From positions 1,736,001 to 1,800,000 of the forward strand of contig JAPYKE020000263.1 of NCBI GenBank assembly GCA_028554795.2: a DNA stretch of 64,000 nucleotides, written 5' to 3'. The DNA comes from Sinohyriopsis cumingii. Lineage: Eukaryota; Mollusca; Bivalvia; Unionida; Unionidae. Shown one piece after another: positions 1-64,000 of this stretch (position 1 is its first letter; the number at the start of each line of letters is the position of its first letter). The translations under genes and the position numbers were made by a program. The notes beneath the pieces are model-generated. The model was not told the DNA's origin. It worked only from the letters and a program-made list of their open reading frames with translations, and did no database searches.

Positions 1-1554
1 GAATACTAGTTACCACAATTGAATAGTCATACGATAAATGATATATTATTTTAAACAATTTATATTTGCAGTGAAACATACTTTTACATTATTTTCACTT
101 AAATTTCATTTATAGAGCAGTATACTCTGCATTCATTAAATTACTGAAATGGTTATAATACAACAACAAATACTGCAACTTCCAGAATCACAAAAATCAA
201 AAGATATAAACAAAAACTTCCCTACATGTATCAACAGTTGTCACTTAATAGACAGAACTCTGAAGATTTAGAATAGGATGTTAACAAATTAGGTATTCAA
301 GTTAAAAAGAAAAAAATACCAAGTAAGCTTACTACCAAAAAATCAAACAATAACAGTGAATTTTAGTACATTCCCAGGAAACAGAATATATGATTTTTCT
401 TAACTTGATCTGATACATCTTAAATCTATAGAAAATGATTCATATTGTATGACTAAAATATTATGTAAACAAAAATTCCATCACTTTTTTCAGATGCAAC
501 ATGCATACCCCAACCCATCCTTCTTGATCATAAAGTATACCAGCATTCCACTATAAGATGGGGAGCTGTAGTGGCTCAGTGGTTAGCTTTCTGGACCTGT
601 GAAATAAGGTAGGTTCAAATTCTACCATCAGACCAACCTGGGTTAGCTACCATGGTGTGTCCTTGGGCAAGGCACTATACTTAAAGTGCCTTGGCACTAA
701 ATAACTTACTTGTGTTGGTTTACCATAAAAGGCCAAACCAAACACAAAAAAACAACAACTTTAAAATATGAGTTTTGTCAATACTAAGTAATTGAAAATC
801 ATACTGAAGAAATGTTTTTGTTAATACAGATTAATGGATCTAAAAAATCTCTTTCTTCTGCAGGAGTTTAAAATGTTAAATTAAAAAGGTCATGGTACAC
901 ATTGCCTTGTTCGTACACATCAGGCTCCGTAACCCATATCCAACTAAAAATTTTAGTAGAGTCTGAATAAAACATATTTTAATCTGGATGATAATATTCT
1001 TTCTCCATTCATATATTACACCACCAAGATTGATCCAAATAAGATTACATTTTACTATAACACTGAGGATGAGTATGCCTCTTAACAACTTACAAATGTG
1101 GAGAGAATGGAGTTAAACTGAACTTTGATTTCTTTTCAACCATAGCACAAGATGATCATTTATTATGAAAAAACCTGAATAAAGTTGGAGTTCATAACCA
1201 TGACAGTCTTGATACAATATAAATTCAATATATTATTGTTGTCTTGAGGTATAGTTCTGTATATTACAATCTCACACAAGATCAGGGTATATTTTAGTAC
1301 CATACAGTTAATTCGGGATTGTATTAATACCTATTCTGGTGAATGAACATTAAATAAGATTTACTATTTTGGAACCAGTTGCAATAAAGTTTACTAAACA
1401 AGAGAAAATATGACTTTACTATAATATCTAAAATGTAAAATCTGCAAACAGAATACTTGCTTGACTTTACACTTCAACTATATCATAATATTTATTTGAA
1501 ATGAATTTATACAAATGGCATTAAATTGGGTTTCAGGCTGGTAATGACAATGGT
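1..1554. other. AT-rich host DNA, no gene seen
   Basis: Apart from a tRNA-derived SINE near 559-762 I see no coding sequence, RNA gene or recognisable transposon. Open frames are short and of low-complexity composition. Confidence 0.6.
559..762 (+). repeat. tRNA-derived SINE
   Basis: The 5' part carries an A-box-like stretch (TGGCTCAGTGG) followed by a B box (GGTTCAAATTC) at tRNA spacing, and the copy ends in an A-rich CAAACACAAAAAAACAACAAC tail. This is the architecture of a tRNA-headed SINE. I could not define a clear target duplication. The anticodon arm is degraded, so it is not a working tRNA gene. Confidence 0.7.
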
Positions 1555-1920
1555 AGTAGTGAATAGGGACGGTCTAGGGACTAGGGAACTTCCATGTTAA
1601 AAAGGGTATATCCACTCTGGGGACTATGTAATTTAACATGGGAGAAAAAAAAAAAATATCCATTCTAGGGACAAGGGGAATTTAACATGGGAGAAAGAAA
1701 AAAAACTATTCACTCTAGGGACAAGGGAAATTGAACATGGGGAATAAATCGTGGGACTGTCTTGGGACTAGGGGAAATGGAACAGGGTCGGGACCCTATT
1801 TTAATAAGGTCCCGACCTGATGGGTCTATGAAAATGGAACAGGCGAAAATTGAAACAGGGAGGGGTCTCTATTTTTTTATTATTTTTTTAAACAAAAAAA
1901 TAAAAAAAGGGGTAGGCAAT
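1555..1920. repeat. E1 terminal repeat region
   Basis: Several degenerate units contain AGGGACAAGGGAAATTGAACATGGG-like sequence, followed by an A/T homopolymer tract and the block AAAAAAGGGGTAGGCAATTGAAAG. The same order (units, A/T tract, GGGGCAGGCAATTGAAAG block) occurs at 51060-51290 at the opposite genome end of E2, as expected for terminal inverted repeats of one virus family. The exact outer end is not resolved. Confidence 0.7.
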
Positions 1921-1930
1921 TGAAAGTCAA

Positions 1931-1968
1931 GATCTTTTCGAGAGATAGGAATGGCCCTGAAAAGGGCC
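1931..1968 (-). terminator. Histone-type 3' end signal (stem-loop + HDE), copy A
   Basis: On the minus strand the 16-nt hairpin GGCCCTTTTCAGGGCC (1968-1953) is preceded by ACCAAA and followed by a GAAAAGATC element (about 1940-1931). The hairpin fits the known histone mRNA consensus GGYYYUHHUHARRRCC with its CCAAA 5' flank, and the purine element resembles the U7 snRNA-binding histone downstream element. It lies 12 nt after the stop codon of the minus-strand gene ending at 1981. Confidence 0.8.
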
Positions 1969-1980
1969 TTTGGTTTTATG

Positions 1981-2226
1981 TTAATATACCCTTAACATAA
2001 AGGGCATCTGTGACATCTTCTTCTTGACCTTAGGCTGTGCCTGACTGCAGGACCATAGATTAAGACTCTTTTGAGGCATCCTTGATGCTCCACATAAGAT
2101 TCTTCGCATCCACAGGCTGGTGTCTGTCCTGTGGATAACTGTCCAGTTGGATCGGACATACATTGATATGTCCGTCCGGAACATCATCGAAGACACAAGC
2201 GTTGAAGATTGTACATCGGTCCACAT
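1981..2226 (-). CDS. Small adintoviral protein of unknown function (81 aa)
   Basis: The frame starts at an ATG 46-53 nt downstream of a minus-strand TATAAATA (2279-2272) and ends 12 nt before a histone-type stem-loop, so promoter, frame and 3' signal are coherent. The product is 81 residues, contains a basic KVKKK stretch near its C terminus and shows no domain I recognise. It is divergent to the gene starting at 2447, with about 220 bp of shared promoter between them. Compared with the cassettes of E2 it may be shortened or frameshifted, as the rest of E1 is decayed. Function is unknown; early regulatory role is only a guess from position next to the terminus. Confidence 0.5.
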   Translation of the reverse strand: MWTDVQSSTLVSSMMFRTDISMYVRSNWTVIHRTDTSLWMRRILCGASRMPQKSLNLWSCSQAQPKVKKKMSQMPFMLRVY

Positions 2227-2446
2227 GTTGGGGTGCTGAGTAACAGGTGAAGGAATGCAGTGAACTGTACTTATTTATAGGGGGAGGAAGGATTGAAACG
2301 GATTGAGTTTGTTGACCAATCCAAACACGCGTTACAAAATTCAGTCAGCCCACGTCCAATCCGAAGAGAGCAGTCTGTGACGTCACATAGTCTATATAGA
2401 TTCGCTAGCGCCTGTGCGTAGTCAATCTAAGCGACAGTTTTTCAAC
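2227..2446. promoter_or_regulatory. Divergent promoter with CRE and CCAAT boxes
   Basis: The interval holds a minus-strand TATAAATA (2279-2272) and a plus-strand TATATA (2393-2398), each about 50 nt from its ATG. Between them are a full palindromic CRE/ATF site TGACGTCA (2378-2385) and CCAAT boxes (2316-2320, 2356-2360). Divergent TATA promoters with CCAAT boxes and histone-type 3' ends resemble replication-dependent histone gene pairs. Function is inferred from motifs only. Confidence 0.6.
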
Positions 2447-3011
2447 ATGACGGAAACTCAGAAAACGATCAGTTTGGGTGCACTGATGGTGGAGACTACC
2501 CAAGGGAACCCAGACTTACTTTCAGAAGAGGTGAATTGGGATTTTGTGGATTTTTTTACCTTGCAAGAATTTGTTCCTGAACCTTCGTCACCTTCTCCTT
2601 CATTACCGCACATGGAAAATTTTAGACAGAGACAGAAAGAAGAATTGGAGAAATTTATACAACAGCAAAAGGAAGTGGAACAAGCTTTTCTCCTACAGCA
2701 ACAGCAGCAAGAAGAAGAGGTAAGAAAAAAACAACAAGAAGAAGACGCAGCAGCAAAGAAACAAGGGTGTCAAAATCAAACGGTCACGGTACTGTTAGAC
2801 ATTTTAGTTAAGAAGTCTGAAACAGATGTATCAGACTTCTTTATTACAGCCGAAGAGAATACGACCTTCCCAAGCTAAACACTCCAACCCTGTGACTACG
2901 CCTACTGCACCATCCTTAGTGATTTCAACGAAATCATCATCAACAGTACGCAGTCCAGAAGTAGGCCTTGGCCATGGCAAAGGCTTAAGACAGTTAAAGT
3001 TGATTGTTTAA
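2447..3011 (+). pseudogene. Glutamine/glutamate-rich coiled-coil adintoviral protein, probably frameshifted
   Basis: The ATG at 2447 lies 50 nt after a TATATA box. The first frame runs to a stop at 2876-2878 (143 aa): an acidic/hydrophobic N-terminal part, a proline/serine linker (about residues 50-62), then a Q/E/K-rich coiled coil (about 65-110). A second frame opens at 2826 and runs to 3011 with a basic PKRIRP stretch that looks like a nuclear localisation signal. The histone-type stem-loop at 3035 lies 24 nt after the second frame's stop but 157 nt after the first, suggesting that a frameshift near 2830-2870 separates two parts of one gene. The layout (short N-terminal part, charged coiled coil, histone stem-loop) recalls the E2 cassettes at 51387-53592. 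Function unknown. Confidence 0.55.
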
Positions 3012-3034
3012 ACTCACCCCTTACACCAAAAAAG

Positions 3035-3072
3035 GCCCTTTTCAGGGCCATCCACGTCTCTCGAAAAGAGAT
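3035..3072 (+). terminator. Histone-type 3' end signal (stem-loop + HDE), copy B
   Basis: GGCCCTTTTCAGGGCC (3035-3050), preceded by CCAAAAAA and followed by ATCCA, matches the histone mRNA stem-loop. A GAAAAGAGA element (3063-3071) follows 12 nt later and is complementary to the CUCUUUU of animal U7 snRNA. It ends the plus-strand gene starting at 2447. Confidence 0.85.
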
Positions 3073-3265
3073 AGGCTTTCAATTGCCAATAACTAATAAA
3101 AACCATTTTACCCAATAGTACCTGTCTGTGTATGAGTGTGCGTGAGTGTAGGTTCTTATTTTAAAATCAAAACCCAAAGACACTTACCTTTTATAATTAA
3201 TTTATTCTTTTATAAATATTTACAATTCACAATTCACAACAGAGCACTTTAAAAAGTTCATAGAC

Positions 3266-3722
3266 TTATTCTGTCTCATTGTTCACTCTCTGTTTTTTTA
3301 ATTTCTTCACCGTCATAGTCCTTTCCTCCTCTTCCTCTTCACTTTCTTCCCTTCTTTTCTTCTCCTGTTTCTTTTTCTTCACCTGTCTGTTTTCTTCCTC
3401 TTCTTCTTCCTCTTCCTCTGAAGAATCCCTCTCTTCTTCTGACTCCTCTTGTTTCTTTTTTGGGCAGTCTGGTGACCAATGTCCTTTTTCTTGACAATAA
3501 TAACAGGTATCTTGACTTTTGTCTCTTCTAACCCCTTTTTTTTCTTTTTTGACGGTCTGGACACTCTGAAGACCAATGCCCTTTCTTCTGACAGATATAG
3601 CAAGTATCTTGACTTTTATCTTGAAAGGAAGGAGAGTAGTCCCTCGGCTGGTCTGAAGAGAATTTTCTAATGACCCCTCGCAAAGCTCTGATGAAACGTT
3701 CGATCTTGGTAGTCTCTTCCAT
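3266..3722 (-). pseudogene. Two-zinc-knuckle protein, frameshifted
   Basis: From an ATG at 3722, about 55 nt after a minus-strand TATATAAA (3784-3777), the frame encodes a CCHC knuckle (CYICQKKGHWSSEC; CX2CX4HX4C). It loses frame in a homopolymer tract near 3537-3550. In the adjacent frame a second knuckle (CYYCQEKGHWSPDC) follows, then a long glutamate/lysine-rich tail ending at 3266. Zinc knuckles of this kind bind single-stranded nucleic acid in Gag and CNBP-type proteins; a similar role is inferred here. The gene converges on the preceding gene and is followed by a plain AATAAA on the minus strand (3206-3201) rather than a histone stem-loop. Confidence 0.65.
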
Positions 3723-3855
3723 TGTTGTGCTCAGTTTGAGAGTGAAATGAATAGTGAAAGGACAAGACACATACCCTTTATATACGCTGGTCTGCTATGA
3801 CTATAAATTAATCCATGGTGTTTAAACTTTAGTCATTTGACTTTTTGCTATCGAG

Positions 3856-6800
3856 ATGAAATGATCCAATTCATTTGAGAAGAAAGAAGAAGAAAGTAAG
3901 AGGCAGAAACGTGATCTATCGCCTCGTACTAGGGCTGAAGTCTTGGCACAAATTCATGCCAGTGATTTTGAAGAGGACATGAGTGAACCAGAATCCAAAC
4001 CCTCTAAACAAAGTTTACCACCCTTAGTCAACCCTGAAAAGTACTATGACATTCGAGAGACGGAAAAGCGTCCCTCTAGAAAATTTAGAACTACGGCTTA
4101 CAAATACACAGTGAAGTTTAAAGATTTCAAGTCTGAAGTACTGTTAGAGAAAGCAAAAGGGTTCATCACCGACATGTGGGATTCTTTGCTCACCACACTC
4201 AAGCGACAATGTCAACCCAAAGAAGATGATCGCTTGAGACTTTCCATACAACATGATGGCTTGAAATCCCCTGTTTGGATCGAGTTTAGCAGCCCTGCAG
4301 AATTGACCACTTCCAAAGTCATGGACAAGATTCAACACGTGCAACAATCTAATGACCAGTTTGACATCACCGATGGAAAAGCCACACTGGACATGACCCA
4401 CGTCTCTCCTCAAGGGACCGGACAATGCAGAAAGACCTTATTGGTCAACAACCTTCGCATTACCAAAACAAGTCTTGTCCAAATTAACAATTTTCAAGAC
4501 CACATGTGTTTAGCCCGAGCCATCGTGGTGGGATGAACCTATGCCGACAAGAACGAAACGGCAGAATGGAAAAGAGCCTGGGAGAACATTCGAAAATCGA
4601 ACCGAGCCAAACAACGAAATGAAGCAGAACTTCTGTTACAACAAGCATGCCTGTCCAAAGACACATCCTGTGGCATTCCTGAGATGCAAAAATTGCAAGA
4701 TGCCCTAGCTCCACGATACACCTTGAAAGTGCACCCTCAAGAAGTGCGCGGGTCTCTGTTGTTTCGAGGGAAAGACTTTAAGGATGGAAAATACATTCAC
4801 CTCTATCATCACGATGACCATTTCGATACCATTACCACTATCACTGGATTCCTGGGATACAAATATTACTGTGAGAAATGTGACTTATGATGGTTATAAT
4901 AATCGAGAGCAACACAAACATTGTGGATCGAAATGCTCAGGATGTTTGGCCTCTCAACCCTGTCTGAGCGAAGGGCAAGAACCAGTGCATTGTCCTGCTT
5001 GTCTGCGCACATTTGTCAGCCCTGCCTGTTACCAACAACATCTGAAGATGCAAGGTTCACAGAAGAAATGTGCTTGTCAACTCCTGAGATTGTGCCCAAT
5101 GTGTGGACAAGGTCTATGTATCAACAGTACCAAGGCACACGTATGTTCAGGAAAGAAAAAATGTCACATTTGTCACTGCATTGTGGACTTGGAACACCAA
5201 TGCTACATACAAAAATACCAATCCCAACCAGAGAAAGAGGATGGTCACAAGAAGAAGAAAGGCAATTTCATCTTTTTCGATTTCGAATGCATGCAAGAGA
5301 CCAGTATTCACATTCCTAATTTCTGCGTGGCTCATCGAGCGTGCGAGAAGTGATTCAAGAACCTATCTTGAGTTATTGCCCTCACTGCAGTAAGATTCCT
5401 GGAGGGCGTGAAAAAATCTTTCAAGGACTGAACACACTAGCCGATTTCACACAATGGGTCTTAGACCCCATCGACAAGACGTGGAGCCAAGAGGACATCG
5501 AACATTATTATGGAGATTGTCATCACCATGCCACGGTGATGGCTCACAATTTCTCCGGATACGATGGACAGTTTCTTTTGAGATGTTATACGGAACGTGG
5601 CATCGAGCGTCCTAAAATCACTTTGAACGGAGCCAAAATCATTTTCATGCAAGTGGGACAAGTGCAGTTTAAAGATTCGATGAGCTACTTAGCCATGCCT
5701 TTGAGTCGAATGCCTAAAATGTTTGGAATGACAGAAATGGCTAAAGGGTACTTTCCACACTTTTTCAATACAGAAGCCAATCAACACGCCGTTCTACCCC
5801 ATTTGCCTCAGGCTCACTATTACGACCCTGACAACATGCGTACTGAACGAGAAACTTTCTACGCTTGGTACCAGGCTCACGCCTCCGACCCTTTCGACTT
5901 TCAGGAAGAAATGCTAAAGTATCGTCGTTCCGACATGGACATTTTACGGCGATGCTGTGGAAAATTTCGAGAACTGTTCATGGAACATGGAGGGGTTGAT
6001 CATTTAAAAGAGGCTTGCACCATTGCCAAAGCGTGTTCCTTAGTCTACCGACAACGATTCATGCTTGAAAACACTGTGGCTGTCATCAGTCCTCAAACGA
6101 CCAACTATGTCAAACGTCAATACTCGGTCAAAGCCCCATGCTGGTTGCATTACTTGTGCGACAAGGAAGACAAATGGATTCAGCATGCCCGCAACGGACA
6201 GGGCGAAAGATCATCGGAATGCATTCGGTCAATGGCTGGGACTTAGAAAACCCCAAGATCATGTACGAGTTTAACGGTTGCTTATTTCACGGATGTCCCG
6301 TCTGTTACCCTGACCGCGGCACTAAAAATCAGTTCTTACAACGAACCATGGAAGACTTGTACCAGGCCATTTGTCAGCCACGCCTAAAGTTAGAACAGGA
6401 AGGATAGCAAGTGGTGGAAATGTGGGAACACAAATACAATCACTGTTTGAACACCGATCCTGAGTTTAAACGCCTCATGGAAAGTTACCAGTTCATGGAC
6501 CCCCTGAACCCAAGTAATAGTTTGTACGGAGGAAGGACCAATGCCACCTGTTTGCTGTACCAAGCTGACGAAGAGAAAGGAGAAGAAATCAAATACTTGG
6601 ACGTGTGTTCACTGTATCCCTATGTGTGCAAATATTGTTGCTTTCCTGCAGGGCACCCACAATTGTTCACCGAACACATCGACCTAAAAAACATTCGACA
6701 ATACGAAGGCTTGATCAAGTGCAAAGTTTTGCCTCCCACGAACCTATACCATCCCGTCTTACCTCGCCATTGCCAAGGCAAACTTGTGTTTCCTTTGTGC

Positions 6801-7765
6801 CGTACTTGTGCTGAAATGTGCAACCAAGATCAACCTTGTCATCACACCCAGGAAGAACGGGCCTTGACGGGGACATGGGTCAGCGTAGAATTGTTCAAAG
6901 CTCTGAACATGGGATACCAACTGTTAGAAGTGTACGAAATTTGCCACTTTCCCAAGACACAATAATTCCACAAGGGTGACCCCACACAGAAAGGCATTTT
7001 CGCAGACTATGTGGATGCCTTTTTGAAACTGAGCAAGAAGCCAGTGGCTATCTGTCCTGGTGTCACACTCCCGAAGACCAAAAGACATTCAGAGAGAAAT
7101 TCTGGGCACAAGAAGGCATTACTTTAAATCACATTGAGAAAAACGAAGGCAGGCGATCGTTTGCCAAAGTGATGTTAAATTGCTTGTGGGGTAAAATGGC
7201 ACAATGACCGTGTTTACCCAAGACGGAGTATTTGACCGAACCTTCCCGCTACTTTCAGATGATTCACGACAAAGCCAAATTCATGAAACACGTGGACGTC
7301 GTTCGTGAGGATTTGATCTTGGTGAATTACGAAGACAGTTGCATTTATATCGATCACCCGAGTCAACAGCACCCTGACATCGAAGGAGACCGTTTAGGAG
7401 CCTGGACAGACAAGCACCCCGATGACAAGATTCTAAGTTTCGTTAGTGGTGGTCCCAAAAATTACGGCTACGAATACTGGGACAAACAAGGAGAAGTGCA
7501 CACGAAGTGTAAAGTGAAAGGACTTACTCTGAATTATCGTACCAGTCGAGTGGTCAACTTTGGCATATTGAAAGAAGCCTTGCAGTCTAGAGAAAGTGAC
7601 CACCTATCAACCCAACAAGATTGTACGTTTACCCACACACCACATCGTCAGTCGACCCTTGGAAAAAGTCTTTCAAATCGTGTAGCAGAAGCGAGTGCGG
7701 CTTCCCACCCACTTTACTTTGCCGTATGGACATGTCGGTATAAAACATTGGTTGTAAGAGGATAG
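3856..7765 (+). pseudogene. Protein-primed family B DNA polymerase (adintovirus type), decayed
   Basis: Frame pieces of one large polymerase run through the whole interval. The likely ATG is at 3856, with a TGA two codons later. A cysteine-rich zinc domain (4880-5180), an exonuclease-I-like FFDFE (about 5270), exonuclease-II-like NFSGYDGQF (5550) and polymerase motif A YLDVCSLYPY (6594) are recognisable. In-frame stops occur at 4534, 6405 and 6963, and frame changes near 4885, 5340 and 6200, with more disorder at 6990-7230. At about 7331 the E2 sequence carrying motif C (YFDTDS) and some 40 neighbouring residues is missing, so even a readable protein could not polymerise. Family knowledge: this enzyme copies the linear viral genome from a terminal protein. 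E2 carries the close homologue at 61574-64000. Confidence 0.9.
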
Positions 7766-7780
7766 CCACCCACCAGAAGG

Positions 7781-8164
7781 ATGACTTCGCCGCAGCAAGA
7801 ATCGAGTGAGAAATCCAGTGAGAACTCCAAGTTCAAACCCTACCATTTTCCAGTCTTCTTACCTGACTATTGTGATTGTGCCCGTCGATTGGACACGTTT
7901 CAAAAATGGCCTACGGATAGGGAAGGATTACCTTCTTCGTATGTTTTAGCTAGAACAGGATTTGTCTACTTCGGACCCGAGTCAGGATTGGGATACGAAG
8001 TACAGTGTTTTGCTTGCGGACTGAAGTTACGAATGGATCTATGTATCTACAAAGATTCAGCTATTCTGGAACATACTCGATGGTCTCCGCACTGCCCTTA
8101 CCTTTCAATGGCCTTTCCACCCATTAAACTACGGTACAATTATGACGGTACCTTCCAAAACTAG
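7781..8164 (+). CDS. Single-BIR-domain inhibitor-of-apoptosis-like protein
   Basis: The intact 127-residue frame begins 16 nt after the polymerase remnant. It contains a BIR domain at about residues 35-107: the RLDTF start, the LARTGFVYFG core, then zinc ligands Cys76, Cys79, His98 and Cys105 in the CX2C...HX6C order typical of BIR domains. There is no RING finger, so it is a minimal single-BIR protein. BIR proteins block caspases or their activators; baculoviruses and other insect and mollusc viruses carry them, and host capture is the usual origin. The frame is open while the adjoining polymerase is full of stops, which may reflect its short length or selection after insertion. The E2 gene at the same position is instead a membrane protein. 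Confidence 0.85.
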   Translation: MTSPQQESSEKSSENSKFKPYHFPVFLPDYCDCARRLDTFQKWPTDREGLPSSYVLARTGFVYFGPESGLGYEVQCFACGLKLRMDLCIYKDSAILEHTRWSPHCPYLSMAFPPIKLRYNYDGTFQN

Positions 8165-8757
8165 ACGTAAACACATTGCATCCTATTTCATTGTTGTTTC
8201 TTTTCCACATAATAGCTTATTTTTTATAAAATGTTAAACTTTACTAATCTTTTTTCAAGATCACTTTAGTTTGCAAAAATATATCTTGTCATTTATTGGC
8301 ATTCTACATTGAATTTTGTAAACTAGCTATAAACCTGACCTAATTACTCAACTTAACTGCTGACAGAAACAGTCTACAGTAAATGTATTTCATTTCTATA
8401 GCTCGATGGATAAACATTACATCTTTTAAAGCTGTGCACAGAATAGGCCGACATATCACGAGTCAGGAAAACATGGGGGTGGTATCCCCTGTGTCCAAAA
8501 TTAATATCATTTTGAATAGAATATTCTAGTGACAATTGCCTCTTTTCAAATGGTAAGCATTGCTTTTTTTTATTTTCATCAATCTGTCAAATTCGGTATG
8601 CATTTTGCTTTAATATTTGAGATGGAAACCTTAGGTGCATAGAAATGTCAGACAGCATTGTACATCATGGATGGTGTCCAACATACTTTTATGATCATAA
8701 AACAAAATCCCATCTTTTAGTTATGGCCACTGATTTAAAAAATATTCATCCAAGCTA
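8165..8757. other. Host DNA, no feature seen
   Basis: AT-rich sequence after the end of E1. No terminal repeat, gene or known repeat is recognisable. Confidence 0.5.
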
Positions 8758-9723
8758 AATATAATAATAATAATAATGAGGACTTTGTATAGCGCCTAAT
8801 CTTTAGAAGTTCTAAGCGCTTTGCAACATTAGACAACATAAAAACATACACAATGATATGATTACAAAAACAAACACCATGAAATTAGAAAACATAAAAA
8901 ACATGCTGAGAATATTTAAGGTAGTTAACATTATTAAGTCATTAAGTTTGTTTTTGTAGTCAGAATAAGTAGTTTTGAGAGCACTCTTGAATGGGATCAC
9001 TGCGTCTTTGTGTCTAAGTTCAGTGGGCAATTCATTCCATGTTGCTGGGCCCTGGTATGCAAAAGAATGCTGTCCATGTGACTTTGTTTTCATAGTGAGA
9101 ATAATGAGTATATGATTGTCGGAAGAGGAGTGTAAGTATCTTGCTTGTGTGTACACATAGGTGAGGTCGGATAGGTATGTTGGACTAGAGTCTGTCAATG
9201 AAACGTAGCACAGAGAACTAATGTTGTGTTTGATTCTGGATCGAATGGATAGCCAGTGTTGGGTACAGAGCAGCGGGGAGGTGTGCTCTGATTGTGGTAC
9301 TCTAAGTATGATCCAAGCAGCTATGTTTTGAACTTTTTGAAGTCTCTGCAGTAGATATTAAGATGAACCAGACAGAATTGAGTTACCATAGTCCAGTCTT
9401 GAAAGCAGTAATGAACACACAAGTGTTTTAGTGGCATCAACTGAAAGATATCTGAGAATGGAGCTGATGCGTCTCAGCTCAAGATACGCAGCCTTGCATA
9501 TGTTCATGACATGTTGGTGCAATGTGAGAGTACTGTCCAGAGTAACACCTAGGTTTTGTACTGATTGTGTGAATTTAATGTTGGTGTTGCTGATATTTAT
9601 TGTGTGAGGTAAAGGATGTGAATGAGAAAGTCTTTGATAAGTAAGTATGGCTTGATTTAAATTGTGTTTTTCATGTGACTTGCCAGAGATTTTTAAATGA
9701 ATTGATAAAGTAACTTGAGACAC
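8758..9723 (-). pseudogene. 5'-truncated L2/CR1-like LINE fragment
   Basis: Read on the minus strand, 9723-9358 encodes the end of a non-LTR reverse transcriptase (NLGVTLDSTLTLHQHV and the LLLSRLDYGNS block), and 9198-8812 encodes the characteristic C-terminal tail (GPATWNELPTELR ... FKSALKT). The copy ends in the 3' sequence TTAGGCGCTATACAAAGTCC and a TTATTATTATTAT microsatellite, as L2/CR1-type elements do. It is a dead fragment: the catalytic YADD box and endonuclease are absent and the frame is interrupted near 9200-9360. Confidence 0.85.
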
Positions 9724-9835
9724 ATTTCAAAGTACATGTTTTAAAAATATTCCATTGATTATTGCTGGCATTTAGAAAAATGCAATGCATCCTTTGTTGT
9801 GAAACTTATTTTAAAACATTGTATTACTCACGCAG

Positions 9836-9942
9836 AAGCCTGCTTGAAAACTAATGGCAAAGCAAAGGCAAATGGAATGGAAGAGACCATATCAGAGACC
9901 CTCAAATATGCACCCAACCAATGCAGAATGATAAAAAACAAG
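9836..9942 (+). CDS. Possible internal exon of a host gene
   Basis: A 107-nt segment is bounded by an acceptor (ATTACTCACGCAG) and a donor (AAG|GTAATC). With two leading bases finishing a split codon, it reads 35 codons without stop (containing NGMEETISETLKYAPNQ) and ends in phase 0. The next acceptor at 10394 joins in the same phase to a short terminal exon. I do not recognise the protein. Upstream exons would have to lie to the left, which would place E1 and the LINE in introns. Support is splice consensus and phase only. Confidence 0.4.
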
Positions 9943-10394
9943 GTAATCCAAATGACTCTTATTTCATCAATATTGGATTCAGTTTCGTCTTTTAAAGCAT
10001 AGTATTTGCAAAGCGGATGCATTTCTAAACTGACAACAAAATCAGCTTATCCTATTGCCCAGGACTATCAGAGCTAGAGTCCAGCTAACTACAATATGCA
10101 TATATCTTGTCTGATCGGACAAGTGCCTCCATTTGGAATTTTTATTCACATGAAATATTTGGATGAAATAAATTCATCTTTGTGCAAATTGATTGCACCA
10201 TCCACTTGCCAGAAATGACAAGTAAGTGCAAAGTTATCTTGTATCATGGCTTAACGATAGTAAGGGAAGCACAAGTGCAGTGAAGAAAATTTCATACATT
10301 TTTATAATGCTGATTAACATGACTTCTGCATATGTAACTAGTGCTGAGATGATATGACTTTATTTAAGCATTACAATTTTGTTTTAATTTGCAG

Positions 10395-10484
10395 GTGCCT
10401 GAGCAGAAGAAGTAATAGATAAACTTTACAGTGGAGTTGGAGACTGATTCTGATTCATAATCTTAATTAAATCTAGAAAATAAA
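10395..10484 (+). CDS. Possible terminal exon with poly(A) signal
   Basis: A pyrimidine-rich acceptor (TTTTGTTTTAATTTGCAG) precedes six codons and a TAA stop (10413-10415). An AATAAA poly(A) signal follows at 10479-10484. The phase agrees with the putative exon 9836-9942, giving a basic ...PEQKK C terminus. The coding part is very short, so this rests on signal order alone. Confidence 0.4.
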
Positions 10485-11110
10485 CATTAAAGTCATATTA
10501 AAATATCTGTTGTATTGTTTCCTTCTTTCATTTTTCTCTTAAAAACAAATGTCTGAACCTTTAGTCTGTAAATTCAGTGGATTCCTTATCAGCCCATCTA
10601 CTTTTACTTTACACCATGCTACTTTAAAAAAAAAATGAATTATCCCCATTGGGGTAGGTCCCCCCAACCCCCCACCCTACTTTGTCAACTTACCTGCCAC
10701 ATTTAAATCTAATGGAAGGCCCTGCTGTAAAGCCTGTTAGTAAAACTACCCAACAAGAGGATTTCATACATTTGCAACTCCTAGATGGATGGTAATGTTT
10801 TCATTTTTGTAATGTAGATTTGGACATTCTTGCCACCAGTATGGAATATGTGTTTCAGAAACACAAGCAGCTTTCATCAGATTTGCATATAGGTTTTATA
10901 TGTTGTGAGTATGTTGTAGGAAGTTTTTTTAAATAACATCATATGAGATGATGCCAGTGGAAATGGCAGAAAAGTGTCTGTATTGTTCACCAACTACACC
11001 TTGTTCTTACAAAATGTGGCTGTTACACATTCCCATGATGATGTCACTGACAGCCATCAGTGAGGAATGCCCCAACAAGCATAATACAAATTGCTTCCAT
11101 TGTAATTGTT
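10485..11110. other. Host DNA, no feature seen
   Basis: No gene or known element seen. A C-rich run sits near 10655-10675. Confidence 0.5.
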
Positions 11111-11123
11111 ACAATTCCATTCT

Positions 11124-11440
11124 GACCACTCCGGTGTCCTAGTGGTTAGAGCGTCCGCCTCAGAAGCGGGAGGTCATGGGTTCAAACCCCAGCCAAGTCA
11201 TACCAAAGACTTACAAAAATGGTATTAACAGCTACCTCGCTAGACGCTCAGCATTAAGAGGTTAGTGTTAGGACTGATCGGCCTGGTGTCAGGATAATGT
11301 GACTGGGTGCAACATCATACTACATGTTTGCAGCATGATGCCCCAGTGCTATACATCACTATAAACTGCCACACTGCAGACATCGTAGCAATATGACTGA
11401 AAAATTATTCAAGCTACGTTAAAAATCCAATCACACACAC
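11124..11440 (+). repeat. tRNA-derived SINE with 13-bp target duplication
   Basis: A well-preserved tRNA-like head (A box TAGTGGTTAGAGCG, B box GGGTTCAAACCCC) is followed by a SINE body and a (CA)n tail. The perfect 13-bp duplication ACAATTCCATTCT flanks it (11111-11123 and 11441-11453), showing LINE-type target-primed insertion and recent age. Confidence 0.9.
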
Positions 11441-11453
11441 ACAATTCCATTCT

Positions 11454-12769
11454 ACGATCCAGAACCAACACTAATTCCGTACTACAGTTCTTGCATTTCA
11501 ATCCAATTTTGCTTTTGAAATGTAGTGCCACTCAATTCATAATGAACCCATTCATTTCAAACACTCGCAAATACTTATTATTCCTGTCTACAACTGAAAA
11601 ATATCTATATAAAAAAACGTGTAACTGTGTTTTATGCAAGGGCATGGAGATGCACAAAAACTTGCACCTGAAGCTTGAATAAAACCCCGACTGTGGATAA
11701 GACTTTACCCATCGATTACCCCAGCTTGGGGATAAATTCCGACCGTGGCGATTTATTATATATCCTATGACTGCTCCAGCTTGAGGGCAAAATCCAAGCA
11801 CATCCCTAAAAAGATAACAAGTATAGCGGCTCTTTACCTTCTGTAAATGCTACTTGAGCTTCCTGATGCTGTTGTATCTGCCATTTGACAGAATCACGAA
11901 TGTGGATATATTTCTTAATTGCCTCTAGTTGTTGAGCTAGTTTAGCTGTATGAAATTCCTTTGTGCAGACTCACTCATTATTAATATTACAACAGTGATT
12001 TAATTACACATCACCTGTCAGCACACCGATGATAAGTCAGTTATTTTATAACACACCAACAAGCTTGCCCCTTGCACCCCCCCCCCTTTTTATTTTATTT
12101 GGGCACCTGTGGACATGAATCTGCAAGGCTCAAATTGTCATTTTTAATATAAGATCTCAACATTTTTAAGGCCTTAATTTTAAAGACATCCTTAAAACCC
12201 CCAAAAGGTTATCAACTGGATCACCAGCCTTCGTTTAGAGTAACAGCAAGTATATATATATATTTAGGTATAAGGAAACACAATAAAAATGTTTGATTTA
12301 ACAATGACATATTTGCCTCAGGTCTGTGATCCTGAAGTGAATATTAACTGTCCATTTATTTTCTTGGCTTTTCTTTACTAGGAAATTGATTATAGAGATT
12401 TCTGCAATGGTGAAGGCAATGTAAAAATTGGTTACTATAACATACTTTTTACGCCATGTTTGAAAAAATAAATCCAATGGAAAGGTTATAGTCTGAAAAT
12501 CTTCATTAAATTAAGTTAATATAGGGGAAAAAACTTTAAGAGTTCATAAATATTTTTCAGTGCTGAATAAAGATATAACATAACACTTTCTGCTGTGATT
12601 TTAATAGTTTCTGAGAGCATGAAAAATTTCTAGAACTATAATGTATAAATGTTTTCAAAAGATTATATTAATATGAGGGAAAAGTCTGTTATGAAATAAA
12701 CTGACAAGATCTTGTATGAATTCATGTTATCTTTAAATATGATATTTGTGTGAAAATATCTGGAAGAAA
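11454..12769. other. Host DNA, no gene seen
   Basis: AT-rich sequence with a C10 run near 12077 and a short TA tract near 12251. Nothing else is supportable. Confidence 0.5.
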
Positions 12770-13260
12770 AAACAAGATGGTGCCACTCACACATACAATG
12801 TGGTTGCCACAGTAGCCATATTAAGAAACTTTTTATCGCTACTTCTGAATGGATAATTGTGTCAGCGTGTCAGCATGTGTACAAAATACTTATGTTGATG
12901 TCTAGCAGGTCCTGAATGAGAATTATGGTGCTGTACAGACATCCTATAAGGCCACCAATGTGGCCATCCTGAAAATCTTGGTATAACTACTTCTCCTGAA
13001 TGAATCGTCATATCAGTGAAAGACTTCTTATGTCTAGTTGGACGTAAATGAAAATAGTGCCAATCTAACCTCCAATATGGCTGTTTTAATGGGCATCTGG
13101 AAAACCCCTTCCTTGCTACTTCTCCTAGATGGCTGGTCATTTTGACATTGTGCTTTCACTAGATGACCTATTTGATGTCTGGTTGGCCGTAAATGGAACT
13201 ATGCATATGGTTTTGATGTCTAGTTGGTCCTAAATGTGGTTTTTGCTGCTCATAAACTTC
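12770..13260. repeat. Degenerate tandem repeat, about 140-bp unit
   Basis: The phrase GATGTCTAGTTGGNCNTAAATG recurs near 12895, 13033, 13172 and 13214, and the intervening AATATGGCTGTTTT/CAATGTGGCCATCC and CTACTTCTCCTGAATG blocks also recur. The first two intervals are close to 138 bp. It looks like an old satellite or multiplied transposon segment, non-coding in all frames. Confidence 0.6.
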
Positions 13261-13679
13261 TAATGGTATTATAGTTGGTTCCTTAATGAAACTGCTGTAC
13301 AAAATTAAAAGGCCTTCTCACTTTCTGTCAAGTTGGATACAATTATCTTTACCAGCTAGGATTTCTTGATCCTCTTTTTTATACATCAACCCTTCGCATA
13401 TGTAGTTAGCTAAAACAGTATTTTGAACAATTAATTGCCCTCTTGCAAATACAATCCCAATTGCATGCTTTTACCAGTGTGAGAGCTCCTTATATAAGTA
13501 GCTAAGTATTCAGTAACTGAATTTCCACATCCACATGCATCAACTCAGAATTAAAAGTTGCAAAACATATACAAATTTGAAAATCTTGAGACATGTGTCA
13601 CTTTGCATGGTGGGTGTTATGATTTAAATGCAACAAGGAAATTGAATTAGGGTTAATTTCTTTAAGCTGTATTCAATCA
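13261..13679. other. Host DNA, no feature seen
   Basis: No gene or known repeat recognised. Confidence 0.5.
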
Positions 13680-13875
13680 TGGGGCCCTGGATTATAGAAT
13701 GGTCTAGGCATACACATCACTAATCAACTCTCTCTAGTCCAACCAATGTGTGTATATGAGAAAGCTTGCCAGTAGCGTTATGTGTGTTGATTTCTTCCAA
13801 TAAATATGTTGGCTGCCATGTAAAGTCTATGATGTCCTGAAAAATTGTGTTAAGCTCCATACAAGCAAGCTAAAC
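13680..13875 (+). repeat. Diverged copy of the 24517-24771 SINE family
   Basis: GGGGCCCTGG at the start, CCAATGTGTGTATATGAGAAAGCTTGCCAGTA in the middle and TGGCTGCCATGTAAAGTCTATG...CTGAAAAATTGTGTTAA at the end match the SINE at 24517-24771 position by position, with many substitutions and a degraded tRNA head. Confidence 0.75.
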
Positions 13876-15303
13876 AATCAATGATATAATGGAACAGTAG
13901 ACACCATTTTAGCTAAATATGCCAAGAATTGATTTAGAGACTTGGTTAGTGATGATGACTTAAAATTGGCAAGGGATTAAAAAGATAAAAGAAATGACCT
14001 TTCATGGCACTGTAATATAACAAATGAGGAAAAACAAAAGTTTATTGCATTTGAACCTTTTGTTTTTTCACAGTTTCAATTTAAGTCATAAGGCCCCTTA
14101 TTTTGCCTTACCAAACATATAGCAAGTTATTACCTCAAGCCCTAGCACTAATAATGCCTCACAAGTAAGCAGTCTTTTATGAAGTCTCAGGTCTGAGTAT
14201 ATGTCTAGCAATACTTATGTCCAGTTTGTTTATAAAATTCTTTCTCACATGGTACAGTTTTCAGAGAGACACGATAAATTCAACAAGTGTGGTAATGAAG
14301 GGACAGGCATTCTTTATTTATGCACACATCCCAAAGGGACATTGCTATGTTTGAATCAACACTGAACTGAAGAATGGAGCATCAGCTGCATCAATTAAAA
14401 TATTGTGGCCCACACAAAATACTGCAAGGACTATAATCAATTTATGAGTGCAATGGGCATGAATTACTGTAGCAGACTGGAGGAAGTAATCCGAATTTAT
14501 TAATATCTTGAAGCTAAATATAGTAAAGTTTTCATCTATAATCTGTGGAATCATTTTTGCACACAGTTTGCAGGATTTGTCTTTGGGTCATCGTTTTTCT
14601 TTTTCTTCATCTTTCTAGCTTATGGTATCTTGATAAGTCTTATGGTGCCGTGCAACTGCACTTGATGATTACCACAGCCAGTGACATTGTATCAAATCTT
14701 CTGGGATCAGATGATTCAATGCAAATTCCACATAACCTATCACCATCCTCATGTTTGCCATCTGACTTACTAAGTTATTTTGCCTAAATAATAATAAAAA
14801 CAATCTGGTCTGATGTATTGATAGCGTTCTGAATGACCATAATATATTCTCTGTATCTATCCTAGAAAATCCTGAGTGGATTGCTGTTTGGTTTTAATAA
14901 ACCAAAGTAATCCAGTGAAAGGCATTTTACAGACACAAGTGTCTGTTTCCTGTATGCAGTGATTAAATGATAGTATTATGTCTTTATTTTTTTAAAACTG
15001 ATGATACATATGATCACCTTCAATGTGCAATATTAGTTATGTTAATTAACGAGTGGGCAATATTTGAATTTCAAAGATAAAAGTGTATGCCATGATCACT
15101 TTAGTAGGATGATTTGTCAAGTGAGGTTATCTTTTCTGTTTGAATAAATATTGTTAACTAAACTATTTTCGCAAGTTATGACATAAGAATGATTCAAAGA
15201 AAGAAAATTCATTAAATTGGACATATAAAATGTAATACTGCAACAGAGTCTAGATGAACTATTTCTTCAGAGACACAATCCAGACTCTGTGGCAGCAAAA
15301 TTA
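13876..15303. other. Host DNA, no feature seen
   Basis: Only short, low-complexity open frames; none supported as a gene. Confidence 0.5.
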
Positions 15304-15477
15304 TCAAATAGGACACAACTAAAAGACAATCACATTTTCAGTCACAATGGTTTGACAATTATCAATGGCTTGAATTCATTGACTGTGAAGGCAAAGTGAT
15401 TTGCAGTTACTGCAAAAAAAGTTCCCAAACTGTCACAGATTTTAAATTCTACCAGTGGACTTGTAAGTGTAACTGAC
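15304..15477 (+). pseudogene. Fragment of a hAT/ZBED-type zinc-finger protein
   Basis: The frame starting around 15314 reads KRQSHFQSQWFDNYQWLEF followed by a CX2C pair (VICSYC) and then stops at 15475-15477. FQ..W....WL.Y plus a CX2C pair is the N-terminal TTF/BED-like finger seen in hAT transposases and the host proteins derived from them. The His/Cys second half and any transposase core are missing. It is most likely a transposon fossil. Confidence 0.55.
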
Positions 15478-17907
15478 AAATTCAGGATTTAATCAAGCAA
15501 GTCTCATGATAGTATTATACCTAATAAAGCAAAATGTAGCACAGTATATTCATGACACTTAGGCCAGCATGTACAAAATATTCCTCAAGTTACAGTTGCT
15601 AGCACTCCACTAAGAAATGTCATTTTATAATAAATAAAAATGTAATGGAAAAAAAAATCGATAAAGTGATTGCACTCTTTAACATAGCCTACTACCTAAC
15701 TCAATAATGAAAATGATTTGGTTCATTATATCTTTGTGTTTTATGGAATAAATGCATACATCTGATTGAATTTTAGGCAAGAGACTGAACTTTTGGGTTA
15801 AGTTAAAATGTATGTGGAACAAATGCATTTTCTAAAACTACTTGTATCAGTGTGCATTGTGACTTTTCTTTAAGATAACTCTAAATGGTACTGGGTATAT
15901 ATCATTTTCTTCAACTGCACACTGTTGTCTTCCATTTGATTTTGACTTACAGCTATACTGTCTACACAGTAGGCCTCAACGTCAGGAAAAATTCTGTATA
16001 CTTCAGTTACAGCTGAAATAAGTTTTGCATTAGTACCTGAATCAGACAAAAAAGGTTGTGTTCTGGTGTGTGAATAGAAATGGCTAAAAGTAATATAGAC
16101 AAAAGCCATAAGAGTACACAAGTTACATATGAAAACCACCAATTCACTTGCATGTGTGGCATACAAGTTCAAAGATTTGCTTCAAGTTTATTTGTGTACA
16201 CAGATTGTTCAACTCATAAGATATTTTAAGAGCTATTTCTCTATTGTATGCATAATTCATTTACAAATGTGATTAGTGGGCCACACCGAAGGCCATACTA
16301 TTAGTTCACTTGGCAATATGGTAACGTCAGCTGAAAAGCATAATCATCCATTAAAAGAGCATTATGATATGAACATTAGGTATTTAGGACATATAGATTT
16401 TTCTTTTCCAAATGGAGTCCAAGTAATTATTGCCCAATCCAGGTATAATTTTGTACACAAGTAAAGAACAAAATAAGATAAATCTTCATTTATTTGCAAT
16501 TGACAATACACTTCTTAATGAATATACACTTTTGCATTTATTTTGTATCACTTGAATAAACAATATTTCTTTCAGTTCATTTTAAACTTTTATTTTATAT
16601 CACTTGAGTAAACAATATCTCTTTCGTTTCATTTAACACTTAGAAACAGGTTCTTCCAGTTACAATAATCAACTCTGGAAACAATAAACAAACTGGAACT
16701 TTTGACCTAATTATATTACATTTACTAGGGTTAAAACAATAAATTCCTTAACATAATAAATTAACAGTTCCAGTTAATCAAACACAAAATCACCTTTTAT
16801 ACAGGGTGTGAACTGTTAATATTTACAGGATAAAGCTTATAGTTTCCAAATTGATTGAAGCTTACATGTTGCAGTTGCTGGCACATATCTATTTCCAGCA
16901 TGGTTTGCATACATTCCACCTTTAATAATTTTGTTACTTCCCTACCCCACCCCATTCAGTAACAAGTATCAAAAATCAGGCTCATTCTAAGGCAAAGTCT
17001 GTAACTTGTGTACCACAGTCATCAGAGAGACAAAGATGCAAAACTTTATGATGCCTGTCAAAGGAAGAAAACAGTTTGTTGTTTACCCAAGTTTTGAACC
17101 AGTTAACTTGAATTCTCAGACCATCAATTGCTACAGCCCCACTAATTACAATTGTTAGGGAATAATGAGAACTCACCTTCAGTTATCTGTGTATATATAT
17201 AATTTTAATAACCAAGAATACCGGATGTCTGGGAACATTATAGCATTCAATGGTAACGTCAGAACTGAGATGAGAGAATTAAACAAGCATAGTACATGAC
17301 ATAATATATCCATAAACTATTGACTGGGAAAAATACTACAGAACACCATTTCTGCTGGCAGTAAGATGTTGAACCTATATGTCATAAATATCAGGTTGGA
17401 CATCTAGGACCAGTAATATTCATAATGGGCAGTACCCACCCCCCACCCCCAAGTGAGAAGGGCCTGATTTGTAATCTAAGCCACCCAACCTATCACAGCC
17501 TTTATAGTACTTGAAACAAATATTGAGTAATAGTAAAACAAACTCTGAAAGTTATTAAAACCAATTTGTTATATTTCCATAACTCTGCATAGTTAACTGT
17601 GCAAGCAGACTTAAACATATCAGTGTATGACAGTTAAATTGAGCTATAGCATCGATTAACAGAAGCTACGAATTCATCAACAAGCAGTGAACAATCATCT
17701 TCACAATAAATGTCAAACATTAGCATCCATAAGCTGTCAAGACAAGTTGTTACACTGGATATATAATCATCCATTTATTTCAAACAAGCTGTGAAAAACG
17801 AACCTCACGTCCGCTATATGTACGCTGGCCATTGCAAAGGATGCCTTAATAGATTAATGTTTATCGTCGTGTCTTGACAACCATTTTGCGCGCGCACACC
17901 GGAAAGT
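15478..17907. other. Host DNA, no gene seen
   Basis: AT-rich sequence. Open frames such as the one at 15870-16172 (minus) have no recognisable domain, and I cannot support them as genes. Confidence 0.5.
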
Positions 17908-18028
17908 CATGCTATATATTTGTTACTTGTGAACGTATTCGTGGGCAGTACGCTATATATTGTTCCTATGGCCGTATTCACGGGCAGAATGCTATATGTT
18001 TGTTCTTCGTGAACGTATTTTTGGGCAG
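17908..18028 (+). repeat. Three-copy 40-bp tandem repeat
   Basis: Units of about 40 bp with the pattern TGCTATAT.TTTGTT..T...GAACGTATT..TGGGCAG occur three times in direct order at about 17908, 17949 and 17988. Non-coding minisatellite. Confidence 0.65.
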
Positions 18029-18266
18029 TTACTTTGTCATCTTCAACCTAAAGGTCAAAACTGCCCATGAAATATATATATCTGCCCACGAACCGAAAAC
18101 ATGAATAGGACTATAACATAAGTGTATATACTTATTTTCAACATATACATAATTACTATGTAAGAAATACAACCTATGTATATGTATTTTGATTTGAAAT
18201 GTAAACTATATCATGTCCTTCCCGTAAACCCACTTTCGGGATGACTGCCCACAACGCACCTAAAAC

Positions 18267-18270
<4 letters not shown>

Positions 18271-18321
<51 letters not shown>

Positions 18322-18354
18322 CTTTGAACAGCTGTTTATGGGTCGGTCAAGGAG

Positions 18355-18423
<69 letters not shown>

Positions 18424-18455
18424 CTTGACCGACCCACAAACAGCTGTTCAAAGCC
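18271..18455. repeat. (TA)n tracts with a 37-bp inverted repeat
   Basis: A (TA)n tract (18271-18318) is followed by a 37-nt arm (18320-18356), a second (TA)n tract and an inverted copy of the arm (18419-18455) with one mismatch. The arms can form a long hairpin with a TA loop. Confidence 0.85.
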
Positions 18456-21295
18456 CAAGCCTGAGAAATATATACTGGTTCGAAAAATGATTACGACTTA
18501 CGGTTTCAGGATATATTTGATATATATGATTTTGGTCGCGGCTACATATCCAGTATATTTATTAGTCTTATAATGTAAGTGGTGCAACTGGATGTTTACA
18601 GATGGTTAAACTATGCAAAGTGCACAACATTTTCTTCATTTTAAACAATTGTTTGGTAGCAAAACGCAGATTTCAGATAATTTGTGTACACTTTAAATTA
18701 CCACTAGGTGTTAGTACACTGAGTCAGTCCCTAATTGTTTAGGGTAGCAGTCAATTCCTAGCTGAGGCATAAAAGGACAAAAATTATGGCAAGGATAAAC
18801 ATCAATAGTTTAACTGATTGGTTCTTCATACACGATACAGGACACGAGTCTTTACGTAATAAAATGATTGTCTATTCTTACAAGATACAGATTAAATAGA
18901 TAAATTTGATAATCAACCAATCGTGACCACGTTTTACGAGTTATGGCATATATTTGTCTAAACTAGGTATTCGAACAGAGTGTTAGTAATGAGATAGTCT
19001 AATGTTTCGTCACTCTAATGTGCATTTCATTTTCGTGTTTACGAGATCGTACATTCAGTCATTGAAATATTGTGATCTTTTAGAGTGGTTTGATCCTCGA
19101 ATTTCTTACGACCTAACAAATTTCAAACACTATAGGAATTAACCAATATTTGTTTTTAAGTTTAAATTATCTGTCAAGATCCTTCTTAAAACGGTTGAAA
19201 ATGACTTCAAGATTACGATGATGTTTTAAGCAATAGAGCATGATAGACGTATAAGGGCTTACACAAAAAATAATCTGGCAACACCGTTTTTTATTATAAT
19301 AAGAAAATAATGTGAAGATCCGTTTATAGGATGTCCGATATTTGCAAGTATCCGTCAGCTTGTATCAGTATTATACAACGAAATGCACTTCATCAATCTA
19401 AAATAATTAATGAATTTTTAATATTTAAACAATGTCATTTTTTAATTATTATAACCAAATGTATAGTGAATTTGCAATTTAACTAGCTCATGGATACCGA
19501 ATTACTGACCTTCAGTTACTTAGATTAAATAAGCAGTTAACATAGTTATCCAGGGAGCACCCTCTAAATACATTGATGAAATAAAGATTGATTACTAAAG
19601 TCAGCTTGTAGTTGGAGATACATTAAAAGTTCTGCTGCTATTTCAGGTCAGCAATAGTAAAAATAAATGCAAGCAATCTCGCAAATACTGATTGAAATGT
19701 AGAATATCAATGACTCATGTAATTTTGTACTTTTAATGTATGATTTACTCATTTATATATTTATTTTGTTTACTTTGTTGGGCTGTATCATTGTATCATA
19801 GTGTAATCGTACGTTGTTTTGCTGTATTATCTCTTTAGTTATAAGGTTTGTTTCGTCTGAGATTTTAAAAGATATATTATGTTGAGATACTTGTCTCCTA
19901 CTGCACATGACCTTGACGTACCGACTGCTTATCACATCTAACCAACACTTGATGGCCTGATTTTTTCCCCCGTTTTAGGCGGTGTCGTTAATAAGAATAA
20001 AAATACCTAAAATCGAGAGTAGGACGATACGGCATGCAGAACGGATGCTGGCTATTGAGTAAACGAAACCGGATGTCACCTTGCAACTAATTTCAAGAGC
20101 AATTCGTAAATGTCAACGATCTCATTAGTAAAATAAGTATAATTTACGAGAAACAACCATGTTTTTGTGCATACATAACATCTTACTTATATATAAAGAC
20201 TCAAACCGACATTCGTCTTTTTTTCTCCGCATCTCATCTTGCTTGCCAAAGTTGAGGTCGCGAGTTCGAATCTCCCAATGTTACAATTTTTAATACTTTT
20301 ATGATTCGTTTTGAATTGTAATCTTCAAACTTTCTTTTAAATTCGCGCATCCGACACATACATTTTTTGTTGCTTTTTTGTCTTTATGTTGAAACTTAAT
20401 TTTATGACTCCCGTCCAAAGACAGGCAATTAAACTAGTAAAGATATATAGCGATACTTGCCATGGCCCATGACCAGCGTTCTGTGAATAAATGTCTTTTA
20501 AACTTTCTAGGTCATAGTTATAAACGGATATAAATTTCATATAAAGAGATAAAGGGGTAAAATAAATTCTTATATGCTATCTGCTAAAGCCTAAACCAAT
20601 TTTAAGAGAACATTTACTATTGTCAAGTACAGGTCGGTTTCTTCTAATCCGTTTCGAAAAGTTGTGAGTGTTCTATTTTGACAATGTACTTGATCTGAGA
20701 GAAAAGAGAGAAAAGTAATAAAAAGTGTACAGTTTTGTTTCAGATCAATTCAATGTATGAACTTATAACAGTGTATTCTAAACTTATAGCATTCTCGTTC
20801 CCCTTTCGGGACATCGGCCTTATCGGCGTACCCCTTCTCTCAGTGCCAAAGCATTGTTGTTTTTTTTGTGTGCGAATTTTAGTCATTTTTTTTTACCACG
20901 TGCCCATGAAACCCTTGTTTGTGCCAAACTTTGGGAAACGCTGCCTTAGAATATTCATTAACTTTGAAAACATAGGAAGCTTTAATGCTTATTTGGGGAT
21001 GTCGCTTTAATGAATATTTGCTGACAGTGGGAGAAAACACAACCTTCACATACGGTTCAAATTTTGCCTAACAATATTTAATAAACAAGTGTATAACTTG
21101 CATTGAAATTGTAAATACTAGCTATCGATAATATATTAATACTTGTATGAAATTAGGTAATTAAATCAGTGTCCATGGTAATGTTTATAATGGCAACAAA
21201 CATTAAGGTGACGCACATTTTGTCATCCGAGTGCTGCTGGCGACATAATGCCTACACAGTGATAATGTACTTTCGCGGTAATGACGCTTGTGCTA
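18456..21295. other. Host DNA, no gene seen
   Basis: AT-rich sequence. A B-box-like GCGAGTTCGAATCTC at about 20259-20273 may be a remnant of a tRNA-derived SINE, but no A box or body is clear. Nothing else is supportable. Confidence 0.5.
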
Positions 21296-21391
21296 TAACA
21301 CACACACACACACAAACACACACACATGTATATATATATATATTTAATATATATATAGAGAGAGAGAGAGTGAGAGAGAGAGAGAGATCGT
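21296..21391. repeat. Compound microsatellite (CA)n-(TA)n-(GA)n
   Basis: ACACACAC, ATATATAT and AGAGAGAG runs lie back to back. The open frame across them is a repeat artefact. Confidence 0.9.
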
Positions 21392-22590
21392 CAAGCGGAA
21401 CACAATAAGGCGTTGTTTTATACAAATCAAGAACATATTAACGATAACATGTCCCTTCCTCAACTATACAGCGTTAAATGCAAATTTGGCATGTTGATCT
21501 TGAGCTAATTTTACAAAGTATACTTCTGCATAAACCTTCTCTGTAAACTTGTACACGATAAGAGACACAACGTAAAAAAATAATCATAAATATATCAAGT
21601 GATTCTCAACGTATCTACATTTAACATTCATGCGGTGGTATTAGTAATAAAAAATAAAACAAAATTTACTCTTGATTGGTTTTATTGTTGATTATTTCGG
21701 TTTCTTTCTTTTCTTTTCTTTCTTTACAAGAAATCAAAGATTAATAGCACAGGTCTTTGATAGATTTGGACATAACCTATAAATGTTTCTTCGAAATTTG
21801 AATCACTGTGTTTTCTTCTTATAATTTAGCATACACTCATAATGTATCAAATTTGATATTGCCAGTAAAAAAAATTATAAATATCTTTTCTTATTTTTTA
21901 TTCCCATAAAACTGTTGACAAGCACACACTATCTACCCGCAAATGTGTAAAATATTTGATTACAATACTGATGCAGAAACATGTTAAAAATTAGCAAAAC
22001 TATATAACCGATGGACATGGCAATATTTACGAGATGTAATGCAGCGTGCTCAGTTCCAGTCGAATAATCTACCTTTATGGGATTAGAAAATTATATGTTT
22101 ATATTTATCAGGAAAAGGCGGCTATTTTCAACATAGCATTCGTTGCAAGTGTGCTAGAATTGTGTTCCGTCTCTCCGCAACATAAAAAACCCACATTATG
22201 TATATCTGCCTGTTTCCTAAAGTATTTTTAAAAGAATACCATATTTGTATTAAACTTATCATTCATATCTTCTTAATTAATTTGCATTTTATTTCGATTA
22301 ATTAAAAAATGCCTTACATCCTATGTTTGTAACAACCATTTTCATAAAGAATGTAATGTTGTAGAGAAAAATAGAATTAAATTAAACAGAAATTATTGAG
22401 TTTATGAGAATTGGACTGTAGACTTTACGACGGAATTAACCGGAGTTAAGTATACCGAATATATGTGGTTTGTAGCACCATGTGGCCAGTAAGTCTGACA
22501 TTTGAGAATAATGTAATTAGCCTCTCATAAGATACAATTGCGGATGTTGTTAGATTCTTGATATTCAACCAAACTCCATTTTCAAGTCAA
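21392..22590. other. Host DNA, no feature seen
   Basis: AT-rich, no supportable gene. Confidence 0.5.
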
Positions 22591-22680
22591 AGTGTTACAC
22601 GTTTCATTTTTGACACATAAAGTGTTACACGTTTCATTTTAAACACATAAAGTGTTACACGTTTCATTTTTAACACATAA
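22591..22680 (+). repeat. Three exact-length 30-bp tandem units
   Basis: AGTGTTACACGTTTCATTTT plus a ten-base variable end (TGACACATAA, AAACACATAA, TAACACATAA) is repeated three times. Confidence 0.9.
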
Positions 22681-22813
22681 AGATAACTGTGTCCATCAAA
22701 ACAATTCTCTCAGTTTTAAACTCGCACCCCATTAGACAAAATATAAATCATAGAAAATCAGTCATAAAAATGAGACTCTGACGCAAAAGTAATGACTATA
22801 TTACGCTAATGGA

Positions 22814-23042
22814 GTAAACATCTGTCACTTCAATTCTTATCTACATCACCTCTGTCTTTTCCCAAACTTCGAGGCGAGATGAGGTAAATATTACGTTCAG
22901 TGGAGGAGAGGCACGTACAGTATAAAGTAAACATCTGTCACTCCAGTTCTTATCTACATCACCTGTGTCTTTTCCCAAACTTCGAGGCTAGATGAGGTAA
23001 ATATTAGGTTAATATGTGAAGGAGAGGCACGTACAATATAAA
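22814..23042 (+). repeat. Two-copy 113-bp tandem duplication
   Basis: The block starting GTAAACATCTGTCACT and ending GAGAGGCACGTACA.TATAAA is present twice head to tail with few substitutions. No coding capacity seen. Confidence 0.9.
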
Positions 23043-23127
23043 ATATTGTACATCAATCCAACTGTCGAATGTACAGTTTAATTTGTAGTCAAATAAAGAC
23101 ATTTCTTTTTCATCATATGTCTCTTAT

Positions 23128-23129
<2 letters not shown>

Positions 23130-23172
<43 letters not shown>
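23130..23172. repeat. (GA)n microsatellite
   Basis: Uninterrupted GA run followed by GACAGACAGACAGA. Confidence 0.95.
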
Positions 23173-23178
<6 letters not shown>

Positions 23179-23189
23179 CAACAGACAGA

Positions 23190-24504
23190 CAGACAGAGAT
23201 CATACTAAATATTTTCGAAAATGTGTTCAGAAAATGGTTCTTTTAGAGAACACTGTTTTGACAACGTTTGTGACTGGAGCAATTTCTATATTTAAAAGTA
23301 CATATAGAATTTAACTTATTCATAAATTAAAGATAATACATAACTTCAATAAAACTTTTAAATTTAGTGTGTTATCATGGAGAGTACCTATGTATATGAG
23401 ATGAGATTAAGCAGCATGTGTATTATTGACCTAGTTGTTTAGAATAAATATACATATTGTAATAAATTTAGAGTATGCGCATTTGGTTACAGCGTCCCGT
23501 TTTATGGACTTCTTAGATTTGTGTGATTACTTGTGTGATTATTGGAATTCGGCCCAATGGAAATATTCCTAGCCCGAAATAATTAGCCAATTATTAGGGG
23601 CAAACGTCACGGAGTGAAGCGTTAGTGAGTTTCCATGTAGCCATGGTTAACTAGTAGTGAATTGAGGCCAAAACCGAGTTAATGTCCCTGTCGTAAGATA
23701 GTCCATATTAAAATCTAGTGGTATACATTGGTGGTGTGACTGCAAGGCCAGCATTTACGGTAGGAAACCGGTAAATTACCCAAAGGAATAAATAAGAAGG
23801 GACTTGGCAGATACCGTTTATGTCGCCATGGGGGCGAATATGGCGCAGTTATATTGGCGAAATGTGCCTGGAAAGCATACATTGAGCACACATTGACTGG
23901 CCTAAGGTGGTGGAGTTAAAATAGTTCCCAGTGTTAGGGGATGCTCATATATTTTCTAAGGCGTGAACGGTTGGCGGTACGGAAACATGATGAAGATAAA
24001 AGATGCAGATGTGCGGTTGATATATATTTGGCAGGCTGTTGTATCTGTGGTCTTGCATTAATTAGAGTAAAATTTAGGTATAGAATGGATACGTCGGGTT
24101 TCTAATTTACAAATGAAGTTGTATGGAAGTCTTTGGAAAGTTGGGGTAAACATATGACTTCTAGCGAGAATCGCGCCAGGGTTTGACAAACGCTCGGTCA
24201 AGTAAATACCCGTGTGCGTGTTACAATATATTTGAAATGTCCCCAGTTCGATTGTATGAATCCATACAGTTTTTGTGTAAATGTGTGTCCCCGTTCTGAA
24301 ATAAAATGTTAAATACTGTAAATTTTTGAAAATCGACTAAAATCGACTGCAAAAGACATAGATATATCCATATCATAGCAAAACCTAACATCCTTCCCAA
24401 ACTGTTGACAGGATAAAGATGTCCCCATTTTGATGGTAACAATATAAAGTCAGTTCATGTTTCAGAAGAATGTGTGTATTGTGTAGTTTAATTAAAGTAC
24501 ATGC
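23190..24504. other. Host DNA, no gene seen
   Basis: The part 23500-24000 is less AT-rich than its surroundings, but I recognise no coding or repeat signature in it. Confidence 0.45.
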
Positions 24505-24516
24505 ATCTTTTCCAGA

Positions 24517-24771
24517 GTGGGGCCCCGAGTGGCCGAGTGGTCTAAAGTTCTCTCCGTTACGGATCACTGCCATCTCACATCTGTCTGAGTAGGTTCGAGT
24601 CTCGGTTTCAGCCAATGTGGGTATGTGAGAAAGCTTGCCAATACCTACTCGTGGGTCGGTGGTTCTTGCCGGGGTTTTCCCGGGTTCTTCCTCCACCATT
24701 AATACTGGCCGCCATGTATAGCCTATCTTGTGCTGAAAAATGGCGTTAAACCTTACAACAACAACAACAAA
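24517..24771 (+). repeat. tRNA-Leu-like SINE with 12-bp target duplication
   Basis: The head GGCCGAGTGGTCTAAAG (A box) and GTTCGAGTCTC (B box) is followed by a body ending in (CAA)n. The perfect duplication ATCTTTTCCAGA flanks it (24505-24516, 24772-24783). The extended variable arm and the GGCCGAGTGGT A box suggest a tRNA-Leu or tRNA-Ser ancestor. A diverged relative is at 13680-13875. Confidence 0.9.
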
Positions 24772-24783
24772 ATCTTTTCCAGA

Positions 24784-27334
24784 TGCATCAACATATTGTC
24801 GATATAAATCAGTCAGATATTTAATAGCTGCTGAGTAGCTTTTAATATATAATTTAATTTCTGTAATTCTAGAATTAGTTTCTATATTTTACATGCATGT
24901 AGATTATATGAGATTCAATCGTGTACATACTTTGGTCGTTTTCGTATTTTGTAAAGGAACTATTGCATTAGGCATCATGTGAATAGGATTGTCTAGTATT
25001 AAACAGCTCACATCCATTAAATTGTGCGTGTTTTGTATATACTTTATTGCATGTCAAGGTCATTATCACCTGCTCGCCTCTCAGAAGTACATTCATAGTA
25101 CCAAAGTTCGTGCTCTAGTTAGTCTCTGTTTTGCTTATAGTCATTCTCACTCTATTTCCCTCTCGCTATTATGTTCAAGATACCAAAAGTAGGTAGTCTG
25201 AGTTATGCCTGTTAGTACCATGAATCTGCCCTATGCTCGATAATAAACAAGAAGCAATTACGATGGAAGACAATCTTCAACATTATAGAAGAAAAAGAAA
25301 AAAAAACAAATTTCGGATATTTGAACGTCAGTGAGAACAAGGTCTAAAATACTGACAAATACGTTTTGAAGTTACAATGATTGTTTATTTTGAGGCTTCA
25401 GATTCAACTGTGTGATACCCCATGTGCGTGTTCTATGCGGATCAATTATAAAAAATTCTCATACATGGAGGTCAAAATAGCAAGTGAATGTTCCAAAGTT
25501 TTTCTAAACTTTATAAATAGATCGACAACTAAATCTGGTTCATTAAATGCATATTTTCACTTACGTGAAACATCGCGTGTACCCCATAATATCATACCTA
25601 AAGGTTCCGATTACCATGAAAACGATACCTGACGTTTGTTACGAATCCCACACCGTCCTTACCGTAACACGTACACATGCACGCCCAAACACGCATACTA
25701 GACAAGAAAGAACATGCTTTGTACATAGCACATCTCTCAAATTGATAATTGTTAGATTTTATCGTGATAGCTTACGATATAAAAATAAAATTGTTCCCGT
25801 GTCTAAGTTTCATTTAGCTTAAGAAGAGTCACGAAGTAACACATATGCTAACATAGTTTCCTTACAGTGTTGCAACATACAATATTGTGGATCGAGCTCA
25901 TCAGTACAACTGAAGATGATATGTATTAGCATTGCGAGGTTTTCAAAATAAATTATCAGGCATTTCAACTCTCGGAATTGCTTTAACGACTTTTACCTCT
26001 TAATGTATTTATGTACCCATTTCTTAGAACGTTCGTCTCAGTTTCGTTTGGTATGCGATGTCCTAAAGTACAATAACACTTGTAGATCATATACATATAA
26101 GTCGAGTGTGTAAACCACCCTCTGCCCGTACATTGCCTCTCCACCACCAAGACTCATGCAGTGTCTCCTTGTGTCAACACACAGTACCTGTATCATTCGA
26201 CCTCATGCGGAATAGAAGGGGATCGCAGAGCAGCAGTGAGCCCCAGGGATTAAGAGTGCAGTCCCACGTGTGTGTTTACATGCCCTTTCGTCACACAGAC
26301 CACTGCCCCACCTATGGATTAAATAGAGGGACCTGCCACCAATTCCAAGCAAAGTATGATCTGGCTGATAGGGCGGATGAGATCATTGTCAAACCAACGG
26401 CCAAAATAGTGGACCAGCAAGGTGCTGTGGAGTGTCAAAGGCATTGACGAGGCACATTAGAAGTCTGTTACATGTTTAGGCTCTCATAAACAGTAACAAT
26501 AAAAAGTTAAGACAACAAGCTTTGTAAAATTTAACAAGTAATTTATTTCTCTAGAAATACAAGGTAAAAATGAGGAAAAGAATTTACGGTTTTAAGAATC
26601 AAATCCAAAACTAATCCATAATTCATCAAAGAATTAAAAATTTGAATTCCTAGTACTAATGAATGACGTATATTGTAGCCAGTATAGTACTGATGTGTCT
26701 ACAGTTCTTTGTTGAACCACATAAAATAATATTTCAGTTTTGAATTCGGAATAAAATTTCAATAAATGTCTTTGTCCAAAAATTCTGTATGATTACTTAA
26801 ATATTCCCAGGGAAAAGAATTAATCTCTTAGAATCCAAATAATTTGAACAAAAATTAAAATTAAACTTCAACTGGTCACAACAGAATGAACACCTTGACA
26901 TCTAAACGTTTAAAAGCCCGACTCAAATTATTTCTCAAAACATCACTATTAAATCTGACTACTGCGCAATTCCGGTAAAACCAGAATTTTGAAATAGGGG
27001 CTATTTACATATCTACAGTCACGTACTCCCAGTACATCACTTTCGCTCTATAAATCACACAATAAAAAAATATAAAAAGTGGTTTACTTCAACTCTTACT
27101 AATCCTGAATCAAGGTAAAGAACTAAGTTAGCACTAAGATACAATGTTCTAATATTGGGTGTATACGAAAAAAACAGGTTAAACTATTGTTTGGAAAATG
27201 TAAAATTTCAGTAAATAAAAGTACATTACAATAGAATGCAATGGAATAAATATTTTTTTAAAAAAACTAACAAACAAATAATCAAATTAAATCAAATATA
27301 AATTAAATCAAATATACATAACAAGTCATGGTCA
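24784..27334. other. Host DNA with an unexplained GC-richer island
   Basis: Mostly AT-rich and empty. At about 26106-26447 the sequence is clearly GC-richer and open on the plus strand for 113 codons from an alternative (non-ATG) start. It could be an exon or processed pseudogene; I recognise no protein. No splice or poly(A) signals are convincing. Confidence 0.4.
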
Positions 27335-29198
27335 TCCGATGCCGCCAACGGAGTCTACAGCCCTATCGATTCTTCGTGCTGCTGGGGCGAGAGAGAGTAG
27401 GGTTACCCCTCTACAACGATCTTCCCACTTTAAAAGCTCTCTCGCATAGGTTTTGTTGTGCAACCCATATGAGACTGTTCTAGTATTTTTCAAAAGTCCT
27501 GCGGCCATTGGGGAGTGGTGAAGCTATATGTGGAGGTGACCACTGTCAGTCATAGTCACAAACCTGCACGTAGGCTGCCTTTGGACAAGTGGTCGTTCTC
27601 CTCTGTATCCAGAGCAGTTCTTTTCAGGACAACACTTCTCACCCTGTAAATTTAGGGATCTAGAAAAGGTGATCTAAATATTGCCAGCCCTATATAGTCT
27701 GGCCAATTTGCCCAGCGACTGGCAGATCATCTCCAATGCGGTCGAAACGCAGACTCTAATAGAACAAAGAAACCGAGGAAAAAGAAACCTATCAAAGAAG
27801 CATGCCGTGTCCGTACTCTCAAATATATATACACCTCCTGTGCCGCAAGGGAACTAGCACGATACACGCAGTGAGACCCAACTTGCTGGGGAAGGGTCAG
27901 TTCGGTACACCTTTTTCTGGAGGGGAAAAGCAGAAGAATTGGACAGGATCCATGGAGTTGGACGTGTCATAGAACAACCCAACTGAGCTACCTCCTAGAT
28001 GTACCAACTTGCATCAAGGAGAAACTCATGAATCTAACTGAGCCACCTCCTAGTCCTACCAACGTACATCAAGGAGAAACTCATGACCCCCCGAAGAGCA
28101 GCAAACATTCATGACAATCAAAAGTACCTGTACATCAATGATGACATGACCCGATGAAACCTATGAACAATTCTCTACCGACCTGGACTCTATCAACACG
28201 TCTGTTCCGGCTAATGACAAATTGATCTTGCTAGATGCTTTCAACGCTAGAGTTGACATGGACCAAACTCATTGGTGTGATTGGAAGACATGGGGTTGAC
28301 AAAATCGAACAACAATTGACTGATTCTCCAGCGGAAATGTGCTGAACACAGCCTTGTGATTTCTAATACCATATTTAGACAAGCAGACAAGTACAATACA
28401 ATATCGATGCACCAAAGGTTTAAACACTGGCACCTAATCAACTATGTCATGACTAAGCAGAAAGATATCAGATATGTGTTATTCGCTATAGTCTTGCGCA
28501 GAACAGAGTGTTGGACTGACCACATACTTGTCATAGCCGAGCTTAACCTACACATCATCCACCACCATCACAAGGTACCAGCAATGTGATACCTGTCCTC
28601 AACACAAGCAAGTTACAGCATCCCGAGCACAAGATGTAGTTCCAAATCCAGCAAGACAATTGTTTGCCAAATGACAACTGAATGGAGACCCAACTGAAAG
28701 TGGGCGCAGTTGGAAGAGATGGTGACGTAAACAGCTAAGTCATCCTGGGCCATAGGACAAATGTGCACCAGGACTCGTTTGATGAGTATGACGAGGACAT
28801 CAAGGTCCTGTTTGAAGAAAAGAACAAGGCATTCTCTAAGTGGGAGAACTACTTAAACTCCATCTCCAAGAGAGAAAATTTCAAGCACCTGCAGGCAAGG
28901 GCTCAACGTAAACTCCGCAAAATGTACAGAGGATGGTGAGAAAATAAGGCTGAGGAAATTCAGCAATATGCTGATATAAGAAACACCAAAATGTTCTTTC
29001 GTATCATTTAAGCTGATTATGGCCCTCCAAGATCAGGATCCATGCTTCTGCTTTCAGAAGATAGCACCTCAACCATCAGAGACATAGAAGAGACAAAAGT
29101 ATGATGAAATGGACACTGCATCCGCTGTCGACAGAGTTGCACTACAACAAATCAACCAAAGACCAGAGCTGGACTTGCCCCCATCTGAGGAGGAGGTG
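27335..29198 (+). pseudogene. RTE-like LINE, 5' half
   Basis: From about 27880 broken frames give the RTE/CR1-type apurinic endonuclease order: the WRGKAEE.DRIHGVG region, LLDAFNARV (catalytic DFNARV-like), the CAEH.LVISNTIFRQ.DKYNT block, HWHLI.YV and the C.TDH motif (about 28530). A linker and the start of the reverse transcriptase (LDLPPSEEEV at about 29170) follow. Many stops and frameshifts are present, as well as an internal duplication at 27975-28088. The copy is interrupted at 29198 by the Polinton element and resumes at 46369. Confidence 0.85.
29194..29198. repeat. Left target-site duplication AGGTG
   Basis: AGGTG immediately precedes the Polinton terminus and is repeated at 46364-46368 directly after it. 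Removing the element and one copy brings the LINE coding sense back into register. A 5-6-bp duplication is usual for retrovirus-like integrases of Polintons. Confidence 0.9.
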
Positions 29199-29897
29199 AG
29201 CAGCAGAGAGGGCGAACAGACCAAGATCGAAAAGCGTCGAAAAACTAAAAATAACAATTCCTACGAACAAAGAAAAAATAAAAAGCGTCGACAGATTTAA
29301 CCAAAAGCATCGACACAAATTGAAGCAAAAATAAATCTTCCAAAGATTTTTCAAATTGGTGTTACTTTACCGTCGTTGTCTTTTTTTTTTGTTCATAGGA
29401 AGGATTATTTTACCACGTGGACACTTTATTGAGGTCGCGCCCTCTCTGCTGCTTTTAATTTATGTAAATTTACCACCATACCAAGTTTGATGAATATTTC
29501 TCAACACGTTCTTTTTGTCGTTTCTCCTCATCTGTTTCATCTTTATTTGTTTCATCTTTATTTGTTTCATTCTTCAAGTAATATTCAAGTTCTGATGGTT
29601 GTTTTTCTATTTTTGGATTTATGTTCTTTCTGTGTTTATAATATATCATTAAACTTCTGTATCGATCTCCACCAAACTTTTTGCAAATCTGATAGAATCC
29701 TCTAACGCCGTTGTTACAACCAACACAACTTCGTGGACCAGCATGAGGATTTTTTGATAAAATAAAGTTGTGTGTTTTACAATATTCTCCACGGCATCTT
29801 TTATCACATTTGTTAGTGGTTCCTTGACGCAGCCACGTACAGTTATTCATGATATTAATGATATCTGTTTAATTAAATTTACGCCCTCTCTGCTGCT
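29199..29897 (+). repeat. Left terminal inverted repeat (699 bp)
   Basis: It pairs in inverse order with 45665-46363 over its full length. The 16-nt end motif AGCAGCAGAGAGGGCG occurs at the outer tip (29199-29214) and, inverted, at 29438-29453 and at the inner edge (29882-29897). The outer third can therefore fold into a hairpin, and sub-terminal TCCTACGAACAAA/TTTGTTC.TAGGA arms add a second one. Confidence 0.95.
29470..29850 (-). CDS. TIR-encoded cysteine-rich zinc-binding-like protein, left copy
   Basis: The 126-residue frame lies wholly inside the left TIR and is transcribed outward. It has the spacing C-X(~9)-CDKRCRGEYCKTH, then a CVGCNNGVRG pair and a second pair further on, followed by a charged ETNKDETNKDETDEE tail. 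In this copy the last pair reads CKKFGG, so one likely zinc ligand seen in the right copy (CKNCGG) is lost. A third, diverged paralogue is at 39668-39988. I recall similar small proteins in cnidarian Polinton-like elements but know no function. DNA binding at the termini or host modulation is conjecture. Confidence 0.75.
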   Translation of the reverse strand: MNNCTWLRQGTTNKCDKRCRGEYCKTHNFILSKNPHAGPRSCVGCNNGVRGFYQICKKFGGDRYRSLMIYYKHRKNINPKIEKQPSELEYYLKNETNKDETNKDETDEEKRQKERVEKYSSNLVWW

Positions 29898-29928
29898 ATT
29901 AATTAAAAAAATTGTTATATTAAAAATA

Positions 29929-30971
29929 ATGGTACATCCAGAATCTCATAATGCAAGAATAGCACGAGAGAAACTAGAAGCAATTAAAAATTTTCTTCCC
30001 GTGCGAGATTCATTCAGAAAAAATCTACAAGCGCAGCAAGAAGCACAAGTTGAGTACGAAGAAGAAACTAAAATACTGTTTAAACCCGTCACTGCAGCTA
30101 CTGAGAAAGTTACAACTATCATCAAAGAAGATCTTCTTCCGGTATCAAAACAAACAGAAGAACAAGCTGAAAAAATAGCAAGAAGAACTAAACAAAGAAG
30201 ATTTTACGAGATCTTCCCGCTGATATAGCTGCGGCTCAACATCCACCTGTTGGTGAGGAAATACTTGAAAGTATTGGAAAACTTCGTACTGAAGTCACCG
30301 GCGTGAAAAAAGAACTTGCACCTAAACCCAAACCAGTAAAAGAAAATGTAGAATTGATTGCAAAATTTAAGGAAGGGTTTGTCGAAGATATCAGAAATAC
30401 TAAAAGAGAAAAATTACCCGAAAAAATATTAGATTATATATCTAACAAATCTGTTGCTTTAAACCTCCCTCATGAAAAAGTAAGTAATGAAAATCTTATT
30501 AAATGGATGTTTCGCATATATGCAAACAAAAGACAAGCTAGAGATGATGATTTAGAATATAGAAATCTTTATGAAGAAGTAAAAGTACTTCGTGGAGAGA
30601 AAATAAGACAGCAAGAACAAGAAAAACTCTCCCAGTATCAACTTCCTCCACCTTTGCAGCAAATAGAACAACAACAATCTTCTTCACCGCTGTCAAAAAT
30701 TAAAAAGCTATTTGGAACAACACCATCAAAGAAATCAGAAGAAGGAGCAACGGGAAGTGGTCTGGGAAAAAAATTTATTTGTCCTGATAATATCATCAAT
30801 GACGTATCACGGTTAGAATTTCTCATGGGAGGAAAACGTGCTGGGAATAATTCACCAGAAATAATTAATGAAGCAGCTGATATTTGTCGGCGATTATTTC
30901 AAGGCGGTATTATGGCTATCGGAGTTTACCGAGAACTTATCGATGAACTTGTTGATGATTATAGTGACTAA
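29929..30971 (+). pseudogene. Unknown virion or scaffold-like protein, one frameshift
   Basis: It starts at an ATG 31 nt inside the left TIR edge and runs in one frame to about 30228, then continues in another frame to 30971, so a frameshift lies near 30200-30230. The N-terminal part is a charged alpha-helical region with coiled-coil character. The middle has a K/P-rich KKELAPKPKPVKENVE stretch and a helix-rich domain (30340-30600), then a Q/S-rich linker. The C-terminal domain contains LEFLMGGKRAGNNSPE and ends in an acidic tail. I recognise no catalytic motif. Position upstream of pX and capsid genes suggests a structural or scaffold role, but that is inference. Confidence 0.6.
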
Positions 30972-30999
30972 TTGTTAGATAAATAGCAAATAAAATAAG

Positions 31000-31434
31000 A
31001 TGATCATACATAATAATCATCGTAAATCTGTACAGGTCAGAGCGGTAAACTGACGATTACCAATCTATGAAGCAATTTACGGAGATGGACTTGGTGATGT
31101 TGTACGGGGATTATTTACAAGGATAGCCCCCAAAGTAACACCTGTTGCAAAACAATTATCGATGAAAGCTATTGATATTGTTCGTGATAAAGTTCCTGGA
31201 GCAATTGTCAATGTTGCTGGTAAGGCGTTCTCGGCGATCAAAGATAGACTAGCACGATTAATGCGACGAAAGCGACAACCGCCAGTGAAACTGGCAAGTA
31301 TTGAAGTGATGCACGCAGACGTAAGTAAAATAATAAATCAGGCTGCAAATCAAAAACTAACGGAATTATCTGAAGAAGCAGAAAGAAATATAACAGCAAA
31401 TTTAATAGCTGGAAGCGATCTTCGTCGACGATGA
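31000..31434 (+). pseudogene. pX/pVI-like minor capsid protein
   Basis: The likely ATG at 31000 is followed by a TGA at 31051-31053, then the frame continues to 31434. The diagnostic stretch is YGDGLGDVVRGLFTRIAPKV followed by an amphipathic region, and the C-terminal half is basic (LARLMRRKRQPP, DLRRR). The E2 protein at 55356-55772 has the same G-GLGD-hydrophobic-P pattern. In adenoviruses and Polintons such short basic, amphipathic proteins bind DNA or help membrane disruption. It directly precedes the major capsid gene, as in E2 where pX is next to the capsid gene. Confidence 0.65.
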
Positions 31435-31472
31435 TTTAGATCACCATTTGGAAAAATGGTAATTATAATAAA

Positions 31473-32903
31473 ATGTTTAAACGTATGTCCGACTCAGCAT
31501 TTGACATGGATGAACCGGTCATCAAAAATGAATATGTACGTGATTATCAATTTTATTCCTATGACGCAAGACAACCAAATCAGCGGGGGAGAATCGAATT
31601 ACAGGTTCATGATACAAGTAGATATTTCTTGCCCGCTGAGGCGTTTATTGAAGTAGAAGGTAGACTTGTAACGAATGTTGTAGCTAATACGCCATATGGT
31701 GCCAATAGGCGTGTTGATTTTGTCAACAACGGAATTATGGCGTTGTTTGATAGCGCCACACAAATGATTGATGGGAAAAATATTGAATCAATTCAGAAGG
31801 ATGTTGATGTTGCTACAACAATAATTGGTCTAGCGAGATATTCTGATGATTACACAAGATCAGCCGGTCCAACAATGATGTTTGCTAAGGATATTACTGA
31901 CCACGCTGATCATATCAGGTATGCTAAAATACGAACACCACAAGATACTGCATCTGATCCACAGCCAGTTGCTGATGGTCCTGAATACGCAGCCAGACCA
32001 GGTGCTGCTTTTGATATTGTACGAGGTGATAACGAGACTTACAACTTAGGGTTTGCAACACGCCTAGCAGCGTTGTCAGGAAATGATATAAATTTTTCAT
32101 GTGCAATTCCATTATCTCACATCTTTGGATTTTGCAGAAATGTTAGAAAGGTCATCTTTGGAGCTAAACACACAGTTGTGCTCGTAAGAAAAGGTGATGA
32201 TAATGATGCAATCTGGCGAATTGGTGGTATTGCTGATGGTAAAGTAAATATATCAAAGCTTTCATTGTGGATGCCAGTAATGATTCCATCTATTACTGAA
32301 GAACAAAAATTACTCTGTTTTACGGATCAAGGCGGTAAATCATTGCTATCATGGTTAACAGTAACCACAGATGCAATTCAAAGTAATGTTAATGGTTTAT
32401 TTACATGGAATATAGCATCACAGCAAGGTGTTTCTGCGCCGTGACATATTTTTATTGCGCTGCAAGATAATCCTCGGACGAATAATCAAGAACGTTCACA
32501 TATGATATTTGACAACCTTGGAGTTAATGAAGTTTCCTTGCGGATAAATGGACATCAAGAACCAGCTGAAGATATATTGTTAAATTTTGGTCAAAATCAC
32601 GTAGCGCGTGCATATCATCGTTTGATGTCATTCATGGGACGTGATCAAAATGTAGATACTGGGTTGCAAATATCACAGTTAGATTTTACAAATCTATATC
32701 CGATTTATTACTTTTCCCCGGAACATCTTGATTTGTCCAAACAATCTGTCGTTGATATACAATTCCGAGCTCGTGTTACTGACCCGCCAGGTGGTGGTGC
32801 CTTCTACAGAGCAATCGCGGTTATACTCAGCGACAAAACGATGTTACTTGAAGGTGGTAGTGGTCGAATGAGAGTCGTTGATGCACCAGTGGAAAATCTT
32901 TAA
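31473..32903 (+). pseudogene. Major capsid protein (double jelly-roll), one in-frame stop
   Basis: A single frame of 476 codons from ATG 31473 to 32903 is interrupted only by TGA at 32442-32444, where CGA is the obvious precursor. Length, beta-rich composition, an N-terminal acidic start and the C-terminal LYPIYYFSPEHLDLSKQSVVDIQF segment fit Polinton hexon-like capsid proteins. The assignment also rests on position between pX-like and penton/protease genes. The protein forms the trimeric capsomers of an icosahedral shell. E2's capsid protein (54023-55336) is a remote relative. The sequence is otherwise undamaged, so inactivation may be recent or due to CpG deamination. Confidence 0.8.
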
Positions 32904-32936
32904 TCAAGTTATTTAGAAAAATATATTTATATAATA

Positions 32937-33330
32937 ATGTCGTATGGTCATGTTAATGTTACTCTGACTCCTGGTCAGGTCAAAAAGTTTCAATCAAAAA
33001 CCGCCAACAAATGCGTCTAAAATATCACTAAAACGAGATCAGATTGGTGGTGGTCCAAGCAAATTATCGTTGACAAATAATCAGATTAAACATTTCAATA
33101 AAGCCCTAGAATCAAAAACCGGAGTTCAATTCCATCTTTCTCCGAGCGCCATCAAGGACATGGTTAAAACGGGTGGTATATTTCCACTTCTTGCGGCTAT
33201 TCCAGTGTTAATAGCTGCTGCTGCTCCAGCCGTAGCAAAAGCAGCCGCATTAGGTGCTGTTGGAACAGCTGATGGAATGGCTCTAAAGAAAGCAACAGGA
33301 AATGGGTACAGAAAAAAGGACGCGGCCTAA
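32937..33330 (+). pseudogene. Membrane-active minor capsid-like protein, frameshifted
   Basis: ATG 32937 starts a short frame (VNVTLTPGQVKKFQ...) that ends near 33019. The sense continues in another frame from about 33000 with LSLTNNQIKHFNKAL and LSPSAIKDMVKTGG, then a hydrophobic alanine-rich helix (FPLLAAIPVLIAAAAPAVAK) and a glycine-rich end at 33330. Repeated L(T/S)..Q/A-type helices followed by a GG-hydrophobic segment are typical of a Polinton protein family found in cnidarians and other animals, whose role is taken to be membrane penetration or genome condensation. Confidence 0.6.
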
Positions 33331-33375
33331 GATTACCGGGATCTCGTTGGGGAAGAGGTCTAAGACTTCCACGTT

Positions 33376-33799
33376 AGATGTTCCAGCATCAAATTTTGAT
33401 TTACTTAAAGCTGCTAAACAATTAAAAATAAAAGCCTTCAGAGGAGTTTTTATGTGAGATCTATTACCAAACCAACCGAACAAACTCGAAACAGGTTTTA
33501 TTAATCTCGACTCGAATTCAGGACCTGGTACTCATTGGGCATCATACGCGGTTGTTCCACGTGGAATCGTTTATTTTGATTCATACAGGTTAGCTCCACC
33601 TGTTGAATTTATCAAGTATATCGCACCACTTCACGCGCAAGTTTGGTATTCAACGCTACCCACACAAACAATGACAGATCCGCCAATATGCGGCCGTGAA
33701 GTAATTAATGTACTTAACGCTATATCAAAATCATCCAAACCGCCACATAAAGTTGTGCATGGTTATACAAGCAACCGATTCGTTTTAAACAGATCTTAA
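33376..33799 (+). pseudogene. Adenain-like cysteine maturation protease
   Basis: The frame runs from about 33376 to TAA 33797-33799 with one TGA at 33455-33457. After the stop come GFINLDS, the catalytic His in GTHWASY, the acidic residue in YFDSY and the catalytic Cys in PPICGREV, in the order of the C5/Ulp1-type fold. The enzyme cleaves capsid and core precursors during virion maturation. Start is unclear: the sense merges with the end of the preceding gene in a frame change around 33300-33376. It lies between the minor capsid gene and the fibre-like gene, 6 nt before the latter. All three catalytic residues are kept in spite of the stop. Confidence 0.8.
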
Positions 33800-33805
33800 A
33801 ATATA

Positions 33806-34831
33806 ATGGTTGATATTTACGGAAGAAGATGTTCTTCACGCATTGCGAAAAAGTCCGGCGACGTTGATTTGTCGAAGTACGCGACTAAATATGAACTCGC
33901 TGATATCATAAACCTGGCTGGAGTTGACCCAGATGAGGTTGTTATTTTTCAGGATCTATATGGTAAACTAAAAACTAGCAATATCAAATGGAATGATATA
34001 GTTCGACGAGTACTTGGAGCGGTCACGGATAATATCCCTGTGTTTACTGACAGCGGCAAAATCAGGGATTCAAGTATGTCGTTTACAACCATCAGAGATG
34101 AAAATGCAAAAAGTGCTGCTAATCGTGTAAGAAACACTGGCGACACAATGACGGGTGAACTCAGCATGAACGGGAATAAGATAGTAGTGTTAAGAGATCC
34201 AACATCCGACGAAGACGCAGCAACAAAAAAATACGTCGACGTCAACTACAACACCGTGGATGGTAAATTATCCACGTTGCGGGCCGAGTATGACGTTCAC
34301 GTAGGCGCTTTTGGAAGATTTCGAAGAAATTTTCAAAAAACCGATGAATCCATAGATAGATTCTTCGGCACTCCGCACGCCATTGACATAAAACTCGTTG
34401 ATATCAAAACTAACCTAGACACGATTAAACAAACACAGCAAAACATCGTAGCGGGGATTCATGAGATCGTTAATAAAACCAGTTTGATTAAAATTCCAGC
34501 CGGAATAACTCCCGGGCATATTACCAACATTGTATGCACAGTATCATCGGGATTTGCAACATGGTCGCAGCAAAATAAAACTATCAAATATACCGCAACA
34601 GTCACTGGCGTGTACAGGCTGTCTGTGTTCAGTGCTGCAAAATTTGAAATATTTACAACGTATCCATGGCGCCATTCAACTGATAAGTTTTCCGGGGTTG
34701 TATCTGTTATATTAAAAAGCGGAACCGAAGAAATTTTTATTCTGGAAGCAGCTGATAAGAAATTAACCGCAACATCTTACTGGTGGTGTTTGGAATTTGT
34801 AGCTGAAACACCTCAATTATTTACTGCATAA
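33806..34831 (+). CDS. Fibre-like protein with phage tail-fibre motif
   Basis: Intact frame of 341 residues. Residues 111-145 hold NTGDTMTGELSMNGNKI and DPTSDEDAATKKYVD, the signature repeated in trimeric tail fibres of phages and in fibre-like proteins of some Polintons. Before it is a helical region; after it are a coiled-coil-prone stretch (about 150-225) and a beta-rich C-terminal head (about 230-341). This shaft-plus-head plan suggests a trimeric spike for receptor contact. The frame is intact although the flanking protease and capsid genes are broken. Assignment is by motif and plan only. Confidence 0.75.
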   Translation: MVDIYGRRCSSRIAKKSGDVDLSKYATKYELADIINLAGVDPDEVVIFQDLYGKLKTSNIKWNDIVRRVLGAVTDNIPVFTDSGKIRDSSMSFTTIRDENAKSAANRVRNTGDTMTGELSMNGNKIVVLRDPTSDEDAATKKYVDVNYNTVDGKLSTLRAEYDVHVGAFGRFRRNFQKTDESIDRFFGTPHAIDIKLVDIKTNLDTIKQTQQNIVAGIHEIVNKTSLIKIPAGITPGHITNIVCTVSSGFATWSQQNKTIKYTATVTGVYRLSVFSAAKFEIFTTYPWRHSTDKFSGVVSVILKSGTEEIFILEAADKKLTATSYWWCLEFVAETPQLFTA

Positions 34832-34837
34832 AAATAT

Positions 34838-35116
34838 ATGGACGGTGCACAATACAGGTACAATCAAGCGCGTGAATGGCAGGCAGCATTAAAAGATCGA
34901 GTCGAACAGTATACAGTAAAAGTAGAGAAATATCGACGACGATTAGTTATCGTTGATGTGATTGTTTATTCAGTATCCGCTGTTGTTGCTGAAACAGGTG
35001 TTATATTATCAGCGGTGACAATGATGGCGCCAGTAGCCGTAACTATTTGTATTTCAGCAGCAACAACTATTGCAGGTGTGCTTAATATCATCACAAAAAA
35101 ATATGCACCTGCATGA
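34838..35116 (+). CDS. Small membrane protein (92 aa)
   Basis: Starts 6 nt after the fibre-like gene and overlaps the next gene by 4 nt (ATGA). About 35 charged helical residues are followed by two hydrophobic segments (roughly 37-57 and 62-84) and a short basic end. It is a likely two-helix membrane protein. No family recognised. The tight spacing indicates co-expression with the fibre and penton genes. Confidence 0.6.
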   Translation: MDGAQYRYNQAREWQAALKDRVEQYTVKVEKYRRRLVIVDVIVYSVSAVVAETGVILSAVTMMAPVAVTICISAATTIAGVLNIITKKYAPA

Positions 35117-36015
35117 ATGAAAAATTATCCGATTACATAATAAAATTACACACAACGGTCGCATACTCGAAATTGTCCTCGTTGTTATCAACGAGTCTCA
35201 GTGATGGAATTATATCTGATTTCGAGTTTTCAATGATGACCAAAAATATGACGAAGGTATCGGTATTAAAGACGCAAGTACTAATAATGACAGAATTACT
35301 GCAGCAGATCGTGACTAATACAACTCCACCAAAGATAACGATGATTTCGGTAAGTTCAACTAATCCTGAATTTAGTATTAACTTTCCTACTGCAATTCCA
35401 GCAAAGGAAATAGCATTAGCTCAATTACGGGTATATTACAGCTGGCCAAATATCAGATAAAAATCATTTAATGGTACACCAGCAAATAATTTACTTGTAT
35501 TTGCTAACAAGAACAAACCAGATGGTACTCCTGACTGGATAGATGTTGGAATACCAACTGGTAGTTATGAGATTGAACAAATTAATGAGGAATTTCAGCG
35601 TAGAATAAAATCAATGACGGGAAAAGAAGCGAAAATATCGATTAACGTTCATGAACCGACGCTATCTTCTGCGATTGAAATACATTCTCCTGATTACGTC
35701 GTTGATATTTATCAGTCAACGATAAGATCCGTACTAGGTTGGCCGGATGTTTTCCCAGTGTATGAAGGACTACAAGAACCGAAATTATTTGAATTTCTCA
35801 CTGACGAAGCCAAGTTTATAACAACTCCAAAATACCGAAATTTGTATCCATGGACTAATAGGGACAAATATAACATTTGGCATGATGGTAAATTATATCC
35901 TATGGTGCCGTTTTCTTTTACTGATGTTGATAAACAAACTTTAACTGAAATTATTTATGAAATAAATTTCAGATCAAGGTCTAACGAAATTAAACTGAAC
36001 ACACAACTACATTAA
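35113..36015 (+). pseudogene. Penton/minor capsid protein, N-terminal jelly-roll part
   Basis: One frame from ATG 35113 to 36015 is broken by TAA at 35458-35460. A helical N terminus (about 75 residues) precedes a beta domain beginning KITMISVSSTNPEFSINF. That domain has the hallmarks of Polinton minor capsid proteins: an ALAQLRVYYSW block, then VGIPTGSYEIEQIN (the P.G.Y....IN turn) and a VVDIYQSTIRSVLGW segment. The same fold family in E2 is at 55780-56702 (IPPGYYFSGQHL). Family role: pentameric vertex capsomer. The next gene probably supplies the rest of the penton or a partner. Confidence 0.65.
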
Positions 36016-36043
36016 CAACATTAGCACGTTTATTTAAAAACTA

Positions 36044-36721
36044 TATGCTGGAGTATCCCAATATCGATTTAAAACATCAGATTATTGCAACGATACAACA
36101 TTTAAATCAAATTGTTTTAGATCTTAAATATTTTAATCAGACTATTATCGAAGTAATAAATGCTAGTACTTATGATATAGAAGTAAAAAGGATAAAATAA
36201 CAACCATCAAACAGATATACCTTGATCATTATAAAATAAATGAAGGAGATTTATTAAATTTTACACTACCAGGATTTGAAACTGACCAATTAAGAAAAAC
36301 ACCCAAGGATCTCATCACGGAATATTTTCCAAAAATACTAGCTGTGTGGAGAAAAATAGCCCCACCTCCAACTATTCTCAGATATAATAATGATCCACAC
36401 GGAGGCGGCAGACACGTATCTCCGGAAATTGTTAATATAACCAGCACCATCGTGGTCAATCTGGTTTGTGACGTAATTGATGGTAGCTATCAAATAGATC
36501 TCGGAAGATCAAATCAGGCTCAGCAGGGATATATTTTATATACGTTCACATCACAAGTTCCCCCTGCAAATTTAATCGTGCAAGAACTAACTAATCCTGT
36601 GTATTTGCGGTGTCACAATAATGTGTTAACACGAATAAATTTTATGCTCACAGACCACCTTAATCGCTTAATTGACCTACGTGGAGAAGAGCTTGTAATA
36701 AATCTGTATGTGAAATCTTAA
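36044..36721 (+). pseudogene. Penton/minor capsid C-terminal part, frameshifted
   Basis: A frame from ATG 36044 ends at about 36200, and the sense continues in another frame from about 36190 to 36721. It contains VSPEIVNITSTIVVNLVCDV, YILYTFTSQVPPA, an NPVYL block and a final LIDLRGEELVINLYVK. The last elements (tight beta strands ending in DLRGE..VI.L..) are typical of the second beta domain of Polinton minor capsid proteins. Whether it was one gene with 35113-36015 or a separate one cannot be decided from sequence alone. Confidence 0.55.
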
Positions 36722-36743
36722 TTAATCAGGTAAATATTATATA

Positions 36744-37004
36744 ATGTACCAGCACGTGAAGTTTTTTATACATGACAAAGAAGTACTTGAAAACGCCATC
36801 AGAACAGCGTTTTCACAACCTCCAAACACAGAGCAATTTAATGTTAACTTAGTTATTGATGAATACGGAAACGAGGATTTCTTATTAACACAAGAACAGT
36901 TAGATGAGCTCCGTCGAGAGCATATTATCGCGATCATTTGCAACAGAGATCAGATTCTAAATTATACACACTCCTGTATTAAACTCGATCAACTTAAAAA
37001 ATAA
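36744..37004 (+). CDS. Small unknown protein (86 aa)
   Basis: Open frame 23 nt after the penton part, same strand. N-terminal beta/alpha character, central acidic EYGNEDFLLTQEQLDELRREH, two cysteines. No domain recognised. Its position at the end of the structural block and the intact frame suggest a real gene. Confidence 0.5.
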   Translation: MYQHVKFFIHDKEVLENAIRTAFSQPPNTEQFNVNLVIDEYGNEDFLLTQEQLDELRREHIIAIICNRDQILNYTHSCIKLDQLKK

Positions 37005-37009
37005 TATTT

Positions 37010-37640
37010 CAGAATAAATAAATGCAAGGGTTAATTAATTACTGATGGGGTAAATTATATAAATTAATCAGTTTTGTATAATCTGAAACAATTTATTATT
37101 ATTATGAAATATTTTATTTTTTATGAATCAATCTGATGGGGTGGTTGGTACTTAAAATTATGCAAATCAATCAGTTTTGTAATTCTGATGGGGTAATTGG
37201 TATTTAAAATTATGCAAATCAATCAGTTTTCCAAAAAATACTACAAAAAAAAATGTATTATTATTCTGAAATATTTTATTTTTTTATACAAATCAATCTG
37301 ATGGGGTGATTGCTACTCAAAAGTATACAAATCAATTAGTTTTTCAAAAAATACTACAAAAAATATTGTATTATTATTCTGAAATATTGTATTATTATTC
37401 TGAAATATTTTATTTTTTATGCAAATCAATCGGTTTATTAATTCTGATGTGATATACATGACAATGGCTGATGGGATCCAGATTTCTAATAATATTATAT
37501 ATTTATGGGATTTCCCCCATAATGTGGTTGGAATTATACCAATTAATCAGATTTTATATTTCAGAAGTAAAATATTTCAGACAGGGTTGCTTTGGTAATT
37601 TGTAACTTCGTTACCTGCTGACATAATTTTTCTTAAGTAT
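37010..37640. repeat. Iterated AT-rich non-coding repeats inside the Polinton
   Basis: The motif AATCAATC(T/A)GATGGGGT(G/A)ATTG with TTATTATTCTGAAATATTTTATTTTTT recurs four to five times with partial units. No frame is open. It sits between the rightward structural genes and leftward genes, as expected of a regulatory or replication control region; function not shown. Confidence 0.7.
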
Positions 37641-37734
37641 CTTATGCGGGTACTGATTGTTTTTTTTTTTTGTTTCGTACTCGTTGGATAATCCCGATCT
37701 GACCTTTTCTACTGCATCAGAAAGAGGAATAAAT

Positions 37735-37947
37735 TCATTTAGATAGTGACTGGAACATAGCTGCCTGAATCCGCTTTATGAACTTATACTGAGATGATAG
37801 AACATACTTATTTTCAGTTTTAAGTTCTTCTAACGTTTCAAAATCAGACATTATTTTTTCAGGATTTAGTTCATCAGATATATTAATTCCGTTTTCTTCT
37901 AATTTTTTAATAGCAGAAATAATGTCTTTGATATTTTTATGGTTCAT
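37735..37947 (-). CDS. Small helical unknown protein (70 aa)
   Basis: Minus-strand frame with an ATG preceded by ATATATTATATA. Helical, lysine/glutamate-rich (IKKLEENGINI, FETLEELKTENK). No family recognised. It is isolated between repeat regions, so its reality is uncertain. Confidence 0.4.
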   Translation of the reverse strand: MNHKNIKDIISAIKKLEENGINISDELNPEKIMSDFETLEELKTENKYVLSSQYKFIKRIQAAMFQSLSK

Positions 37948-37979
37948 TATATAATATATAAATCTCTAAATCTTTTGTG

Positions 37980-38290
37980 GATTCGGCGGGATGTTTCAAG
38001 GACGGAATATATACAATGAAATGAGTATATACAATGAAATGAGTATATGAATATATACAAGGAATGACGAGCCCATAATCGAGTGTTTTAGCGATTATGC
38101 ATGTAATGAATGAATGACGAGCCCCTAATCGAGTATTTTAGCGAGCTCAGGACGGTACAAACATATAACTTAATTAAGGACAGTACAAACATACAATGAA
38201 ATGGATATATACAATGAAATGGGTATATACAATGAAATGGGTATATACAATGAATGAATATATACAATGAATGAAGGACAGTACAAACAT
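37980..38290. repeat. Short tandem repeats (ATATACAATGAAATG and GACGAGCCC..AATCGAGT units)
   Basis: ATATACAATGAAATGRGT is repeated many times, and a longer block ATGACGAGCCC(A/C)TAATCGAGT.TTTTAGCGA occurs twice (about 38064 and 38115). Non-coding. Confidence 0.8.
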
Positions 38291-38293
38291 ACA

Positions 38294-38391
38294 CGCTCAG
38301 CAGAACTCCCCCCCACAATAATCAGCCCGTGGGTGATACAAAACATGTATCAACTACCAGTTGATATGTGGTTGGAGAGTTCTGCTGAGCG
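38294..38391. repeat. 98-bp segment bounded by a perfect 15-bp inverted repeat
   Basis: CGCTCAGCAGAACTC (38294-38308) and its exact reverse complement (38377-38391) enclose 68 bp; a C run lies just inside the left arm and a G run just outside the right arm. It could be a small MITE-like insertion or a foldback structure. Confidence 0.8.
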
Positions 38392-38399
38392 GGGGGGGG

Positions 38400-38545
38400 G
38401 GGTTTGGCGGTGCCCCGCAATTATTATAAAAATCGCAATTATGCGTAACCACCGACAGTTGTCAGCCATGCATGGGATTCGATCCTGGACCGCGAGCGTC
38501 ACAGTCCAATACGTTACCGATTGAGCTATCGAATCAGTTAACAAA
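38400..38545 (-). repeat. tRNA-like (SINE-head) sequence
   Basis: On the minus strand GATAGCTCAATCGGTA (A box) and GGATCGAATCCC (B box) lie at tRNA spacing. The arms do not pair as a functional tRNA, and no intact acceptor stem is found. It is more likely a SINE head inserted in the Polinton than a tRNA gene. Confidence 0.6.
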
Positions 38546-38639
38546 CATATCTTTTAGAAATTAAAATATAATTACGGTACATATTTCTACATTAAAACAA
38601 CGGTTTCTACATTGAAACAGCGGTTTCTGTATTAAAACA

Positions 38640-38865
38640 GCGTGTTCTGCCTATATACAACCACTTCGTTATAATTACCTACAGATCGATTTGTATTATA
38701 ACAGAGGTTCCTAAGCAAATTGTAAATATCTCATTCAAACAGCGTGTTCTGCCTATATGCATCCACTGCATTAATATTACCTACAGATCGATTTGCATTA
38801 TAACAGAGGTTCCTAAGCAAATTGTAAATATCTGCATTAAAACTGCGTGTTCTGCCTCGATTTCT
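38640..38865. repeat. Two-copy tandem duplication, about 112 bp
   Basis: CAGCGTGTTCTGCCTATATNCA...CTACAGATCGATTTG.ATTATAACAGAGGTTCCTAAGCAAATTGTAAATATCT occurs twice head to tail, and the start recurs a third time at 38845. The rest up to 39121 is AT-rich and empty. Confidence 0.85.
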
Positions 38866-39121
38866 CGTAACAGATCCAAAAACAACTCCGCTATGTTGTA
38901 TGATGGGAAATACGTTTATATATTTATTTGTGAGCTAAAAACCATAAATATACTTCTACAAGCAATTAATTACGACGTAAATGGTTAAAACTGACTAATT
39001 ACGACCATAAAAATCAGAAATCTACGAATAAACATATACATACAGAAGTAATCTCCCTTTCGTATGAGTCAAAAAATAAGTAGTATGGGGCGGAATACTG
39101 CGACCCAAAATAATAAATAAT

Positions 39122-39673
39122 TTAAAAAATAGTTAATAAATATAATTCGAGGTAGTGATGATAGTTTATCTCACTAACAATATCGGAAGGTGATTCTCTG
39201 TTTATTTTTTTTGAGAAAGCAGTTTTATATATATTTTCTGCAACGAGTTGTATTGAATACGAGTGAATATCAAAGTATTTTGCAGCAGCACACATCGACT
39301 GAAATATAATTTCTTCTCTGGTCTCTGTATTTGTAGCCTTGATCACCCTTTTAGAAACTGTCTTACATCTACCAACATTACCATGTATATTATTCTCACT
39401 CCGTGAGATACATTGAAGGTTGTGTAGGGAATTGTTCTGAGGATCTCCGTCAATATGATCGATGACATGACCGTCTTTGATCAACCCAAAGAAACATTCG
39501 AATACGAAACGATGACAAAGACACATTTTATTTCTTCCAGCGTTGAACCTTAGATAACCAGAATTGCTAACAACACCAACTGGTCTCTTCAAGCTACAAT
39601 TTCCGATCACACCATTACGATCTAATTCGTAATTCTTGATGACAGGATGTGGGGCACATTTATTTTGCTACAT
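39122..39673 (-). pseudogene. NUMOD4/HNH homing-type endonuclease
   Basis: The frame contains a NUMOD4-like lead (HPVIKNYELDRNGVIGN), a GYLRF strand, then the HNH core: HRFVFECFFG, IDHIDGDPQNNSLHNLQ and SRSENN, with the DHIDG metal site intact. Family knowledge: such enzymes nick or cut DNA and are often carried by phages and introns. No ATG opens it: the only upstream ATG (39673) is followed by TAG (39670-39668). That TAG is also the stop of the cysteine-rich gene to its right, which is in the same frame. Either the two were one protein now split by a stop, or the HNH start has been lost. Confidence 0.75.
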
Positions 39674-39982
39674 TATATAATAACATTGTTTGTTTAAATC
39701 ATTGTTTGTCTGAAATCTTGATATATAATCCTCCACGGATTTTTTAGCGTTTTCACTATTATTTTTGTTGTTGTCATTATATCTCTTAAGTTCTCTGAAC
39801 CGTTTTGCACCGCAATTTGCACATAATGCTATTTTTCCTCGTACTCCAACACCACATCGCAGACACGGTATTGGTCCTAGACTTCCTCGCCGTATACTTT
39901 GTAAGTGCGTCCAACAAAATTCACCTCTACAGGATTTGTTGCATCGATTTACTGAACCGATCATGAGCCAACTGCACTGATT

Positions 39983-39988
<6 letters not shown>
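39668..39988 (-). CDS. Internal paralogue of the TIR cysteine-rich protein
   Basis: 106 residues beginning MMNQCSWLMIG. It shares with the TIR proteins the pattern C.W......N.C...CRGE.C..H, then PCLRCGVGVRG and CANCG, so all probable zinc ligands are kept. The C-terminal tail differs. It is in frame with the following HNH domain, separated by one TAG. The presence of the same fold both beside an HNH nuclease and alone in the TIRs hints that it targets DNA. Confidence 0.7.

Positions 39989-40049
<61 letters not shown>
39989..40049. repeat. (TA)n microsatellite
   Basis: Uninterrupted AT dinucleotide run between two divergent genes. Confidence 0.95.
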
Positions 40050-40054
<5 letters not shown>

Positions 40055-40081
40055 TTTTATTTAAATACTTGTTTTAATTAT

Positions 40082-43000
40082 ATGAACGAATTTGAGAAAT
40101 TATCCCAAACTAGGCCTTCTAAATATTAATTTAATCTCGACAGATTATCTCCTGACTTACCAGTACGAGATCTGGTTGATCCGAAAAATAAAAGTTTGAT
40201 CTCAAAACATTCACGACGCCAAGAAAGAATTTTACACAGATGGTGTATCTCTTGTATGGTCAACGTTCAAGATCATTCGCAACGCTGTCAAGGATGCTAC
40301 AATGAATGACAAACGAGCGGCAACTATTATTAACTACATCTCTGAGTACGAGGGCGATCAAAAATATTTCTTCAGAGTAAAATTTATTGCATTAACAGAA
40401 ACAGGTAGTTGGATTATCCGTGACAAATATAATCCTGTCCTTGTTAATAATCAAATTGCCATATTAAGTAAAAATTCCAGACCGGGTCTATTGACGGGTA
40501 TTGATAAACCGTATTATGAGCGAGCGTACCCTGCAACAGCAGCTATTTATGGAATCTATGAGATAAATAAAAAACCCAGCGTTCATAAACTGGCACCAAT
40601 GAAATTTTCAAGGTTAAATTGTGTGGCAGAACGAGTAATAGAACACTTTACAAACGCGATGCGTGGAAACGGATTAACTGATTTAAGACGTGAAAAAATA
40701 AACTCGTGAGCTGATTCAGTTAAGGATACCGGTGCTACAATAAAAGATGTTGCTGAATTAGGAAAAATATTAAAATTTCCAATAACAGTATCAACGATAA
40801 TGGGAGAAATATTATACGAATCAAAATATAAATCGAAAGGAGCTCCAATAAATATTATTGATCATAATGCGCATGCATGGACTGGCACAGTAACAATATT
40901 TCCACGTGATCGAACTGTTAGATTTCATCCCCCAGATAATTCTGGTGGAGGTATGTTTGATTTTATTAACGAAATAAGTAAAAACGATCCTGTATCGGTA
41001 TGGTTATTTAAAAATGATGAAGAAGGTGAATTTGATCAATTTGTTAAACCGAACGGTGAAATATATAGAACAGAATCTCTCCATGACGAGATGAGAAGCT
41101 TTGCACGGAAAATACTAACAAATTACTAATTGTTTTACCGTTCCATCTGTTGCGGCTCACTTTGCTAGAGAAAAAAAAATTATGGAAACCAACACGATTT
41201 GATTTACTCGAGGACATACGTGCAAGTTGCGTCGAATACGGACACGGTGGATTATGGAATACCAAATATAATTACAATGATGTTATTTCAGTTGATATGG
41301 TTGCATGTTACCCGGGAAGTTTTCTAGGATGCGGAGATTGTTCTGTGTACTTTAAAAGATTTGGTCACCCTACAAACGAGATGACGCAAGTGGCAATTAA
41401 TGGACCATTACCTGATTTTGATCTGACTGGATTCACTTGTGTTGAATCATTCGAGTTTAATGAAAATCTCCACCAAATTTGTTATGTTTGGTATGGTAGA
41501 CATTTTTATGAAAAACGTTGGGTGCCTATAGGTTCATTACGATATATGCTAGATTGTGCGATACTAACATCGTTGGTTGTCAGTGAGGCAATTATATCAT
41601 ATCACACGCAGACCGAAGTTTGGTTGCCTATGCCAGATTTTATCAGTTTCGATGAACTTATTAAGGAATTTAAGGAAAAATGTCCTGGTGTTTCCGAAGA
41701 TGATATTATCAAAGAAGCTTCTAAAATTCTCGAGATTAAACTTAAAAATAACGAAAAAAACACAAAAGATCTCGGTAGAAGAATTATAGGTAAATTTACT
41801 CAGGGTGGTGCATATAACCATAAAAGACATCACGCACGATTAATTCTAGATGATGCCGAGTACGATTTTATAATTACTGATACAACAGCGAGAGATATAT
41901 ATTTGTAAATCGAGAAAGTGTTTAATTATCCGACGGAACAAAATTGGGTACGATCGTTAGTTACATAAATGATGTATACCCACAGTATACTCATCTAAGA
42001 TCTTCTATGTTGGCTTATGTTTCTATAAATTTATTATCGATGATTAATAGATTTCCTGTGACCGCACTCAGAGTCGCAACAGATTCGTTTTATATTTCGA
42101 GTAAATATTTAGAATCTGGTATGGAATTTATAAGTAGTGATGAACGATGGAGTTCGTGGAGAATAAAAAAAGCAATATTACACAATTATACAGAATCAGC
42201 AGATGTTCCGATGAGAGATTTTTATCGTAAAGGTAATACAATATCAGAAATGTCGAAAGCGCCTTCAGTGAGTGATCCAATAACTAGATATAAGACAGTA
42301 TATCTCAATGGACCTGGTGGATGCGGCAAGACGACTCGAGCAATTAATGTTTTTAGAAATTCAGATATGATCGTGCTGACACCCACACATGGACTTGCAC
42401 GAGAGATGAAACAACGGCAAGTACAATCGTGCAGGTATCATAGTTTCTTTCGGTGGCGCGGGGATACATGGACTCCTGAACGAATGGGAGAAAAATATAT
42501 ACCTAAAATAATTATTTGGGACGAGATATGTACGGTGTCACTGGATACATAAAAAATGTTTCTTGATTGGTTGTTGACGAAAAATACCGCTATAATAATG
42601 TGTGGCGATCATGGTCAACCGCCGCCAATTGTTGAACCATCTTCACATGATTGGTTAAAAATTTCGTTGATTATTACGAAGAAATAGATGATGATCATAG
42701 AGCTCTTGATGAAAATTTAAAGGAGTTTAAAAAATTAATCAGATTACAATCAAACAAAATTCAGTGTGAAATAATACGCGGAGTGATCTCAGAGACCTCA
42801 ATGAACGATTTTTTGAATTTATGGAGACCCAACGATTTAATAGTAGCAAGCAGAAAAATAATCAGAGACGCTTTACAACAACAGTTATTTCAGCTACATA
42901 AAGAAAAATACTCAGAATTGCCCGTTCCGTTATGTTATAGACCATCAGATACACGAAAACAGAATATTAATGTTGATATTCCAGGACAGACTGAGAAACA

Positions 43001-43557
43001 AAATCTCGTATTAAATGATATTGTCGCTGTTGATATCAGTGTTGTCGAAGATGCATTACGCGCTGACAAATCTCCATGGGTGTTGGGATACGCTATGACG
43101 ATCCACTCGTCTCAGGGATTAACTATTTCTGATACACGAGTTTGGATTGTGGACGATCGTATTGAGTGGTCAAATTTAGTTTATTTAGCGGTATCAAGGG
43201 TTAGAAAAATATCTCAGTTACGGAGAATTATAATTCCTGAAATCGTTAATAAAAACAGCATCATCATCGACAGTGATATAATAAGAAAAAAATTAACCGG
43301 GTACAAACAATCTGACAAAAAAAAATAAACGCGACTTTGATCTTGATGTTGAATTTATTATTGAGTTAAAACAGCAGCAGAATGATAATTGCGCAAGTTG
43401 TAACTGTATAATGCTGTGGAGGTACTCGAATAATGATTCAAGACAATTTACCGTAGACAGAAAAGACAGTACTCGCGGTCATACACGAGAAAATGTGATG
43501 TTGACCTGTCTCGAGTGTAATCGACTTAGAGGCGCCAGCACCTTGGGTGCTAGTTAA
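40082..43557 (+). pseudogene. DNA polymerase B - SF1 helicase - HNH fusion, decayed
   Basis: Successive frame pieces on one strand form a single chain. Polymerase: motif A VDMVACYPGSF (41301), motif-B-like RRIIGKF (41782), motif C RVATDSFYIS (42073; the usual first Asp is Ala). Then SF1 helicase: Walker A GPGGCGKTT (42313), Walker B IIIWDEI (42511), GDHGQPPP (42605), TIHSSQGLTI (43101) and AVSRVRK (43193). Last an HNH-like domain: CASC, FTVDRKD, GHTRENVMLTC, CNRLRG (43400-43540). Stops at 40707, 41127, 41906 and 42550 and several frameshifts break it. The N-terminal start near 40082 is frameshifted too. I found no clear exonuclease I motif. The likely role is genome replication. The 3' end overlaps the convergent integrase by 8 bp. 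Confidence 0.85.
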
Positions 43558-44501
43558 GTGATCGCGGTGGTAATTGTGTATCCTCGGGAATTACTTGTAA
43601 TTGTTCACGTACAAATCCACGTTGAGGAGCAGCCGAATCTAGCCTGTAGATTGCGGGTCTATTTGGGGATCTTGTCACGGTGGATATTTTGTGTGTGGTA
43701 ACACTCCAAATAGGATCAGTCGCTCTCGCTTTACCACCTTCGAGTTCACCGGGCTCGTATAAATACCTTACAGTGATATTACCTAGCACTGGCTGTGTTA
43801 AATCACGTCGTTGTACTGGTATATTTTTTTTTTTGTAATTGCATTAATAGGTTTCATGTTGCTTGTTCGAGTGATCTCGTTTTTAACGCTGGTATTACGC
43901 TTGGTAATCTTGCAACCCATTCACGAGATCTCGTATCCTGAATAAATTCCTTTGTATTGATATCCAAATAACCGCTCAGCGAGTGTTCGATTAAATCGTT
44001 CAACAATTGCCTGATCACGATGAATTGCAGTATGCCCTTGTCGTATTTTGGTATTATGTTGCTTCATCAACAATGATACTGGACCAAGAAATTCCTTGCC
44101 AGGATCAACTTGTAATAGATTTGGCCATCGTAATGGTCCTCGTTGATAAATTCGTTCAAACGCATCAGCTACTTCAGATGATGTTTTCGTTGATAACGGT
44201 TCTGCATCTTTATACCTACTTGCAACATCAACAACAGTTAACGCGTATTTGTATGTTTTTCTACGTACAGTATCATGTGGTAAAAATAAAATATCCGCTT
44301 GATGAACTTCATTAGGAACATTAACATCGAAATACGCGTACTGAATTTTCTTAGGACGCGGTAGGAAAATTTGCCATATTGCTTGTTTGGATAACCACGC
44401 TTTAGCAGTAGAATGTTTAACCGCTGCTGCATCAGCAAGTTTACTAATTGCTGCTTTACCTTTCCACTATCCTCTTGGACATTAATAAATTGATTCCATT
44501 A
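43550..44501 (-). pseudogene. Retroviral-type (rve) integrase, frameshifted
   Basis: An open stretch on the minus strand from about 44470 to 43930 carries all three catalytic residues: Asp in HQADILFLPHD, Asp in LLQVDPGKEF, and Glu in HRDQAIVERFNRTL. It then loses frame near 43960-43940. The C-terminal domain (VRYLYEPGELEGG, DPIWSVTTHKI, GFVREQL) follows in another frame from about 43815 to 43550. The likely start (ATG 44501) is followed by stops, so the N terminus is broken as well. The enzyme inserts the viral genome with short target duplications, here AGGTG. No chromodomain is seen, unlike the E2 integrase. Confidence 0.85.
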
Positions 44502-45002
44502 TATATTACCAGCCCCAAGCGCTAATTTACCTTTCATCGCAGATCTTACTAACCAATTAGCTAATTTTTCTTTGACATTTTTATTTTTTATAGAATCTAG
44601 CGAGTGAATTAATTTCACATCTGCAATATGCCTATCTTGTAGATTTTTACTCTTATACGCAACATCATGAGTGTGACAAGCTCGATCAATAGTGTTTATT
44701 GGTTCCTCGCCTGGTTTTGGTTGATCCTGATTATCAAGTCTGATATCAAGTCTGGTACCAGGACCACAATAATTATATCCTGGTAGATGTTTTTCTCCTG
44801 GGTATTTAGACCATGGAGCACCTGGAAACTTTGACATCAAATTAGCAATATCACCACCGCGCTTATTAGGTAAAAACGAAAATTTTTTTCTACCGCATAC
44901 AGAACATTTTCCACCATACGCTATTTTTTTATTTTTTGTTATAACCGTAGATAAATCAGTAGTTGGAGTTTTAGATCTACAACGTAAATAATATAGATTC
45001 AT
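44499..45002 (-). CDS. Viral phospholipase A2 with N-terminal zinc ribbon
   Basis: Intact 167-residue frame. An N-terminal zinc-ribbon-like part (YYLRC near residue 4, CSVCGRKKF near 33) precedes a parvovirus-VP1-like phospholipase A2 domain: LPGYNYCGPGT (calcium loop, about 92-102) and IDRACHTHDVAYKS (catalytic His-Asp, about 124-137). The ribbon resembles small zinc domains found in Polintons and giant viruses. In parvoviruses this enzyme opens the endosomal membrane during entry; the same role is inferred. It is divergent from the packaging ATPase, with 12 bp between the starts. Confidence 0.85.
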   Translation of the reverse strand: MNLYYLRCRSKTPTTDLSTVITKNKKIAYGGKCSVCGRKKFSFLPNKRGGDIANLMSKFPGAPWSKYPGEKHLPGYNYCGPGTRLDIRLDNQDQPKPGEEPINTIDRACHTHDVAYKSKNLQDRHIADVKLIHSLDSIKNKNVKEKLANWLVRSAMKGKLALGAGNI

Positions 45003-45014
45003 GATGTAAAATAT

Positions 45015-45653
45015 ATGGATATAATTGATTTCTCAGCAACTCGGCGACGAGAGCCAGTTAAACACCACCCTGCGTTACTGATCATTATAGGACCATCTGG
45101 ATCGGGTAAGACGCAATTATTATTTAATTTGATAATGAGATGGTTGAAATGGGACAAATTATATTTGCTAGCACCTTCCGTTGATGATCAGAGGTGTTAT
45201 GAAGTATTAAAAGACTTTAACGAAAATACAAGATTAATAAATGACGGTGAAAATGTTATTAATTTTATAACAGATATTGATGAAGCACCGTCTGTAGATG
45301 ATCTTGATGGGTTTATTAATAATCTAGTTGTGTATAATGATGTAATGCTAGACAAATAATCCAATCCAGCCAGGATATTTTCTCGTGGCAGACATAAAAA
45401 TACAGATGTTATTTATGTTACTCAACGATACACACAAATTCCGAAAGTGATCAGAGATAATTGTAATATTTTAGTTGTGTTTAATGGCGTAGACACACAT
45501 ACGCTGCGAAATATTCATCAAACTTGGTGTGGTGGTGGCATGGATTATAATAAATTTAGAAATTTCTTTTCACGAGCTCAAGTTGCACACGGATTTATAA
45601 CGATAAATTTACATGATCCAAGAACAAGATATCGTGTAGGTCTTGATAAATAA
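45015..45653 (+). pseudogene. FtsK/HerA-type genome packaging ATPase, one stop
   Basis: A single frame from ATG 45015 to 45653 is broken only by TAA at 45357-45359. Walker A is IIGPSGSGKTQLL (about residues 24-36), the Walker B region NLVVYNDVM lies just before the stop, and the conserved IYVTQRYTQIPKVIRDN (sensor/Gln motif) comes after. A32-like ATPases of this type push DNA into preformed capsids in Polintons, virophages and giant viruses. It ends 12 nt before the right TIR. E2 has an intact counterpart at 60375-61118. Confidence 0.85.
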
Positions 45654-45664
45654 TCTGGATGAAT

Positions 45665-46363
45665 AGCAGCAGAGAGGACGTAAATTTAATTAAACAGATA
45701 TCATTAATATCATGAATAACTGTACGTGGCTGCGTCAAGGAACCACTAACAAATGTGATAAAAGATGCCGTGGAGAATATTGTAAAAAACACAACTATAT
45801 TTTATCAAAAAATCCTCATGCTGGTCCACGAAGTTGTGTTGGTTGTAACAACGGCGTTAGAGGATTATATCAGATTTGCAAAAATTGCGGTGGAGATCGA
45901 TACAGAAGTTTAATGATATATTATAAACACAGAAAGAACATAAATCCAAAAATAGAAAAACAGCCATCAGAACTTGAATATTACTTGAAGAACGAAACAA
46001 ATAAGGACGAAACAAATAAAGATGAAACAGATGAGGAGAAACTACAAAAAGAACGTGTTGAGAAATATTCATCAAACTTGGCATGGTAGTAAATTTACAT
46101 AAATTAATAGCAGCAGAGAGGGCGCGACCTCAATAAAGTGTCCACGTGGTAAAATAATCCTTCCTACGAACAAAAAAAAAAGACAACGACGGTAAAGTAA
46201 CACCAATTTGAGAAATCTTTGGAAGATTTATTTTTGCTTCAATTTGTGTCGATGCTTTTGGTTAAATCTGTCGACGCTTTTTATTTTTTCTTTGTTCGTA
46301 GGAAGGGTTATTTTTAGTTTTTCGACGTTTTTCGATCTTGGTCCGTTCGTCCTCTCTGCTGCT
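45665..46363 (-). repeat. Right terminal inverted repeat (699 bp)
   Basis: Inverse of 29199-29897 with the same length and few differences. The 16-nt motif recurs at the inner edge (45665-45680, GGACG variant), the middle (46109-46124) and the outer tip (46348-46363). Confidence 0.95.
45712..46089 (+). CDS. TIR-encoded cysteine-rich protein, right copy
   Basis: 125 residues, nearly identical to the left TIR copy and also transcribed outward. It keeps the full set of probable zinc ligands, including the final CKNCGG pair that is damaged on the left. TIR location gives the virus two copies that are kept alike by TIR conversion during replication. No known function. Confidence 0.8.
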   Translation: MNNCTWLRQGTTNKCDKRCRGEYCKKHNYILSKNPHAGPRSCVGCNNGVRGLYQICKNCGGDRYRSLMIYYKHRKNINPKIEKQPSELEYYLKNETNKDETNKDETDEEKLQKERVEKYSSNLAW

Positions 46364-46368
46364 AGGTG
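46364..46368. repeat. Right target-site duplication AGGTG
   Basis: Identical to 29194-29198; LINE sequence continues directly after it. Confidence 0.9.
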
Positions 46369-47856
46369 GGACGTTTATCAAACTATTGAACTGTGGCAGA
46401 GCAGCAATTAAAGATTGAATCCCTGCATAAGTATTCAAGGTTCTATGAATAGAAGCATTTGCAGTACTCCATGACATCCTCACCAGCATCTTGGATGAGG
46501 AGGAAATGCTTGCAGATATACGAGACGCCACCATTACCTCACTATACAAGAACAAGGCGCTAGAGCTGACTGCAACAGCTATAGAGGAGTTTCGCTGCCC
46601 TGCATTGAAGGGAGGCTTCTTACCAGCACCATCCTGAACAGACGTGTCACAACCATCTCAGAGGAACTGCTACGTAAATCACAGTGTGGATGCCGTCCTC
46701 GATGCAGGGCCGTGTGCTCGCAGCTGTGCTGCTCAAACTCTTCTTCACCGAAATTATACTGCTTGCGGTGAAGGACCTAGACATTGGAATTTACATCGAG
46801 TATCGCCTTGATGGATCCCTGTTTGTATTGAGACGGCTCTCTGCAAAAACAAAGACACTAGACAGGCTACCTCTTGAAGCTGCTCGCAGATTATTGTGCG
46901 CTTACGACACGCAAGAAAAACCATCTAAAGACCATTGTGAATACGTTTTCTGAGGCATGTTGTCTATTCAGTCTGACAATAAGCCTGGTTAAAACAGAGG
47001 TATTCCTTCAGCCGGCACCTTACACGAACCCACCAAAAACCCAACATCAAGATCTAGGGGAGACAGCTGAATTATATGGAGAGCTTTACATACTCGTGAA
47101 GCACAATGTTTACCGATGTGTCGCTGGATAGTGAAATTACAGTCAGGATCCGGGAAGCGCACCAAGCCCTTGGAAGACTTCGTATCAGAGTCCATCAGCA
47201 CAATGACATTCGGATACCCAACAAGATCAAGGTCTATAAAGCTGTCGTCCTCACCTACCTGCTCAATGGCTGTGAAACGTGGACTATATACTGCAAACAT
47301 GTGAAACAGCTCGAACAATTCCACATGTGCTCACTACGGTCAATCATGCACATCCGATGGCAAGACAGGTTGTCCAGCTTAGAAGTCCTCAAAAGGGCCT
47401 GTGCTCCTAGCATTGAGACACTACTGCTGAAAGCCCAGAGCAGATGGTCTGGCCACTTCATTCAGATGGAGAAGACCAGAATACCGAAACAACATTTCTC
47501 TGGTGAGCATAAGCAAGGAAAGCGGAAACGAGGGCACCCCATGGAAAGGTACAAAGACAATCTTAGGTGTAACCTGAACTGGTGTGGAATCCAACCTAGC
47601 GAACTGGATGCCTCGACCAATGATCAATGTACAGGACTGACGCTGATCCCCAAGGCTGTTGAAGTAGTGGAGGATGACCGCCTTCAACAAATCGTAGCCA
47701 TTAGAGGCAAGGGGCACGTCGCAGCATGCCAGACCAACACGTCTACCTGTAACAGCCTGTGTGCTTCCAAGTTTGGACTCATGAGCCAAATGTAAAGTCA
47801 CCGTGGGCATCACAACAAGCGTTATCATCGGATACGATAGACAACCGAAGAAGAAA

Positions 47857-47857
<1 letters not shown>
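46369..47857 (+). pseudogene. RTE-like LINE, 3' half
   Basis: Continues the reverse transcriptase interrupted at 29198. Recognisable blocks are the early RT region (46369-46640, broken), CGCRPRCR (46687), then an open 229-codon frame (47106-47795) with EITVRIREAHQALGRL, NKIKVYKAVVLTYLLNGCETWT, LRSIMHIRWQDR and [14 protein letters not shown], the typical C-terminal domain of RTE elements. The catalytic YADD region is destroyed. The 3' end meets a (TA)n tract at 47858, in keeping with RTE elements ending in microsatellites. Confidence 0.85.
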
Positions 47858-47950
<93 letters not shown>

Positions 47951-47960
47951 TCATATAGAG

Positions 47961-48027
<67 letters not shown>

Positions 48028-48028
48028 C

Positions 48029-48101
<73 letters not shown>

Positions 48102-48115
48102 TAGACAGACAGGCA
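47858..48115. repeat. Compound microsatellite (TA)n-(GT)n-(GATA)n
   Basis: Long TA run, a GT run and about 35 GATA units with a few GACA interruptions. Open frames across it are artefacts. Confidence 0.95.
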
Positions 48116-48997
48116 GGCAGACAGGGACAGACGGAAAGACAGAGAAATTGCGTTATATTCGTTATATTCCTGGGATTGATTATGACCTGCCAACGAAGTT
48201 GGTCTATTTTTGCGTTTAACCTTACCCAGAAACCACAATCATTCTCAAAGTACAATGCACCCATATCGTAAGTAGCTGCTCATAACAAAACATAAACATC
48301 GGAGAAAAACAGTTCTTTTGTTTTATTTGTTTATTGATTACCATCCTTCTGTAAAACCTTTGAGCTCGTATTTTAAGGAAGATAAGTTTTATTAATGTCT
48401 GTTTTTGAGGAGATACACAACTCTTTAATATTTCAGTCAATTGGCCAATTAATGTTAAGTTGTGCATCTTCATATTAAAATAATCAGTTTAAAAAGTGAT
48501 AACGTAATAATAGGCAGTAAACAAATTAGCTTTTATCAGTTACTAGTCCACCTAACCCACCACTTACCACTACCCTTATTGTTTATATAATTTGACTGAA
48601 AAGTATGAGATCTAGATTTTATTGACACAAACTTTGTTTCTGCTCACACATATGAAAGCAAGTCTCAGGAGAAGGTCCACTACACCGTATGTCATGCATG
48701 TGCACTTACAGTGTAAGATGTATATGTTATTAAGATCATCAAGACTGGAAAGTACGCGAACAGCGAACTTACTGGTTTTTTTTCAGCATCCCGGAGTCAG
48801 TGTCCATATATAGCAGGCACAATATTTTTTCTGGCCATTCATTTGAGAAAACCCATAGGCCGGTAATGCACGTTAAATTTTACTGGTTGGGTCTATAAGG
48901 GCTGTGCTGAACTAATTATATCATAGATCTTTGAGACAGACGGAATGATGCACATTTCAATCCCATAAATAATTATACTCTTCACCTAAGGAGTTTT
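48116..48997. other. Host DNA, no feature seen
   Basis: No gene or repeat recognised. Confidence 0.5.
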
Positions 48998-49310
48998 AGG
49001 TGTCAACTCCCTATTAACTCCTTATCAACTCCTTATCAACTCCGTGTCAACTCCGTATCAACTCCGTGTCAACTCCGTATCAACTCCGTATCAACTCCTT
49101 ATCAACTTCGTATCAACTCCTTATCAACTCCTTATCAATTCATCATCAACTCATTATCAACTCTGTGTCAACTGCGTATCAACTCCGTGTCAACTCCGTA
49201 TCAACTCCGTGTCAACTCCGTATCAACTCCGCATTAACTCTTTATCAACTCATTATCAACTCCGTGTCAACTCCGTATCAACTCCTTATCAACTCCTTAT
49301 TAACTCCTTC
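48998..49310 (+). repeat. 11-bp minisatellite (AACTCCGTATC)n
   Basis: About 28 units of AACTC(C/A)(G/T)(T/A)(A/G)TC. The unit length is not a multiple of three and lacks stops in the read frames, which makes all three plus frames open; the predicted peptides are not genes. Confidence 0.95.
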
Positions 49311-50199
49311 AGCAACGTGTGCTTAATTACTCTCCTTTCATCACTGGCCTAAAAATCAAATATATTAATGATATCGCATATTTAAATGAATCTTTATACA
49401 ACACTGCTTTATACCGATGTGGCATCATTCATTCTAATACATAAGAAGAAACTAATACACACCACCAAGGAAAATGACCACATACACAACTAAACCAGGG
49501 CATAGTTTATTATATTTACTAGATAGGTAATAGTCACAATGAAGACGGAGTCATTTTCTCCTTTTCAACATGGCCACGTCTATTATAAAACAGAATTTTG
49601 AGAGAGCTTTCATCAGCTTCCAAATGGTATGCCTTAACTGTCGATCTTGTAGTTTAGTTAAAGTCAACATTTACACGATTCTTTCGTATAATAATCCTTG
49701 TATTTATTGATAAAAATTTTACATCATTTTCTTAATGATGGATTGATATATTTCCTTCCTGGTCACATTTTCTAATAAATAAAAAAACATTAATGTTTTC
49801 GCTTTAGTTAAAATATGTACATTGGTTCATGTTTAAAAGGGGTATAGCATCTTTACATGAAAAACCCCTATTAAAGTTCGTTGTTTTGTATTTGCACTTA
49901 GCAAACCGTAAATAAATCTCCAAACTCCGCACTTACAATGGAATACTATGACTTTGTCAATCATCCAGTGTCTTAAAGTTTCAAGCAAATCACAAATTTG
50001 CTGGGATTGGTCGATGACTACATTCAGACAACTGTCAATCGTTGAAACCACACATGCAACATTATATCAACACCACGCCTAATCGAATAGCCTCTTGTAA
50101 GCTTGTCGTATATAGAAATATTTCCGATATAATAACCATAAGTCTGGAGTGAAAAGCAGAAGCAGTGTGTATACCCCAACGAGAAGGAACTGATACAAT
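49311..50199. other. Host DNA, possible promoter side of the exon at 50200
   Basis: AT-rich, no gene or repeat recognised. Confidence 0.45.
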
Positions 50200-50269
50200 A
50201 TGGCAGCCTGGCTAATGTTGCTTTTAACCTCTACGATGGTAGAAACAGCTTACAGCTGCATCATGGCAG
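50200..50269 (+). CDS. Possible first coding exon with signal peptide (host)
   Basis: ATG at 50200 opens 23 codons, MAAWLMLLLTSTMVETAYSC and three more, a typical hydrophobic signal peptide with small residues near a cleavage site. It is followed at 50269/50270 by a strong donor CAG|GTACGT in phase 1. The gene would continue to the right; no further exon is recognised before the transposon and E2 sequences. Confidence 0.45.
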
Positions 50270-50655
50270 GTACGTTATAACCACTGCCTTTATCTGTTTG
50301 TCTTTCATTCATTCTCTCTAAACACACGTATGGCTATGTGTATTGGCTATGGGGGCAATACGGGTTTTCGCTATGATATAATACATGTAGATATTTAGAT
50401 ATTTAGAGGCCACAAAACATATTTATTCATCATTCTTTCGGAGAGTAATCTTTTCGATGTAGGGAAATTAATTTTCCCAAATGTTAATGCAAAAATCTTT
50501 TCGATGTGGGGAAATTAATTTCCCAAATGTTAATGCAAAACAATTATGAAGTGATTTTTCCCCTTTAAATATGTATAGGTTCCAGAATAAAATTAAAAGA
50601 GGTAACGACCTGTACTAATTGCACTAAACCAATTGTTTAAAAAATTCCACATCTG
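50270..50655. other. Intron-like host DNA
   Basis: Contains a two-copy short duplication (AATCTTTTCGATGT.GGGAAATTAATTT) at about 50450-50540. Nothing else seen. Confidence 0.45.
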
Positions 50656-51060
50656 GGGTACGTTTCACTAAAGTGTGTAAGCTGTGATTAAGTTATTTTT
50701 GACGTAAGTTACTCAAGCGACCTTGAGTTAACAGTATTTTCCCGTTTCACTAACATCCCCTAATCGATGCACCAGCGTAAATACTCGCGTAACTTTAAAG
50801 CGTTACTTATTTGCGTTAATTTTACACATTAGAAAAAATGTCGGCTTTTAGTGTATTTTAGCTAAATCAAAATCAAAACTAACCAGACTAATTCCGGGAC
50901 AGAACACTGGCCCTAGATACTTTGGATGACCAAAGTTTAATATCACGATATTTCTTTCCAAGAAACATGACCGATTTGGTGAGAGATGATATAGAGAGAC
51001 CAAAGCTGAGATTCCACCCGGTAGTAGTAAATGGGGATAGATTAGCGTCAATGGGAATTA
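50656..51060 (+). mobile_element. 5' fragment of a PIF/Harbinger-like DNA transposon
   Basis: It starts GGGGTACGTTTCACTAAAGTGTG, a Harbinger-type terminus, and a broken plus-strand frame near 50893-51045 (FRDRTLALDTLDD, ISRYFFPRNMTDLV) resembles the N terminus of Harbinger nucleases. It is cut off by the E2 terminal region. Assignment is tentative. Confidence 0.4.
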
Positions 51061-51289
51061 GCATTAAAAACACCCCTGGGACAGATTAGCGTCAAGGGAA
51101 ATTTAGCATGGAGAAAAATCGTGGGTCAGATTAGCGTCAAGGGAAATTAACATGGAGAAAAATCGTGGGACGGTTTAGCGTCAAAGGAATTTAAACAGGG
51201 TGGGACTTTATAGCGTCAAGGGAAATTGAACATGGGATTTTTTTTTTTTTTAAATTTTTTTAAAAAAGGGGCAGGCAATTGAAAGGCTA
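51060..51289. repeat. E2 terminal repeat region
   Basis: Four degenerate units with GGGACAGATTAGCGTCAAGGGAAATT.ACATGG are followed by a T/A homopolymer and AAAAAAGGGGCAGGCAATTGAAAG, the same order as at the E1 terminus (1555-1920). Confidence 0.75.
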
Positions 51290-51327
51290 TCTCTTTTCGA
51301 GAAATATGGCTGGCCCTGAAAAAGGCC
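51290..51327 (-). terminator. Histone-type 3' end signal, copy C
   Basis: Minus-strand hairpin GGCCTTTTTCAGGGCC (51327-51312) has one G-T wobble, a CCCAAA 5' flank, and then GAAAAGAGAT (51299-51290) as U7-binding-like element. It lies 60 nt after the stop of the 51387-51743 gene. Confidence 0.85.
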
Positions 51328-51386
51328 TTTGGGTTTTCGTCTTCTTCTGCTTCTAGTTTCTTCTTTTTCTCCACCAAGTTCTTATT

Positions 51387-51743
51387 TTATCTCCAACACT
51401 CTTTCTCTTCTTTTCTTTCTTTTTTTTTCTCCTGCTCTTCTTTCTTCTTCTCTTCCTCCTCTTCTTTCTTCCTCTTTTCATTTTCTTCTTCTTTTTCAAT
51501 TTTTTCATTCCATGCTCTCATCCTTATCCTTTCCTCTTCATCCTCCTTCTCCTCCTTTATTTCTTTCAACAGATCACTGATGATTACCTTCATTTTTCGT
51601 AAATTGTTTATCTCCATCTTCACTCGATGGGGACTATAAGAATAGTGATCCTCGTTTAGGTTAACCAACATTTGCTCTATCATTCCTAAATTGTCGAGGA
51701 CGTTTTGCAATTTTTCCATTTTGTCCATTTGGTTAGAAGCCAT
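51387..51743 (-). CDS. Coiled-coil small protein, cassette 1 (118 aa)
   Basis: Intact frame. N-terminal helical part with leucine spacing (about residues 8-60), then a long E/K-rich coiled coil (about 60-115). The ATG lies 50 nt after a TATAAGAA box and a conserved upstream block (51801-51834), and the frame is followed by a histone-type stem-loop. It is the first of three similar cassettes with the same promoter and 3' signal, so the three genes probably arose by duplication. Function unknown; the cassette signals suggest cell-cycle-linked early expression. Confidence 0.7.
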   Translation of the reverse strand: MASNQMDKMEKLQNVLDNLGMIEQMLVNLNEDHYSYSPHRVKMEINNLRKMKVIISDLLKEIKEEKEDEEERIRMRAWNEKIEKEEENEKRKKEEEEEKKKEEQEKKKERKEEKECWR

Positions 51744-51792
51744 CTTCTTTTTTTATTCTTTGCAGAATGGTTTGAACGACGAATACTGTGGG

Positions 51793-51834
51793 TTCTTATA
51801 CGAAAAGCGCTGACCTGAAGGAAAACATCCCCCT
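51793..51834 (-). promoter_or_regulatory. Cassette 1 promoter
   Basis: TATAAGAA (51800-51793) is preceded on the minus strand by the block GGGGGATGTTTTCCTTC plus AGCGCTTTTC. The 17-nt block is identical in cassettes 2 and 3. Confidence 0.7.
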
Positions 51835-51849
51835 ACTTTTTCATTTCAT

Positions 51850-52215
51850 ATAATAAAACCCAAACTATACTCTCCACATACGCTAATAAACAATAAACAA
51901 AATCCATAATCTACTATCCACACAATCGTACGTGAGCGCTTACAAAACCCAAACTATACTCTCCACATACGCTAAGAAACAATAAACAAAATCCATAATC
52001 TACTATCCACACAATCGTACGTGAGCGCTTACAAAACCCTAACTATACTCTCCACATACGCTAAGAAACAATAAACAAAATCCATAATCTACTATCCACA
52101 CAATCGTACGTGAGCGCTTACAGAACCCTAACTATACTCTTCACCTACGCTAAGAAACAATAAAGAAACCCATAATCTACTATTCACACAAACATACCTT
52201 AGCTCTTACAAGCAC
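51850..52215. repeat. Four 89-bp tandem units
   Basis: Units with ACTATACTCTCCACATACGC, AATCCATAATCTACTATCC and CGTACGTGAGCGCTTACA recur at exactly 89-bp steps (ACTATAC at 51864, 51953, 52042, 52131). A partial relative occurs at 53050-53110. Non-coding spacer between cassettes. Confidence 0.95.
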
Positions 52216-52308
52216 CAACACACAAACACATGCCCTCACACTATCTTAAAAAAGAGTTAGTGTTTATATTCACACTACTCTACCTACACATTGGCAAATT
52301 GATGGTCA

Positions 52309-52346
52309 TTTCTTCTCTAGAGTATTGGGTAGCCCTGAAAAGGGCT
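52309..52346 (-). terminator. Histone-type 3' end signal, copy D
   Basis: Minus-strand hairpin AGCCCTTTTCAGGGCT (52346-52331) changes the first pair G-C to A-T without loss of pairing, and its 3' flank is the canonical ACCCA. AGAGAAGAAA follows (about 52318-52309). It lies 33 nt after the frame end at 52379. Confidence 0.8.
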
Positions 52347-52378
52347 GTTTTTTTGTTTGGAACTTCATGGACACCTGG

Positions 52379-52756
52379 TTAATGGTGGCACCTTCCAGGC
52401 CTGGCGCCGCATACACATCTTATCCCCCAGTTACTTTTTACCTTTTGAGGGGAGAGAGCAGAGGCAGGATATGTCGCTTCAGAATCCCAATTTTCGCTCT
52501 CTGGGATTCTGAAATTTCTTCTTCTTCTCTCCTTTTCCTCCTCCTCCTCTTCTTTGTATCTTCTCTCCTCCTCTTTGTATCTTCTTTTCTCTTCTTATTT
52601 ATATCTTCTCTCCTCCTCTTCTTTGTTTCTTCTTTCCTCCTCCTCTCTTATCCTTCCCTCCTCCACAATGGCTTCCGCGGCCAGTTCATTTAATATGCGC
52701 CTGGCATATTCCAGATGCACATGAAGTTCCAACAGTTTCTCCAGTCTCGTGTTCAT
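52379..52756 (-). pseudogene. Coiled-coil small protein, cassette 2, one in-frame stop
   Basis: ATG 52756 lies 50 nt after a TATAAATT box. The frame encodes a helical start (MNTRLEKLLELHVHLEYARR), then E/R-rich coiled coil, and meets TAA at 52597-52595 within repeated EERRYK-like units. The same frame then stays open to 52379, 33 nt before the histone-type stem-loop, so the stop is probably an inactivating change. The ARRI/ARRM...E..IVEE-type helix is shared with cassette 3. Confidence 0.6.
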
Positions 52757-52806
52757 TTTTGGTGTTGATCAATCAACAAGGGTAGTTGGACTGCCGAACG
52801 AGTTTC

Positions 52807-52848
52807 AATTTATAGTGAAAGCGCGTACGTGAAGGAAAACATCCCCCT
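52807..52848 (-). promoter_or_regulatory. Cassette 2 promoter
   Basis: TATAAATT (52814-52807) is preceded by GCGCTTTCAC and the conserved 17-nt block GGGGGATGTTTTCCTTC, here followed by ACGT. Confidence 0.75.
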
Positions 52849-53184
52849 AAAAACATAAAATTGATCTTACCTAGATCATGACCAAAAAAAATAACAACAA
52901 CGCGCGGACCTAAAAGAAACACTCACTCACTTTTTTATGCTGCCCATCACTATTTTAAAATTTTTTATTAACCACTTCAATAGACTATCCACATACGCAA
53001 AGCAATCCAATCTAACCCCAAATATACACCTCAAACACCAAAAAAGACATCATTTGAATCTACTATCCACACCAACTTACGTGAGCACTTACAAACACAC
53101 AAACACATACCCTCACATTTTTTATAAAAGAGTTAGCGTTTATATTCACACTACTCTACCTACACATCGGCAAATCGATCGTTA

Positions 53185-53222
53185 TTTCTTTTCTTGAGTA
53201 TTGGGTAGCCCTGAAAAGGGCT
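53185..53222 (-). terminator. Histone-type 3' end signal, copy E
   Basis: Minus-strand hairpin AGCCCTTTTCAGGGCT (53222-53207) has the canonical ACCCA 3' flank and then AAGAAAAGAAA (about 53195-53185). It lies 30 nt after the stop at 53253. Confidence 0.85.
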
Positions 53223-53252
53223 GGTTTTTTTTGTTTGCTATGGCATTCTTTT

Positions 53253-53592
53253 TTAGTTTCTAAGAATGCGATGTCCTCTGAGGATAGACTTTCTGGCGAT
53301 AGGTCTGCTTCTTCGAAAAGAGAAGAACTCTTTGGTGTCGATACGACAATCGACAAAGCCTCTGTCAGCGTCAGGTTGCTGCTGCTGCTGCTCTTGTTGT
53401 TGTTGCTGCTGTCTCTGAAGTCTGTACTTCTCTGTCCATTCTTCTTTTTCCCTGTTTATTTCTTCTCTGAAGAGCTCTTCTATCAGGTCTTCAGTGATTT
53501 TTAACATTCTTCTGGCTTCGGTATCAGACTGTGTCTGACCCTATGCAAATTCACGTAGGCTTCGTTGAGTTTAGCTAGTTTGGAGCACATCT
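53253..53592 (-). pseudogene. Coiled-coil small protein, cassette 3, frameshifted
   Basis: The ATG at 53592, 50 nt after a TTTAAGAA box, opens a frame that changes near 53540 (a GGG run); the sense continues in the frame ending at 53253. It has an N-terminal helix, an EARRML helix like cassette 2, an E/K-rich coiled coil, a Q-rich tract (QQQQQQEQQQQQ) and a basic SFRRSRPIARK end. It shares promoter block and histone-type 3' end with cassettes 1 and 2. Confidence 0.6.
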
Positions 53593-53641
53593 TCTTAGGA
53601 GGATGAGTCGACAATGGATGGTTAGACTGGAAACAACCCGG

Positions 53642-53683
53642 TTCTTAAAGTCAAAGCGCGGACGTGAAGGAAAACATCCCCCA
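53642..53683 (-). promoter_or_regulatory. Cassette 3 promoter
   Basis: TTTAAGAA (53649-53642) is preceded by GCGCTTTGAC and the 17-nt block GGGGGATGTTTTCCTTC, then ACGT, as in cassette 2. Confidence 0.7.
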
Positions 53684-53787
53684 CACGGTTTTTGAGTCGC
53701 AACGTTTAGTGAATGTCATGAGAGGGATAGTAAGAAATGAAAGAGCATGAATCCAACATTCTTATAGCTAAACAAAAGACAAAGGAA

Positions 53788-53975
53788 TTTTTTTTCAAAA
53801 CACAACATTTTTTATTCAAAAATCACTTAACACTAAACAACAACTCTAACATTTTTAACAATAATCCAACAATATAACATCAAACAATTTTTTCAAAACA
53901 CAACATTTTTTATTCAAAAATCACTTAACACTAAACAACAACAACTCTAACATTTTTTAACAATAATCCAACACT
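53788..53975 (-). terminator. Duplicated 3' UTR with two AATAAA signals
   Basis: A block of about 97 bp containing GAATAAAAAATGTTGTGTTTTG on the minus strand is present twice (AATAAA at 53914-53909 and 53816-53811), downstream of the capsid gene. This is an ordinary poly(A) end, in contrast to the histone-type ends of the neighbouring cassettes. Confidence 0.75.
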
Positions 53976-54022
53976 AAAAGTTTCTCCACTAGGTAAAGAG
54001 GGATAACAGTCTTCCATGGTTT

Positions 54023-55336
54023 CTAGTAATCTAGGATGACTTCTCTCAAACTGTTGATTTCTATGGTATTATCGAATTCTGCATACAGGATGACGTTCAC
54101 CGTTTCATCAGGGTCTCGGTCTTTAAACTGAATTTCCACACGAATCTGGCCGGATTTTATAGGGTGGAAATGTCCCTTGTCGCTGCCTTGGTCTGGAGTG
54201 AAATCAAAAGCCCACAAAGCGTAGCCTCCTGCATAATCCTCGTACGTAATACCGTGACTGGTATTGGTTCCTAACTGTCCGGTGGCTTCGTACAAGGACA
54301 AGTACGATCTCAAGTAATTCTTCTTTTTAAAGTCAGGTTCGAAAGGTCGGGTACACAAGGTCTTGCCATCGCGACTGACTTCGATTTTGGACAAGCCAAA
54401 GTGTTGAAAGTAGAAAGGATTTTTTTCGGCAGCTCCGTTGAAGGCTGTATTCTCGACGATACCAACGATCAAACGTTTGGGTAACTGTCCTTGGAACAGA
54501 TGATCTTCGATCATGGATCGCTGTCCCTTGGGAATGGTGAAGGTTTTCACTTCCACGCGTCGTATGGGATACTTGGCGGTCGTTCTGCTCAACGTCTGAC
54601 TGATGTCGTTTCCCACTTTAGGTAACACTTCCACACGGCGTACGTAGAGTCTGGCTTCTAGGATTTTGGATTTGTAACCGTCACTATCAGCCATCAAATG
54701 GAAAGCGGCACTGCTACGATTCAGTCTCAGGCGGACATCCACCCCGTTCAGCAAATACTTTTCTTGCAACCACATGTCCAAATGCAAACGATCCATCAGT
54801 TCTAAACTTGTGTCGGCTCCCGTGATTCTCTTTCTTCGTTCTACAAATCCATCATTGTTGTCTTTCTTTTCATCAGTTTCCAATATTTCAAACTTGGTAG
54901 GTTCGTCAGCTTCCCATACCACACAGGCATTGAGATGAGTGTTCTTGGCATCTATTCCGTACGTCAAGAGATTTTCCAGGTAGGCACGATAAGGGTAAGT
55001 ATCCATGCTGCTACTGACCAGTTTGTTATTCAAGTACAAGTCCACTCCACTGAACAAGGAATGCATGAAATTGTTGACGGGAGCTCTTGCTTCATCGTCT
55101 ATAGCACCTCCAGTCTTATCTAGAATTTTGACTTTCAGGTACAAGTAACTGCTATTCAGATCGATGTAATCTTCGAGCTGTCCTTTGATTTCAAACTCGA
55201 TGGGAGCGGAATCGGTCAGTGAGGAGACGGGGTGAAATTCCACCCACTGGGATTCTTGCATCGTCATCATGGTGGGGGGCATGGCAAACAGGTCCAGTTC
55301 CGTCTTGGAACAAGCGCAAGATTCTCGGTGCATCAT
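54023..55336 (-). CDS. Adintovirus major capsid protein (hexon-like)
   Basis: Intact 437-residue frame starting MMHRESCACSK. Beta-rich, with the conserved Polinton capsid features: WVEFHPVSSLTDSAPIEF near residue 33, YIDLNSSYLYLKVKI near 58, VNNFMHSLFSGVDLYLN near 87, PYRAYLENLLTYG near 115, and the C-terminal FDFTPDQG and VEIQFKDRDPDETVNVILYAEFD. It forms the trimeric double-jelly-roll capsomer of the shell. It is the last gene of the late block, 19 nt after pX, and uses a duplicated AATAAA region downstream. No defect seen. Confidence 0.9.
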   Translation of the reverse strand: MMHRESCACSKTELDLFAMPPTMMTMQESQWVEFHPVSSLTDSAPIEFEIKGQLEDYIDLNSSYLYLKVKILDKTGGAIDDEARAPVNNFMHSLFSGVDLYLNNKLVSSSMDTYPYRAYLENLLTYGIDAKNTHLNACVVWEADEPTKFEILETDEKKDNNDGFVERRKRITGADTSLELMDRLHLDMWLQEKYLLNGVDVRLRLNRSSAAFHLMADSDGYKSKILEARLYVRRVEVLPKVGNDISQTLSRTTAKYPIRRVEVKTFTIPKGQRSMIEDHLFQGQLPKRLIVGIVENTAFNGAAEKNPFYFQHFGLSKIEVSRDGKTLCTRPFEPDFKKKNYLRSYLSLYEATGQLGTNTSHGITYEDYAGGYALWAFDFTPDQGSDKGHFHPIKSGQIRVEIQFKDRDPDETVNVILYAEFDNTIEINSLREVILDY

Positions 55337-55355
55337 TTTTTTTTGGTCTCTTTTC

Positions 55356-55772
55356 TCAATAATCGAAAACGTCTAAGTCTCGAACGGTTCTTCTTTTCTT
55401 GGCCTTTCTAGCTTGAAGTCTGGTGAAAGGGTGTTTTCTTCGTCGTCTCTTTCTGTCTTGTCCTTGCTGAATGCCTGACTCGGTAGCGTGCAGGGCATTT
55501 ATAGGTGTCTCTCGTTGGCCTAAAATGTCTTTGCCCGTTTGCAGCAAGACATTTTTGCCTGCCCTCATGAAGGCTTCTTTAGGGTTTTGTTTGTCGATGA
55601 TGACATTTTGGAGAAATTCTTTGCCTTGCGTCAGTGCCGCATCTTTCAAGGCGTGCAATCCGCGTGTCACCATCGGTTTCAACACTGGGGCCACCGAACG
55701 AAAGGCCGATTTTAACATGTCTCCTAAACCGTGTCCTCGCTGTCGAGCAACCCCTCGGTACACTGGATACAT
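55356..55772 (-). CDS. pX-like basic minor capsid protein
   Basis: Intact, 138 residues. The GHGLGDMLKSAFRSVAPVLKP stretch near residue 14 is an amphipathic segment like that of adenovirus pX/pVI-type proteins and of the Polinton protein at 31000-31434. The C terminus is rich in K/R (RKRRRRKHPF, RKAKKRR), a likely DNA-binding and nuclear-import region. It sits between penton and capsid genes, 7 nt after the penton stop. Confidence 0.8.
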   Translation of the reverse strand: MYPVYRGVARQRGHGLGDMLKSAFRSVAPVLKPMVTRGLHALKDAALTQGKEFLQNVIIDKQNPKEAFMRAGKNVLLQTGKDILGQRETPINALHATESGIQQGQDRKRRRRKHPFTRLQARKAKKRRTVRDLDVFDY

Positions 55773-55779
55773 GACTTAC

Positions 55780-56702
55780 TTACGAGTCGTTAGAGAACCG
55801 TTTTCGAAAATGGAGTTTCACCGTGACTTTTCCTTTGGTGAATGGAATATTTTGTCCCAGATCTCCTTTTATAGCAATGTTGACCGTGTCCAAATACGAC
55901 TTGCTGACCGGCAAATAGTGAGGATGAACAAATTCGCGGTGGACGTGGTAAGTGTTTCCACCTTCCTCGTCAGCGTCCGTGGCAGAATCTACTTTGAAAG
56001 GAATGACACGCAGTAACGGTACGGAGGTGTGTCCCACCACGTTGTACTCCACCACATCGGAATACACAAACATCAGATTCAGTCCTTGGTTCAGTTCTAC
56101 CGGGGCACGAAATAACTTGCTAAAAGACTCGTTGTCGTAAACGATGGGTAATTCGTTTTTCTTGAGCATGGTTTTTCTCATGTCCATGTCTCCGCCCAAC
56201 ATGTCAAAAAATTCAGGACAAAATAAAATGGACATGATTTTACTTCGTTCAAATTCATCAAGAAGCGACGAGCTGCTTTGTGGTACTCCAGGGTGACACT
56301 TTTGTTGACATGCTCCAAAGCTTTCAGAAACAGGACATTAAACCTGGAGGCTATGGTGCTGACCAAATGTTGACCACTAAAATAATAGCCTGGGGGAATG
56401 AACAAGTGATAGGTGGTGTACTTTTGTGTACGGGTTTTCTTGTCATATTTGACATTGCTATCCATCCACTGTTGCATTTGCTCGTCATGAACTTCCACAT
56501 CAAAAAAATTTTGATTGGGAAGGACATTGAGGACTTGGGTCGGGTGAATCATTTCTACTAAAGCCACTTCCCAATGGGCTTCGTGATCTAACGGGATGGC
56601 CTGAGGTAATTTGGCCGTGTAACAGCACAACGTGTTCTTGGGAAACACCTCCATGGAACTGTCACTGGGTAAAGTTAAGTAAAATTGGCTTTGGTGACTC
56701 AT
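55780..56702 (-). pseudogene. Penton (minor capsid) protein, one frameshift
   Basis: The start ATG overlaps the stop of the previous gene (ATGA, 56702-56699). The first part reads FYLTLPSDSSMEVFPKNT, HWEVALVEMIHP and IPPGYYFSGQHLV, the standard opening of Polinton/adintovirus pentons. The frame changes near 56230-56245 and continues to 55780 with LNQGLNLMFVYSDVVEYNVVG, a VPLLRVIPF block and a C-terminal VKLHFRK. The single-jelly-roll pentamers close the capsid vertices. A single indel is the only lesion. Confidence 0.85.
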
Positions 56703-57112
56703 AATTCCAGAGTTATGTGGCTGTCCGAAGGGTTAGTGGACGTCAGAGGCGTGTCTCCGTCTAAAATGGGGTTCTGGTTGTGGTTGAAGTGGTGACTGGC
56801 ACTGGCACTGGACACAAGGTTCCCGTGGTTCCCGTTCGAGGTGAATTTCAGGAAGGGATTAGGAAGCAGGTAACCGATGCAACTGCTCAATAAAATGGTC
56901 CACAATTGTTTGTCTCCTTGTTGCAAACTCAAATTGGCGATGGCTGCCCCGATGACACAATACACCCCGAAGATTTGGCAGAAAAAGACGATTTGCGTTT
57001 TAGGCACACGTTCTCCACACCACACCCACAAAGGTTGTTTTTGTAAATCTTGCACAGAAGAACTAGGTGAAGGAGGAGTGGTCGACGTAGCTGCGTCTCT
57101 GTGAAAAGGCAT
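56699..57112 (-). CDS. Conserved two-TM adintovirus membrane protein
   Basis: From ATG 57112, 137 residues. A P/S-rich N terminus is followed by VPKTQIVFFCQIFGVYCVI and WTILLSSCIGYLLPNPFLK, two hydrophobic segments joined by a short polar loop (NLSLQQGDKQL), then a polar tail. This pattern (FFCQ...Y.VI...NLS...LLSS..GY.LPNP) recurs in many animal Polintons by my recollection; the function is unknown. It overlaps the penton gene by 4 nt. Confidence 0.75.
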   Translation of the reverse strand: MPFHRDAATSTTPPSPSSSVQDLQKQPLWVWCGERVPKTQIVFFCQIFGVYCVIGAAIANLSLQQGDKQLWTILLSSCIGYLLPNPFLKFTSNGNHGNLVSSASASHHFNHNQNPILDGDTPLTSTNPSDSHITLEL

Positions 57113-57127
57113 GATGGTCACTTCTTT

Positions 57128-58218
57128 TTATAGTCGATGACTTGCGATCCAAGAATCAAAACTGGGTGGATATCCTTTCCAACGTACTTTGACTTCTTTG
57201 ACACGTCGTTTGCCCACTTTACGGGTTCTGCGTTCGAGAATGCTTTCGATGTCGTACACGTCGTCTTCTTTTTTGGTGACACGTTGTAACTCGGGCAAAT
57301 AAAACGTTCCTTTGAGCACTTCTCCGTTCATGTCTTCCAATTTATAGACGGCAGGATGACGGCCATGTACTCGTCCAGTGACGCGAAACAATTCGGTCGT
57401 CCAGTTAGGTAAGTAACCTTTGTCGAAAGTGCGTTTGGTTTTGCCAATGCGCACCCAATCTCCTACGGTCAACACTCCACTTTTCTTGGGGACAGCCCTC
57501 GTCGGGGACGTACCAAACAGACGCTCAAACACCAACACTTCGTTGTCGGGAGTCACGTCTTGTGTGGCACGTCCGATGCTTCGATGGTAAGATTGGTTGT
57601 ACGCTTGCACCAGGTGCGGTAAGATGTCGATGTACTTCAGAGTCTGGTGATGCGAAAAATATTTCCACATGCGTTCTTTCAAAGTGCGTTGAAAACGTTC
57701 CACGATGCTGGCTTGGTTTCGGGATTCTCGGTGGTAAAAAAATGAATGTCACGTTTCTTTAATTCTTTTTGGAAAGCTTGGTTCAGAAATTCGGTACCTT
57801 TGTCCGTTTGCCATCGAAGAGGGTGACGACCGCTTTGTTTCAACACTCGTTGCAGGGCTCGCACTAACTCGCTGCTCGATTTGGAAGTCAAGGGTACGAC
57901 CCAGGCAAATTTGGAAAAGACGTCGATGACACAAAACAAATATTTGTAGCCACGATTGTAGCTGGCCAAATGAGAGACATCGGCTAAATCGGCTTGCCAT
58001 TGATGATCGATGCCTTCCACTCGGGTGCGACTTCTGGCAAACTTGCGTCGAATGGGTTTGTGTAAAGTGTAGGTAGCTTGTTCTTGTAACCATCGTTGCA
58101 CTTGAGGTCAACGGAGACTTTTCAGTCGCGTTTTGGTAGTACGATACAATTTTTGAACTCCTGCGTAACCTGCAGGATGGGAGGGATCGTAGTAAATGCT
58201 GGCTAAGACTTTTTCCAT
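57128..58218 (-). pseudogene. Retroviral-type integrase with chromodomain, two lesions
   Basis: ATG 58218 begins the N-terminal domain (SIYYDPSHPAGYAG...KLYR). TGA interrupts at 58110-58108, where CGA is the likely precursor. The core follows with catalytic Asp in HQWQADLADV and Asp in RWQTDKGTEFLN; a frameshift near 57705 separates it from the third residue, Glu in MERFQRTLKERMW. The C-terminal part has an SH3-like segment (VGDWVRIGK, FDKGYLPNWT) and a chromodomain at the end (VYDIESILE, VKVRWKGYPPSFDSW). Chromodomain-tipped integrases are usual in Polintons and may steer insertion to marked chromatin. Confidence 0.9.
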
Positions 58219-58239
58219 TTTTTTGTGTTGGTTGGTGTG

Positions 58240-58851
58240 TTAATAAGACACCCACTCTTGGAGGATGCTACTCTTTTTCTCTTGGGGTATTTTCTTGGAT
58301 TGCAATGCTTTGCGTGTGCGACCGGCAATAGGTGTTGAAGAGGAGGAGGATGTCTGAGCGGGGGATATCGGTTCTTGTTTCACTTCTGTCTTCACTTCTG
58401 TCTTCACTTTCTTTTTCTCTTGTGATGAAGAAGGGGTGGCCATCATCTTTTTAATCCATCCAATTCTGGAGGTAGGTGGTGTTGTTAACTTGCGTACTTT
58501 TTCTGGTGGAGTTTGAAACCCTTCTTCTTCTTCTTCTTTTCCTTTTTCTGTCTTGGTCACTGGTACTGGTACTGGTACTGGTGATGGTGCTGGACTTTTC
58601 ATCAAGGTCTTAAAATCTTTCAGAGTGGGTAGAGCTGTTTCGTCTAAAGCTTTCTGGTGAAAGAGTTGCAGTCGTTGCAAGAGTTGACCGTACTTTTGCG
58701 ATTTTTCTGTTTCGGACAAATCTTGGCGATCCATCAAGGACTGCAATTCGTGTTGTAACTGGGACATCTCGCTCAAATGGGGATTGGGAGGCAAATGCGG
58801 GGTGCGTTTTTCTTGCCACCGATGGTATTCCATCCATCGTTTGTAAGGCAC
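58240..58851 (-). CDS. Unknown adintoviral protein, start unclear
   Basis: The frame opens upstream of 58851 without an ATG; the track of conserved-looking residues starts LALVPYKRWMEYHRW, and GTG (58851) or a lost ATG further up could be the start. N-terminal helical domain (NPHLSEMSQLQHELQSLMD, DLSETEKSQKYGQLLQRL), then low-complexity P/V repeats, E-runs and K/T/S-rich linkers. Similar N-terminal domains occur near the integrase in other animal Polintons by memory; role unknown, perhaps a core or scaffold protein. Confidence 0.6.
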   Translation of the reverse strand: MPYKRWMEYHRWQEKRTPHLPPNPHLSEMSQLQHELQSLMDRQDLSETEKSQKYGQLLQRLQLFHQKALDETALPTLKDFKTLMKSPAPSPVPVPVPVTKTEKGKEEEEEGFQTPPEKVRKLTTPPTSRIGWIKKMMATPSSSQEKKKVKTEVKTEVKQEPISPAQTSSSSSTPIAGRTRKALQSKKIPQEKKSSILQEWVSY

Positions 58852-58924
58852 TAAAGCTAGTTTTCGTCCTTCCGTGGGGTTGTCAGGGGTCGATTCTGAG
58901 ATCTTGGGACTTCCAAGGGCCTTT

Positions 58925-59311
58925 TTATCTTGCTCCCACCAGTCCTCCCAACATGGTTCCCAAGACTCCTTTCAGTATGGGGCCTAACAAGAGAGGCAAA
59001 ATGCCTCCACGTTGGACCAACATCTTCTTTTTTTGACGAATGGGAATTTTCTTTTGAACCATTTGGCGAAGAACGTGACGATGTTTGCCTAAGCATTGTT
59101 TCTGGTGTTTGTACAAAGGGATCGTGCCTTTCAAAACGTTCAAACAACATACGCACACGGTATCGATGACCTCTTTGGAGGCTGTTTGAATGAGTTTTTT
59201 TCGTAGGGGTGGAGAAGCTTTGGACAGGACAGATAACATGTCCCCATGTTTGGCTAAACGTGGTGGCAGTCCTTTCCTTTTCTTTCCTTGGGGTTTTCTG
59301 GAGGGTGACAT
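58925..59311 (-). CDS. Core-type protein with hydrophobic RGG-ILPLLL end
   Basis: ATG 59311 lies 60 nt after a minus-strand TATAAAAAA (59376-59367); 128 residues. A helical domain (LSVLSKASPPLRKKLIQTAS, two or three cysteines CVCCLN) leads to KKKMLVQRGGILPLLLGPIL, a basic-to-glycine-hydrophobic transition, ending in a glycine-rich tail. This is a widespread Polinton protein pattern thought to be membrane-active or DNA-condensing. The first domain is a paralogue of the N-terminal part of the next gene (59371-60318). Confidence 0.7.
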   Translation of the reverse strand: MSPSRKPQGKKRKGLPPRLAKHGDMLSVLSKASPPLRKKLIQTASKEVIDTVCVCCLNVLKGTIPLYKHQKQCLGKHRHVLRQMVQKKIPIRQKKKMLVQRGGILPLLLGPILKGVLGTMLGGLVGAR

Positions 59312-59370
59312 CTTTGAGTCTTCAGGAGCACCAAAAAAACACTGATACCCTACTCGGTCACAGGCCTTTT

Positions 59371-60318
59371 TTATACTGGAACGCGTCGCCACTGATTGTC
59401 TTTACGTCGTATCAGTTTGAGGACAGGCATGACACGTCGTGGAGGGGTACGCAACGGACTAAATCGAGCCAGTTCTTGCTTGGACAAATCCAGTAAACTT
59501 TGTAACATGCCCGATCTTTCATGGACTTTGATTTTGGGAGAAGGTACTTTGTGAGCAGCAGCCACTGCCACTAAATTGGAGGGTCCTGCCACTGGGGAAG
59601 TTCTTTTGGGGGTCATCAACGGAGAAGTTCTTGGTGTGATCAACGTCTCCAAGTACTCTTCAGTTCCTGGTGTCATCAACGGAGAAGTGGACAAACGTGA
59701 GGATGCCGGAGACGCAGTCACTGCCGTGGCAGATCGTGGTTTGCGAGTGTAAGGTTGCATCCTGGCCGAAGTGCCTCTCTTGCGACTAGTTTTCTTCTGT
59801 GGACTTTTCTTTTTCTGGGGATTTTGTCTCTGTTCCTTTTTCTGGGGGCTTCTTTTCTTTTTCCGGGGTGGTGGTGTCTGGTCAGAGGAGGGTCCTGCCA
59901 CTGGAGAAGTTCTCCTTGGGGACCTGGTCTTTTTCTTCTTGGGGCTTCGTTGGACTTTTGTCTTGGGGATAACTTTGGGGGCATTAGGATCCCATCTTAA
60001 GAGAGAGCAAATGATGACCCCTCCTAGAGTACCGCTCCCTCCAGGTTTCAAAATGATTTGTTTTTTGGTCTGAGTGTCGATGCGGGAATCGGCCAGTTGG
60101 ACCAAAGCGACTTTGTTTCGATCAAAAAAGCGTTTGGTTTGATGAGGAATCTGAATGATTCCTTGGAGTAATTGACGTGCCGTCACCGTGAACCATCGTA
60201 AGACTTCTTTGAGACTAGCTTCTAAGACACGTGCTCGTATTTGTGGATTTTTTTCTCGACTGATGCCATACAAGGCACGAATCAATTTGACGGGAAGATG
60301 CGACTGAAGGGACGTCAT
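59371..60318 (-). CDS. Large basic core-like protein, paralogous N-domain
   Basis: ATG 60318; 315 residues, intact. Residues 9-110 (LIRALYGI...FFDRNKVALVQLADSRIDTQTKK, GGSGTLGGVIICSLL) mirror the layout of the 58925-59311 protein: helical domain, basic turn, glycine, hydrophobic end. The remainder is an extremely K/R/S/P/T-rich disordered region (SPKKKK, PPPRKKKRSPQKK) with repeated TSPVAGPS and TSPLMTP phrases, suited to binding packaged DNA like adenovirus core proteins. A TATAAAAA box precedes it near 60360. Function inferred. Confidence 0.7.
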   Translation of the reverse strand: MTSLQSHLPVKLIRALYGISREKNPQIRARVLEASLKEVLRWFTVTARQLLQGIIQIPHQTKRFFDRNKVALVQLADSRIDTQTKKQIILKPGGSGTLGGVIICSLLRWDPNAPKVIPKTKVQRSPKKKKTRSPRRTSPVAGPSSDQTPPPRKKKRSPQKKEQRQNPQKKKSPQKKTSRKRGTSARMQPYTRKPRSATAVTASPASSRLSTSPLMTPGTEEYLETLITPRTSPLMTPKRTSPVAGPSNLVAVAAAHKVPSPKIKVHERSGMLQSLLDLSKQELARFSPLRTPPRRVMPVLKLIRRKDNQWRRVPV

Positions 60319-60374
60319 GTTCACACTGTGTGTGAGACAGACGAAAAGGGTCTGAGGTTTTTATAGATTTTTTT

Positions 60375-61118
60375 TTATGGGGAGTGAAATGAAGTCGAGG
60401 ACGGAGACGTGTACAGGACAGGCCCTCCGTCTTGACACCAGTGGTGAAACAAGTGGGTACGAAATCGCAAATCCTCAGGAGTCGTAGGTTTCAAATCGAC
60501 GAGTAAATAGGCGTGTGGCGTTTGAGTGGCATCGTCGTACGCCTGAGTCAGCCAAGGCGTTCCTAACTGTTTGGCTAAGACTTGCACTTGCGATTTATCT
60601 CGAGGGCTTTTAAACAAGACCACGTAATGCGCATTGAGACTGATGGCGCGATGGGCTTTACTTTGTTGAAACAAATTTTGGGTGATGTAAACGACACTGG
60701 CATTACGGTGATGCCCTTTGCGCGTAAACCACAGTTTAATTTCTTCTTCGTCTTCTCCTAACATGTCGTCGAAAATGACCAAATGGGTTTGACGGGAGTC
60801 AGAGACGATACCGTCGTCTTCTTTAGGAATGCCTTCCACAAACACGATGGAATCGCCTTGACTTTCTCGCAAGAGGCTGTACGCCGATTGCCGCTCTTTG
60901 TAACACCACACGATCCGTTGAGGTGGCCGATCGATCAAATGATGTTTATGTTCGATCAAACGTTTGACGAATTCGGTTTTGCCTGAACCGCTAGGTCCAG
61001 CAATGAGCATGTTAAAGGGATGGCGAAGATACAAAGCCTCCCAACTGGCACGATCTAAGTGTTCGTCGATGACCTTGACAGTAGAGGAAGAGGGAGCAGA
61101 GACAGCAGAGGTAGCCAT
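60375..61118 (-). CDS. FtsK/HerA-type packaging ATPase, intact
   Basis: ATG 61118, 50 nt after TATATAAA (61172-61165); 247 residues. Walker A is LIAGPSGSGKTEFVKRL (about residues 32-48), Walker B HLVIFDDMLGE (about 100-110), then VVYITQNLF (sensor motif), HYVVLFKSPRD. This is the A32-like ATPase that pumps the genome into capsids; the Polinton at 45015 has a broken counterpart. The longer frame upstream (to 61223) is probably leader, because the TATA lies inside it. Confidence 0.9.
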   Translation of the reverse strand: MATSAVSAPSSSTVKVIDEHLDRASWEALYLRHPFNMLIAGPSGSGKTEFVKRLIEHKHHLIDRPPQRIVWCYKERQSAYSLLRESQGDSIVFVEGIPKEDDGIVSDSRQTHLVIFDDMLGEDEEEIKLWFTRKGHHRNASVVYITQNLFQQSKAHRAISLNAHYVVLFKSPRDKSQVQVLAKQLGTPWLTQAYDDATQTPHAYLLVDLKPTTPEDLRFRTHLFHHWCQDGGPVLYTSPSSTSFHSP

Positions 61119-61187
61119 CGTGTGAGAAATGTCACTTGTGACACGAAAACAAACAAGACGAGAGTTTATATACTTTTTCAGAACACG

Positions 61188-61195
61188 TTTATTGA
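61188..61195 (-). terminator. AATAAA poly(A) signal after the membrane-protein gene
   Basis: ATTCAATAAACG on the minus strand lies directly after the stop at 61201 and 16 nt before the TATA box of the next gene. Confidence 0.65.
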
Positions 61196-61200
61196 ATGTT

Positions 61201-61547
61201 TCAAACATGAATACGAAAGACAAAAATACATAAAAGCCAAAGGCTTAAGTACAAGAATAAAAGGCACATGATAACCATGAACGTGGAATAAACACAAGTG
61301 TCTGTACAACATGTTTTGGGTAAAGTTCTAACCAGTTCTATAGTAGGGGGTAAGGTCACACAAGTGTCCTCCCGAAAGGGTCTTTCAGGCCTGTCCACGA
61401 CAGTCCCGTCCTGGGTGACGGGTTCTTCTGGCACCGTCACTAACACGGGTTGAAAAGTAACTTTTTTCCTTGAATAACTCTCGTGCATACTGGGCCACCT
61501 CTTGGGTCCAAGCCAAACCAATCTGGTTTCTTCTTCGTCAACGACAT
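61201..61547 (-). pseudogene. Single-TM small membrane protein, probably frameshifted
   Basis: The only ATG upstream of the main body (61547) is in another frame and begins MSLTKKKPDWFGL; the main body reads LVWLGPKRWPSMHESYSRKK onward, suggesting a frameshift near 61500-61515. The middle is P/V/T-rich with acidic residues and cysteines (KTCCTDTC). The C terminus is a long hydrophobic helix (FMVIMCLLFLYLSLWLLCIF) with a short basic end: a tail-anchored membrane protein. It occupies the place held by the BIR gene in E1. No known family. Confidence 0.55.
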
Positions 61548-61573
61548 GGTAAGTTACTTCAATGAACAATGAA

Positions 61574-64000
61574 CTATCGATCTTGCCTAGGGTTCCTTTT
61601 TATATACAGACCAATACCGACGTGACCGTACGGCAACGTAAAGTGATTGGGAAGTCGCACTCGCTTCTGGTATACAATTTGATAGACTTTTTCCAAGGGT
61701 CGACTGACGATGGGGTGAGTGGGTAAACGTACAATCTTGTTCGGTTGATAGGTGGTCACTTTAAAGTTTCCATCCTCTCCCGATTGCAAGGCTTCTTTCA
61801 ATACCCCAAAGTTGACCACTCGACTGGTACGATGATTCAGAGTCAGTCCTTTCACTTTGCACGTCGTGTGCACTTCTTGTTTGTCACGGTATTCGTAGCC
61901 GTAATTTTTGGGGCCGCCACTGACGAAACTTAGAATCTTGTCGTCGGGATGCTCGTCTGTCCAGGCTCCTAAACGGTCTCCTTCGATGTCAGGGTGATGT
62001 TGACTCGGGTGATGGATGTAAATGCAACTGTCCGTGTCAAAGTACAGGACGCGTTCTTCTAACAGTTCTAAAGCTTCGTACAATTTTAAGCGAGCATGAG
62101 CTGTCACGTAAGCCGCAATGATGACATTTCCAAAAGGGTCGTCTTGTACAAAGTCCAGATCTTCTTCGTAATTGACCAAGATCAAATCCTCTCGAACGAC
62201 GTCCACGTGTTTCATGTATTTGGTTTTGTCGTGAATCATCTGGAAGTAGCGGGAAGGTTCTGTCAAATATTCCGTCTTGGGTAAACAAGGTCGTTGTGCC
62301 ATTTTACCCCACAAGCAATTTAACATCACTTTGGCAAACGATCGCCTGCCTTCGTTTTTTTCGATGTGGTCTAAAGAGATGCCTTCTTCTTGGTAGTATT
62401 TCTCTTTGAATTGTATTTGGTCTTCGGGAGTGTGACACCAGGAAGGATAGCCGCTGGATTCTTGTTTCAGTTTCAAAAAGGCATCCACTTAGTCGGCGAA
62501 AATGCCTTTCTGAGTAGGGTCACCCTTGTGGTACTGTTGTGTCTTGGGAAAGTGGCAAATTTCGTACACTTCTAACAGTTGGTATCCCATGTCCAGAGCT
62601 TTGAACAATTCCACGCTGACCCAGGTTCCCGTCAAGGCACGTTCTTCCTGGCTGTGATGGCAAGGTTGGTCCTGGTTGCACGTTTCGGCACAAGTACGGC
62701 ACAAGGGAAACATCAGTTTGCCTTGACAATGGTGAGGTAAGACGGGATGGTATAGGTTCGTGGGAGGCAAAACTTTGCACTTGATCAAGCCTTCGTATTG
62801 TCGAATGTTTTTCAGGTCGATGTGTTCCGTCAGCAATTGTGGGTGCCCTACGGGAAAGCGACAATATTTGCACACGTAGGGATACAGAGAACACACGTCC
62901 AAGTATTTGATTTCTTCTCCTTTCTCTTCGTCGGCTTGGTACAGCAAACAGGTGGCATTGGTCCTTCCTCCGTACAAACTATCCCTCGGGTTCAACGGGT
63001 CCATGAACTGGTAACTTTCCACGAGGCGTTTAAACACGGGATCGGTTTTCATACGGTGATCGTACTCGTGTTCCCACATTTCCACCACTTGGTATCCTTG
63101 CTGTTCTAACTTTAGGCGCCGTTGACAAGTGTCCTGGTACAAGTCTTCCATGGTTCGTTGTAAAAACTGATTTTTAGTGTCACGGTCAGGGTAACAGACG
63201 GGACATCCATGAAATAAGCAACCGTTAAACTCGTACACGATCTTGGGGTTTTCTAAGTCCAAGCCATCGACCGAATACGTTCCGATGGTCTTTTCGTCTC
63301 CTCCGTTGCGGGCATGCTGAATCCATTTGTCTTCCTTGTCGCACAAGTAATGTAACCAGCGTAGGGCTGTGACCGAGTATTGACGTTTGACAAAGTGGAT
63401 CGTTTGAGGACTGATGACAGCCACCGTGTTTTCAGGCATGAATCGTTGGCGGTACACTAAGGAACACGCTTTGGCAATGGTGCAAGCTTCTTTCAAAGGA
63501 TCGACCCCTCCGTGTTCCATGAACTGTTCTCGAAATTTTCCACAGCAACGTCGTAAAATGTCCCCGTCGGAACGACAATACTTTAGCATTTCTTCCTGAA
63601 AGTCGAAAGCGTCGGAGGCGTGAGCCTGGTACCAAGCGTAGAAAGCTTCTCGTTGTTCGGTACGCATGTTGTCGGGGTCGTAATAGTGAGCCTCAGGCAA
63701 ATGGGGTAGAACGGCGTGTTGATTGGCTTCCGTATTGAAAAAGTGTGGAAAGTACCCTTTAGCCATTTCTGTCATTCCAAACGTTTTAGGCATTCCTCTC
63801 AAAGGCATGGCCAAATAGCTCATCGAATCTTTAAACTGTACTTGTCCCACTTGCATGAAAATGATTTTGGCTCCGTTCAAAGTCACTTTAGGACGCTCGG
63901 TGCCTTGTTCCGTATAGTATCTCAAAAGAAACTGTCCATCGTATCCGGAGAAATTGTGAGCCATCACCGTGGCATGACGATGACAATCTCCGTAACGTTC
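61574..64000 (-). pseudogene. Protein-primed DNA polymerase B, one stop, N terminus beyond window
   Basis: One frame runs from the window's right edge to 61574 with a single TAA at 62491-62489, where E1 has TAT. It holds exonuclease-II-like NFSGYDGQFLLR (63955), a zinc-rich insert, motif A KYLDVCSLYPYVCKY (62905), motif B AKVMLNCLWGKMAQ (62335) and motif C YFDTDSCIYI (62040), all with catalytic residues. The N-terminal zinc and exonuclease I parts lie outside the window. It replicates the viral genome with protein priming. With only one substitution-type lesion, it is nearly functional in sequence; a sequencing error cannot be ruled out. Confidence 0.9.

Follow-up and report, generated by a model that had tools for sequence, protein, structure and literature searches.

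The stretch of DNA analysed here, the window, comprises 64,000 nt from the mollusc Sinohyriopsis cumingii (assembly GCA_028554795.2, contig JAPYKE020000263.1, positions 1,736,001-1,800,000 of the forward strand). It carries E1 and E2, and, judged from its genes, the element that they represent is a highly multiplied adintovirus/Maverick-like DNA-virus element in the mollusc genome. The element is about 17 kb long (by eye) and encodes a family B DNA polymerase (PF03175, E 7e-32, Pfam), an A32-type packaging ATPase (PF04665, E 8.2e-8, Pfam) and a putative retrovirus-type integrase, of which the C-terminal ORF, the part scanned with Pfam, has a chromodomain (PF00385). The E2 capsid protein, a candidate double jelly-roll major capsid protein identified by homology, has 803 homologues in sequence comparison and no Pfam match. 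TIRs are present; the left terminal repeat of E2, the counterpart of the right one, is found in L136, outside the window. The flanks CCCGGT and CCCGAT, a candidate 6-bp target duplication, are 5/6 alike by eye. The polymerase, the ATPase, the chromodomain integrase end, the homologous capsid and the TIR are common to this element and to adintoviruses/Mavericks (Polintons), which bears out the adintovirus identity proposed in an earlier note on this DNA. By contrast, the terminal genes described below have no Pfam match above the cut-off.

Table 1. Coordinates of terminal-gene features and control genes in the window
Feature	Positions	Strand	Basis or remark
Gene A, CAATTGCC block	1915..1922	-	sequence comparison
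Gene A, core GAAAAG of downstream (putative U7-type) element	1934..1939	-	13 nt past hairpin
Gene A hairpin (E1 left end)	1953..1968	-	exact GGCCCTTTTCAGGGCC; RF00032 1928-1973, 33.5 bits
Gene A, 81-aa ORF	1981..2226	-	stop 12 nt before hairpin
Divergent A/B promoter	2227..2446	.	motifs that we take to be CCAAT, TGACGTCA and TATA
Gene B, first part, 143 aa	2447..2878	+	split in E1; stop 155 nt before hairpin
Gene B, second part, other frame, 61 aa	2826..3011	+	stop 22 nt before hairpin
Gene B hairpin (E1), GGCCCTTTTCAGGGCC	3034..3049	+	RF00032 3029-3074, 35.2 bits, above gathering
Gene B, core GAAAAG of downstream element	3063..3068	+	sequence; 13 nt past hairpin
Gene B, CAATTGCC block	3080..3087	+	sequence
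E2 right terminal repeat	51022..51332	.	~45-nt tandem repeats and hairpin cassette; extent by eye
g3 hairpin GGCCTTTTTCAGGGCC	51312..51327	-	RF00032 28.6 bits; inside right TIR
Gene g3, 118 aa, Lys/Glu-rich	51387..51743	-	ORF reading
H2B/H1-type promoter box, g3	51806..51829	-	3 mismatches to H2B
g2 hairpin AGCCCTTTTCAGGGCT	52331..52346	-	RF00032 28.1 bits
Gene g2, 53-aa frame to stop (probably broken)	52595..52756	-	ORF reading
H2B/H1-type promoter box, g2	52820..52843	-	2 mismatches to H2B
21-nt stretch identical to host H4 promoter, upstream of g2	52899..52919	-	sequence comparison
g1 hairpin AGCCCTTTTCAGGGCT, compensated first pair	53207..53222	-	RF00032 30.2 bits
Gene g1, 84-aa frame	53253..53507	-	shorter frame starts upstream (by eye)
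H2B/H1-type promoter box, g1	53655..53678	-	1 mismatch in 24 to H2B
E2 capsid gene	54023..55336	-	control; AATAAA at 53909-53914 and 53811-53816; no hairpin <=400 nt
E2 core-gene ORFs (PolB pieces, A32-type ATPase, chromodomain integrase end, four unnamed)	55780..64000	-	controls

Hairpins behind the terminal genes

The earlier note had described two divergent small genes of E1, each ending in a histone-type hairpin on its own strand. Both hairpins are real and lie on opposite strands, and the downstream element that had been placed at 12-14 nt is found as GAAAAG starting 13 nt past each of them. Two further details hold in part. The CCAAA 5' flank precedes the minus-strand hairpin, whereas the plus-strand hairpin is preceded by AAAAA; a distance of 12-24 nt from the stop applies to the 81-aa ORF and the 61-aa frame but not to the 143-aa frame. 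Of 26 gene-B copies, 17 have a single open frame of 183-195 aa (the other nine are shorter than 183 aa), so the gene is split in the E1 copy.

Beyond what the note had described, three further hairpins lie in the window at the right end of E2, behind genes g1, g2 and g3, and two more E2 hairpins are found past the window end; the H2B/H1-type promoter match discussed below is likewise an addition. All five cassettes in the window have a CAATTGCC-like block downstream. The core genes of E2 show no such hairpin: none was found within 400 nt of the stop in any of the eight ORFs at 55780-64000, or in any of the nine once the capsid gene is included. AATAAA occurs over the same distance in just two of these nine, the capsid gene and one PolB piece, which are thus the only ones with a candidate ordinary end.

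Could these hairpins be chance palindromes or an assembly artefact? The window contains five matches at <=2 mismatches, as against none in 100 shuffles, and element copies are numerous and dispersed over many contigs; nothing was found that speaks for either reading. Chance is thus rejected, and an artefact is hardly conceivable.

It might also be proposed that the hairpins act as DNA within the TIRs, in replication or integration, and that their likeness to histone ends is incidental. The outermost hairpins, those of genes A and g3, do lie inside the terminal repeat, and each hairpin of the E1 pair sits within one arm of a 57-nt inverted repeat that is imperfect (86%). However, the cassette also stands in sense orientation behind genes B, g1 and g2, which are internal and lie outside the TIR; internal hairpins in three of E2's five genes thus make a pure TIR function unlikely. 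Moreover, host histone genes have the same loop, spacing and downstream element, and the promoter boxes at the right end match as well. Taken together, a role as DNA seems very unlikely.

Likeness to host histone genes

How closely do the viral gene ends resemble those of the host? In the S. cumingii genome the H3, H4, H2B, H2A and H1 genes form a tandem repeat of about 8.3 kb, and all five types end in a like hairpin followed by GAAAAG, at 13 nt in H3, H4 and H2B and at 14 nt in H2A and H1. In the window the downstream element stands at 13 nt in all five cassettes, as GAAAAG in four and GAGAAG in g2. Past this element, host H2B and H2A have a TCAATTTTG-like block, as do the viral cassettes, and CTCTAGAAAAGA, which is present in 19/20 g1 copies, matches host H2B without mismatch along 12 nt. 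When the part following the hairpin in H2B was compared with those of genes A and B of E1, g3, g2, g1 and one further gene-B copy, 0/200 shuffles were as good in each case (2/200 for the copy at L028). The viral genes differ from the host histone genes in that their first stem pair can be A-U and that they reside in a mobile element.

The similarity extends to the promoters of the right-end genes. The 24-nt box upstream of g1, g2 and g3 matches H2B and H1 better than any of 300 control stretches, and 0.05 such boxes would be expected per mononucleotide-shuffled 64 kb. Among 22 further loci with the box, 10 have an exact copy; none was found in seven control promoters. One of these controls, the promoter of a zinc-knuckle gene, has 11 nt in common with H2B near the start site, a match distinct from the 24-nt box, and scores 22 against a maximum of 21 among the 300 control stretches. 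No H2B/H1 box precedes the left-end genes A and B; the promoter side of gene A shows a weak similarity to host H2A (1/300 controls as good).

The promoter match to host H2B/H1 strengthens the reading of the viral ends as histone-type. We consider it probable, at roughly 0.84, that the terminal genes A, B, g1, g2 and g3 are built like host replication-dependent histone genes, from which we infer SLBP/U7-processed, non-polyadenylated, S-phase mRNAs. CTNGAAAAGA is a candidate viral sequence that may pair with host U7 snRNA; an Rfam search of the genome for the host U7 gene returned one weak match (29.3 bits, E 0.27), unconvincing by eye. A histone origin of the terminal proteins themselves was also considered and rejected: no histone family was matched at E <= 1 in a Pfam scan of seven terminal-gene products and one other protein, or at E <= 0.01 by the two E1 proteins.

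Are the transcripts nevertheless polyadenylated? AATAAA follows the hairpin in 14/20 gene-B copies, in gene B of E2 and in both genes of E1, and stands farther off in g1 (+283 from the stop); host H4 has two AATAAA downstream as well. Its presence behind many gene-B hairpins makes back-up polyadenylation possible, and human H2AC18 mRNA can occur in both forms, polyadenylated and non-polyadenylated (PMC9756948). On this evidence the hairpin might bind SLBP for stability or translation while the mRNAs are mainly polyadenylated at the downstream AATAAA. However, neither AATAAA nor ATTAAA is found downstream within 418 nt of the stop of E2 gene A or within 400 nt of the stops of g2 and g3. The downstream element has also retained its host spacing, a feature that should matter for cleavage alone. 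Mainly polyadenylated mRNAs are therefore regarded as unlikely.

Copies in the genome and in relatives

The gathering score of RF00032 is 34 bits, and in the window it is passed by gene B of E1 alone. Genome-wide there were 75 scored matches, all above gathering, and the 70 that were fetched all belong to this element. The hairpin is conserved among related copies within the S. cumingii genome, a point on which the earlier note had made its reading depend: it is present in 40/40 copies chosen without regard to it. These comprise 20/20 gene-B copies found by protein alone (14 exact, the other six with one pair lost) and 20/20 g1 copies chosen via the capsid gene, all exact. Among partner hairpins that had not been used for fetching, 24/30 have all six pairs, and in the internal right-end genes pair 1 has been exchanged from G-C to A-U. 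The downstream element is less constant in two copies: it has been lost in gene A of L013, and ATAAAAG replaces GAAAAG at L041.

Part of the agreement among copies reflects descent, since many of them are young; 116 of 150 scored genome copies of gene A are 100% identical, the E1 copy included. In a profile of 17 left ends, conservation is 1.0 for hairpin A, 0.964 for hairpin B and 0.870 for the whole-region mean, although hairpin A had served to fetch 13 of the 16 added loci. Hairpin B does not stand out in this profile, 207/1205 windows being as high. For gene A, dN/dS is ~0.125 (26 copies, a rough estimate, with 9/26 gene-B frames below 183 aa), which suggests, roughly, that the terminal-gene coding regions are under purifying selection. 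Median dS is 0.92 for gene A and 0.12 for gene B.

The promoter and 3' parts look histone-derived and many copies are recent, so the flanks of host histone genes could once have been picked up and now be passive cargo. There is a parallel for such capture, as three other polinton-like viruses carry host rRNA genes that are probably inert (PMC12220804). However, the cassette stands behind coding genes of more than one kind (types A, B, C and D), a compensatory pair change separates gene classes whose coding regions appear to be selected, and the read-through tail of P0132, a more distant homologue (61% identical, BLASTP), seems to encode a histone-type cassette block that is still readable. Inert capture is thus considered extremely unlikely.

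The earlier note had called for a scan of relatives with RF00032. Four distant genome-contig loci (L001-L004) gave no match; L001 ends ~0.8 kb past its last core gene, and L002-L004 may or may not keep terminal genes. In viral contigs no relatives were found via the capsid, PolB, gene B or the hairpin-plus-flank pattern. A looser hairpin pattern matched seven viral contigs, with four distinct sites by eye and no histone-like downstream element (by eye), a yield that we estimate to be about at chance level.

A proposed S-phase control of viral genes

What might an element gain from histone-type gene ends? In the proposed mechanism, Pol II transcripts of the terminal genes would be bound by SLBP at the hairpin, the downstream element would pair with the U7 snRNP, and the histone cleavage complex would cut a few nucleotides past the hairpin and leave the transcript non-polyadenylated. 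With such ends, terminal-gene expression would follow S phase; transcription might be linked to histone locus bodies, and a likely use would be to restrict production of the terminal-gene proteins to cells in which DNA is being replicated. The non-polyadenylated state, SLBP dependence and S-phase gating of the viral mRNAs are predicted here from sequence. Somewhat less firmly, but with better than even odds, we propose that the terminal genes of an animal DNA virus have come to be controlled like histone genes, through a host histone promoter box at one end and host histone 3' processing at both. The virus would thereby gain S-phase timing, avoid poly(A) control and perhaps use histone locus bodies.

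The SLBP/U7 pathway is not known to serve genes other than those of histones. If the proposal is correct, these viral genes would be natural non-histone clients of the pathway, breaking the histone-only rule, and would show how viral expression can be timed to S phase by simple means. Poly(A)-selected RNA-seq could then miss such genes. With so many copies of the element in a single genome, the idea lends itself to a direct test in tissue RNA.

The claim that such gene ends were previously undescribed stands for adintoviruses and Mavericks, for which a search of the literature, as far as its texts were available, returned no description. It needs qualifying for the wider class: a collection of polinton-like viruses and virophages, related to the present element and including integrating elements of about 20 kb, counts six matches to the Rfam histone 3'UTR stem-loop without comment (PMC12220804). 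In the available text of that paper the matches are counted only, with none in cryptophyte elements, and nothing is said of their position, genes, downstream element or function. If the proposal holds, a scan for histone-type ends could reveal hidden genes in other adintoviruses, and these six matches would be the first candidates.

Two other viral systems show partial likeness. Mimivirus mRNAs end at palindromic hairpins, but there both the cut at the hairpin and the addition of poly(A) are made by cytoplasmic viral enzymes, whereas the hairpin described here is of host histone type (PMC4402537). SARS-CoV-2 engages host SLBP, which in that case acts on ribosomal frameshifting, unlike the histone-type 3' end of the present element (PMC12166091).

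Histone-type cassettes in E1 and E2

The earlier note had placed a 16-nt histone-type hairpin behind each of two divergent small genes, A and B, of the Maverick-like element E1, and both hairpins are present exactly at these positions on opposite strands. It had also described an AAAAGA-type element 12-14 nt downstream; GAAAAG is found 13 nt after both. With the Rfam model of the histone 3' UTR stem-loop (RF00032, gathering score 34), the plus-strand hairpin scores 35.2 bits and the minus-strand hairpin 33.5 bits. A second such element, E2, adds three hairpins at 53.2, 52.3, and 51.3 kb, giving five matches in the window with at most two mismatches and none in 100 shuffles. The rest of the window, including another virus-like element at 30-45 kb, has no RF00032 match at E up to 1. 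The five cassettes can be aligned over 79 columns and consist of the hairpin, 13 nt, GAAAAGA or GAGAAGA, and a block resembling CAATTGCC; the downstream element lies at 13 nt in all five, in the form GAGAAG in g2, one of the three right-end genes of E2 (g1-g3).

E2 encodes PolB, an A32-type ATPase, and the end of a chromodomain integrase. Its capsid protein has 803 homologues and, among the 120 listed, all those named to species are from bivalves, except one labelled as a bacterial MAG. Together with the named relatives of the host's H1, these names place the host among the molluscs, probably the bivalves. The element extends beyond the window end, and its left end was examined separately, in locus L136. 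There, genes A and B are open over 78 and 186 aa, respectively, each with an exact hairpin, and the terminal repeat resembles that of the right end. The PolB DNA of E1 and E2 is 88-92% identical. Gene B of E1 is split, and the right terminus of E1 was not found within the window.

Other genes were noted nearby. A BIR (inhibitor of apoptosis) frame at 7766-8164 on the plus strand (PF00653, E 6.9e-14) adjoins the E1 PolB pieces and is possibly a gene of E1. A gene for a zinc-knuckle protein (CCHC; PF00098, E 1.2e-6) whose tail is charged lies tail to tail with gene B in L136 and at window positions 3528-3722. The different virus-like element, which lacks an RF00032 match, spans 30507-45002.

Domains of the other virus-like element in the window
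Feature	Position	Strand
Double jelly-roll domain	31473-32444	
Weak helicase match	42801-43328	
Phospholipase A2-like domain	44499-45002	minus

Copies of the cassette in the host genome

Does the cassette belong to the element? In the 2.9-Gb host genome, 75 RF00032 matches, the best candidates, received scores, 69 of them at 42.6-45.6 bits and six at 34.5-36.5. Among the 70 fetched for inspection, all have the hairpin, and in 69 it is followed by both AAAAG and a block resembling CAATTGCC; L013 alone has neither. None of the 70 appears to be a host-histone-like gene, judged by the 3' flank and, where shown, the ORF. Histone genes of the host reach 35.0-39.4 bits, and may be missing from the 75 because only the best candidates receive scores.

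Copies were also picked by protein, irrespective of the hairpin. The best 150 of 35,136 gene B candidates are all at least 97% identical, and 148 have no stop; in 20 short 3' flanks from these 150, the hairpin is always at the same place, 14 times exact and six times with one substitution that breaks one pair. The best 96 of 28,935 capsid candidates are all at least 98% identical and stop-free, and exact AGCCCTTTTCAGGGCT is present in 20/20 downstream stretches taken from them. With gene A of E1, 116 of the best 150 matches (26,791 candidates) are 100% identical, the window copy included. The protein searches point to a recent amplification of the element; the identities are those of best matches and are unrepresentative of the whole family. 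The identical E1-type gene A copies occur although E1 frames are split, which may reflect the recent spread of a version that was already partly broken.

Thirty additional hairpins were found in 29 of 30 loci fetched via one hairpin (none in L038), in a scan tolerating few mismatches, which strongly decayed partners escape; in L024 and L027 the additional hairpin may be that of a neighbouring copy. All six pairs are formed in 24 of the 30. In the internal right-end genes, the first stem pair is A-U in place of G-C, both sides having changed. Together, the counts show that the cassette is part of the element; since many copies are young, they do not by themselves imply selection.

Likeness to host histone genes

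The host histone repeat of about 8.3 kb carries H3, H4, H2B, H2A, and H1. The terminal hairpin is GGCCCTTTTTAGGGCC in H3 and H4, GGCCCTTTTCAGGGCC in H2B, GGCCCTTTTAAGGGCC in H2A, and GGTCCTTTTCAGGACC in H1, and GAAAAG follows after 13 nt (H3, H4, H2B) or 14 nt (H2A, H1). The viral copy L041 has ATAAAAG at this position. In 19/20 copies of g1, the 12 nt CTCTAGAAAAGA are identical to host H2B. Farther downstream, TTTCAATTTTG of H2B and TCAATTTTGCC of H2A resemble the viral TTTCAATTTGCC, whereas the resemblance is weaker in H3, H4, and H1. When post-hairpin sequences were locally aligned with seven viral cassettes, 0, 0, 0, 0, 0, 0, and 2 of 200 shuffles were as good for H2B. The corresponding ranges were 2 to 71 for H4 and 0 to 65 for H1, and several of these alignments are therefore without significance. 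The cis-acting parts of histone processing are present in the viral ends, in the host's own form.

The likeness extends to promoters. The host H2B promoter contains a 24-nt box, GATGTTTTCCATCACGTCCGCGCT, which recurs with one change in H1 and, in reverse orientation, with four changes in H2A. The box lies upstream of g1, g2, and g3 with one, two, and three mismatches, respectively, and the scores of these regions against H2B and H1 are equalled by 0 of 300 control stretches taken from the window. With up to six mismatches it occurs in 22 of the 70 RF00032-fetched loci (exactly in 10), a count affected by the differing parts of the element that these loci cover; 0.05 are expected per mononucleotide-shuffled 64 kb. 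In addition, 21 nt upstream of g2 are identical to the H4 promoter (0/300 controls as good), a match that is weaker for g3 (3/300) and g1 (6/300). The box is absent from seven control promoters of hairpin-less viral genes. One of these, that of the zinc-knuckle gene, has near its start site an 11-nt stretch in common with H2B, and its score of 22 exceeds the maximum of 21 in 300 control stretches.

The regions upstream of genes A and B are without the box; that of gene A shows weak similarity to host H2A (1/300 controls as good). The divergent A/B promoter (window 2227-2446) contains CCAAT, TGACGTCA, and TATA motifs. Its conservation (0.908) is nearly equal to that of gene B (0.924), and synonymous divergence is far higher in gene A.

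Predicted 3' end formation and the terminal proteins

By way of analogy, the terminal genes bring to mind, in their position and small size, the early genes of other linear DNA viruses. In histone mRNA, the stem-loop is bound by SLBP, the downstream element base-pairs with the U7 snRNP, and the nuclease CPSF73 cleaves; during S phase, the active processing complex is located in histone locus bodies (PMC9756948). By this route, the terminal genes would give non-polyadenylated, S-phase-gated mRNAs. An Rfam search of the genome identified no host U7.

Could these mRNAs be polyadenylated instead? AATAAA lies past the hairpin in 14/20 gene B copies (within a short fetched stretch). The same holds for E2 gene B, for genes A and B of E1, and for g1, at +283 from the stop. 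None is found in 418 nt downstream of E2 gene A or within 400 nt of the g2 and g3 stops. Such signals are still compatible with histone-type ends, because the host H4 3' region has two and human H2AC18 mRNA is produced both ways (PMC9756948). Only two of nine E2 core-gene ORFs, the capsid gene and one PolB piece, are followed by AATAAA within 400 nt, and ordinary ends are therefore demonstrated for few core genes; the capsid gene, with two AATAAA downstream, would have one. Downstream of a distant capsid gene (L002:11734-11798) there is a twister-P1 ribozyme-like match of 28.9 bits, below gathering.

The earlier note knew of no description of such ends in Polintons or adintoviruses. As regards the stem-loop this has to be qualified: six 'histone 3'UTR stem-loop' matches are counted among the non-coding RNAs of a polinton-like virus and virophage collection, none of them in cryptophyte elements, and the text of that section adds nothing on them (PMC12220804). 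As regards genes, neither viral genes ending in a histone signal nor a histone promoter on such genes were found among the best-matching papers of a mostly open-access literature on adintoviruses, Polintons/Mavericks, viral mRNA with histone stem-loops, and SLBP/U7 in viruses and transposons (PMC11071296 included). RF00032 had no match in four distant relatives (symbiont and other bacterial assemblies), and the viral contigs searched yielded no relatives.

The proteins of the terminal genes appear to be under selection, given rough dN/dS values from the 70 loci, in sets that contain truncated frames, of 0.125 for A (26 copies), 0.45 for B (26), and 0.24 for gene C, a further terminal-gene type (8). 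No Pfam family was above cut-off for their products. By eye, the gene B product is acidic in its N-terminal part, rich in Gln/Glu in the middle, and basic in the tail. It has 20 homologues in the protein collection (BLASTP identity 55-88%). One of these, P0132 (61% by BLASTP, 70% in alignment), continues beyond the point where the others stop, into a tail, PISGPPTSLEKR..VNCQ, that matches an in-frame translation of hairpin, GAAAAG, and CAATTGCC (RPFSGPPTSLEKR*TFNCQ in L040). From this protein sequence, we infer that a more distant relative is likewise followed by the cassette.
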